DNA from: Candidatus Doudnabacteria bacterium RIFCSPHIGHO2_01_FULL_45_18
GTDB lineage: Bacteria > Patescibacteriota > Doudnabacteria > UBA920 > O2-02-FULL-48-8
NCBI GenBank assembly: GCA_001779915.1
Contig: MFEJ01000007.1
Location: 1-33,045, forward strand
Direction: 5' to 3'
Length of the DNA: 33,045 bases
The notes under the pieces are model-generated. The model did no database searches. It saw only the letters and a program-made list of their open reading frames with translations, and was not told the origin of the DNA. Shown here one piece after another: positions 1 through 33,045 of this stretch (position 1 is the first letter of the stretch; each line of letters opens with the position of its first letter). A program made the position numbers and the translations under genes.

Positions 1-354
1 CCGATATACAAAGCCAATGTTCAAACTTTCGTGACTCTCCGTAATGTTACTCCTAAAGTTTCACTTGAGATTCTACGCAGGCTACCAGCTTATTTCAAAA
101 ATCCTACGGACCATTTTTCTCTCGATCCATCTTTCGAGCCGGACAGAGAAAATATTCCAGAAAATCTCAGGCATATTCCAGTAAACGACGATAATACTCG
201 AATCTTCAAAGAACTCCAACTGTGCAATAGACATGGATTGATAACCCCTGTAGACGCTGAGCATATGTATTATGCCGCTATTAACTCCAAGGCGTGCAAA
301 TTAACAGCATTGGGTGCCCATTACCGCAAACTCGCTGAAATGGCAAGAATTTGA
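1..354 (+). CDS. Hypothetical protein, C-terminal part (5' end outside window)
   Basis: The frame is open to the first base, so this is the 3' end of a longer gene and the GTG at 31 need not be the start. About 117 residues are visible, ending LGAHYRKLAEMARI and a TGA stop. There are no membrane segments or catalytic motifs, and the sequence is soluble and mixed-charge. I do not recognise the family; the tail loosely resembles the 'LTPLGxxF' ends of DUF4393/Abi-alpha-like proteins, which is only a guess. A perfect 15-bp inverted repeat follows closely and probably terminates its transcript. Confidence 0.55.
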   Translation, partial: PIYKANVQTFVTLRNVTPKVSLEILRRLPAYFKNPTDHFSLDPSFEPDRENIPENLRHIPVNDDNTRIFKELQLCNRHGLITPVDAEHMYYAAINSKACKLTALGAHYRKLAEMARI

Positions 355-391
355 TGGATCCAATATCCTAGTCTCATCTAAAACTCTAATC

Positions 392-432
392 AAAAGTGAC
401 ACATTTAGTAAGCCCATAAATGTGTCACTTTT
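392..432 (+). terminator. Hairpin terminator after the partial gene
   Basis: AAAAGTGACACATTT is followed after an 11-base spacer by its exact reverse complement, which ends in TTTT. The stem is 15 bp without mismatch and A/T-flanked on both sides, so it could terminate on either strand. The TGTCACTTTTGTAACATT stretch also recalls the ends of some insertion sequences, but no transposase is present. Confidence 0.7.
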
Positions 433-526
433 GTAACATTTCAAAATTAGACCCCTGGAAAAGTCGCGGGGTGATACACCTTTGAAGTGTCCCATTTTAC
501 CCCTACCTAAGTGCCTAATTTTGAGT

Positions 527-532
527 TATAAT
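527..532 (+). promoter_or_regulatory. -10 element for the candidate small RNA
   Basis: A consensus TATAAT lies about 7 bases before a GC-rich structured segment that ends in a hairpin terminator. No good -35 box is visible 17 bases upstream. Confidence 0.45.
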
Positions 533-538
533 TTATCT

Positions 539-658
539 ATCGAATACCCTTTGAAAAGCCCTACCCGGTTGGTCGGCAACAGGAGGGGCACCCCAGTTAG
601 TGAGACCGAAGAGGGTCCTTAACTCCCAAATAAAGAATCGCCGGATAGGCGGTTTTTT
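539..658 (+). ncRNA. Candidate structured small RNA or leader, unassigned
   Basis: A noncoding stretch of about 120 bases lies between a consensus -10 and an intrinsic terminator. It can fold into an arm GCCCT/AGGGGC enclosing GTTG-GTCGG-CAAC, a GGGGCACCCC element, and a longer hairpin with stems AGTTA/TAACT and GACC/GGTC, followed by the terminator. It lacks the SRP RNA core GGTCCGGAAGGAAGC and matches no riboswitch core I could recall (TPP, FMN, SAM, fluoride and ykkC were considered). It may be a free small RNA or an attenuating leader for the metal operon that starts 70 bases later. Confidence 0.45.
636..658 (+). terminator. Intrinsic terminator of the candidate RNA
   Basis: Stem AATCGCC/GGCGGTT (one G-T pair), loop GGATA, followed by a run of T. 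Confidence 0.75.
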
Positions 659-667
659 GTTTTGGAC

Positions 668-713
668 TTGACAGCACCCTTATTTATGGTACTATATAGG
701 GGTATAGGGTATT
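668..713 (+). promoter_or_regulatory. Promoter and probable CsoR/RcnR-type operator
   Basis: A perfect TTGACA (668-673) is followed by ACTATA/TATATA at 17-19 bases spacing. Overlapping and following the -10 is a tandem pair TATAGGGG-TATAGGGT. G-tracts flanked by TA-rich bases are typical operators of the CsoR/RcnR/FrmR family, and the adjacent gene encodes such a repressor. Autoregulation of the whole operon is therefore likely. Confidence 0.6.
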
Positions 714-729
714 ATTAAACTTAAGTATC

Positions 730-1011
730 ATGAATCACAAACTGGATCAGAAGCTCAAGAACCGAGCCATACACAGGGCAAAGATTATAGGAGGACAACT
801 AGAGGGCCTGGTCAAGTCTATTGAGAGCGAGGAGTATTGTCCTATTTTACTGGAACGATCCTTAGCTATCCAAAAGTCGCTTAAAAGTTTAAACGCCTTT
901 TTGCTTGAAAACCATCTTAAAATCCACGTAACACATCAGATCAAGCATGAAGGACAAGAGGAGAAGGCCATTAAGGAATTAATTAAGGTGTATACCTTAT
1001 CGAATAGATAA
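730..1011 (+). CDS. CsoR/RcnR-family metal-sensing repressor
   Basis: A 93-residue all-helical protein of the DUF156 (CsoR/RcnR/FrmR) family, which releases DNA on binding a metal or other inducer. The N-terminal helix carries the family's RxxxxxGQLxGL pattern (HRAKIIGGQLEGL). Candidate ligands are H3, C37, H62 and H66. The Cys-His pair is shared with Cu(I)-sensing CsoR, but CsoR has Cys where H66 stands; the H-C-H-H set is that of the Ni/Co sensor RcnR. It is the first gene of the metal operon, behind a G-tract operator. Family assignment is strong; the sensed metal is uncertain. Confidence 0.85.
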   Translation: MNHKLDQKLKNRAIHRAKIIGGQLEGLVKSIESEEYCPILLERSLAIQKSLKSLNAFLLENHLKIHVTHQIKHEGQEEKAIKELIKVYTLSNR

Positions 1012-1015
1012 ATAT

Positions 1016-1147
1016 ATGATGGGTAATTATGGAAATGTGTTTGGTTGGGGTTTTGGCGGAGGTATTATGATGCTCGTATTTTGGATCGCAGTGATTGTGT
1101 GCATTGCGCAGTCGGTAAAAGAAATAAGTGGCAAGCAGAACGATTAA
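1016..1147 (+). CDS. Small glycine-rich membrane protein (43 aa)
   Basis: Too short for the ORF track. It starts with ATGATGGGT five bases after the repressor's stop. The sequence MMGNYGNVFGWGFGG is followed by a hydrophobic helix and a short charged tail (VKEISGKQND). Such Met/Gly/aromatic-rich single-span peptides commonly accompany copper and mercury genes in small-genome bacteria, some ending in a SHOCT motif, which is not seen here. Its position in the operon suggests a role in metal handling at the membrane; no specific function can be given. Confidence 0.6.
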   Translation: MMGNYGNVFGWGFGGGIMMLVFWIAVIVCIAQSVKEISGKQND

Positions 1148-1172
1148 TCTTATTTTAAGTAAGTACCACGCC

Positions 1173-1403
1173 ATGTCAAACAATCATAAAAATGCCGGGC
1201 ATAAAGGAATGACGTGGATGATGATTTCCTGTCTCCTCCTACTGGGTGTTCTATTTCTTCGTGGGGATAATCTATCTTTAGGCGGAGACATCTGGCCAAT
1301 TCTTGTCGGGGTCTTTATGGTCGCACATGTCTGGGTGATGTTAAAAGGCCACGATGGCGATACTAGCCGGGATTACCACGAACATGACCCTAAACATCAA
1401 TAA
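1173..1403 (+). CDS. DUF2933-like small membrane protein
   Basis: I chose the ATG at 1173 (MSNNHKNAGHKGMTWMM) over the track's upstream start, because the family begins with a short His-rich segment. The 76 residues comprise a His-rich N-terminus, two hydrophobic helices (about 14-30 and 40-58) and a His/Asp-rich tail (HDGDTSRDYHEHDPKHQ). That layout matches DUF2933 proteins found in metal-resistance operons. The histidines could bind metal on the membrane surface. It sits 25 bases after the 43-aa gene and just before the DUF1573 gene. Confidence 0.65.
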   Translation: MSNNHKNAGHKGMTWMMISCLLLLGVLFLRGDNLSLGGDIWPILVGVFMVAHVWVMLKGHDGDTSRDYHEHDPKHQ

Positions 1404-1407
1404 CACT

Positions 1408-1917
1408 ATGACCAAACAAGTAAAAATTATAGGCGGTATCGGGATAGGAATTGTGGCATTAGGAGCCTTGCTGTTTTATGCACAACCATCAAGCAATCAA
1501 CCCTCTGGCACGTTTGACAGGAATGCTCCGTCAAATGCCATTTCGGTACTAGGAGCAAGTAACTACGACTTTGGCCCAATATCCATGAAAAACGGGAAGG
1601 TCAGCACGACTTTCAAAATTAAAAATATACAAAGCGAACCAGTAACATTAAGTAAACTCTATACCTCATGCATGTGCACAGAAGTGACACTCAAAGTTGC
1701 AAGCAGGACGCAGGGACCCTTTAGTATGTTAGGACATGGCCCTATCCCAAAATTCAACGAAATTTTACAGCCCAATGAGGAAGCAGAGATTGAAGTTGTC
1801 TATGATCCGGCGGCACACGGCCCCTCCGGTGTAGGAAAAATTCAAAGAACGGTAACACTAGAAAATAATACCGGACAGCCAGTTGAACTTCTGGTTGCCG
1901 CTAATGTTACGCCTTAA
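1408..1917 (+). CDS. DUF1573 domain protein, membrane-anchored
   Basis: The start is the ATG at 1408 (MTKQVKIIGG), four bases after the upstream stop; the track start lies inside the previous gene. A signal anchor (about 5-25) is followed by a beta-sandwich domain with the DUF1573 pattern: NYDFGPISMKNG, FKIKNIQSEPVTL, then TSCMCTEV. The paired cysteines (CMC) are the family hallmark and could hold metal or take part in thiol exchange. The bulk of the protein should lie outside the membrane. The next gene, a CcdA-like electron carrier, makes a redox role plausible. Confidence 0.75.
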   Translation: MTKQVKIIGGIGIGIVALGALLFYAQPSSNQPSGTFDRNAPSNAISVLGASNYDFGPISMKNGKVSTTFKIKNIQSEPVTLSKLYTSCMCTEVTLKVASRTQGPFSMLGHGPIPKFNEILQPNEEAEIEVVYDPAAHGPSGVGKIQRTVTLENNTGQPVELLVAANVTP

Positions 1918-1922
1918 ATTTT

Positions 1923-2711
1923 ATGAATAAATACCGAAATCTTATTGTGCTAGTTGCCACCGCCCTGCTTCTGTTTGGAGGAGCTATTTTCTTCCAAAAA
2001 TTTCAGTTAGGTGGGGAGTGGCTATGGAGCATAAGCGACGGCGGTAAAGCACTTTTGCCGCTCATTGTCGTTTCGTCGCTGGTAGACAGCATCAACCCTT
2101 GTGCTTTCTCCATCTTAATTGTCAGTATTATTTTCCTGTTCAGCTTGGGTAAAACTCGAGAGAAAATTTTGAAATACGGTCTGTTTTATATCTTAGGAAT
2201 CTTTGCGGTCTACCTACTGATCGGCTTAGGACTTCTCCAAGTCCTCCATATTTTTAATGTTCCGCACTTCATGTCAAAGGTCGGAGCAGGACTACTGATC
2301 TTTTTCGGCATCGTAAATATTTTAGAGACGCTGTTTCCAAAGTTTCCGATTCGCTTTGCTATTCCCCACAGTGCTCACAGCAAGATGAACCAGCTGATAG
2401 AAAAAGTCAGCTTGCCGGGCATGTTCGCATTGGGAGCACTGGTCGGCCTGTGCGAGTTTCCATGCACTGGCGGACCCTACTTAACTACCGTGGGATTGTT
2501 GCACGACATGAAGACCTATTGGATAGGTGCCGGTTATCTCGTTCTCTACAATCTCATCTTTATCTCACCGCTTGTAGTGATTCTCTCGATCGCCAGCAAT
2601 AAAGTATTGGTAGAAAAGGTGCAAGACTTCCAAAAATTAAACAAGAGATGGATGAAAGTTGTTGCCGGATTCTTAATGATCGTCTTAGCTTTCGTCATCC
2701 TAAGTCTTTAA
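1923..2711 (+). CDS. CcdA/DsbD-like transmembrane thiol-electron transporter
   Basis: A 262-residue protein with about seven membrane helices and the two conserved CcdA cysteine motifs, SINPCAFS (about residue 59) and GLCEFPCTGGPYL (about 178). The family moves electrons from cytoplasmic thioredoxin across the membrane to extracellular thiol proteins. It starts five bases after the DUF1573 stop and ends four bases before the CPIC protein, so these are clearly one operon. The CxxxC form of the second motif is usual for the short CcdA branch. Its partner here is probably one of the neighbouring Cys proteins. Confidence 0.85.
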   Translation: MNKYRNLIVLVATALLLFGGAIFFQKFQLGGEWLWSISDGGKALLPLIVVSSLVDSINPCAFSILIVSIIFLFSLGKTREKILKYGLFYILGIFAVYLLIGLGLLQVLHIFNVPHFMSKVGAGLLIFFGIVNILETLFPKFPIRFAIPHSAHSKMNQLIEKVSLPGMFALGALVGLCEFPCTGGPYLTTVGLLHDMKTYWIGAGYLVLYNLIFISPLVVILSIASNKVLVEKVQDFQKLNKRWMKVVAGFLMIVLAFVILSL

Positions 2712-2715
2712 CTCC

Positions 2716-3123
2716 ATGATCTATTATCTTTTAATAATTTTTCTTCTCACCCTTGTATTCTGGGTATTATACAGATCTCGGATTATCGCTTTTTGTCCAA
2801 TCTGTGCGGTGACGGTGATTACTTGGGTCGGTGGACTACTGGCGATACATCTGCGCGTTTCGTGGGCTAACCCTTTCGTTGTCGCTATTCTTATGGGAGC
2901 AAGTATGGGGGCGTTAGCAGAAAAGTACGGCCGCCGATTCGGGTTGCTTTGGAAAACGGCAATGATACTTCTTGGCATAAGCTCGATCTATTTCCTTGTC
3001 CAGCCAGATGGACTCTATGAAGGTCTGGGAATTACCACCGTTCTGCTTGGTATTACATTTTTTTCACACAAAGGTACACCAGCAGAGCATGTGCGTGGAG
3101 ATTTATTTAAAGATTGTTGCTAA
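2716..3123 (+). CDS. Membrane protein with CPIC motif and terminal CC
   Basis: 135 residues with about four membrane helices. FCPICAVTVITW follows the first helix, giving a CxxC pair at the membrane face, and the protein ends in DLFKDCC. I recall no named family with certainty. A CxxC and a terminal CC in a membrane protein placed between a CcdA-like carrier and a metal ATPase suggest either a thiol-redox partner of CcdA or a metal relay. It is separated from its neighbours by only 4 bases on each side. Confidence 0.6.
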   Translation: MIYYLLIIFLLTLVFWVLYRSRIIAFCPICAVTVITWVGGLLAIHLRVSWANPFVVAILMGASMGALAEKYGRRFGLLWKTAMILLGISSIYFLVQPDGLYEGLGITTVLLGITFFSHKGTPAEHVRGDLFKDCC

Positions 3124-3127
3124 AATC

Positions 3128-5302
3128 ATGAACCACAATCATCACACACCCGAAGAAACTTTGTATACCTGCCCTATGCATCCAGAAGTAGTTAAAAATG
3201 CACCTGGCAAATGCCCGGGATGCGGGATGGATTTGATTCCAAAAAAACCCGATCCGCGCGCGGGTCACGATATGCAAAAAATGAGCGGTATGGATCATGA
3301 AGCGGCGATGACGAATCCGGCAATGGCCAAGCAGATGGAAGCGGACATGCGCCGCCGATTTTGGATTTCCTTTTTGCTGTCCATTCCTATTTTTCTATAT
3401 TCTCCGGTAGGAGTTATTTTTTTCAAACTGAATCTTCCTGCGCCAATCCCTATTAACTGGATACTTTTTATTCTTACCACGCCAATTGTCTTTTGGACTG
3501 GTTCCATTTTTATTACCGGTACTTATTATTCGCTCAAAGCTAAAAAACTCAATATGGCCGTGCTTATTGCTACCGGCGTTTTGGCGGCATATCTTTTCAG
3601 CGTACTGTTAACATTTATCCGTCCGGAGTCGGAAACCTTCTATGAAGCGGCGGCTTTATTGGTAACCTTCGTACTTTTTGGTCACTGGATGGAAATGAAG
3701 TCGCGACGGGGAACTTCCGATGCGCTCCGTGCGCTTTTCGACCTGGTGCCGCCCAAAGCCAAGGTCATTCGTTCTGGCAAAGAGATCAGTATCCCCAGTG
3801 CGGAAATAGTTCAGGGCGATATCGTTGTGCTTAGGCCCGGCGACAAGGTGCCGGTGGATGGTGAAGTAATCCTGGGCGAAACTTCTATTGACGAATCACT
3901 GGTCACCGGGGAATCTATCCCGGTCACTAAAACCGTCGGTGCAAAAGTGGTGGGAGGATCGGTAAATCTTACCGGTCTTGCACAATTTAAAGCCACAAAA
4001 GTGGGATCGGAAACGGTATTGGCACAGATCATAAAAATGGTTGAGACCGCACAGAACTCCAAAGCTCCCGGTCAGCGCATGGCGGACAAAGCTGCCGGTG
4101 GGCTTGTTATGGTGGCCATTGGTTCCGGTCTGGCCGCCTTCTTTGGGTGGTATTTTGGTGCTGATGCCGGACTTCTCACCGCTTTGACATTTGCTATTTC
4201 AACAATTGTTATCGCATGCCCTGATGCATTGGGGCTGGCGACGCCGACGGCCGTTGCGGTCGGGACTGGTATTGGCGCAAAACATAATATTCTCATTAAG
4301 GATGCGGCGACACTTGAAAATACCTCGAGGCTTACAGCTATCGTGCTTGATAAAACCGGCACGCTCACGGAGGGCAAGCCAAAAGTTACTGAAGTCGTTG
4401 TCCGCTCCGGATACGAGCATCACGAAGTCTTATCGCTTGCCGCTTCGGCCGAACGAGGTTCAAATCATCCCATCAGTCTCGCTATTCTCGAAGAAGCGCA
4501 AAAGAATGGTCTTGAGACAAATGAAAAAGTAGAAAAGTTTGAGAGCATCGGCGGGCACGGCGTCAAAGCCATGGTCAACGGCAAGTCTGTTATTGCGGGC
4601 ACTGAACGCCTGATGCAACAAAACAAGATTAATCTCTCGCCGATCAAAAAAGAAATTGACCGTCTCCTTAATACCGGAAATACCATTAGCATTGTAGCCA
4701 TTAATGGACAGGTGGCAGGTGCCATCGGTGTCGCTGACACCATTCGGCTATCAGCTAAGAAATCAATATCCGCACTTAAGTCGCTTGGACTAGAGGTCGC
4801 AATGATTACCGGGGATCATGAACAAGTAGCCAAGGTGGTATCAAGCGAACTCGGCATAGATCGCTATTTTGCTCAAGTGCTTCCCGAAGAAAAGGCAAAG
4901 TATGTCAAAAAACTCCAAGATGAGGGTAAGTTTGTCGCTATGGTTGGAGATGGCATCAATGACGCTCCGGCCCTAGCGCAAGCAGATATCGGCATTGCTA
5001 TCGGTGCCGGTACGGACGTAGCTATCGAAACCGGCAACATCGTGCTCATGAAGTCAGATCCTTACGATATTGTGGTCGCCATCAGGTTATCCAAAGCCAC
5101 CGTCACCAAAATGAAGCAGAATCTCTTTTGGGCGGCTATCTACAACATACTGGCTATTCCAGTCGCGGCCGGGGTGTTTTATCCTTCGCTCGGCTGGTCG
5201 CTTCGGCCGGAGATTGCCGCTTTGCTTATGTCTGCTTCCTCGATCATTGTTGCCACAAATGCGGTACTGCTGAAGCGCGTTGAACCAAAATTAAAGGTAT
5301 AG
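3128..5302 (+). CDS. P1B-type heavy-metal (probably copper) ATPase with HMBD
   Basis: The start is the ATG at 3128 (MNHNHHTPEETLYTCPMHP); the track start at 2996 lies inside the previous gene. The order is: a His-rich N-terminus; a heavy-metal-binding YHS-like domain (TCPMHPEV...CPGCGMDLIPK, about 14-40); paired helices; actuator loop with TGES; TM6 motif ACPDALGLATP (about 363); DKTGTLTEGK phosphorylation site (about 407); SNHP nucleotide loop; GDGINDAPAL hinge; and late helices with YN and MSASS, as in Cu(I) pumps. The 724-aa length fits CopA/CopB. The metal-binding CPC or CPH is replaced by CPD, so specificity is uncertain. It exports metal from the cytoplasm. Confidence 0.9.
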   Translation: MNHNHHTPEETLYTCPMHPEVVKNAPGKCPGCGMDLIPKKPDPRAGHDMQKMSGMDHEAAMTNPAMAKQMEADMRRRFWISFLLSIPIFLYSPVGVIFFKLNLPAPIPINWILFILTTPIVFWTGSIFITGTYYSLKAKKLNMAVLIATGVLAAYLFSVLLTFIRPESETFYEAAALLVTFVLFGHWMEMKSRRGTSDALRALFDLVPPKAKVIRSGKEISIPSAEIVQGDIVVLRPGDKVPVDGEVILGETSIDESLVTGESIPVTKTVGAKVVGGSVNLTGLAQFKATKVGSETVLAQIIKMVETAQNSKAPGQRMADKAAGGLVMVAIGSGLAAFFGWYFGADAGLLTALTFAISTIVIACPDALGLATPTAVAVGTGIGAKHNILIKDAATLENTSRLTAIVLDKTGTLTEGKPKVTEVVVRSGYEHHEVLSLAASAERGSNHPISLAILEEAQKNGLETNEKVEKFESIGGHGVKAMVNGKSVIAGTERLMQQNKINLSPIKKEIDRLLNTGNTISIVAINGQVAGAIGVADTIRLSAKKSISALKSLGLEVAMITGDHEQVAKVVSSELGIDRYFAQVLPEEKAKYVKKLQDEGKFVAMVGDGINDAPALAQADIGIAIGAGTDVAIETGNIVLMKSDPYDIVVAIRLSKATVTKMKQNLFWAAIYNILAIPVAAGVFYPSLGWSLRPEIAALLMSASSIIVATNAVLLKRVEPKLKV

Positions 5303-5316
5303 TTAACCAAAAGCCT

Positions 5317-5432
5317 ATGAAAAATATCTTTACATCGGTCTTGATGCCGTAGTTATCATTGCAGGAGCGATCTTTCTGTCCCAGAATCAATCGCCTGGAA
5401 CGTTTGTTGTTCACCAAAGGGCGGTTTTTTGA
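5317..5432 (+). pseudogene. Decayed N-terminus of a membrane-anchored protein
   Basis: From ATGAAAAATATC the reading frame hits a stop after ten codons. One extra A in the A-run would give MKKYLYIGLDAVVIIAGAIFLSQNQSPGTF and then a short tail to a TGA. This is a charged start, a membrane anchor and a linker much like that of the DUF1573 gene upstream (QPSGTF). The coding sequence is lost after GTF. I read it as the frameshifted stub of a former secreted or anchored gene at the end of the metal operon. Confidence 0.5.
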
Positions 5433-5438
5433 TATCAT
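5424..5438 (+). promoter_or_regulatory. T-tract plus -10 element (TVP38-like gene)
   Basis: GTTTTTTGATATCAT: a six-T run, G, then TATCAT 6 bases before the start ATG. It is the first of four successive genes with the same T6-G-N-TATNAT arrangement. Confidence 0.35.
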
Positions 5439-5444
5439 TTAAGT

Positions 5445-6089
5445 ATGCACAACAAGAGGATTTTTTATACCGTAGTTTTACTGCTGTTTCTAGCGCTTTT
5501 ATTTCAGTCATCCATATTTTTGCAAGAAATTTTGCGGGAATTTACGGGTTCGCTGATTGGCTTTGAAGAATTTAATCCCAGGCCGGCCATGATTTTGTTT
5601 GTCCTTTTTGCCAGTCTTTCCGTGCTAGCCGGTCCGTTTAGCAGTTTTCCGTTGGTCCCACCCGCGGTTTTAATTTGGGGCTTACCCATGACTTTAGTGT
5701 TGCTTTACTTAGGTTGGCTGATGGGGAACTGTATCGCGTACTTTATTGGTAGATTTTTTGGCCGGTTTTTGGTGGATAAAATCGTGGGCGAGGCCAAGGT
5801 TGGTAATTGGATTAATTCTTTGAAAGCAAAACTTACTTTTTTCTATTTGCTGTTGTTTCGGATAGCCACACCCTCAGAAACCGGTTATGCGTTTGGGGTC
5901 ATTCATTACGACTTTGCCAAATATTTGATTATTTCTATGCTCGCGGAATTACCATTTGTGCTTCTCATGGTATATGCCGGCGAAGCTTTCACCAGATCCA
6001 GCACGTACGCGCTCATCAGTCTGGTTTGGATCTGGGCGATCATTATTTTTTTGGCTCTATATTTTTTTCGGAAAGCGAGCAAACGGTAG
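5445..6089 (+). CDS. TVP38/TMEM64 family (DedA-like, VTT domain) membrane protein
   Basis: 214 residues with six or so membrane helices. The central region has the VTT-domain signature: a Pro-rich re-entrant loop (SSFPLVPPAVLIWG), a glycine-rich helix ending GNCIAYFIGRFFGRFLVDK, and a conserved arginine/proline segment (LLFRIATPSETGYAFG). Members of this superfamily move or scramble lipids or export small molecules; bacterial roles are poorly defined. It has its own -10 element, so it is probably not transcribed only with the ATPase gene. Family assignment is good, function open. Confidence 0.75.
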   Translation: MHNKRIFYTVVLLLFLALLFQSSIFLQEILREFTGSLIGFEEFNPRPAMILFVLFASLSVLAGPFSSFPLVPPAVLIWGLPMTLVLLYLGWLMGNCIAYFIGRFFGRFLVDKIVGEAKVGNWINSLKAKLTFFYLLLFRIATPSETGYAFGVIHYDFAKYLIISMLAELPFVLLMVYAGEAFTRSSTYALISLVWIWAIIIFLALYFFRKASKR

Positions 6090-6093
6090 CATT

Positions 6094-6105
6094 TTTTGGT
6101 ATAAT
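6094..6105 (+). promoter_or_regulatory. T-tract plus TATAAT promoter element
   Basis: TTTTTTGGTATAAT directly after the TVP38-like stop; ATG of the next gene lies 36 bases downstream. Confidence 0.5.
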
Positions 6106-6141
6106 GAAAACATAACTAACACATAGTCTGCAAGGACCCTT

Positions 6142-6690
6142 ATGCGCAAGATGTTTGAAAAACCCCGAGATATTATGTTATATCAGGAACGGACCGAGGA
6201 GCAAGAATTTGGCCGGGCCAAGAAAGCATACCGGATTTGCAGCAAATGTCGGGCGGTTTATTTTACCAAATCCTGGCATCATATTGACGCCATCGACGTG
6301 GCGAAAATTAAAAAACGTAGCACGCTTTGGGTCACTCGTTGTCCGGCCTGCCAAATGATCGCTGACCACCAGTACGAAGGAGCACTAACGATTAAAGATA
6401 TTCCCAAAAAATTTGCTGATGAATTACTGCATTTGATTAAGGCCTTTAGTAAAAGAGCTTATGAAAAAAATTGCCAGCATCGTTTAATCGCGGTAACGAA
6501 AGAAAGCCAAGACGCGTGGACAGTGACCACCACAGAAAATCAGCTGGCCAGCAAATTGGCAAAAAAAATCAAAGATGTCTTTGACCGAGTGGAACTGAAG
6601 GTCGCTTATTCCAAACAGCCGGATGATGTGGAGCGAATTTTGGTTCGATTCAAGCCTTATTTATCCTTGACCCCGAACAAAAAGCATTAG
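6142..6690 (+). CDS. Zinc-ribbon protein, NMD3/BCAM0308-like
   Basis: 182 residues, soluble and basic. The N-terminal third holds two CxxC pairs, ICSKCRAVYFTKSWHH (about 31-46) and RCPACQM (about 72-78), forming a treble-clef or zinc-ribbon fold as in NMD3-like and BCAM0308-like proteins. The C-terminal half (FADELLHLIKAFSKRAYEKN through VRFKPYL) is alpha/beta. Archaeal and eukaryotic NMD3 acts in ribosomal subunit export; for bacterial relatives the role is unknown, RNA binding being a reasonable guess. It stands alone with its own promoter. Confidence 0.6.
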   Translation: MRKMFEKPRDIMLYQERTEEQEFGRAKKAYRICSKCRAVYFTKSWHHIDAIDVAKIKKRSTLWVTRCPACQMIADHQYEGALTIKDIPKKFADELLHLIKAFSKRAYEKNCQHRLIAVTKESQDAWTVTTTENQLASKLAKKIKDVFDRVELKVAYSKQPDDVERILVRFKPYLSLTPNKKH

Positions 6691-6702
6691 TAAAAGTTAA
6701 TG

Positions 6703-6716
6703 TTTTTTGTTATAAT
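6703..6716 (+). promoter_or_regulatory. T-tract plus TATAAT promoter element
   Basis: TTTTTTGTTATAATTAA, preceded by GTAAAAGTTAA. The same combination recurs before the DUF305 gene at 7119-7176. A weak CATTA/TAATG hairpin with the T-run may also end the preceding gene. Confidence 0.5.
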
Positions 6717-6754
6717 TAAATTAGTCAGATAATTAAGTTGTTGGAAACAAACAT

Positions 6755-7123
6755 ATGTCAAATATGCAAAAAATGGAGTGGGTACTCAAAATCGGGGTAG
6801 CGGGCGAGTTCGTGGGTCATGGAGTTTTTGCGATCCAAGGCAAAAAGGATTGGATTGGCTGGATAGACCGGCTGCTTAATACTGGGGACGCAACCGCGGC
6901 AACTCTATTGATGATTGTCGGAATTATAGACATAGCGATTGCTTTAATCGTCTTGTTCCGACCGGTCAATTGGGTTTTGCTTTGGGCAGCGTTTTGGGGA
7001 CTATGGACGGCCCTGGTCCGGCCGATGATGGGACTTCCGGTATGGGATTTCATCGAGCGCTTTGCCAATTGGGCGGCTCCGCTTGCGCTTTATTATTTTT
7101 ATAACAGAAATAAAAGTCAGTAA
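6755..7123 (+). CDS. Small membrane protein, DoxX-like
   Basis: 122 residues with four hydrophobic segments. The N-terminal VLKIGVAGEFVGHGVFAI resembles the first helix of DoxX-like proteins, and the spacing of the later helices fits a four-helix bundle. No metal or redox motif stands out beyond one His in helix 1. It ends close to a terminator. DoxX relatives are linked to redox and sulfur-stress membrane complexes; here the role is unknown, though the neighbours concern metal handling. Confidence 0.5.
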   Translation: MSNMQKMEWVLKIGVAGEFVGHGVFAIQGKKDWIGWIDRLLNTGDATAATLLMIVGIIDIAIALIVLFRPVNWVLLWAAFWGLWTALVRPMMGLPVWDFIERFANWAAPLALYYFYNRNKSQ

Positions 7124-7131
7124 AAGTTAAA

Positions 7132-7165
7132 AAATCGTCCCGACTGTCGTCGCGGACGATTTTTT
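7132..7165 (+). terminator. Intrinsic terminator fused to the next promoter
   Basis: AAATCGTCC/GGACGATTT stem of 9 bp with a 13-base loop, then TTT. The T-run is only two bases from the next TATAAT. Confidence 0.85.
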
Positions 7166-7173
7166 GTTATAAT
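7160..7173 (+). promoter_or_regulatory. T-tract plus TATAAT promoter element (DUF305 gene)
   Basis: TTTTTTGTTATAAT uses the terminator's own T-run as its upstream half; the DUF305 ATG follows 26 bases later. Confidence 0.55.
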
Positions 7174-7199
7174 TAAGTTATAAGGATTAAGCAAACAGT

Positions 7200-7793
7200 A
7201 TGAATAACGAAAAATTATTATATGGAGTCGCGGGATTAGGGCTGGGTATTATAATAACTTGGATAGTTGCGTCCTCGGGGACACAGATGTTGGGGTCAAG
7301 AAATTCTATGATGACGGATATGGGTGATGTTGATGAGCACTTTATTGACCAAATGATTCCCCACCATGAAGATGCGGTTACTATGTCAGAATTGGCATTG
7401 GTCAAAGCCGAGCATCAGGAGCTTAAGGACCTCGCCCAAAGAATCATTACAGTTCAAAATCAAGAAGTTGAGCAGATGAAACAGTGGCGAAAGGATTGGT
7501 TTGGATTGGGCGGACTGTTGATAAAAGTAGCTTCAGCTCATGGTTTTGAACACGGCTTGAATATGGGGATGATGGGCGACACCTCTGATCTGGAAGAACT
7601 AGAAAATGCCCAACCTTTTGACAAAAAGTTCATTGAAGAAATGATCCCGCATCACCAAATGGCCGTAATGATGGCGCGCATGCTTTTGAACACCACGCAA
7701 CGAACAGAAATGAAAAAATTGGCTAATGACATTGTCTCTAGCCAAAACCAGGAAATCGAACAAATGCGGGCCTGGTACAAAGCGTGGTATTAG
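7200..7793 (+). CDS. Tandem DUF305 protein, membrane-anchored, probably copper-binding
   Basis: 197 residues: an N-terminal membrane anchor (about 7-26), then two DUF305 units. Unit 1 has HFIDQMIPHHEDAV (His55-His56) and a Met/His-rich helix pair; unit 2 has FIEEMIPHHQMAVMMARM (about 145-160). Each ends in a conserved IxxxQNQEVEQMxxW stretch. DUF305 folds as a ferritin-like helical bundle, and the family includes the periplasmic copper-binding protein CopM. The protein is likely extracellular and tethered, buffering copper. The double-unit architecture is known for the family. Confidence 0.8.
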   Translation: MNNEKLLYGVAGLGLGIIITWIVASSGTQMLGSRNSMMTDMGDVDEHFIDQMIPHHEDAVTMSELALVKAEHQELKDLAQRIITVQNQEVEQMKQWRKDWFGLGGLLIKVASAHGFEHGLNMGMMGDTSDLEELENAQPFDKKFIEEMIPHHQMAVMMARMLLNTTQRTEMKKLANDIVSSQNQEIEQMRAWYKAWY

Positions 7794-7847
7794 TCGGAGA
7801 TTTTTAATTTAACAAAGGTCGAATACCAATTAAATAAAAGAATAATT

Positions 7848-8102
7848 ATGATCAATGTTAATCATCTGCTGAAAGTCAACGCGGCCTGGATCAGCATCGT
7901 CTATGTCGTGTGTTTTGCGGGGGCGGGAATGTTTTCCGGAATGCGTCCGGGTTTGATGATGCATGGCTGGCACATGAGCGGGTATGCGGGCCAGAATGTT
8001 TTGACTTTTAATACTTTTCTTTCCGGCCTGGTCATCTGGAATGTCGTGGCTTTTCTGGCGGTCTGGCTTTTCGCAGCGCTCTACAATGGAATTAAAAAAT
8101 AA
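7848..8102 (+). CDS. DUF5676-like membrane protein
   Basis: 84 residues with two membrane helices (about 10-30 and 55-78). Between them lies a Met/His-rich loop, MRPGLMMHGWHMSGYAG. The start MINVNHLLKVNAAWISIVYVVCF matches my recollection of DUF5676 proteins, which occur in copper and mercury loci. The Met/His loop may contact metal. There is no Shine-Dalgarno before the ATG. It lies about 55 bases after the DUF305 gene and is probably co-transcribed with it. Confidence 0.6.
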   Translation: MINVNHLLKVNAAWISIVYVVCFAGAGMFSGMRPGLMMHGWHMSGYAGQNVLTFNTFLSGLVIWNVVAFLAVWLFAALYNGIKK

Positions 8103-8111
8103 GCTGTTTTG

Positions 8112-8210
8112 ATGGATCATAAGTATCATACCGAGCATGCTCACGACAAACACGTCGGGCATTCGCCAACTGTTCCGGGAAACTTAAGGCTGCCGGATTG
8201 TTCGGAGTAA
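8112..8210 (+). pseudogene. His-rich ORF (32 aa), probable remnant of a metal ATPase N-terminus
   Basis: MDHKYHTEHAHDKHVGHS resembles the His-rich leaders of CopB-type copper ATPases (KHAGHS-like motif). The frame stops after 32 codons, and another frame just downstream encodes a hydrophobic AAGLFGVILSAAIGA before stopping. This suggests a frameshifted, shortened gene. A genuine tiny His-rich metal-binding peptide cannot be excluded. Confidence 0.4.
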
Positions 8211-8389
8211 TTTTATCAGCAGCAATTGGTGCCTGATTAATGTCAAATAAGCACGATAATTGTCGTTTTGAACGCGTAGCTTTTAAGAAAGCTGAAATTG
8301 GCTTGAAAGTTTACAAATTCTTTTTTTCGGCATATGCTGATGTTGATCGTTGTTGATAAACAGGATACAAAAAATCCCACAAAAAGGGG
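8211..8389. other. Intergenic stretch with one promoter, otherwise empty
   Basis: About 180 bases of AT-rich sequence between the His-rich fragment and the DUF378 gene. Apart from the promoter at 8310-8338 and a weak ACGA/TCGT hairpin near 8252, I see nothing coding or structured. Confidence 0.5.
8310..8338 (+). promoter_or_regulatory. Promoter of the DUF378 gene
   Basis: TTTACA, exactly 17 bases, then TATGCT. Confidence 0.55.
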
Positions 8390-8398
8390 GTGAAACAA

Positions 8399-8587
8399 AT
8401 GAATAAAGCAAGTTTGAATAAGCTCGCCCATTACTTACTCATAGTTGGCGGTTTGAATTGGGGCTTGGCCATTTGGGGCTATGATATAGCCACCTGGGGC
8501 TTAGGCATGGTTGTGATCAAGATTATTTACGCTCTGGTCGGTCTCGCTGCTCTTTACGTACTGCTTGGCATGGGTAATCGCCAATAA
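8399..8587 (+). CDS. DUF378 family membrane protein
   Basis: I chose the ATG at 8399 because AGGGGGTG lies 6 bases before it; the track's GTG start is inside that ribosome-binding site. The 62 residues have two membrane helices. The first carries the DUF378 signature VGGLNWGLAIWGYD. The family is widespread, about this length, and of unknown function. It has its own promoter upstream and a strong terminator downstream, so it is a single-gene unit. Confidence 0.8.
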   Translation: MNKASLNKLAHYLLIVGGLNWGLAIWGYDIATWGLGMVVIKIIYALVGLAALYVLLGMGNRQ

Positions 8588-8612
8588 GGTCTAGCAGATA
8601 TTTTGAAATTTT

Positions 8613-8641
8613 AAAAACAGCTTCCGAGTGAGGCTGTTTTT
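8613..8641 (+). terminator. Intrinsic terminator
   Basis: AAAACAGC/GCTGTTTT stem of 8 bp with an 11-base loop and trailing T's, 25 bases after the DUF378 stop. Confidence 0.8.
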
Positions 8642-8683
8642 GATATGGTTGGCCAGTGGACTTTTTTTATTGACGCGAGTAAA

Positions 8684-9724
8684 ATGAATAAGATGTTTAG
8701 ACCTACGAAAATTAAGAAAAGCTATACCCCATTGATTATAATGTCGTCTGTGGCCGTGGTGGCTTTGCTGATTGGTTTGTTAGCCATGTTTAAGCGCGTA
8801 AAAACCCCACCCCCGCAATCTCAGCAAGAACAGACAGATATTCAAACCGGCCAAAATGAAAACCAGACCCCAACCCTGCCGGAAGAGCAAGGTTCAGACC
8901 CCTTGTCATCCACCACTGGCTGGAAAACTTATACCAACGACAAGCATGGATTTTTCATGCTGTATCCGACCAACCTTAAAGCCGGGAGTGTGTCGGGCAA
9001 TTCCGTGCTTGGCACTTATCAAGTGCCGGTGAAAGGCTTTCATGTCGGGTCCTTAGTGTTTGTGGTGTTGAAAGATCAGGATCTGAAGAAGGACGCTCTG
9101 GATTATTTTAATTCTACTTATACGCTGGCTTTGCATCCGCCGACAGTGACGGAAGGATTGAGTGTGGCTTGTGAGATTCATAAAGTTCCAAACAGTTTCG
9201 TTTCCATCAAATCGGTTTCGTGTGAAGGGGAAGGGGGACCGGCCCGGTATGATTACATAACCGGCAAAGAGTATGACGTGTTTGTGGATGGCTATTCCAA
9301 AGGTTTTGATAACCAAGCCAACGGCACGCTGGCCAAAGCAACGGATTACTCGACGATCCTATCCACGTTTCGATTTATCGCGGATGTTTCTGCCACCAAT
9401 CCCGGTTCCCAAGTTCCAGCGCCTTTTTCTTCTGATCAACCGGCCATCAAAGTTGTGACCATTGTGGCCGACGATTCCGGCGCCACCCCTTCCGAAATTT
9501 CGGTGGCGGCTGGGACGATTGTCCAACTGACATTTAGTGTCGGCACCAACAATGTTTATTATGGCGGGTTGGATTTTCGAAGCTCGGTGGTGAGCAGCGG
9601 CACGATTTATGCCGGGACGAGCAAGACCGTGACGTTTAAAGCCAACCAATCGTTTGAATTTACGCCCTACTGGCCCGCTAGTGGTGTTGCGAAAAATTAT
9701 AAAATCAAAATCACGGTGCAATAG
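8684..9724 (+). CDS. Membrane-anchored protein with a cupredoxin-like C-terminal domain
   Basis: The start at 8684 (MNKMFRPTKIKKSY) puts a basic segment directly before the anchor helix (about 17-38). A Pro/Gln/Glu-rich linker follows (about 40-85), then a globular domain beginning with a PsbP-like GWKTYTNDKHGFFMLYP (about 85-230). The last 95 residues look like a cupredoxin: PSEISVAAGTIVQLTF ... TVTFKANQSFEFTPYWP ... YKIKITV. No Cys or His ligand sits where copper would bind, so the domain is probably structural. The bulk should be extracellular. Confidence 0.6.
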   Translation: MNKMFRPTKIKKSYTPLIIMSSVAVVALLIGLLAMFKRVKTPPPQSQQEQTDIQTGQNENQTPTLPEEQGSDPLSSTTGWKTYTNDKHGFFMLYPTNLKAGSVSGNSVLGTYQVPVKGFHVGSLVFVVLKDQDLKKDALDYFNSTYTLALHPPTVTEGLSVACEIHKVPNSFVSIKSVSCEGEGGPARYDYITGKEYDVFVDGYSKGFDNQANGTLAKATDYSTILSTFRFIADVSATNPGSQVPAPFSSDQPAIKVVTIVADDSGATPSEISVAAGTIVQLTFSVGTNNVYYGGLDFRSSVVSSGTIYAGTSKTVTFKANQSFEFTPYWPASGVAKNYKIKITVQ

Positions 9725-9740
9725 TTTAGAAATAAAAATA

Positions 9741-9772
9741 AAAAAAAGACCAGAGTGAGGGGGCTCTGGTCT
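9741..9772 (-). terminator. Intrinsic terminator of the minus-strand gene 9779-10165
   Basis: AGACCAGAG/CTCTGGTCT stem of 9 bp; on the minus strand it is followed by eight T's. Confidence 0.85.
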
Positions 9773-9778
9773 GACAAG

Positions 9779-10165
9779 CTAGTTCATGCGGAGAGGAGGG
9801 CGTTGTACTGGGGCATCCTCTTCGGCTTGGTCTGGTTTCGTTGTGGTCTTTTTGGTAGAGCTATCTTCGCTCCAACCGTCGAGTACGTCGTCGAGTTCAT
9901 CAACGAAACTAAGGACTGGAATCTTGCGTGTGTCAGGGTCGAGCTGGAGCATGGTCAGTACTTGAAACCATTCCGGCTGATCAAAGCTCAAGAACAGGAC
10001 GACGAGTGCCGGTTGCCACTTTTTGACCTTTGCGAAGGCGCCGTCAGTTGACTTGATGTAGTCAACGAAGTACCCGCGGAGCGGTATTGTCTTTTCAAAG
10101 GGTTCGAAGTCTTCATTGTTGCCGTTGACCACGACAACCCGGCTAACCTGTGAGACTACGCTCAT
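9779..10165 (-). CDS. Degenerate receiver-domain protein (pseudo-receiver)
   Basis: 128 residues, ATG preceded by AAGGAGG at 4 bases. Residues 8-90 follow the CheY layout: RVVVVNGNN for strand 1, WQPALVVLFLSFD for strand 3, MLQLDPDTRKIPVLSFV for helix 3 and strand 4. The acidic pair after strand 1 is replaced (NGNN), and the phosphorylated Asp after strand 3 is missing (VVLFLS). It therefore probably cannot be phosphorylated and may act as a binding module. The C-terminal 35 residues are Thr/Pro/acidic-rich and likely disordered. Single-gene unit with its own terminator. Confidence 0.6.
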   Translation of the reverse strand: MSVVSQVSRVVVVNGNNEDFEPFEKTIPLRGYFVDYIKSTDGAFAKVKKWQPALVVLFLSFDQPEWFQVLTMLQLDPDTRKIPVLSFVDELDDVLDGWSEDSSTKKTTTKPDQAEEDAPVQRPPLRMN

Positions 10166-10213
10166 AGTGCCTCCTTGATGTTGTTGGTCGAACGTGTACG
10201 TTTTTAGTATAGC

Positions 10214-11170
10214 CTATTTGCCTGTTCGATGAAAGTTTTCGTAAACGTCCCGTAGGCGCTTGTTGGTGAGGTGAGTGTAGATTTGCGTTGTTGAGATTGA
10301 TGAGTGGCCAAGCAGTTCCTGGACGGATCGCAGGTCCGCGCCGTTGGTCAGCAGGTCCGTGGCAAAGCTATGCCGTAAAGTATGGGGTGTTATTTTTTTC
10401 ATAATGCCTGCCAGCTTGGCATATTTCTTGATCACGCGCTGAATGGATCGGGCAGTCAGACCAGACATTTGCTCGCTCATGGATTCCAGCTGTTTTTCTA
10501 CCGATTCTTTCGCATCATGTCGGATAAATAGGGCCTTGGAGTTATCTTGCCGCTCTTTTAGATACTGGTTAATAGTTTCGATTGCCCGATGAGACAGAAA
10601 TACTAGGCGCATCTTGTCGCCCTTGCCGCGCACGGCAAATTCGCCTCGTTTGAGGTTTAGATTATCGCGTTTGAGTGCCACCAGTTCGGAAATCCGAAGG
10701 CCAGTGGAGAATAGGGTTTCTAAAATTGCCCGATCGCGAAGCCGGGTCAGTTTGCTTTCTTCATCATCAGTAGCTTTGATTAGTCGTTCCACATCTTCAA
10801 TGTCTAGAAATTCTACAGTGCGAGCTGGTGTCTTGGGCAGTTCAATTTTTTCCGCAGCTAAAGATTTAACGTCTCGTTTCGCCAGGTATTTGAGGAAACT
10901 TCGAAGCGCAATCAAATGATAATTTTGCGTGATGATTTTCAGATTTTTTTCTTTCTGTAACAGGCGATTCAGATGTAGCCGAAACGATCGAACTAGTTCC
11001 AAGTCCACGTCAGATGGATCCGTGACGCCCTGTTTTGCACAAAACTCCACAAATCGTTTTAGATAGTGGTCATAGTTACGTAAAGTGAGCCTGGAGCGAT
11101 TGCGCTCAACTTCCAGGTATTCTAGGAATTGGATGTAGTATTTTTGGAGCTTGCTTTTAGTTTCAGGCAT
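10214..11170 (-). CDS. XerC/XerD-type tyrosine recombinase
   Basis: 318 residues, full family length. The N-terminal SAM-like core-binding domain (about 5-95) is followed by the catalytic domain with all active residues: Arg in STGLRISEL, Lys in the GKGDKMR hairpin, HTLRHSF (His-x-x-Arg), His in LLGHSSISTTQ, and the Tyr nucleophile in IYTH. Xer proteins resolve chromosome dimers at dif; small genomes often keep one copy. It could instead be an integrase, but no attachment site or phage gene is near. A repeat-rich block lies between its start and the DUF559 gene. Confidence 0.9.
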   Translation of the reverse strand: MPETKSKLQKYYIQFLEYLEVERNRSRLTLRNYDHYLKRFVEFCAKQGVTDPSDVDLELVRSFRLHLNRLLQKEKNLKIITQNYHLIALRSFLKYLAKRDVKSLAAEKIELPKTPARTVEFLDIEDVERLIKATDDEESKLTRLRDRAILETLFSTGLRISELVALKRDNLNLKRGEFAVRGKGDKMRLVFLSHRAIETINQYLKERQDNSKALFIRHDAKESVEKQLESMSEQMSGLTARSIQRVIKKYAKLAGIMKKITPHTLRHSFATDLLTNGADLRSVQELLGHSSISTTQIYTHLTNKRLRDVYENFHRTGK

Positions 11171-11173
11171 ATG

Positions 11174-11327
11174 GTTTCGTTACCCCTCCCGGCCTAATCG
11201 GCCGACCTCCCCTGGGAGGGGAGGTGAACCGCCGCCTAACTCTTAGTGTCAGCCGGCAGTTCGTCTCTCCTTCCAGGAGAGACCGACCGCTTTATTGAGA
11301 ATTTGTATTGGCGGTCGAGAGAGGTAG
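11174..11327. repeat. Block of hairpin repeats between DUF559 and Xer genes
   Basis: Two perfect 8-bp hairpins, CCTCCCCT/AGGGGAGG (11206-11224) and GTCTCTCC/GGAGAGAC (11263-11283), plus GGCCTAATCGGCC (11191-11203) and GACCGC/GCGGTC around 11284-11316. Such 'CCTCCCCTGGGAGGGGAGG' blocks recur in many bacterial genomes next to DUF559 genes, as far as I recall. No ORF spans it. Confidence 0.65.
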
Positions 11328-11702
11328 TTAGTTAAGATTATTTAAAATTGTTTCTAAGACCCCATCAAAATTATCATCTACTTCGTTATTCCAAAATCGA
11401 AGCACCTTAAAACCTTGTGACTCAAGGATCCTAGTTCGTTCAGTATCGTTTAACTTATTATATTTTTCATTATGCTGGCCACCATCCAATTCAATAACCA
11501 ATTTTTTTTCAAAGCAACAAAAATCCACAATATAGTGCCCAATCACGAATTGCCTACGAAATCTGAAGCCCTTGAACTGTTTCCGGCGCAAGTAATACCA
11601 AATTTTAGCTTCCCAAGGGGTTTGGTTTTTTCTAAGGCTTCTTGAGGCTAAAAGTAGATTGTCGCTTATTTTCATTTGTGTCTCACAATGCGTTAATCTC
11701 AA
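11328..11702 (-). CDS. DUF559 endonuclease-like protein
   Basis: 124 residues. The signature runs LRKNQTPWEAKIWYYLRRKQFKGFRFRRQFVIG, then HYIVDFCCFEKKLVIELDGGQH and the Vsr-like TRILESQGFKVLRFWNNEV. DUF559 is related to very-short-patch-repair endonucleases and the PD-(D/E)XK fold; the D in IVDF, the E and D of VIELDGGQH and the downstream R/W are in place. Activity of the family is mostly untested. A second possible start is ATG at 11675 (MKISDNLLLASR). Its 3' side abuts the hairpin block. Confidence 0.85.
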   Translation of the reverse strand: MRLTHCETQMKISDNLLLASRSLRKNQTPWEAKIWYYLRRKQFKGFRFRRQFVIGHYIVDFCCFEKKLVIELDGGQHNEKYNKLNDTERTRILESQGFKVLRFWNNEVDDNFDGVLETILNNLN

Positions 11703-11736
11703 TAATGTGCGACTATAGTATAGCAGGGTAGAATAT

Positions 11737-11771
11737 CAAAAAAAAGAGCGTCGGGATTCGTTCCAAACGCT
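11737..11771 (-). terminator. Terminator of the minus-strand gene 11792-12175
   Basis: AGCGT/ACGCT short stem; on the minus strand a run of eight T's follows. Confidence 0.55.
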
Positions 11772-11791
11772 GTGAGATAGATAGGTTATTG

Positions 11792-12175
11792 TCAGGTCTC
11801 AAACAATCCGACCGAATTGCAGAGTTTGAGCATCAGTGCGGCATGGACCCTGCGTCGTGGTTTTTTGAGTATGTCTGTCCTTTTCTTTTTAATGATCACG
11901 CCATTGATCCCAGGGGTCCCCTTCAAGCAGGTAGCGACCCGCAGAACAACGTCCATACCACCGAGAATTTCTTTTGACGATCTTGCGGAAACCAACGTGC
12001 AAAAATGATCCAGAATCCGGGTCCCTTCAGCTGTGTTTTCAGATTCCAGGAAACGGTTCTTGAGATCTGCGAATTCAGCAATCTCTGGTTTCGGCGGCCG
12101 ATTGGCCGTGCTTGCCAGAAACTTTCCAAGCGATGCAAATTGACCGGCTGTGAGAGCGTTGACTTTGATGATCAC
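11792..12175 (-). CDS. Hypothetical protein (127 aa), single-gene unit
   Basis: A GTG start (MIIKVNALTAGQF) is fixed by AAGGAGG 5 bases upstream. The protein is soluble and alpha-rich with a basic C-terminal third (IIKKKRTDILKKPRRRVHAA). I recognise no family. It has its own TATAAT promoter, diverging from the rpsO promoter, and its own terminator. The ribosome-binding site lies in a small hairpin (see 12181-12195). Codon and base composition do not look foreign. Confidence 0.65.
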   Translation of the reverse strand: MIIKVNALTAGQFASLGKFLASTANRPPKPEIAEFADLKNRFLESENTAEGTRILDHFCTLVSARSSKEILGGMDVVLRVATCLKGTPGINGVIIKKKRTDILKKPRRRVHAALMLKLCNSVGLFET

Positions 12176-12180
12176 AGTTT

Positions 12181-12195
12181 CCTCCTTAAAAGAGG
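12181..12195 (-). promoter_or_regulatory. Hairpin enclosing the ribosome-binding site
   Basis: On the minus strand CCTCTT pairs with the following AAGGAGG (six pairs, one G-U, loop UUA), burying the whole Shine-Dalgarno. Confidence 0.5.
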
Positions 12196-12240
12196 GCTTG
12201 GCCTCTTGTTTGTAACTAACAGTGATTGTAGTCTGGACGT

Positions 12241-12268
12241 ATTATACACATTTTTTCGATTTTTCCAA
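12241..12268 (-). promoter_or_regulatory. Promoter of the minus-strand gene 11792-12175
   Basis: On the minus strand TTGGAA, 16 bases, TATAAT. It diverges from the rpsO promoter. Confidence 0.55.
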
Positions 12269-12271
12269 ACC

Positions 12272-12300
12272 TTGCAAAGAGCCTAAAATCGTGGTAAAAT
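12272..12300 (+). promoter_or_regulatory. rpsO promoter
   Basis: TTGCAA, 17 bases, TAAAAT. An AATAGC/GCTATT hairpin follows in the leader at 12323-12342 and could serve S15 autoregulation, but this is untested. Confidence 0.6.
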
Positions 12301-12360
12301 CACTTTGTTATTAAACTCGACGAATAGCTTATCCTGGCTATTTTGTGACCAAGGAAATTC

Positions 12361-12627
12361 ATGCTTACTCCTAAGGAAAAAGAGCAAATTATTAAGAAGT
12401 TCCAGGTTCATAAAGACGACACTGGTTCCCCGGAAGTGCAGGTCGCTATCTTAACTCGAGAAATCGAGAAAGTGTCCGAACACTTATACGAGCACAAAAA
12501 GGACAACCACTCTCGCCGCGGACTTCTGAAAATGGTTGGCAATCGCCGCCGATTGCTTCGGTATCTGAAAGCTGAAGACGAAAAGCGCTGGGACAAGCTC
12601 ACCGATAAGCTCAAATTGAATAAATAA
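12361..12627 (+). CDS. rpsO: 30S ribosomal protein S15
   Basis: 88 residues, the normal length. The family signatures are present: [19 protein letters not shown], the [28 protein letters not shown] block that contacts 16S rRNA helices 20-22, and a helical C-terminus. S15 binds 16S rRNA early in assembly of the small-subunit platform. AAGGAAATTC before the ATG is a moderate ribosome-binding site. It precedes pnp as in many bacteria, though here a repeat and a structured leader separate them. Confidence 0.98.
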
Positions 12628-12635
12628 AATTTTTA

Positions 12636-12706
12636 CCATCGCGAGGGCCGCAGGCCCGTGGCGATCTATCGTAAGATTGCTTCGTCGCTATCGCTCCTCG
12701 CAATGG
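12636..12706. repeat. Palindromic repeat, family A copy 1
   Basis: Bounded by CCATCGCGAG and CTCGCAATGG, which are inverted copies with one mismatch; 71 bp, with an inner GGGCCGCAGGCCC palindrome. The same ends delimit 29486-29644. Resembles widespread 'CCATTGCGAGGAGC' intergenic repeats. Confidence 0.7.
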
Positions 12707-12726
12707 TTCGAATAAAAATAATTAAT

Positions 12727-12816
12727 TCCGTCGAGTGTCAGTAGCAAAGAGGCTGTACTAGTTGAGATACTAATCTCACCTGCTACAACTTCTGTGCTCA
12801 AAGGCACAACCGCGGA
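12727..12816 (+). promoter_or_regulatory. Structured pnp leader RNA
   Basis: TCCG/CGGA can close a junction of two arms: GTAGCA/TGCTAC with a perfect inner TGAGAT-ACTA-ATCTCA hairpin, and TGTGC-TCAAAG-GCACA. In E. coli, pnp is autoregulated through an RNase III-cleaved leader stem; a comparable role here is inference. Confidence 0.5.
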
Positions 12817-12832
12817 AACAAAAAGGGACTAA

Positions 12833-15040
12833 ATGAAGAAAGCAAAGGTAGAGTTAGATCTAGCCGGTAAACCATTTTCTATGGAAACCGGTGAGTTAGC
12901 CATGCAAGCCAACGGTTCTGTCTTGGCTAAACTTGGCGACACAGTCGTGCTCGTCACCGCCGTGATGGGTAAGACCGTGCGCGAAGGCATGGATTATTTT
13001 CCACTCCTCGTGGATTATGAGGAAAGGCTTTATGCCGCTGGGAAAATTAAAGGCTCCAGATTTATCAAACGTGAAGGCCGAGCAACCGACGAAGCCATTC
13101 TTTCCGGCCGTTTGATTGACCGATCCTTGCGGCCACTTTTTCCAGATGGCATGCGGAACGACGTGCAGGTCGTGGCTACGATCCTGTCTGTAGATGAAAT
13201 TAATGATCCGGATATCGTGGCGATCAACGCCGCATCCGTAGCGCTTACCGCATCCGATATTCCATTTGAAGGCCCGATCGCGGCGATGCGAGTTGGCCGC
13301 GTGGACGGGAAATTTGTCGCCAACCCAAATTATCAGGATCGCGAACAAGGGGATTTGGATTTGGTCGTGTCCGGCACAGATGAGCACATCATGATGGTGG
13401 AAGCCGGTGCGAAACAAATCACGGAAAGCGACATGGTCCAAGCAATCAAATTCGCCCAAACTTATCTCAAACAACTGTATAAACTTCAACAAGGCATCAT
13501 CAAACAACTCGCCGTGCCGAAAGCGGAAGCGACTTATGTCTTGCCGGATAAGGATGTTTTGGCCGAAGTCTTAAAGTCCCAACCCCAGCTTGAAAAAGCG
13601 CTATATGGAACTTTCAGCAAAGAAACTCGTGAAAATCAGGTGGAGGCTGTGAAAAAAGAAATTGTTGCCGCGATTGTGGAAAGTTATAAGGACAATAAAG
13701 AAATCAACGGCGAGAAACACGCGAAAATGGCCTTTGATAAATTGCTCAAGAAAACCATTCGTAAAAATATTCTGGAAAAAGAACAACGGGTGGATATGCG
13801 CGCGCTTGATGTCACGAGACCAGTGTCTTGCCAAGTTGGCGTGCTGCCTCGCACCCACGGCTCCGCGCTGTTTAACCGCGGCGAAACTCAAATTTTAACC
13901 ACCGTGACCTTAGGTTCCTCTGGCGATGCGCAGATTTTGGATGGCATGGAAGATTTTGGCGTGGATGGCACAACCAAGCGATACATTCATCATTATAATT
14001 TTCCAGGTTTCAGTGTTGGCGAAGTGGCTCCTATCCGGGGCCCGGGTCGCCGAGAAATCGGCCATGGCGCTTTAGCTGAACGCGCCGTAGAAGTCGTGAT
14101 CCCAGAAAAAGAGAAATTCCCCTACACTCTGCGACTAGTTTCCGAAGCGCTTGGTTCGAACGGCTCTACCTCCATGGGTTCGACCTGTGGTTCAACTCTC
14201 GCGTTGATGGATGCGGGAGTGCCGATCGAAGCCATGATCGGCGGAGTGGCTATGGGCCTGATCCTGGATCCGGAATCCGGTAAGTACAAGGTGCTGACTG
14301 ACATTCAGGGCATCGAAGATGGAAACGGCGACATGGATTTTAAAGTCACTGGTTCGGAAAAAGGGATTACGGCCATGCAAATGGATAACAAGACCAAAGG
14401 ATTGACTGTGGAAATTTTGGATAAAGCGCTCATGCAAGCTCGCGATGGTCGGATGCACATTTTAGATGTCATGAAAAAGACAATCTCGGCGCCGCGCGCG
14501 GAAATGTCCCCGCTCGCTCCAAGAATTGAAACCATGCAGATTAATCCGGAGAAAATCCGCGATGTTATCGGTACTGGCGGCAAGATCATCAACAAAATCA
14601 TTGCGGAAACTGGCGTGAAAATTGACATCGAGGATTCAGGCCTCGTGATGGTTGCCTCCAACAATGCCGAGGGCATGAAAAAAGCCTTAGATTGGATTCA
14701 TAACCTGACTCGTGAGATAAAAATTGGCGAAGTGTTCAAAGGCAAAGTTAACCGCATCATGGACTTCGGTGCTTTTGTGGAGTTGACTCCCGGTCACGAT
14801 GGCTTATGTCATATTTCGGAACTGGCTTGGCATCGAATTGGGAAAGTCGAAGACGTGGTGAAAGTCGGGGATGAGCTGGAAGTGAAAGTGGTGGAAATCG
14901 ATCACATGGGACGGATTAATCTTTCACACAAAATTTTACTGCCTCGCCCCGAAGGTGGCAGCTTTGACGACCGGCCGCATGACCGAGGACCTCGTCGAGA
15001 CGACCACGGCGGTCGTGGTGGTTTCCGACCAAGACACTAG
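12833..15040 (+). CDS. pnp: Polyribonucleotide nucleotidyltransferase (PNPase)
   Basis: 735 residues, slightly over the usual length. Two RNase PH domains (about 10-220 and 310-540) flank a helical linker; then come a KH domain with IGTGGKIINKI (about 580) and an S1 domain (GEVFKGKVNRIMDFGAFVEL, about 640). The second RNase PH core has the GGVAMGLILD and DFKVTGSEKGITAMQMD motifs that hold the phosphorolytic site. The enzyme degrades RNA 3' to 5' and can add tails. The last 30 residues are rich in Arg, Gly and Asp, a tail likely to bind RNA or partners. AAAGGGAC precedes the ATG. Confidence 0.98.
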   Translation: MKKAKVELDLAGKPFSMETGELAMQANGSVLAKLGDTVVLVTAVMGKTVREGMDYFPLLVDYEERLYAAGKIKGSRFIKREGRATDEAILSGRLIDRSLRPLFPDGMRNDVQVVATILSVDEINDPDIVAINAASVALTASDIPFEGPIAAMRVGRVDGKFVANPNYQDREQGDLDLVVSGTDEHIMMVEAGAKQITESDMVQAIKFAQTYLKQLYKLQQGIIKQLAVPKAEATYVLPDKDVLAEVLKSQPQLEKALYGTFSKETRENQVEAVKKEIVAAIVESYKDNKEINGEKHAKMAFDKLLKKTIRKNILEKEQRVDMRALDVTRPVSCQVGVLPRTHGSALFNRGETQILTTVTLGSSGDAQILDGMEDFGVDGTTKRYIHHYNFPGFSVGEVAPIRGPGRREIGHGALAERAVEVVIPEKEKFPYTLRLVSEALGSNGSTSMGSTCGSTLALMDAGVPIEAMIGGVAMGLILDPESGKYKVLTDIQGIEDGNGDMDFKVTGSEKGITAMQMDNKTKGLTVEILDKALMQARDGRMHILDVMKKTISAPRAEMSPLAPRIETMQINPEKIRDVIGTGGKIINKIIAETGVKIDIEDSGLVMVASNNAEGMKKALDWIHNLTREIKIGEVFKGKVNRIMDFGAFVELTPGHDGLCHISELAWHRIGKVEDVVKVGDELEVKVVEIDHMGRINLSHKILLPRPEGGSFDDRPHDRGPRRDDHGGRGGFRPRH

Positions 15041-15047
15041 TTAGCTT

Positions 15048-15072
15048 GTCATTCTGAGCGAAGCGAAGAATC
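15048..15072. repeat. GTCATTCTGAGCGAAGCGAAGAATC repeat
   Basis: A single copy of a short repeat I know from many unrelated bacterial genomes, here between pnp and its terminator. Confidence 0.6.
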
Positions 15073-15080
15073 TATCCGAA

Positions 15081-15110
15081 AAAAATAGACCTAAGCGATT
15101 AGGTCTGTTT
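15081..15110. terminator. Bidirectional terminator between convergent genes
   Basis: AGACCTAA-GCGA-TTAGGTCT, a perfect 8-bp stem with T-runs on both strands, serving pnp and the minus-strand gene 15116-15397. Confidence 0.9.
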
Positions 15111-15115
15111 TGTTG

Positions 15116-15397
15116 CTAGAGACGAAAGAGTTTTCCTTGCCCGGGGATTGTCCGCCTCCGATAGGGTTTCTTGGGCAGGGCTGGACCGCGATTGGACATA
15201 ACGGGAGCCGCGAAATAGCCGGCTCGTTTTTCTTTGACTTCTGACGCAAGCTCACGGTTGGATCTGGCGTCATGCCGCCACCAGAAGTTAGTCCGGGCCT
15301 GACCTGGGGAAACTGCCTGCGTGCCGCCGATGACGCGGCCTTTTTCGTCTTTGATCACGAATGGGATCTTGGTCTTCCGTTTGGATTTGTGTGCCAC
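15116..15397 (-). CDS. Hypothetical basic protein (93 aa), single-gene unit
   Basis: I chose the GTG at 15397 (MAHKSKRKTKIPF) because AAAGGAGG lies 7 bases before it; the track's GTG two codons earlier is too close to that site. The protein is strongly basic and largely hydrophilic: KSKRKTK, FWWRHDARSNRELASEVKEKRAGYF, KKPYRRRTIPGQGKLFRL. Nucleic-acid or ribosome binding is plausible from charge alone. No family recognised. It converges on pnp with a shared terminator, and its ribosome-binding site sits in a CCCC/GGGG hairpin. Confidence 0.65.
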   Translation of the reverse strand: MAHKSKRKTKIPFVIKDEKGRVIGGTQAVSPGQARTNFWWRHDARSNRELASEVKEKRAGYFAAPVMSNRGPALPKKPYRRRTIPGQGKLFRL

Positions 15398-15402
15398 TCG
15401 CA

Positions 15403-15418
15403 CCCCTCCTTTGGGGAG
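15403..15418 (-). promoter_or_regulatory. Hairpin overlapping the ribosome-binding site
   Basis: On the minus strand CTCCCC-AAA-GGAGGGG places AAAGGAGG in the loop and 3' stem. Confidence 0.4.
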
Positions 15419-15454
15419 TTTGACAGAACATATTTTAGCAGATAATTTGTCTTT

Positions 15455-15727
15455 ATGAAAGATACAAGGATGACCAAAGGATTTGGATTAATTGGGCTGC
15501 TTATTACCATGGCGATTATCGCCCTGCTGGCGTTCGGCGGATACTATTATAATGGTGAGCAGAAGCAAAATCAGATTGAGGCTGGACGTAGCGCGGTGGA
15601 TGCCGCGCAAGACGCGGCCGATGCCCAGAACCAGTACAATCAAAATCTAGAAACTGATCTGAAAAATTCCGACGCCCCCTGGATCAACTACCACTCCGTC
15701 CAGGATAATCTAGATGAGATTGAATAA
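15455..15727 (+). CDS. Type IV pilin-like protein lacking Glu5
   Basis: 90 residues. MTKGFGLIGLLITMAIIALLAFGGYYY has the prepilin pattern: a short basic leader, Gly before the cleavage point, a Phe-first mature end and a long hydrophobic helix. The usual Glu at mature position 5 is Gly. A helical, Ala/Gln/Asn-rich stretch (about 40-70) and an acidic tail follow. At this size it could be a minor pilin or simply an anchored helical protein. No pilus assembly genes are in the window. It ends in a terminator. Confidence 0.5.
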   Translation: MKDTRMTKGFGLIGLLITMAIIALLAFGGYYYNGEQKQNQIEAGRSAVDAAQDAADAQNQYNQNLETDLKNSDAPWINYHSVQDNLDEIE

Positions 15728-15752
15728 AAAACGGCCAGAAATAGCTGTTTTT
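15726..15752 (+). terminator. Intrinsic terminator
   Basis: AAAACGGC/GCTGTTTT (one G-T pair), loop CAGAAATA, trailing T's; overlaps the stop of the pilin-like gene. Confidence 0.75.
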
Positions 15753-15777
15753 AATGGCTCAACCGCACGGTTGAGGC
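15751..15777 (+). repeat. 27-bp hairpin repeat, family B copy 1 (island left end)
   Basis: TTAATGGCTCAACCG-CA-CGGTTGAGGC, with a perfect 8-bp stem. An inverted copy with three loop-region differences lies at 19043-19069; the two bracket the restriction-modification island. Confidence 0.75.
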
Positions 15778-15820
15778 GTTGATTTATTAAGCGATTCGTG
15801 GAATAATTAAGAATACTAAT

Positions 15821-16411
15821 ATGAATTATATTAAGCTTGAAAATTTGTTTCGTGATTTTATAATGTTATTTGGAGGGTTTGGTTTTTTGCTTGTTTTATA
15901 CTATGGCCAATTTGTATTTCATAATCAAACAATTTTTGAACTTTTATTCGTTGAGAACCTTGCAAAAGAGTGGACGTGGGACAAATTAAATTTAACTGTT
16001 TTAGTTATTATTTCATATTTTGTTGGTCGACTACTTCTTTTAACCGGAAAAATGCTATTCTATTTTCTTTCCCGTATCGTTAAAGATAATAAGAAAAGTC
16101 AAAATTTTTTTCCATTTTATCGCGGCGAACGTGCCAAAATACTACATGAATACTTAGGTGAATATAGACATGATGATTTAAGACAATATTGGGAAAGAGA
16201 AATATATGCTGAAGTGATTTTGTTTTTATTTTTTGCCGCAAGTTTTTGGTATTTTATTTTTTCTGTAGTTGCAAATAAACCGTCATGCTTCTGGTTAATT
16301 TCTTTAATTTTATTCGTCTTATTCGGTTGGTTTAAAATAATCAGGACTTCTTATATCCGAGAGTTTGAGGATGCCATTTGTCAGTCACAAGACAATCATA
16401 TAAATAAGTAA
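15821..16411 (+). CDS. Hypothetical membrane protein (196 aa) of the AT-rich island
   Basis: Four membrane helices, at about 12-30, 58-85, 128-150 and 155-175, with a charged cytoplasmic loop between the second and third (RGERAKILHEYLGEYRHDDLRQYWEREIY). No recognised family. Base composition is markedly AT-richer than the housekeeping genes, like the methylase and nuclease that follow, which argues for shared horizontal origin. It is separated from them by a strong terminator, so it is its own transcript. Confidence 0.6.
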   Translation: MNYIKLENLFRDFIMLFGGFGFLLVLYYGQFVFHNQTIFELLFVENLAKEWTWDKLNLTVLVIISYFVGRLLLLTGKMLFYFLSRIVKDNKKSQNFFPFYRGERAKILHEYLGEYRHDDLRQYWEREIYAEVILFLFFAASFWYFIFSVVANKPSCFWLISLILFVLFGWFKIIRTSYIREFEDAICQSQDNHINK

Positions 16412-16444
16412 AATTTGACTTTTTGGGAAATGGGAGTACAATTA

Positions 16445-16458
16445 ATTCACATGTGAAT
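16445..16458. promoter_or_regulatory. 14-bp perfect palindrome upstream of the methylase
   Basis: ATTCACATGTGAAT. It could be an operator, but no controller (C) protein is encoded nearby. Confidence 0.3.
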
Positions 16459-16463
16459 AACTC

Positions 16464-16489
16464 AATAGCGGCAAAACGCCGCTATTTTT
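16464..16489 (+). terminator. Intrinsic terminator
   Basis: AATAGCGGC-AAAAC-GCCGCTATT, 9-bp perfect stem, then TTTG. Confidence 0.9.
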
Positions 16490-16502
16490 GTTTACAATTA
16501 TT

Positions 16503-16511
16503 TGATATAAT
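16503..16511 (+). promoter_or_regulatory. Extended -10 of the methylase (leaderless start)
   Basis: TGATATAAT; transcription would begin about 7 bases on, at the ATG at 16518. Confidence 0.5.
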
Positions 16512-16517
16512 ATGGAT

Positions 16518-17504
16518 ATGAATGCTCAAACAAAAAAAAGAAGTCTAGGACAATTCTTTACGAAACAAAACACATGGCTTAGGCCCCAAATTACTCAATT
16601 TATCAAATCTAGTGGGGCAAAAATTGCTTATGATCCCTTTGCTGGCAACGGGGACTTATTAGGCATTGCCCAAAGTTTTGGCTTAAAAAAAGTTTTTGGT
16701 TTGGATATTGATCCAGCCCTTGGTTGGAAGAAGAATGATAGTTTGATATCAATTCCAAAAATCCATAAATCTATCATCATTACTAATCCGCCGTACTTGA
16801 CAAATTATAGCGCTCAAAGAAAAAAAATATATGATAAAGTGAGTCAATATTTTGAAGCTTGTAATTATGATGACTTATACCAACTTGCTTTAGAAAAATG
16901 TTTGACTAACGATTATGGGGTTGTAATCATTCCTGAAACATTTATCAATTCTAGTTTTCCTAAAAATCGACTAGTCAGCATTACAATCCTAGAAGATAAC
17001 CCATTTGATGATACTGAAACTCCTGTTTGTGTGGTTTGTTTTGATAATAAATTAAAATCTTTAGATAAAGTTTCTGTTTATAAAAATGATAAATTATTAG
17101 GCACTCTTGGATACTTTGAAAAATTTCGTATTGCACCCAATAATTCAATAGATATTAAATTTAATATTGTTAATGGAAAAATCGGACTTCGAGCAGTGGA
17201 CACCACTGATCCACACAGACCAATTTCTTTTATGCCGAAAAATGAGCTAGATTATGATTTGAAAGGAATCAAGCATAGTTCCCGCTTGATTACAATTATT
17301 GACATGCCCACTAATAAACATGGTATGCATTACATAATTAAAAAGAGCAATCAGATCTTAACCGAGTTCCGCAAAAAAACTCATGATGTTTTACTTTCTC
17401 CATTTAAAGGGAATAAAAAAAATGGCGAACGAAGAAGGCGTCTAGATTATGCCACTGCTAGAGCGATTCTTGAACAAGCAGTAAGTAATGAGAGACTATT
17501 TTAA
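16518..17504 (+). CDS. Type II N6-adenine DNA methyltransferase
   Basis: 328 residues from the ATG at 16518 (MNAQTKKRSLGQFFTK). The track's ATG at 16512 directly abuts the TATAAT and could not be in the transcript. Motif I, AYDPFAGNGDLL (about 36-47), binds S-adenosylmethionine; LDIDPA follows; motif IV is TNPPYL (about 91-96), typical for N6-adenine methylation. The C-terminal part with LSPFKGNKKNGERRRRLD likely helps target recognition. It protects host DNA from the nuclease encoded next, which starts on the shared base of TAATG. AT-rich, probably acquired by transfer. Confidence 0.85.
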   Translation: MNAQTKKRSLGQFFTKQNTWLRPQITQFIKSSGAKIAYDPFAGNGDLLGIAQSFGLKKVFGLDIDPALGWKKNDSLISIPKIHKSIIITNPPYLTNYSAQRKKIYDKVSQYFEACNYDDLYQLALEKCLTNDYGVVIIPETFINSSFPKNRLVSITILEDNPFDDTETPVCVVCFDNKLKSLDKVSVYKNDKLLGTLGYFEKFRIAPNNSIDIKFNIVNGKIGLRAVDTTDPHRPISFMPKNELDYDLKGIKHSSRLITIIDMPTNKHGMHYIIKKSNQILTEFRKKTHDVLLSPFKGNKKNGERRRRLDYATARAILEQAVSNERLF

Positions 17505-18472
17505 TGACAAATCTTGAGCTGTTTGAATACTCCCTAAAAAATCCAGAGCCTCTCATTGATGAGGCTTATGTTAAGTCAGAGAATATAATTCTTGCAAAAT
17601 ATGGAAAAAAACCTAATAAATTAATGGTCACTAATATTGAGCTCTTGGAGAATATTGTAGCTTATAAGGTTGCCCTCAAGTCCGGGAATTCAAAAGCATT
17701 AAGAGAAGCTATCGATAATATTCGTGTATGTCTAAAAACAACTGGTATCAATTATTCAGAATTTCCTAGTTTTTGGGCGGTTACTGATGTATCCCACAGT
17801 AGTTATAAGAAGTTGTCAGAGAGCGAACAAATAGAATTTCTTGAAAATGTTCTAAAGAAGTACATTAAACACAGGCATCCAATATATTCAGGGTACGGCT
17901 ATACTCACAGCACTTTACAGGTTGGCAAGGACGCAAAGGCTCATAAACAGAGCGGCGTTTTGGGAATTAAAAAAGTTTGCAGCATTCTAAATAAAAAAAG
18001 ATTTCATGCTTTAGGGGATTTAAGCCTTAAGAATTTGAAGGCAAAAAATTTAGTTTATATAAGTACTGATAAAACTGGTAAAAAGTTGTTTAAAGAAATT
18101 ATAAAACAATATAGTATTAGTTTTATGTGGGGTAAAAAATCAGATGATAAGATGCCTGATATTCTATTTAAAATTAAAAACCATTTTTTTATTGTTGAAC
18201 ACAAACATATGAAGGAAGGGGGAGGTGGACAGAATAAACAGATAAATGAAGTAATAAAATTTATTAGTTACTCTGAGCCTAGGTCAAGCAAGAGGATCCA
18301 TTACATCACATTTCTAGACGGTTTATATTTTAATCTGCTTAACAGAACTTTCAAGAAAAAGAGTAAAGTCCCAACCCAAGTTGCAAATATAAAAAAGGCT
18401 CTTCGACAGAACGAAAATAACTACTTTGTTAACACCGCCGGATTCAAAGAATTACTAGAACAAGTAATATGA
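17504..18472 (+). CDS. Type II restriction endonuclease, PD-(D/E)XK-like
   Basis: 322 residues. It overlaps the methylase stop by one base (TAATG), the usual coupling in type II systems. Around residue 217 PDILFKIKNHFFIVEHKHMKE gives the PD...EHK catalytic pattern; EGGGGQNKQINEVI follows, a segment I associate with restriction enzymes of this class. The N-terminal 200 residues are helical and include a Tyr/His-rich part (KHRHPIYSGYGYTHS). The recognition site cannot be predicted. AT-rich like the methylase. Confidence 0.75.
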   Translation: MTNLELFEYSLKNPEPLIDEAYVKSENIILAKYGKKPNKLMVTNIELLENIVAYKVALKSGNSKALREAIDNIRVCLKTTGINYSEFPSFWAVTDVSHSSYKKLSESEQIEFLENVLKKYIKHRHPIYSGYGYTHSTLQVGKDAKAHKQSGVLGIKKVCSILNKKRFHALGDLSLKNLKAKNLVYISTDKTGKKLFKEIIKQYSISFMWGKKSDDKMPDILFKIKNHFFIVEHKHMKEGGGGQNKQINEVIKFISYSEPRSSKRIHYITFLDGLYFNLLNRTFKKKSKVPTQVANIKKALRQNENNYFVNTAGFKELLEQVI

Positions 18473-18490
18473 AAACAATCATTGTATTTT

Positions 18491-18712
18491 ATGTTGCTTG
18501 ACTTTGCCTCATATGTTTTGTTAGTTATGATTTTTTATGACTTTTCTTTACATTTTATAGAATTGATGGGGTGGCAAAGGTTCTTTGTCCCTCGGAGGAA
18601 TATATTTTCCTATTATTGGCCGGTGCCGAATAATCGAAAAAATTATACAATATTTTGGACAGCATATTGGGGGATAGCTTTTGTTCTGTTGCTGATTTAT
18701 GCTTGTAATTAA
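18491..18712 (+). CDS. Small membrane protein (73 aa)
   Basis: I prefer the ATG at 18491 (MLLDFASYVLLVM) to the track's TTG three codons earlier. Two membrane helices flank a polar loop, WQRFFVPRRNIFSYYWPVPNNRKNYTIFW. I recall similar Trp/Tyr-rich two-helix proteins in other Patescibacteria but no named family. It lies 18 bases after the nuclease and 8 before the next gene, so it may belong to either transcript. Confidence 0.55.
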   Translation: MLLDFASYVLLVMIFYDFSLHFIELMGWQRFFVPRRNIFSYYWPVPNNRKNYTIFWTAYWGIAFVLLLIYACN

Positions 18713-18720
18713 CTAATTTT

Positions 18721-19041
18721 ATGGCACCAATAATTTATATTGCAATTGGGTTTTTGTTTGGGGTAGCATTTGCCAAGTGGCGGTTTGATTCCCAGATGCG
18801 AGCGCATCCTGCCGTTAAACATAAAATTATCAACCCGGCTCAAATGGAAAGCCGGCAGGAGAATTTGGAGAAGATTTTGGAATTACTCAAACAACATGAC
18901 GAACTGACGAATGATATTGTTGAGAAAGCGCTCGGGGTTTCGGACGCGACAGCCGAGCGATATTTGCAGGAACTGGAAAGTCAGGGCAAATTGACCCAAG
19001 TCGGCCAGCGCGGCAAATATGTTATTTATAAAGCAGTTTAA
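18721..19041 (+). CDS. Membrane-anchored winged-helix protein
   Basis: 106 residues: an N-terminal helix (APIIYIAIGFLFGVAFA, about 2-18), a linker, then a winged helix (about 45-105) of DeoR/FaeA type: NLEKILELLKQHDELTNDIVEKALGVSDATAERYLQELESQGKLTQVGQRGKYVIYK. The recognition helix is GVSDATAERYLQEL. A DNA-binding domain tied to the membrane is unusual but seen in Patescibacteria. Its base composition is higher in GC than the methylase and nuclease, although it lies inside the same repeat-bracketed segment. Confidence 0.7.
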   Translation: MAPIIYIAIGFLFGVAFAKWRFDSQMRAHPAVKHKIINPAQMESRQENLEKILELLKQHDELTNDIVEKALGVSDATAERYLQELESQGKLTQVGQRGKYVIYKAV

Positions 19042-19042
19042 A

Positions 19043-19069
19043 GCCTCAACCACACGGTTGAGCCATTAA
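19043..19069 (-). repeat. 27-bp hairpin repeat, family B copy 2 (island right end)
   Basis: GCCTCAACCACACGGTTGAGCCATTAA, the inverted counterpart of 15751-15777 (24 of 27 bases). It starts one base after the winged-helix stop and ends at the base before the GIY-YIG start codon. Confidence 0.75.
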
Positions 19070-19345
19070 ATGTACCATCTCTATATTCTCAAGTGTGTGG
19101 ATCGGACTTTATATACTGGCATCACAGTTGATCTTGCGCGTCGAGTCAGAGAACACAACTCAACCAAGCTCGGCGCCAAATATACCTTCAGCAGAAGGCC
19201 CGTAAAACTTGTTTACTCAAAAAGATTTAGAACTAAATCTCCCGCCCTGAAGGCCGAATATCGAATCAAACAATTATCCCGCAAGGAAAAATTAAAGCTT
19301 ATAAAATCCAAAAGGCTCGAAACTGGCTCGAGCCTCGCAATGTAA
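19070..19345 (+). CDS. GIY-YIG nuclease, UPF0213 (YhbQ-like)
   Basis: 91 residues, standard length. MYHLYILKCVDRTLYTGITVDLARRVREHN carries the two GIY-YIG half-motifs (LYI and YTG), then the Arg pair; the catalytic Glu is in ALKAEYRIKQLSRKEKLKLI. These stand-alone nucleases resemble homing enzymes. The start codon directly follows the family B hairpin. The C-terminal residues (KRLETGSSLAM) are encoded by a palindrome, AGGCTCG/CGAGCCT, plus CCTCGCAATG, the end of the family A repeat. The gene is thus built into repeat sequence at both ends. Confidence 0.85.
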   Translation: MYHLYILKCVDRTLYTGITVDLARRVREHNSTKLGAKYTFSRRPVKLVYSKRFRTKSPALKAEYRIKQLSRKEKLKLIKSKRLETGSSLAM

Positions 19346-19396
19346 ATTTGTAATAGTAGATAATAGTCCGCCGACAATAATTGATACTTGTCTCAG

Positions 19397-19417
19397 GAAA
19401 ACCGGGGTTGTCCCCGG
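19397..19417 (-). terminator. Terminator of the minus-strand gene 19495-19704
   Basis: CCGGGG-ACAA-CCCCGG followed by TTTT on the minus strand. Confidence 0.75.
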
Positions 19418-19423
19418 AAACTA

Positions 19424-19446
19424 ACAGACCCGATGTCTGCGTTTTT
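19424..19446 (+). terminator. Terminator downstream of the GIY-YIG gene
   Basis: CAGAC-CCGAT-GTCTG, then CGTTTTT. Confidence 0.65.
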
Positions 19447-19494
19447 GGTTCTACCTGCGTTCACCTCCTTGGTGATTGTTGCGGTTTGTTCAGT

Positions 19495-19704
19495 CTATCC
19501 TCGACGCTGAACGTTGGTGACGTTGCCGTCGCCATCACGCGTGACCTGGATGTCGTTGGGTCCCATGCCGTTTGGCACAGGCCAGCTGGTTTCCGGTCGG
19601 GAGGACTCCCGGACCGAGTTGTCCGGGTTGTACGTGACCGAGTGGCCGGAGTCGTTCCGGTCCGTGTGCGAGCCGTCGCCGTGGTGTTCGACTGTCTTTC
19701 CCAT
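19495..19704 (-). CDS. Hypothetical hydrophilic protein (69 aa), single-gene unit
   Basis: The ATG is preceded by AAGGAGG at 6 bases. The protein is almost entirely polar: HHGDGSHTDRNDSGHS, YNPDNSVRESSRPETSWPVPNG, DIQVTRDGDGNVTNVQRRG. It has no hydrophobic core of note and may be disordered, or a beta-rich repeat piece. No family recognised. It has a consensus promoter (TTGACA-17-TAGATT) and terminator of its own, and its ribosome-binding site lies in an ACCC/GGGT hairpin. Confidence 0.6.
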   Translation of the reverse strand: MGKTVEHHGDGSHTDRNDSGHSVTYNPDNSVRESSRPETSWPVPNGMGPNDIQVTRDGDGNVTNVQRRG

Positions 19705-19708
19705 GATG

Positions 19709-19724
19709 ACCCTCCTTAGGGGGT
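19709..19724 (-). promoter_or_regulatory. Hairpin enclosing the ribosome-binding site
   Basis: On the minus strand ACCCCCTAAGGAGGGT folds with ACCC/GGGT at its base, AAGGAGG in loop and stem. Confidence 0.4.
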
Positions 19725-19743
19725 ATCAATATGGGTTTACGAA

Positions 19744-19764
19744 TTGGAAGCAGGATTGCTTCCA
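19744..19764. repeat. Perfect hairpin in the divergent intergenic region
   Basis: TTGGAAGC-AGGAT-TGCTTCCAA type stem of 8-9 bp between the minus-strand promoter and its gene, in that gene's leader. Confidence 0.5.
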
Positions 19765-19769
19765 ACAAT

Positions 19770-19798
19770 AATCTATTATTTTTATCTATATTTGTCAA
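19770..19798 (-). promoter_or_regulatory. Promoter of the minus-strand gene 19495-19704
   Basis: On the minus strand TTGACA, 17 bases, TAGATT. Confidence 0.6.
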
Positions 19799-19813
19799 TG
19801 GTCGTTTTTAGTA

Positions 19814-19842
19814 TTGACAAATCTTCGGTAGAGGTGTAGACT
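19814..19842 (+). promoter_or_regulatory. Promoter of the plus-strand gene 19909-20196
   Basis: TTGACA, 17 bases, TAGACT; diverges from the promoter at 19770-19798 and shares its TTGACAAAT start. Confidence 0.65.
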
Positions 19843-19908
19843 GTGCAGTTGCATGTCAAAGGTATTAGGGCAGCAATTCAACGCGGTTTTTTTTGAGGAG
19901 GAGACAGT

Positions 19909-20196
19909 ATGGTCTACGAGAGTCAGTCCGAGACAAGCGAGGTTGAGGTAGAGGTGATTGCGCTCCCAGAGGGCGCATTCCACGTCGCCTCATTCATCAA
20001 CGGCATCGCGTACGAGGCCAGCCGACAGGATTTCAACTTGAAGGCGATTGGGATCATGATCGGCGATTTGCACAGCCGGACTCGGCAAGACGCGATCAGA
20101 GCTTTCGAGACCCAGATGGTCCGCGAGAGCCTCGAAGTCATCCGCCGCCGGCTTCCAGGAGTGCACCGGCATCTGTTGGCCCTGACCAGCCTCTAA
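19909..20196 (+). CDS. Hypothetical protein (95 aa), single-gene unit
   Basis: GAGGAGG stands 7 bases before the ATG. The protein begins with an acidic stretch (ESQSETSEVEVEVIALPEG) and continues as amphipathic helices (FHVASFINGIAYEASRQDFNLKAIGIMIGDLHSRTRQ ... SLEVIRRRLPGVHRHLL). It is probably a small soluble helical protein. No family recognised. It has a consensus promoter upstream and a long-stem terminator directly downstream. Confidence 0.65.
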   Translation: MVYESQSETSEVEVEVIALPEGAFHVASFINGIAYEASRQDFNLKAIGIMIGDLHSRTRQDAIRAFETQMVRESLEVIRRRLPGVHRHLLALTSL

Positions 20197-20221
20197 GACA
20201 GCCGGTCGGCGCCAGGTTTTC

Positions 20222-20258
20222 AAAGAGCGGGTTGCTGCGCAACTCGCTCTTTCTTTTT
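20222..20258 (+). terminator. Strong intrinsic terminator
   Basis: AAAGAGCGGGTTGC-TGC-GCAACTCGCTCTTT, 14-position stem with one mismatch, then CTTTTTG. Confidence 0.9.
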
Positions 20259-20259
20259 G

Positions 20260-20300
20260 TATGCCAACAGGTTGACAATCGGATTTTGTTGGCATATTTT
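20260..20300 (+). promoter_or_regulatory. Promoter within a 10-bp inverted repeat (metalloprotease gene)
   Basis: TTGACA, 17 bases, TATTTT. A perfect inverted repeat TATGCCAACA ... TGTTGGCATA encloses the -35 and reaches into the -10, a position suited to a repressor site. Confidence 0.6.
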
Positions 20301-20321
20301 ATATATATAATGACACAATTT

Positions 20322-21113
20322 ATGATAAAAAAACTCTCTATCTTTGCTTGTCTTTTCTCATTTTTAGTGGCTTTTCCCACTCTTGCTCAATCCACCGGAA
20401 GAACTTTAACTTTGCCAGAGGCGGCTGAACACTCGGCAGTGATTGCTTTGGGCAGCGCCATTGACCCCAAAACTGGAAGTGTGGTAGAAGGATTTATGTT
20501 TGTGGATTATCAGAATGAAAATGCCAAATCCGGCAATGCCCGATCCAACCAACCATCCGGCAATAGTTGCTATGCCTTTTTGGCCAAGGGTGCGAAATGG
20601 AAAACCGTTGAGCCTTGGCTTGTGAATCCCACTAATAGTCGGGGCTTAGATCAAACGTTTGTGTTCAATAATACACAAACTGATATTGCGAAATGGAATG
20701 TTTCAGCTGGAGTCACGATTTTAGGCACCGGGAGCAGCACTTCAGACACTCTTGCGGTCGACACGACCAGTCCTGATGGATCGAACGAAGTTTATTTCGC
20801 TGATGTGAGCACCCAGGGAGTAATTGCAGTCACCACGGTCTGGGGAATATTCTCTGGTCCCACATTCAATCGCCGGTTAGTTGAATGGGACATGGTGATT
20901 GATGATACGGATTTTGACTGGTCAAGCAGCGGTGAGGCTGGTAAAATGGATTTTGAAAATATCATAACTCATGAATTGGGGCATGCCGCGGGCATGGGGC
21001 ATCCGTCCGATTCGTGTCCCGAGGAAACCATGTTCCGGTTTGCAGACAATGGTGAGACGAAGAAGCGGACACTAAATACCGGCGACATTGCCGGCATCCA
21101 GACGCTGTACTAA
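20322..21113 (+). CDS. Secreted matrixin-like metalloprotease
   Basis: I chose ATG 20322 (MIKKLSIFACLFSFLVAFPTLAQS), which begins a typical signal peptide; ATG 20310 is possible, while the track start lies upstream of the promoter. The mature protein of about 240 residues has a beta-rich N-terminal part and ends in the zinc site ITHELGHAAGMGHP (HExxHxxGxxH) followed by a Met-turn (EETMFRF), as in M10/matrixin peptidases. No pro-domain Cys switch is clear. Downstream GDIAGIQTLY matches the usual C-terminal helix. Acts outside the cell on unknown substrates. Confidence 0.8.
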   Translation: MIKKLSIFACLFSFLVAFPTLAQSTGRTLTLPEAAEHSAVIALGSAIDPKTGSVVEGFMFVDYQNENAKSGNARSNQPSGNSCYAFLAKGAKWKTVEPWLVNPTNSRGLDQTFVFNNTQTDIAKWNVSAGVTILGTGSSTSDTLAVDTTSPDGSNEVYFADVSTQGVIAVTTVWGIFSGPTFNRRLVEWDMVIDDTDFDWSSSGEAGKMDFENIITHELGHAAGMGHPSDSCPEETMFRFADNGETKKRTLNTGDIAGIQTLY

Positions 21114-21125
21114 TAATTTAAGATC

Positions 21126-21160
21126 AGAAAAGGGGCAATTACCGGCTCCTTTTCTTTTTG
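21126..21160 (+). terminator. Terminator of the metalloprotease gene
   Basis: AGAAAAGG/CCTTTTCT stem with inner GC pairs, then TTTTTG. Confidence 0.85.
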
Positions 21161-21189
21161 GAAAAAAAAGCCAGACTCATGGTCCGGCT
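21161..21189 (-). terminator. Terminator of the minus-strand gene 21177-21413
   Basis: On the minus strand AGCCGGAC/GTCTGGCT (one mismatch) then eight T's; the stem includes the gene's stop codon. Confidence 0.8.
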
Positions 21190-21413
21190 TGGGTGCGTGC
21201 CTGTTGCTCAAGTTCCGCGATTCTTGCTTGCGCGGCTTGGCGATACGTCTCATGCAGGGTATTGCTCGTCGCGAAAGTCTGCAGAAACTTGAGATCGTCA
21301 ATGCGACGTATGGCTTTGACGCGTGTCTTCGGTGAGTGATTGCCGTTGGTGGCTTGATACTTGAGCTCATCTTGCGTCACGAACGTGGGAATCCGTCTTC
21401 TGACACCCGGCAT
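21177..21413 (-). CDS. Hypothetical helical protein (78 aa), single-gene unit
   Basis: ATG preceded by AGGAGG at 4 bases. After a basic N-terminus (MPGVRRRIPTF) the sequence has HEAT/ARM-like helical phrasing: RVKAIRRIDDLKFLQTFATSNTLHETYRQAAQARIAELEQQ. This resembles a single HEAT-type unit (AA..I.D...L...A......R.AA...I..L), but one unit is too little for firm assignment. It has its own promoter and terminator; its ribosome-binding site is partly buried in a hairpin. Confidence 0.6.
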   Translation of the reverse strand: MPGVRRRIPTFVTQDELKYQATNGNHSPKTRVKAIRRIDDLKFLQTFATSNTLHETYRQAAQARIAELEQQARTQAGP

Positions 21414-21417
21414 GAAA

Positions 21418-21437
21418 CCTCCTACTGGTTAGCAGGA
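21418..21437 (-). promoter_or_regulatory. Hairpin overlapping the ribosome-binding site
   Basis: On the minus strand TCCTGCT-AACC-AGTAGGA (7 pairs, one G-U) includes the first four bases of AGGAGG. Confidence 0.45.
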
Positions 21438-21466
21438 AGTTTATCAGAATAGTGGGCCTGTGTAAA
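21438..21466 (-). promoter_or_regulatory. Promoter of the minus-strand gene 21177-21413
   Basis: On the minus strand TTTACA, 17 bases, TAAACT. Confidence 0.55.
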
Positions 21467-21486
21467 TACTAATTGTCTCGTTTTGC

Positions 21487-21495
21487 TGATATACT
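21487..21495 (+). promoter_or_regulatory. Extended -10 of tgt
   Basis: TGATATACT ends 7 bases before the tgt ATG, implying a leaderless or nearly leaderless transcript. Confidence 0.45.
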
Positions 21496-21502
21496 ATGCT
21501 CA

Positions 21503-22645
21503 ATGTTTACCATTACTAAAAAAGATCCGCAGTCTAAAGCGCGGACCGGTGTCATCAAAACCGCGCATGGGGAAGTCCAGACACCCGTGTTTTTACCAAT
21601 TGGCACGAAAGGGGCGATCAAATCCATCGCGGCCGAGGAACTCAAATTCTGGGGCGCGGAAATGATTTTGGCCAACACGTATCATCTCTGGCTTAGGCCT
21701 GGGGATGCTTTGATTGCGAAAGCCGGGGGCTTACATAAATTTATGAATTGGAAAGACGCGATTTTTACGGACTCCGGCGGCTTTCAAGTTTTTTCACTTG
21801 GCAAAATGGTGAAAGTAAACGAACAAGGCGTCAAATTTCAATCTGACCTGGATGGCTCGACCCACATTCTTACTCCCGAAATTTCCGTTCAGATTCAGCT
21901 GAATTTGGGATCAGACATTGCGGTGGTGTTGGATGAGTTTCCGGGATTTCCCGCGACCGAAAAACAGGCTGAGCTTTCCGTGAAGCGTACAACCGCGTGG
22001 GCCAAGCGCGCGATTCACGAGCACGTAAAACTTTTGGCAGGTTCAATCAACCCAGGGCAAATGCAATGGGGCATTGTGCAAGGTTCAACTTATAAACATT
22101 TACGAAAGCAAGCGGCCGAAGAAATTGTGGGTTTAGGATTTAAAGGTTTTTGTATTGGCGGGGTGGCCGTGGGTGAGCCAGAAGAACAGATGTTTCAGGC
22201 CGTCAATGATGCGATTCCACACTTGCCCGAAGATTCACCCAAGCATTTGCTTGGGGTCGGAACACCAGCGCAAATTGTTGCCGCCGTGGCCCTTGGTTGC
22301 GACAGTTTTGATTGCGTGATCCCAACACGCGAGGCGCGGCATGGGAAATTTTATGCGAACCTAAAACCCCAAGATGGGGAGGGGTACTACACTTTAAATA
22401 TCATGAATGAAAAATTTAAAGAAGACTTTTCTCCAATTGATAACACTTGCAACTGCTATGCTTGCGGTAATTTTACGCGCGCTTATATCCGGCATTTGTT
22501 TATGTCAGACGAACCTTTGGGAATCCGCCTTGCCACCATGCACAACCTGCGATTTTATCTAAATCTCATGCAACGGATCCGAGAGAACATCGAAACAGAA
22601 AAATTCGGGGAGTTTGTAACACAATACAAAGAGCACAAAATGTGA
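21503..22645 (+). CDS. tgt: Queuine/preQ1 tRNA-guanine transglycosylase
   Basis: The start is ATG 21503 (MFTITKKDPQSKARTG), matching the family N-terminus; the track start ten codons upstream precedes the probable transcription start. 380 residues, full length. The enzyme swaps guanine-34 for preQ1 in tRNAs with GUN anticodons. Seen: TDSGGFQVFSL with the first catalytic Asp, VVLDEFPGF, GGVAVGE, a second Asp region (CDSFDCVIPTREARHGKFY) and the zinc site CNCYACGNFTRAYIRHL. No other queuosine gene is in the window, so preQ1 or queuine may be salvaged. Confidence 0.97.
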   Translation: MFTITKKDPQSKARTGVIKTAHGEVQTPVFLPIGTKGAIKSIAAEELKFWGAEMILANTYHLWLRPGDALIAKAGGLHKFMNWKDAIFTDSGGFQVFSLGKMVKVNEQGVKFQSDLDGSTHILTPEISVQIQLNLGSDIAVVLDEFPGFPATEKQAELSVKRTTAWAKRAIHEHVKLLAGSINPGQMQWGIVQGSTYKHLRKQAAEEIVGLGFKGFCIGGVAVGEPEEQMFQAVNDAIPHLPEDSPKHLLGVGTPAQIVAAVALGCDSFDCVIPTREARHGKFYANLKPQDGEGYYTLNIMNEKFKEDFSPIDNTCNCYACGNFTRAYIRHLFMSDEPLGIRLATMHNLRFYLNLMQRIRENIETEKFGEFVTQYKEHKM

Positions 22646-22676
22646 TATATTGAGGCAAACTCGGATTGGAGGAAGC

Positions 22677-23021
22677 ATGAAGGTAATCCGAAACGCGCAT
22701 CCACGGGGTGTTGTCAGTTTGGATCTGATTGGCGACTGTCTCAGCGCATCTGATCGGCACGTGCTGGCTGCTGCGATTCAGCGTGAGCTGGATCAGGCTG
22801 TCACCAGGATCATCTTGCGCATGAATGACCTGGCCCAGATTGATGAGGCCGGCGTTGGCTACATCACGGTGTTTTCAAACACCATTCGTAGCGCGAATGG
22901 GTCTCTGGCTCTCACAGGCGTTGACAACGTGCGAGTAGCTTTAAAGAACGCGGAGTCCAGACTCGACATTTTTCCAGATGAAGCCGCGGCCCTGGCCCAC
23001 ATCAGTGCCCAGACCGTTTAG
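22677..23021 (+). CDS. STAS-domain protein (anti-sigma-antagonist-like)
   Basis: I chose ATG 22677 (MKVIRNAHPRG) because GGAGG lies 4 bases before it. 114 residues form one STAS fold: VVSLDLIGDCLSASD, then TRIILRMNDLAQIDEAGVGYITVFSNTIRSANGSLALTGV and a C-terminal helix. In SpoIIAA-type antagonists the motif is IDSSGLG with a phosphorylatable Ser; here it is IDEAGVG, so the Ser is lost and an acid replaces the preceding position. It may be a constitutively 'phosphorylated-like' or purely structural member. Single gene with its own terminator. Confidence 0.7.
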   Translation: MKVIRNAHPRGVVSLDLIGDCLSASDRHVLAAAIQRELDQAVTRIILRMNDLAQIDEAGVGYITVFSNTIRSANGSLALTGVDNVRVALKNAESRLDIFPDEAAALAHISAQTV

Positions 23022-23028
23022 TGTATAA

Positions 23029-23079
23029 GCGGCCCGCCCGCCCAAACGATATAGTCGTTCGGGCGGGTCTTCTTTTTTT
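23029..23079 (+). terminator. Terminator after the STAS gene
   Basis: CCCGCCC ... AACGA-TATAG-TCGTT ... GGGCGGG nested stem, then TTCTTTTTTT. Its GTTCGGGCGGG arm recurs in the repeat at 29486-29644. Confidence 0.85.
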
Positions 23080-23114
23080 GTCAAAATTATGTTAAGATTG
23101 GTTTACAGAAAGGG

Positions 23115-23156
23115 CAACACAGCCAGCATGGGATTCAACCCACGCATCCAGTGTTG
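23115..23156 (+). promoter_or_regulatory. Hairpin leader upstream of glyS
   Basis: CAACAC/GTGTTG closes an inner TGGG-ATTCAA-CCCA hairpin nine bases before the ATG. It lacks T-box hallmarks; role unknown. Confidence 0.4.
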
Positions 23157-23164
23157 TTAAAAAT

Positions 23165-24514
23165 ATGAAGAAACAAGAAGATAATCTTATGGATAAAATC
23201 ATTAGCCTCGCCAAACGGCGTGGTTTTATATTTCCAGGGTCCGAAATTTACGGGGGACTCGCGAATAGTTATGATTATGGACCACTAGGAACTGAATTAT
23301 TTAGAAATATTCAGAATTTGTGGTGGAAAAAAATTGTGCAAGAAAGACCAGACATGGTCGGTATCAGAGGTCCGATCATAATGAATGCTAAAGTTTGGGA
23401 AGCATCAGGACATGTGAAAAATTTTACTGATCCTTTGGTGGAGTGCAAGATTTGTCACGTTCGAATGCGCGCGGATAAACTGAAAGATATTGCCGAACAC
23501 GAAAAAACCCACGCCGGTAAAAAAGTAGAGTGGACTGAAGCCAAGAATTTTAATCTACTATTTAAAACTTTTATCGGTACCACAGAAGACAGTAAGTCTA
23601 CGGTTTACTTACGAGGCGAAACAGCACAAACCATGTTCACGGATTTTAAATTAGTTTTGGAAACTATGCGCAAAAAACTGCCATTTGGGATTGCGCAAAT
23701 TGGTCGCTCATTCCGCAACGAGATTACGACTGGTAATCTAATTTTCCGGACGAAGGAGTTTACAATCGCTGAATTGGAATATTTTGTTAAACCCGGTGAG
23801 GACGATAAAGCTTACGAAGAATGGCTTGATTATCAACAGGACTTTTTCGTAAAAGATTTGAAATTAAAACAAGAAAATATTAAAAAAGTTGAATTACCAA
23901 AAGACGAACTCGCTCATTATTCTAAGCGCACTGTAGATACTTATTACAATTTTCCATTTGGTTGGGACGAAATTGCAGGAATTGCCAACAGAACTGATTA
24001 TGATTTAAAAAATCACATTGATATGTCTGGTGCCAATCTGAAAGTTAAAGACGAGGAAAGCCAAACAGAGTATATTCCCTATGTTGTGGAACCAACTTTT
24101 GGATTGGATCGGATAATGCTTGCGGTTTTAATCGACGCATATTCCGAATCCGAAGCCAGATCCGGCAAAGAGGACGCCGTGCACGAAACGGAAGTGACGC
24201 TCCGCTTATCGAAAGAATTGGCGCCCATTAAGATTGCGATTTTGCCGCTTTCACGCAAAGACGAATTGATTAAACCCGCGGAAAAGATTTTGCAACAATT
24301 GCACAAGCATTGGATGTGCCAGTATGACGAAACCGCATCAATCGGCAAACGATATCGTCGGCAAGACGAAATCGGCACGCCTTACTGTGTGACTGTGGAC
24401 TTCGAAACCGTGAATGACCAGGCCGTGACCGTTCGCGACCGCGACACTATGAAACAGGATCGGGTGAAAATTTCTGATTTGATGGATTACTTTAGGGAAA
24501 AATTGCCGTGCTAA
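23165..24514 (+). CDS. glyS: Glycyl-tRNA synthetase, class II dimeric type
   Basis: 449 residues, the single-chain alpha2 type. Motifs seen: LAKRRGFIFPGSEIYGGLANSYDYGPLG at the N-terminus, a zinc-type CKICHVRMRADKL insert, motif 2 (GIAQIGRSFRNEITTGN, about 177), motif 3 with GLDRIMLAVL (about 315), and the C-terminal anticodon-binding domain (APIKIAILPLSRKDELIKPA to the end). It charges tRNA-Gly. The alternative start ATG 23189 (MDKIISLAKRRG) is closer to many homologues. Its last 7 bases overlap the following peptidase gene. Confidence 0.97.
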   Translation: MKKQEDNLMDKIISLAKRRGFIFPGSEIYGGLANSYDYGPLGTELFRNIQNLWWKKIVQERPDMVGIRGPIIMNAKVWEASGHVKNFTDPLVECKICHVRMRADKLKDIAEHEKTHAGKKVEWTEAKNFNLLFKTFIGTTEDSKSTVYLRGETAQTMFTDFKLVLETMRKKLPFGIAQIGRSFRNEITTGNLIFRTKEFTIAELEYFVKPGEDDKAYEEWLDYQQDFFVKDLKLKQENIKKVELPKDELAHYSKRTVDTYYNFPFGWDEIAGIANRTDYDLKNHIDMSGANLKVKDEESQTEYIPYVVEPTFGLDRIMLAVLIDAYSESEARSGKEDAVHETEVTLRLSKELAPIKIAILPLSRKDELIKPAEKILQQLHKHWMCQYDETASIGKRYRRQDEIGTPYCVTVDFETVNDQAVTVRDRDTMKQDRVKISDLMDYFREKLPC

Positions 24515-25782
24515 AGTCTTACGGAAAAAAAATTCTCAAAAACGGCTTAATCTTACTGACGGTGCCCATAGAAACTGCCGCGTCAGTCACGATCTCATTT
24601 TTTGTCAAAGCCGGCTCGCGCTACGAGGATAAGCGGATCAATGGTTTGTCGCATTTTCTGGAGCACCTGCATTTCAAAGGTTCCAAAAAATATCCAACCG
24701 CCAAAAAATTATCCGAGACTGTGGACTCAATCGGCGGCGAGTTTAATGCCAACACTGGCAAAGAGCACACCCAATACTATATTCGTGCAGCCAGCCAACA
24801 CCTGCCATTGATTTTCGATGTTTTGTCCGACATGATGCAAAATCCCTTGTTTGATGAACGGGAACTGGAACGGGAAAAAGGCGTGATCATCGAAGAAATC
24901 AATATGTACAAAGACAACCCACAAATTCATGTGGAGTCTTTGTTTGAGCAAACCATGTGGCCAAATTCTGCCTTAGGTCGGGATATTGCCGGGACCGCGG
25001 AAGTCATCCGATCAATCAAACGCCAAGACATTCTAGATTATCGACAAAGATTCTATCAGCCGGCGAACATGATCGCGGCCATGTCTGGAAATTTTGATCA
25101 AGCTCTGACCGCGAAAATGATCGAAGCTCATTGGGACAAATTGTTAACAAAAAAAGGTTTTACTTTTGAAAAACTACAGAGCAAGCAAACTGCACCAGCC
25201 TTATCCGTGGAAAACAAAGGCACGGAACAGGCGCATATGATCGTGGGATTCCCGGCCTATGGGTATGGCGACAAGAGGAATTACGCGTTGCAAATTTTGG
25301 CCGCGATTTTGGGTGGGGGCATGAGTTCCCGGTTATTCTTAAAAATCCGGGAACGGCAGGGTTTGGCCTATTATGTGGCCTGCTCGCTTAACAATTATTT
25401 GGGAACTGGAAATTTTCTAGTGCGGGCCGGACTGAAGGTTTCCGCCGCACCCAAAGCGTTGGATATGATTTTGGAAGAATTACAGTTGGTTGTAGAAAAC
25501 GGTGTGACGAAAAAAGAATTAGCCAAAGCCAAAGAATATTTGAAAGGCAAATTGGCACTATCCACGGAAGACCCGCACGAGAAGATGGATTGGTATTTAG
25601 GCCAGGAGGCCTTCATCGGCAAAATTAAAATGATTGAAGAGGTTTTTGCTCTTTTGGATGCGGTGACAAGTGAGGATGTGGATCGTGTGGCCAAGGAAAT
25701 TATTCACAATAACCGTTTAAACCTGGCCTTGATTGGTCCCTTTTCGGACAAGAGTATATTTGAGAAGAAATTAAAGTTATAA
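24508..25782 (+). CDS. M16 family zinc peptidase (pitrilysin/processing-peptidase type)
   Basis: 424 residues with a GTG start overlapping the glyS stop by 7 bases, so translation is probably coupled. The inverted zinc motif HFLEHLHFKG (HxxEH, about 49-53) and the third ligand in EKGVIIEEINMY (about 127) are intact. The second half is the inactive repeat with the GGGMSSRLFLKIRERQGLAYYV substrate-binding motif. Typical of short bacterial M16B enzymes (YmxG-like). No signal peptide, so it is probably cytoplasmic. Substrate unknown. Confidence 0.92.
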   Translation: MLKSYGKKILKNGLILLTVPIETAASVTISFFVKAGSRYEDKRINGLSHFLEHLHFKGSKKYPTAKKLSETVDSIGGEFNANTGKEHTQYYIRAASQHLPLIFDVLSDMMQNPLFDERELEREKGVIIEEINMYKDNPQIHVESLFEQTMWPNSALGRDIAGTAEVIRSIKRQDILDYRQRFYQPANMIAAMSGNFDQALTAKMIEAHWDKLLTKKGFTFEKLQSKQTAPALSVENKGTEQAHMIVGFPAYGYGDKRNYALQILAAILGGGMSSRLFLKIRERQGLAYYVACSLNNYLGTGNFLVRAGLKVSAAPKALDMILEELQLVVENGVTKKELAKAKEYLKGKLALSTEDPHEKMDWYLGQEAFIGKIKMIEEVFALLDAVTSEDVDRVAKEIIHNNRLNLALIGPFSDKSIFEKKLKL

Positions 25783-25789
25783 CGGCGCG

Positions 25790-25869
25790 GGGTCCTGCCG
25801 CGATTTTCACCCCGCAGGTGCTCACTATCGTTGCGCACCAGCGGGGTCCCCAAAATCGCGTCACCCCTC
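25790..25869. repeat. Long palindromic repeat between the M16 gene and nfo
   Basis: CGCGATTTT/AAAATCGCG (9 bp) encloses CCCCGC/GCGGGG and GGTGC/GCACC. The whole 80-bp block folds as one hairpin, and the nfo ATG follows within 25 bases. Resembles dispersed repeats rather than a terminator, lacking a T-run. Confidence 0.65.
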
Positions 25870-25892
25870 GCCACTTACATCAAGCTAAACAT

Positions 25893-26738
25893 ATGCGAAT
25901 CGGTACACATGTTTCAATCGCGGGTGGGATCGAAAAAGCCCCAGGCAACGCGGCGAAAGTCGGAGCCGAGTGTTTTCAGATTTTTTCGCGTTCGCCGCAT
26001 GGCGGCCCAGTCAAACCCATCACGCCTGATGTGGTAAAGAAATTTGCGGCGGAAATGAAAAAACATAAGCTGGATACGTTTTATATCCATACGCCATACT
26101 TTATTAATCTCTCTTCTGTCAAAAATAATATTTATTACGGTTCCATTGCCGTGATTCGGGAGGAGTTGGAGCGTGGAAGTAAGCTTTCCTGCAAGGCTGT
26201 GATGACACATTTGGGAAGTTTTGGCGAATTAGGGGATAAGGAAGGGTTGGAAAAGGTAGGAGTGTCAGTTGGCAAAATTATGAAAGGTTATAAGGGGACC
26301 ACCCAGTTGCTTTTGGAAATTTCTGCCGGAAGTGGTAGGGTAGTGGGCGATAAGTTTGAGGAAATTGCGAAAATTTTAGATCACAAGGATGTGAAAAAAC
26401 ACAAGGTGGGGGTTTGTTTTGACACTTGCCACGCGTTTGCGTCGGGCTATGATGTCCGCGATAAAAAATCCGTGGATGAGACACTTAAGCAATTTGATAA
26501 GATTATTGGTTGGAAAAAGTTGGTCATGGTGCACGTCAATGATTCCAAAGGCGAGTTTGGAGGGCATTTGGACCGCCACGAGCATATAGGAGTCGGCAAG
26601 ATTGGACTAGAGGGATTTAAAGCGCTGGCTCATCACAAAATTTTAGGCAAATTGGATTGGATTTTGGAAACACCCAAAGATGATCCCAAAGACGATCCGA
26701 AGAACATCGCAATTTTGAAAAAACTGCGTAAGGGTTGA
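25893..26738 (+). CDS. nfo: Endonuclease IV (AP endonuclease)
   Basis: The start is ATG 25893 (MRIGTHVSIAGGIEKAP), as in the family; the track start runs through the repeat. 281 residues with the TIM-barrel metal ligands: His in IGTHVS, ECFQIFSRSP, THLGSFGE, LLLEISAG, CFDTCHAFASGYD, MVHVNDSKGEFGGHLDRHEHIG and the final ILETPKD. All zinc-binding signatures look intact. It cuts DNA 5' of abasic sites in base-excision repair. The stop codon lies within the -35 box of the next gene. Confidence 0.97.
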   Translation: MRIGTHVSIAGGIEKAPGNAAKVGAECFQIFSRSPHGGPVKPITPDVVKKFAAEMKKHKLDTFYIHTPYFINLSSVKNNIYYGSIAVIREELERGSKLSCKAVMTHLGSFGELGDKEGLEKVGVSVGKIMKGYKGTTQLLLEISAGSGRVVGDKFEEIAKILDHKDVKKHKVGVCFDTCHAFASGYDVRDKKSVDETLKQFDKIIGWKKLVMVHVNDSKGEFGGHLDRHEHIGVGKIGLEGFKALAHHKILGKLDWILETPKDDPKDDPKNIAILKKLRKG

Positions 26739-26763
26739 CAAAATCACCAAAAAGGAGTATAAT
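26735..26763 (+). promoter_or_regulatory. Perfect consensus sigma-70-type promoter (AI-2E gene)
   Basis: TTGACA, 17 bases, TATAAT. The -35 overlaps the nfo stop codon. Confidence 0.85.
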
Positions 26764-26804
26764 TATATATTGTACTTATTCGTAAATCCACATATACTAA
26801 CCAT

Positions 26805-27833
26805 ATGAGCGAAGATAGCCGCAACATAAATATTTCCTCCGTCACACTTTTGAAGATTGTCTTCATCGTGCTTTTGCTGTGGTTGTTTTGGTTGATCCGC
26901 GACGTTCTCCTCATTTTCATAATTGCCGTGATCGTGTCCTCGGCCATTGACCCGCTGGCTGATTATCTTTCGAAGCGCCATATTCCCAGAGTTCTAAGCG
27001 TGCTTGTGGTTTACGTAATATTTTTCGGAGTCATCACGCTGATTGGGTTCCTGCTGGTCCCGCCCTTGACCCAACAGTTTGAAGAAATCAAAAACGCGGA
27101 TGTCTACCAAGGCTTTATTTCGCAGGTTGGGATTTATCGCGATACTTTGAGTCAGTCCACCATTGGCCAGGCGATTGATAACAGTTTTAAGGAACTGGCA
27201 AATAATTTTGGTGGTACTTTGTTTGCCACTACCAAGGGAGTGGTTAACGGTGTGGTCTCGGTCATTACTGTGTTGGTTATTTCTTTTTATTTGACGATTG
27301 AAGAAAACGGCATGAAGAATTTCGTGAAGCATTTGGCGCCTTATAAGCACCAGGCTTATGTGTTCCGATTGGTAAATAAAATTCAGCGCAAAATGGGGGC
27401 TTGGGTTTTGGGGCAGTTAATTTTATCCGCCGTGATCTTCGGGTTGGTATTTATTGGTTTGACGGTTTTGAAAGTGGAATATGCTTTGGTTTTGGCATTA
27501 TTGGCCGGAATATTTGAAATCATTCCATATATCGGGCCGTTTGTTTCCGGCACTTTCGCCGTATTTTTTGCTTTCATTCAAGCGCCGGCGTTGGCACTGG
27601 CCGTGCTGATTTTATGGATCGTGACCCAACAGTTGGAAAGTCATATCATTGTGCCCATCGTCATGAGTCGCAGTGTTGGCTTAAATCCGGTATTGGTAAT
27701 TTTGGGAATTATTGTGGGAACCACCTTGGGTGGTATTATCGGCGCCCTGATCGCCATTCCTGTCATGAGCGGGATTTCGGTATTTGTGGAAGATTTGATG
27801 GAAGGCCATGCGTTTGAAGAAGAGCAAGGCTAA
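26805..27833 (+). CDS. AI-2E family transporter (TqsA/YdiK/PerM type)
   Basis: 342 residues with about eight membrane helices. The N-terminal pair (VFIVLLLWLFWLIRDVLLIFIIAVIVSSAIDPLADYL) and the C-terminal block with EIIPYIGPFVSG and HIIVPIVMSRSVGLNPVLVILGIIVGTTLGGIIGALIAIPV are the family signatures. Members include the putative autoinducer-2 exporter TqsA and Na+/H+ antiporters, so the substrate is not predictable. It has a perfect consensus promoter and is followed by a MITE-like inverted-repeat element. Confidence 0.9.
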   Translation: MSEDSRNINISSVTLLKIVFIVLLLWLFWLIRDVLLIFIIAVIVSSAIDPLADYLSKRHIPRVLSVLVVYVIFFGVITLIGFLLVPPLTQQFEEIKNADVYQGFISQVGIYRDTLSQSTIGQAIDNSFKELANNFGGTLFATTKGVVNGVVSVITVLVISFYLTIEENGMKNFVKHLAPYKHQAYVFRLVNKIQRKMGAWVLGQLILSAVIFGLVFIGLTVLKVEYALVLALLAGIFEIIPYIGPFVSGTFAVFFAFIQAPALALAVLILWIVTQQLESHIIVPIVMSRSVGLNPVLVILGIIVGTTLGGIIGALIAIPVMSGISVFVEDLMEGHAFEEEQG

Positions 27834-27850
27834 CTTAATTGTAAGCTTAA

Positions 27851-28003
27851 TATGCCCAGTATATCAACTTCGATAATGGTTTTTGTATTTGCTTTTGTAC
27901 ATAGATAAAAATATTAATTAATATTACCTCGATCAGTCAGATTAAAGATTGATAACAAAAACCATTAAAAGCAAAAGCATCGAAGTTGTATTACTGGGTA
28001 TGC
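27851..28003. mobile_element. MITE-like element with imperfect terminal inverted repeats
   Basis: The left end TATGCCCAGTATATCAACTT and the reverse complement of the right end CATACCCAGTAATACAACTT match at 19 of 24 positions, continuing to CGAT. Inside both ends lie the modules AATGGTTTTTG and a TTTGCTTTTG type run, in swapped order. The centre holds a perfect 16-bp palindrome, AATATTAATTAATATT (27910-27925). No ORF. About 153 bp. It might also be a noncoding RNA or a large attenuating hairpin. Confidence 0.5.
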
Positions 28004-28034
28004 TATAATTAATAAGCCTGAATAAGGCTTTTTT
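28001..28034 (+). promoter_or_regulatory. Extended -10 followed by a terminator-like hairpin before metG
   Basis: TGCTATAAT (28001-28009) is followed 5 bases on by AAGCCT-GAATA-AGGCTT and TTTT. The hairpin would be the very 5' end of a metG transcript, or ends transcripts arriving from the AI-2E gene. The promoter is made by the edge of the MITE-like element. Confidence 0.5.
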
Positions 28035-28046
28035 CATTTGACGACC

Positions 28047-29483
28047 ATGACTGATGAACGAAAAAAATTCTATATCACGACGCCGATATATTATGTGAAC
28101 GACAAGCCACATATTGGCCATGCTTATACTACGATTGCGGCGGATGTTGTTGCCAGGCTTCACAGACAACTGGGTGAGGATGTTTTCTTTTTGACCGGGA
28201 CCGACGAGCATGGGGCGAAAATTGCCGCTTCGGCGGAAAAAGCGGGAAAATCCCCACAGGCGTTTGTCGACGAAATCTCCGCTAAATATTCTCTGACTTG
28301 GGACCAGCTGGGGATTGCGCCGGATAAATTTATCCGAACCACAGATCCCGAGCATAAAGATGCCGTGAAGGTATTTTTAGAAAAATTGAAGGCTTCAGGA
28401 AAAATTTACGAAGGCGAGTATGAGGGTTTGTATTGTGTAGGTCATGAAGCGTTTATCAAAGAATCAGAATTAGTAAACGGCGTTTGCCTGGATCATAAAA
28501 CCAAGCCGGAAAAAATTAGAGAACAGAATTGGTTTTTTAAACTTTCCGAATATCAGAAAATTTTGGAAGAAAGAATTTCCCATGATGATTTAATAATTCG
28601 CCCACCGACAAGGAAAAACGAAGTATTGTCTTTTATCAGACAAGGATTGGAAGATATTGCTATCTCTCGTCCGAATGTGAAGTGGGGGATTCCACTCCCA
28701 TGGGATAAAAGCCAAACTGTGTATGTTTGGGTTGAAGCTTTGTTTAATTATTGTTCAGCGATTGGGTATGTTTCTGATCCAGAGAATTTTCAGCGATACT
28801 GGCCAGCGGATTTACAGCTGCTAGGCAAAGAGATAATTAAATTCCACTGTATTATTGGGCCGGCCTTACTTTTGGCTATAAAAGAAGAATTACCAAAAGC
28901 GATTTTTGCCAATGGTTTTTTTACCTTAGGTGGAGAAAAAATTAGCAAAACTGTGGGCAATATCATTGATCCGAATGATTGGGTGGCGAAATACGGCTCG
29001 GATGCGGTCAGATATTTTGTTTTGCGCGAAGTGCCATTTGGCCAAGATGGGGATGTCAGCGAAGAAAAGCTTAAGGTTCGCTACAATTCGGATTTGGCTG
29101 ACGGTTTAGGAAATTTATTTTCTCGCACCACCAATATGATTGAAAAATATCTGGACGGGGATGTGGGCGAATTTGTAAGTCCCCCTAAAGATTTGTCCGG
29201 GGCATCAGATGCGTTCTATAATTTGGATTTTTCCGAAGGCTTGGTTTTGATTTGGAAAGAAATTGCCTGGGCCAACCAACTGATTGATAAAGCCAAGCCC
29301 TGGGAATTAGTAAAAACCGATCCGGAAAAGGTAAAAGAACTGCTTTTGAATTTGACGGCACTTTTGTATGACATCGCGAAGAAGCTTGCGCCGGTCTTAC
29401 CTGAAACCGCGCAGAAGATTAAGGAAATTTTAGAATCCGGAGATATTCGGAAACCAGAACCATTGTTTAAAAAGATTAGCTAA
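28047..29483 (+). CDS. metG: Methionyl-tRNA synthetase
   Basis: I chose ATG 28047 (MTDERKKFYITTPIYYVN); the track's TTG three codons upstream is unlikely. 478 residues, class I: HIGH box in PHIGHAYTTIAADV (about 22), KMSKS equivalent GGEKISKTVGN (about 297), the TGTDEHG motif and a helical anticodon domain. The knuckle region has few cysteines (LYCVGHEAF ... GVCLDHK), so it is probably a reduced or zinc-free form. There is no C-terminal tRNA-binding (EMAP-like) domain. It charges initiator and elongator tRNA-Met. Confidence 0.97.
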   Translation: MTDERKKFYITTPIYYVNDKPHIGHAYTTIAADVVARLHRQLGEDVFFLTGTDEHGAKIAASAEKAGKSPQAFVDEISAKYSLTWDQLGIAPDKFIRTTDPEHKDAVKVFLEKLKASGKIYEGEYEGLYCVGHEAFIKESELVNGVCLDHKTKPEKIREQNWFFKLSEYQKILEERISHDDLIIRPPTRKNEVLSFIRQGLEDIAISRPNVKWGIPLPWDKSQTVYVWVEALFNYCSAIGYVSDPENFQRYWPADLQLLGKEIIKFHCIIGPALLLAIKEELPKAIFANGFFTLGGEKISKTVGNIIDPNDWVAKYGSDAVRYFVLREVPFGQDGDVSEEKLKVRYNSDLADGLGNLFSRTTNMIEKYLDGDVGEFVSPPKDLSGASDAFYNLDFSEGLVLIWKEIAWANQLIDKAKPWELVKTDPEKVKELLLNLTALLYDIAKKLAPVLPETAQKIKEILESGDIRKPEPLFKKIS

Positions 29484-29485
29484 CT

Positions 29486-29644
29486 CCATCGCGAGCGACT
29501 GCTTTGCCAATAAGCTCAAATCTTGGCAGTCGCGCCTGCCCGTTCCTGAACGGAACGTTCGGGCGGGTGGCGATCTCTCTCGTGAGTGATTGCCACGTCG
29601 CCGCCCAGACTAATTCATCTAGATAAAGCGGCTCCTCGCAATGG
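29486..29644. repeat. Palindromic repeat, family A copy 2
   Basis: Ends CCATCGCGAG and CTCGCAATGG as in 12636-12706, but 159 bp long, with inner GCCCGTTCC/GGAACG...GGGC hairpin and a GTGGCGATC / GATTGCCAC pair. Fills the metG-tatD gap. Confidence 0.65.
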
Positions 29645-29659
29645 CTCGATAGAAAACTA

Positions 29660-30460
29660 ATGAGATTTTTCGACACCCATACTCACGTAAATTTTTCGGA
29701 TTTCAAGTCTGAAACGGACGCGACGATCAAGCGGGCTTTGGATGCCAAGACCTGGTTGATCAACGTGGGGACTGGCTTGAAGGCTTCAAGAGAATGTGTT
29801 GATTTGGCTAAAAAATATCCGGAAGGGGTCTTTGCGAGCATCGGTCAGCATCCGACTGAGTCAGAAAGCTTTGAGGAAGAGGTTTATGAGACTCTGTTGT
29901 CGGATAAAGTCGTCGCCATAGGCGAGTGCGGTTTGGATTACTATAGGATACCTAAGGACAGTAATCAGGAAACAGTAATCAGTAAGCAGAAGAAGGAGTT
30001 TATAAAGCAAATTCAATTTGCGAAGAAATATGGTTTGCCCCTGATTATTCATTGTCGTGATGCTTACGAAGATTTGCTCGCGATTTTAAAATCCGAATAC
30101 GCGGGACTGCCGGCTGTTGCCCATTCGTTTACCGAGACTTGGGAAACTGCAAAGAAAATTTTGGATCAGGGTTTGTATATTGCACTAAATGGCATTTTAA
30201 CTTTTGATAAATCCGGTAAATTAGCAGAAGTGGTGGAAAAAATGCCTTTTGAGAAGTTACTGATTGAGACTGATGCCCCGTTTCTGGCGCCGCCGCCACA
30301 TCGAGGGAAGCGCAATGAGCCTGCGTTTGTCCAGTATGTGGCAGAAAAAATCGCGGCGATCAAGAAAATGAGTGTCGAGGAAGTCGGGGAACAAACTTTT
30401 GCGAATGCTTGTAAGTTATTTCAAATAAAAAACCCGGACCAAATAACTAGTCAGGGCTGA
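29660..30460 (+). CDS. tatD: TatD family metal-dependent DNase/hydrolase
   Basis: 266 residues, full length. Ligands seen: FDTHTHVNF (HxH, about 6-8), GQHP, GECGLDYYR (Glu), IIHCRDAYEDL, AHSFTETWE and LIETDAPFLAPPPHRGKRNEP. TatD proteins are divalent-metal 3'-5' nucleases; the Mg/Zn site is complete. After GLDYYR a short segment (SNQETVISKQ) is encoded by a near-tandem CAGTAATCAG repeat, a local expansion. The gene follows family A repeat copy 2, and its last 14 bases overlap the convergent gene. Confidence 0.93.
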   Translation: MRFFDTHTHVNFSDFKSETDATIKRALDAKTWLINVGTGLKASRECVDLAKKYPEGVFASIGQHPTESESFEEEVYETLLSDKVVAIGECGLDYYRIPKDSNQETVISKQKKEFIKQIQFAKKYGLPLIIHCRDAYEDLLAILKSEYAGLPAVAHSFTETWETAKKILDQGLYIALNGILTFDKSGKLAEVVEKMPFEKLLIETDAPFLAPPPHRGKRNEPAFVQYVAEKIAAIKKMSVEEVGEQTFANACKLFQIKNPDQITSQG

Positions 30461-30908
30461 TTTGAAGCGAGCGCAGGATGTCGGCGTCCGTGCCAGAGTC
30501 GGCAGCTGGCTGAGTCTGGACTAGCAACGCTGAAGAGCGTAATGCGGCGAGCTGTTGCTGGGGTGTTGTTGCAATGATCGTATAGCGGAGATTTGGAAAC
30601 TGCCGGCGGATGAGGTGTTCCACCTTGGCAATTTCATCCCAGCCATAATTGTCCACCATCGATTCCCAGACTTCATTCGCATATTCGTTCCAGGACTTTT
30701 CTTCAAGAAGCGCGCACCCATCTCCCAGTCCTTTGCCCTCCAGGGCAATGATAGGAATCAGGATTGGCCGGCGGTCTTGGGGGAGACCCATGATCTTGTG
30801 CTTTTGAATCTTCGGTCGTTCTGCTCTCCGGATCGCATTCTCCAGCATGCTCCGGAAGATGCCAACTTTCTCTAGAGCCAGGTCACGTGGAGTCTTCGTC
30901 TCACTCAC
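30447..30908 (-). CDS. Hypothetical protein (153 aa), single-gene unit
   Basis: A GTG start (MSETKTPRDLALEKVG) is set by GAGGAGG 5 bases upstream. The soluble protein has a basic helical N-terminus (AIRRAERPKIQKHK), a central beta/alpha part (RRPILIPIIALEGKGLGDGCALLEEKSWNEYANEVWESM) and LRYTIIATTPQQQLAALRSS. No family recognised. It converges on tatD and the two coding ends overlap by 14 bases. The ribosome-binding site forms a CTCC-TTGA-GGAG hairpin. Confidence 0.65.
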   Translation of the reverse strand: MSETKTPRDLALEKVGIFRSMLENAIRRAERPKIQKHKIMGLPQDRRPILIPIIALEGKGLGDGCALLEEKSWNEYANEVWESMVDNYGWDEIAKVEHLIRRQFPNLRYTIIATTPQQQLAALRSSALLVQTQPAADSGTDADILRSLQISPD

Positions 30909-30913
30909 AGGAT

Positions 30914-30926
30914 CCTCCTCAAGGAG
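30914..30926 (-). promoter_or_regulatory. Hairpin within the ribosome-binding site
   Basis: On the minus strand CTCC-TTGA-GGAG, the GGAG being part of GAGGAGG. Confidence 0.4.
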
Positions 30927-30991
30927 TCTGAAGTTGCAAGCAGTTTAACCCAATTTATCAAAAAAGTAAACAATGCTAGAATAAGCTTGTT

Positions 30992-33045
30992 ATGCCCGAA
31001 ATTTACGATCATCCGCCTACGCATAAAGCTTCGGCGGACAGGCAAGGAAATATGTATAATCACAAAGATATTGAGAAAAAGTGGCAGGAAGTTTGGGAGA
31101 AAGAGAAGCTTTATAAAACTTCCGATAAGCCCCTGCCTTCGCCACGGCTTCGGCAGGCAGGCAAGAAGAAGCAGTATATTTTAGATATGTTCCCGTATCC
31201 ATCGGGGGCGGGTTTGCATGTGGGGCACCCGGAAGGATATACGGCCACGGACATTCTGGCGCGTTTTTTGAGGATGAACGGGTATGACGTCCTGCACCCC
31301 ATGGGCTGGGATGCGTTTGGTTTGCCGGCGGAAAATTACGCGATTAAAGAAGGGATTCCGCCGGCCGAATCAACTGCGAAAAATATTGACCGCTTTCGCC
31401 AACAGATAAAATCTATTGGGCTTTCGTATGATTGGTCGCGTGAGGTAAACACTTCTGACCCTAGTTATTACCGATGGACGCAGTGGCTGTTTTTGCAACT
31501 ATACAAAAAGGGGCTAGCTTACAAAAAAGAAGCGTATGTGAACTGGTGCCCGAAGGATCAGACTGTTCTGGCCAACGAGCAGGTAGTGGATGGTTGCTGT
31601 GAACGATGCGGGACAAAAGTCATCCAGAAACTTTTATCGCAATGGTTTTTCAAGATTACGGATTACGCCGATCGCTTGCTCAACGATTTAGATAAGCTGG
31701 ACTGGCCGGAGCCGATCAAGCTTATGCAACGAAACTGGATCGGCCGATCCGAAGGGGCCGAGATTGAGTTTATGGTAGATAACCCGAGGGTCAGGCGATT
31801 TATAATTCTGCATGGGAAACATGGGACTTCAAAACGAAATTTTATACCGTGGTTAAAAGCAAGTCTGGAGAAAAAAGGATACGAAGTCCAAACACCGGAT
31901 ATGCCGAATACCGAAGAACCAAATGATATAGAACAAGCGGATTTTGTACAAAAAAATTGTAAGCTGGACGACAGCACGGTCATCCTCGGACATTCATTTG
32001 GTGGGATTATAGCATTGCGGTTGTTGGAGCAGGGTATAAAAGTTCATGGAGTGGTTTTCGCTGCGACTCCGATGTCAGGTAAATTTTTGGATGGAAAAGT
32101 CCGTACAACCGTTGCCGCAGCCATCGACCGCGGATTTGATTTCGAAAAAATTAAACAGCAAGCAAATTATTTTAAAATTTTGGTGGATTCCACTGATACG
32201 GTAGTTCGACTTCAAGACGGCGAAATTTTAGCAGGAAAATTGAATTCGCTCAAACAATCGTTTGTTGGGAGTGAGCCACATTTTTGTGGAGCTGAAGAGC
32301 CAGCAATTTTAGACGCACTTTTGGCCAATATAAAAGTCTTCACAACCAGACCGGATACCATTTTTGGCGCAACGTATATGGTTTTGGCACCAGAGCATCC
32401 GCTAGTAAAGAATCTAGAATCTGGAATCTTGAATCCAGAAGAGGTCAGAAAGTATGCTGAAGATACGAAAAAGAAAACTGAAATGCAACGCACAGCTCTG
32501 GAAAAAGATAAATCTGGTGTGCAATTAAAAGGTGTTATGGCGATAAATCCGGCGACTAAAGAAAAAATTCCTGTTTGGATCGCGGATTACGTGCTCGCGA
32601 CTTACGGCACTGGAGCAATTATGGCTGTGCCACAACATGACGAACGCGACCAAGCATTTGCACAGAAATATAAACTGCCGATTGTGGACAAGCCTTTGAT
32701 TCCGATCCCAGAAGCGATTAAAAAGTTTGGCACGAAAAAGATTCAATATAAAATTCGTGACTGGCTGGTTTCCAGACAGAGATATTGGGGCGCGCCAATT
32801 CCAATTATTAATTGTGACAAATGTGGCAGGCAAGCGGTTCCGGAAAAGGATTTGCCGGTTCTGCTTCCAAATGATGTGGATTTTTTACCAACAGGTGAAT
32901 CCCCTTTGGCTCGTTCAAAAAAATTTAACCAGGTGAAATGTCCGAAGTGTGATGGCCCTGCTAGGCGGGATCATGATACCATGGACACTTTTGTGGATTC
33001 TTCTTGGTATTTTTTCCGCTTTACAGATCCGCTAAACGCGCTGGC
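30992..33045 (+). CDS. leuS: Leucyl-tRNA synthetase with inserted alpha/beta-hydrolase domain (3' end outside window)
   Basis: Open through the window end; 684 codons seen. ATG 31052 ([11 protein letters not shown], with AGGAAA before it) matches the usual family start better than ATG 30992. Seen: [15 protein letters not shown] (HIGH box), [12 protein letters not shown], zinc region WCPKDQ...CCERCG, then EGAEIEF entering the CP1 editing domain. There, residues about 264-446 form an RBBP9/YdeN-like hydrolase: [27 protein letters not shown], with probable triad S335, D402, H430. Editing resumes at [13 protein letters not shown] and HDERD, then [11 protein letters not shown]. The part between HDERD and [11 protein letters not shown] is about 36 residues shorter than in E. 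coli. KMSKS lies beyond the window. Confidence 0.95.
31012..31047. repeat. Palindromic repeat, family C copy 1 (leuS 5' end)
   Basis: TCCGCC-TAC-GC-ATAAA-GC-TTC-GGCGGA followed by CAGGCAAG. It lies between the two possible leuS start codons. Confidence 0.65.
31133..31166. repeat. Palindromic repeat, family C copy 2 (inside leuS)
   Basis: CTGCC-TTC-GCC-AC-GGC-TTC-GGCAG followed by GCAGGCAAG; same architecture and tail as copy 1. Translated in frame as [10 protein letters not shown] within LeuRS. Confidence 0.7.

Follow-up and report, generated by a model that had tools for sequence, protein, structure and literature searches.

In the 0.56-Mb genome of Candidatus Doudnabacteria bacterium RIFCSPHIGHO2_01_FULL_45_18 (GCA_001779915.1), a restriction-modification (RM) gene cluster lies between two similar hairpins, which raises the question of whether these hairpins are the ends of a mobile unit or belong to something else. 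A first-pass annotation had favoured the former, reading the segment as an RM island that moved as a whole, perhaps using the hairpins as recombination or transposition ends. The window, i.e. the whole stretch of DNA analysed, is contig MFEJ01000007.1, positions 1-33,045; G numbers denote individual genomes, and the features discussed are as follows.

10214-11170: XerC/D-like recombinase
12833-15040: pnp, left flank of the hotspot
15041-21472, plus strand: hypervariable pnp-tgt hotspot, holding the hairpins, RM genes, wHTH and GIY-YIG genes
15751-15780, no strand: left palindrome, TTTAATGGCTCAACCGCACGGTTGAGGCGTTGA, arms mismatched (outer AATGG, inner AACGC)
15821-16411, plus strand: AT-rich membrane protein without family match, foreign cargo
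16512-17504, plus strand: Eco57I-type N6-adenine methyltransferase (PF07669, E=9e-6), cargo; homologues in G138 (63%) and in G128, there adjoining a wHTH gene
17504-18472, plus strand: Tsp45I-like type II restriction enzyme (PF06300, E=5e-5, 23.4 bits against a cut-off of 25), cargo
18491-18712, plus strand: small membrane ORF (direct reading), 3' end of the AT-rich cargo
18721-19041, plus strand: predicted transmembrane (TM) helix and DeoR/ArsR-type winged helix (wHTH), 106 residues, last gene before the right hairpin
19040-19069, no strand: right palindrome, TTTAAAGCCTCAACCACACGGTTGAGCCATTAAA, outer arm AATGG; reaches from the wHTH stop codon, which it overlaps, to just short of the GIY-YIG start codon
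19070-19345, plus strand: GIY-YIG nuclease-domain gene, starting directly past the right palindrome
21473-22645: tgt, right flank of the hotspot

The genes between the hairpins are those that the first-pass annotation had listed, namely a membrane ORF, an N6 methylase, a restriction enzyme, a small membrane ORF and a TM winged helix. The GIY-YIG gene at 19070-19345 had been missed. A hairpin tied to this gene is ruled out: its syntenic relatives (64-68%), which G007 and G008 carry in this hotspot too, and three further GIY-YIG copies in the window's own genome have none. Methylase and restriction enzyme genes are adjacent, as in type II RM systems, and the enzyme match just under the cut-off is backed by a strong Tsp45I match (E=4e-62) in the parallel locus of G128. 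These RM genes, an ordinary Tsp45I/Eco57I-type cargo and not the novelty of the locus, are foreign to the host, and GC content is 0.29-0.33 across 15782-18720. The wHTH gene (GC 0.445, GC3 0.47) is at host-gene level and so was probably not imported along with them. The compositional jump noted earlier thus coincides with the left hairpin, but on the right it falls at about 18720, 320 bp inside the repeat.

Both repeat copies are found where they had been placed. A repeat search aligns 15750-15780 with 19040-19070 as an inverted match (31 nt, 87% complementary), and 15750-15780 matches 19037-19067 directly as well (84% identical); both copies are palindromic with the core CTCAACC-N4-GGTTGAG. 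Because each hairpin is a palindrome, calling the two inverted relative to each other is uninformative: the complementary pairing is present, but they are equally direct repeats. The genome contains just two copies of the exact core; when the same repeat was sought elsewhere with a relaxed family pattern, 16 members were obtained. For 16 copies in uniform placement, simple arithmetic gives about 1.4 pairs within 3.3 kb by chance, so that two such palindromes 3.3 kb apart are no more than chance expectation in 0.56 Mb.

Other marks of transposition were likewise sought. No target duplication is seen at the bracket and no transposase is found among the genes inside it; the relatives compared are too divergent and show no clean empty site, and G006 and G005, of the same genus, have intergenic regions that have diverged too far for such a comparison, their homology at the pnp site breaking off at the palindrome edge. 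In 8 of the 49 genomes of the order the palindromes occur scattered and without RM genes, and the closest RM homologue (G138, 63%/50%) is without such repeats. Repeats genome-wide and RM genes elsewhere without them, which the first-pass annotation itself had named as contrary evidence, are largely what is found. What survives of the moved island is the foreign origin of the RM genes, the hypervariability of the hotspot, the link between the right hairpin and one of the enclosed genes, and the recurrence of the layout in G168; a role of the hairpins as transposition ends is not supported. A hairpin-ended unit that moved is therefore not the best reading, although repeats, genes and compositional jump are real.

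The palindromes form a family of inverted half-sites with a near-invariant CTCA/TGAG core, a spacer of 2-14 bp and genome-specific outer bases (sites of about 20-40 bp), whose covarying outer pairs are equally compatible with a symmetric operator and with a folded stem. They are placed mostly at gene 3' ends, with some copies inside lepA, tsaC, ychF, alr and murI. Rickettsia palindromic elements and DNA uptake sequences are similarly tolerated inside essential genes and paired in inverted copies at gene ends; the present family differs by an in-place replacement in lepA and, from uptake sequences, by unpaired half-sites being a minority. The latter rules out an uptake sequence, a class in which single copies abound genome-wide: most of the 61 half-sites in the G123 genome are paired, as are 21 of 22 in the loci examined. 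Integron attC sites carry R/L boxes, exceed about 55 bp and are served by an IntI-type integrase; they too are ruled out, the sites here being too short, with no integron integrase and with a XerC/D-like recombinase at 10214-11170. A phage mobile element is ruled out as well: the wHTH profile has no match in IMG/VR, and the 22 palindrome matches there are single and without wHTH. We found no paper on such palindromic repeats in Patescibacteria in the open-access literature.

The family occurs together with the wHTH gene. The structure model of its product predicts a TM helix (residues 3-25), a helix (39-58) and the wHTH (60-105; pLDDT >90), and the recognition-helix motif SxATAxRYL is near-invariant among these proteins. 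In a survey of 380 Patescibacteria genomes (wHTH by profile, palindromes by the core CTCA...TGAG pattern), the profile is present in 34 genomes overall and in 13 of the 14 with at least eight palindromes (Fisher 2.7e-14). Within families, at least five palindromes occur in 14 of 26 genomes with wHTH vs 1 of 66 without, and none of 200,000 within-family permutations was as extreme (p<5e-6). The co-occurrence extends to families outside the order used for pattern design (G168, G189; G113, G128; G347). Moreover, in no fewer than 15 loci the wHTH stop codon has a strict palindrome at most 100 nt away, in many cases overlapping the stop itself, against an expectation of about 0.002 per locus at 20 sites per Mb. 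G006 and G343 carry 7-11 palindromes and no detected wHTH, in assemblies 79% and 93% complete, and roughly one wHTH genome in two has few palindromes matching this pattern; among these, some have variant motifs and some only long or weak homologues. The paralogues group by genome in G168 only, which argues against simple within-genome duplication. This phylum-wide co-occurrence of a dispersed palindrome with a wHTH gene, in unrelated families, is new.

Elsewhere AT-rich defence operons (RM, ResIII, CBASS, antiphage helicase) repeatedly close with the wHTH gene on their 3' side. The GC content of this gene exceeds that of the cargo in the window (0.45 vs 0.29-0.33), G168 (0.57 vs 0.35-0.39), G128 (0.50 vs 0.37-0.42) and G008 (0.46 vs 0.34), the last of which has it in the same pnp hotspot with other cargo and the same GIY-YIG gene close by. 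In G239, by contrast, one unit has a wHTH as AT-rich as cargo and locus and so cannot separate a resident from a co-moved wHTH.

Our preferred reading, which we hold at about even confidence, is that the palindromes are recognition sites of the membrane-anchored wHTH, a transposase-free repeat/protein pair upstream of which the RM island was inserted as cargo. Its N-terminal helix would anchor the protein, probably a dimer, to the membrane's inner face, and the protein would recognise the palindrome at the 3' end of its own gene plus 10-40 or so further copies, most of which lie at operon ends; we infer this DNA binding from the co-occurrence. Recognition would tether or insulate chromosomal sites. 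The spacer range is ill-suited to a rigid dimer on duplex DNA, and recognition of the hairpin (ssDNA or RNA) is possible. Foreign RM genes would have been inserted in the pnp-tgt hotspot, with a palindrome already resident on their left and a resident wHTH-palindrome pair on their right, and other defence operons would have arrived likewise, independently, in other genomes.

Such an arrangement has partial precedents. Noc, a DNA-binding protein with dispersed sites, reaches the membrane (PMC4331003), and MatP is a DNA-binding protein with lipid contact (PMC6538776). As in Noc/NBS, SlmA/SBS and MatP/matS, tens of dispersed palindromic sites accompany one DNA-binding protein that, here by prediction, reaches the membrane; the present system differs in its fold and in having a true TM helix, a spacer of variable length, a site of its own directly 3' of the gene, defence operons as neighbours and a patchy, horizontal distribution. 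Plasmid centromeres such as P1 parS after parB and TubR/tubC also place the cognate site just 3' of the gene for the DNA-binding protein, and TubR is an ArsR-like winged helix; the predicted protein here would share both traits, but no ParA/TubZ partner is seen and its sites are chromosomal and dispersed.

An unlikely alternative is a site-specific cassette, whereby a circular wHTH-defence element with one palindrome integrates at a resident palindrome and leaves two hybrids (attL/attR), perhaps through host Xer with the wHTH as directionality factor. The window hairpins agree in their outer arms (TTTAATGG/CCATTAAA), which join into a perfect palindrome (TTTAATGGCTCAACC/GGTTGAGCCATTAAA), while the inner arms AAGC / AACGC match partly; mismatched arms, however, also occur in the lepA, ychF and tsaC copies, which bracket nothing. 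G168 (L247; C10), one other genome with this hairpin-to-hairpin layout, reads hairpin-MTase-TdeIII-PsbP-wHTH-hairpin, G239 has successive units with identical spacers, and near-identical 28-mers flank both sides in G247, whereas in G128 the palindrome pair encloses the wHTH alone and leaves out the RM genes. Excisionases with a wHTH fold, RdfS among them, provide a precedent (PMC11963761), yet spacers vary, unlike those of tyrosine-recombinase sites, most loci have a cargo that departs from the wHTH in composition, and no empty site is seen in the relatives compared.

REP sequences are short palindromes outside genes that are present in multiple copies and share a motif (PMC12306157), a description that the present family fits apart from its intragenic copies. 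Selfish repeats of this kind, spread by some enzyme and concentrated at gene ends by purifying selection, with the wHTH as regulator or helper, are a distinctly improbable account. Short, dispersed palindromes in genome-specific dialects, one adjoining a dedicated single gene, resemble REP/RAYT, and lepA and ychF carry an identical 28-bp copy. The linked gene, however, is a membrane-anchored wHTH without catalytic residues, the RAYT-type Y1 transposase (Y1_Tnp, PF01797) is absent from G000, G006, G108 and G343 (four of eight carrier genomes, this one included), spacers are for the most part not the same from copy to copy, and the lepA copy substitutes sequence with no change of length relative to G005. 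Plain intrinsic terminators, of which wHTH genes happen to retain one, are very improbable. Copies do follow stop codons and occupy gaps between convergent genes, hardly any being placed between divergent ones, but a terminator pairs a GC stem with a U-tract, and here only short T runs, if any, come after the stem (e.g. TGAGCCATTAAATG, TGAGGCGTTCACT). In addition, stem sequence is conserved across families, copies occur in coding regions, presence tracks one gene, and several copies are preceded by a terminator-like hairpin of their own accord separate from them (window 15728-15750, G006 2921-2947, the G123 wHTH). The composite element with hairpin transposon ends, for which two similar palindromes around foreign RM genes and the left GC boundary speak, is disfavoured and has hardly any likelihood given the points above and the single dispersed copies.

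A wider and more tentative proposal is an undescribed two-part system of Patescibacteria, in which a membrane-anchored wHTH and genome-wide palindromes may have reached unrelated lineages jointly, with no transposase involved. The system would mark where foreign defence operons end on their 3' side, and would either regulate these operons or serve to organise or insulate the chromosome. Dispersed palindromes are as a rule orphans; in this case one small gene predicts their presence across an uncultured phylum, in independent lineages and with a copy at its stop codon, so that the function of a repeat family becomes directly testable in vitro. Since RM, CBASS, ResIII and antiphage-helicase clusters repeatedly have the wHTH gene as their 3' neighbour, the gene may serve as a marker for new defence operons, and the wHTH/palindrome pair would give access to the way ultra-small episymbionts organise their chromosomes.

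The 33-kb contig derives from a 0.56-Mb genome of the Doudnabacteria group of Patescibacteria, and both repeat copies and the enclosed genes named by the first-pass annotation are present in it:

15751-15780, left palindrome
15782-18720, AT-rich block, including the restriction-modification (RM) genes, GC 0.29-0.33
18721-19041 (+), winged-helix gene (106 aa), GC 0.445, a host value
19040-19069, right palindrome
19070-19345, GIY-YIG gene, GC 0.42, a host value

Each repeat is a palindrome by itself, centred on CTCAACC-N4-GGTTGAG, and the two can also be aligned as direct repeats; the inverted orientation ascribed to the pair therefore carries no information. The composition jump described at the repeat boundaries is real for the AT-rich block, but this stops at 18720 and, since the winged-helix and GIY-YIG genes have host GC, the right repeat lies off the boundary.

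The interval between pnp and tgt (15041-21472) has conserved flanks, with rpsO-pnp on the upstream side and tgt, glyS and further genes on the downstream side, and is itself a hotspot of insertion, hypervariable within the family and ranging from 0.28 to over 6 kb: it spans 0.28 kb in G004, 0.7 kb in G002 and 3.8 kb in G012, and further relatives hold 6-7 kb of unrelated genes. The RM genes occur in none of the ten relatives fetched. Their best homologues (63% and 50%) belong to a distant Patescibacteria family (G138, L075:7890-9876) and no palindromes were found there; the RM island by itself is an ordinary RM insertion into the hotspot. The hotspot also holds a Matrixin-type metalloprotease gene (20232-21113). 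A XerC/D-like tyrosine recombinase (10214-11170) lies near rpsO-pnp, as it does near rpsO in G006, and successive genes at 5425-7180 are preceded by four similar upstream boxes, TTTTTTGTTATAATTAA, probably a promoter motif.

The same repeat was to be sought elsewhere, and related palindromes (GGCTCAACC-loop-GGTTGAG) are indeed present in 8 of the 49 genomes of the order, with a maximum of 25 per genome (G123); a reversed control pattern gave zero matches in these 49. Across 47 copies aligned in context the stem core is near-invariant, the loops are variable and the outer arms are genome-specific, changing in matched pairs (AATGG/CCATT, AAAGG/CCTTT, AACACC/GGTGTT). The most variable outer position is paired in 95% of copies versus 38% after shuffling, an upper estimate because the collection rule favours paired arms. 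Most copies are intergenic at gene ends, seldom between divergent genes. The genome of the window additionally has copies within lepA, tsaC, ychF and alr. The same 28-bp imperfect palindrome, which encodes NASSKVEPL, occurs in both of the essential GTPase genes lepA (L292:11167-11200) and ychF (L316:3756-3790); in lepA it replaces the IHSRMMVD-type sequence of the G005 orthologue with length unchanged.

Homologues of the winged-helix gene mostly have a palindrome of this type on their 3' side: at 15 loci it fits the strict motif and lies no more than 100 nt from the stop codon, at two it has a longer spacer and at five a variant stem. A profile built from 13 homologues detected the gene in 34 of 380 genomes of the phylum, which were also searched with a generic palindrome pattern. 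Fourteen carry at least eight palindromes, and all except G343 possess the gene (13/14; Fisher p = 2.7e-14). Within families, at least five palindromes occur in 14/26 gene-bearing versus 1/66 gene-lacking genomes, and 200,000 permutations within families produced no split as extreme. Because the palindrome pattern was derived from the order to which the window belongs, families outside it count as independent tests; there G168, G189, G113, G128 and G347 carry 12-23 palindromes and their gene-less relatives 0-3.

Genes upstream of the winged-helix gene in other Patescibacteria genomes
G128: Eco57I-type methylase, Tsp45I enzyme, SIR2-like gene
G168: N6/N4 methylase, TdeIII enzyme; also ResIII helicase
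G239: EcoRI-type methylase, GmrSD-HNH enzyme, then UvrD-like helicase
G209: ResIII helicase
G003: CBASS set (SMODS synthase, E2-like protein, 1TM effector)
G247: ProA/Hhe-like antiphage helicase
G335: RhuM/Fic
G108: HicA
G253: patatin

The winged-helix loci of G113, G126 and G150 hold no defence gene. On contig C14 of G239 (L243:976-7330) successive units each close with a winged-helix gene and palindrome with identical spacers, the UvrD-like helicase belonging to the second; a 369-aa protein within the methylase/GmrSD-HNH operon (L243:3462-4571) has no match in Pfam or PADLOC. Most units combine AT-rich cargo with a winged-helix gene of host-like composition, and G008 carries the gene in the same pnp hotspot with different cargo and the GIY-YIG gene farther downstream. 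These layouts point to a resident winged-helix gene upstream of which foreign operons would settle, more than to transfer of the segment as one unit. The G008 cargo includes an AT-rich 820-aa protein (C21, L062:8328-10790) with zero matches in Pfam, PADLOC and NCBIfam, a candidate defence gene of a new kind. Site-specific integration at the palindromes would fit the palindrome-bracketed units in G168 and G239 as well as the outer arms of the two window palindromes, which match each other (TTTAATGG...CCATTAAA); we consider it unlikely.

The simplest account is that the winged-helix protein would recognise the palindrome, as co-occurrence, self-adjacency, a near-invariant recognition helix and the near-invariant CTCA/TGAG core suggest; the varying spacers argue for a flexible or hairpin-type mode. 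In the AlphaFold2 model of the protein, an N-terminal transmembrane helix (3-25) and a second helix (39-58) precede a winged helix predicted with confidence. Its structural neighbours are eS25 and proteins of the ArsR type, CadC for example. Basic residues following the transmembrane helix suggest a cytoplasmic location for the winged helix. The membrane anchor suggests that the protein may tether its DNA sites in the manner of Noc, which tethers at the membrane (PMC4331003). The repeat family and its partner gene appear to be undescribed in the literature searched, and merit experiment.
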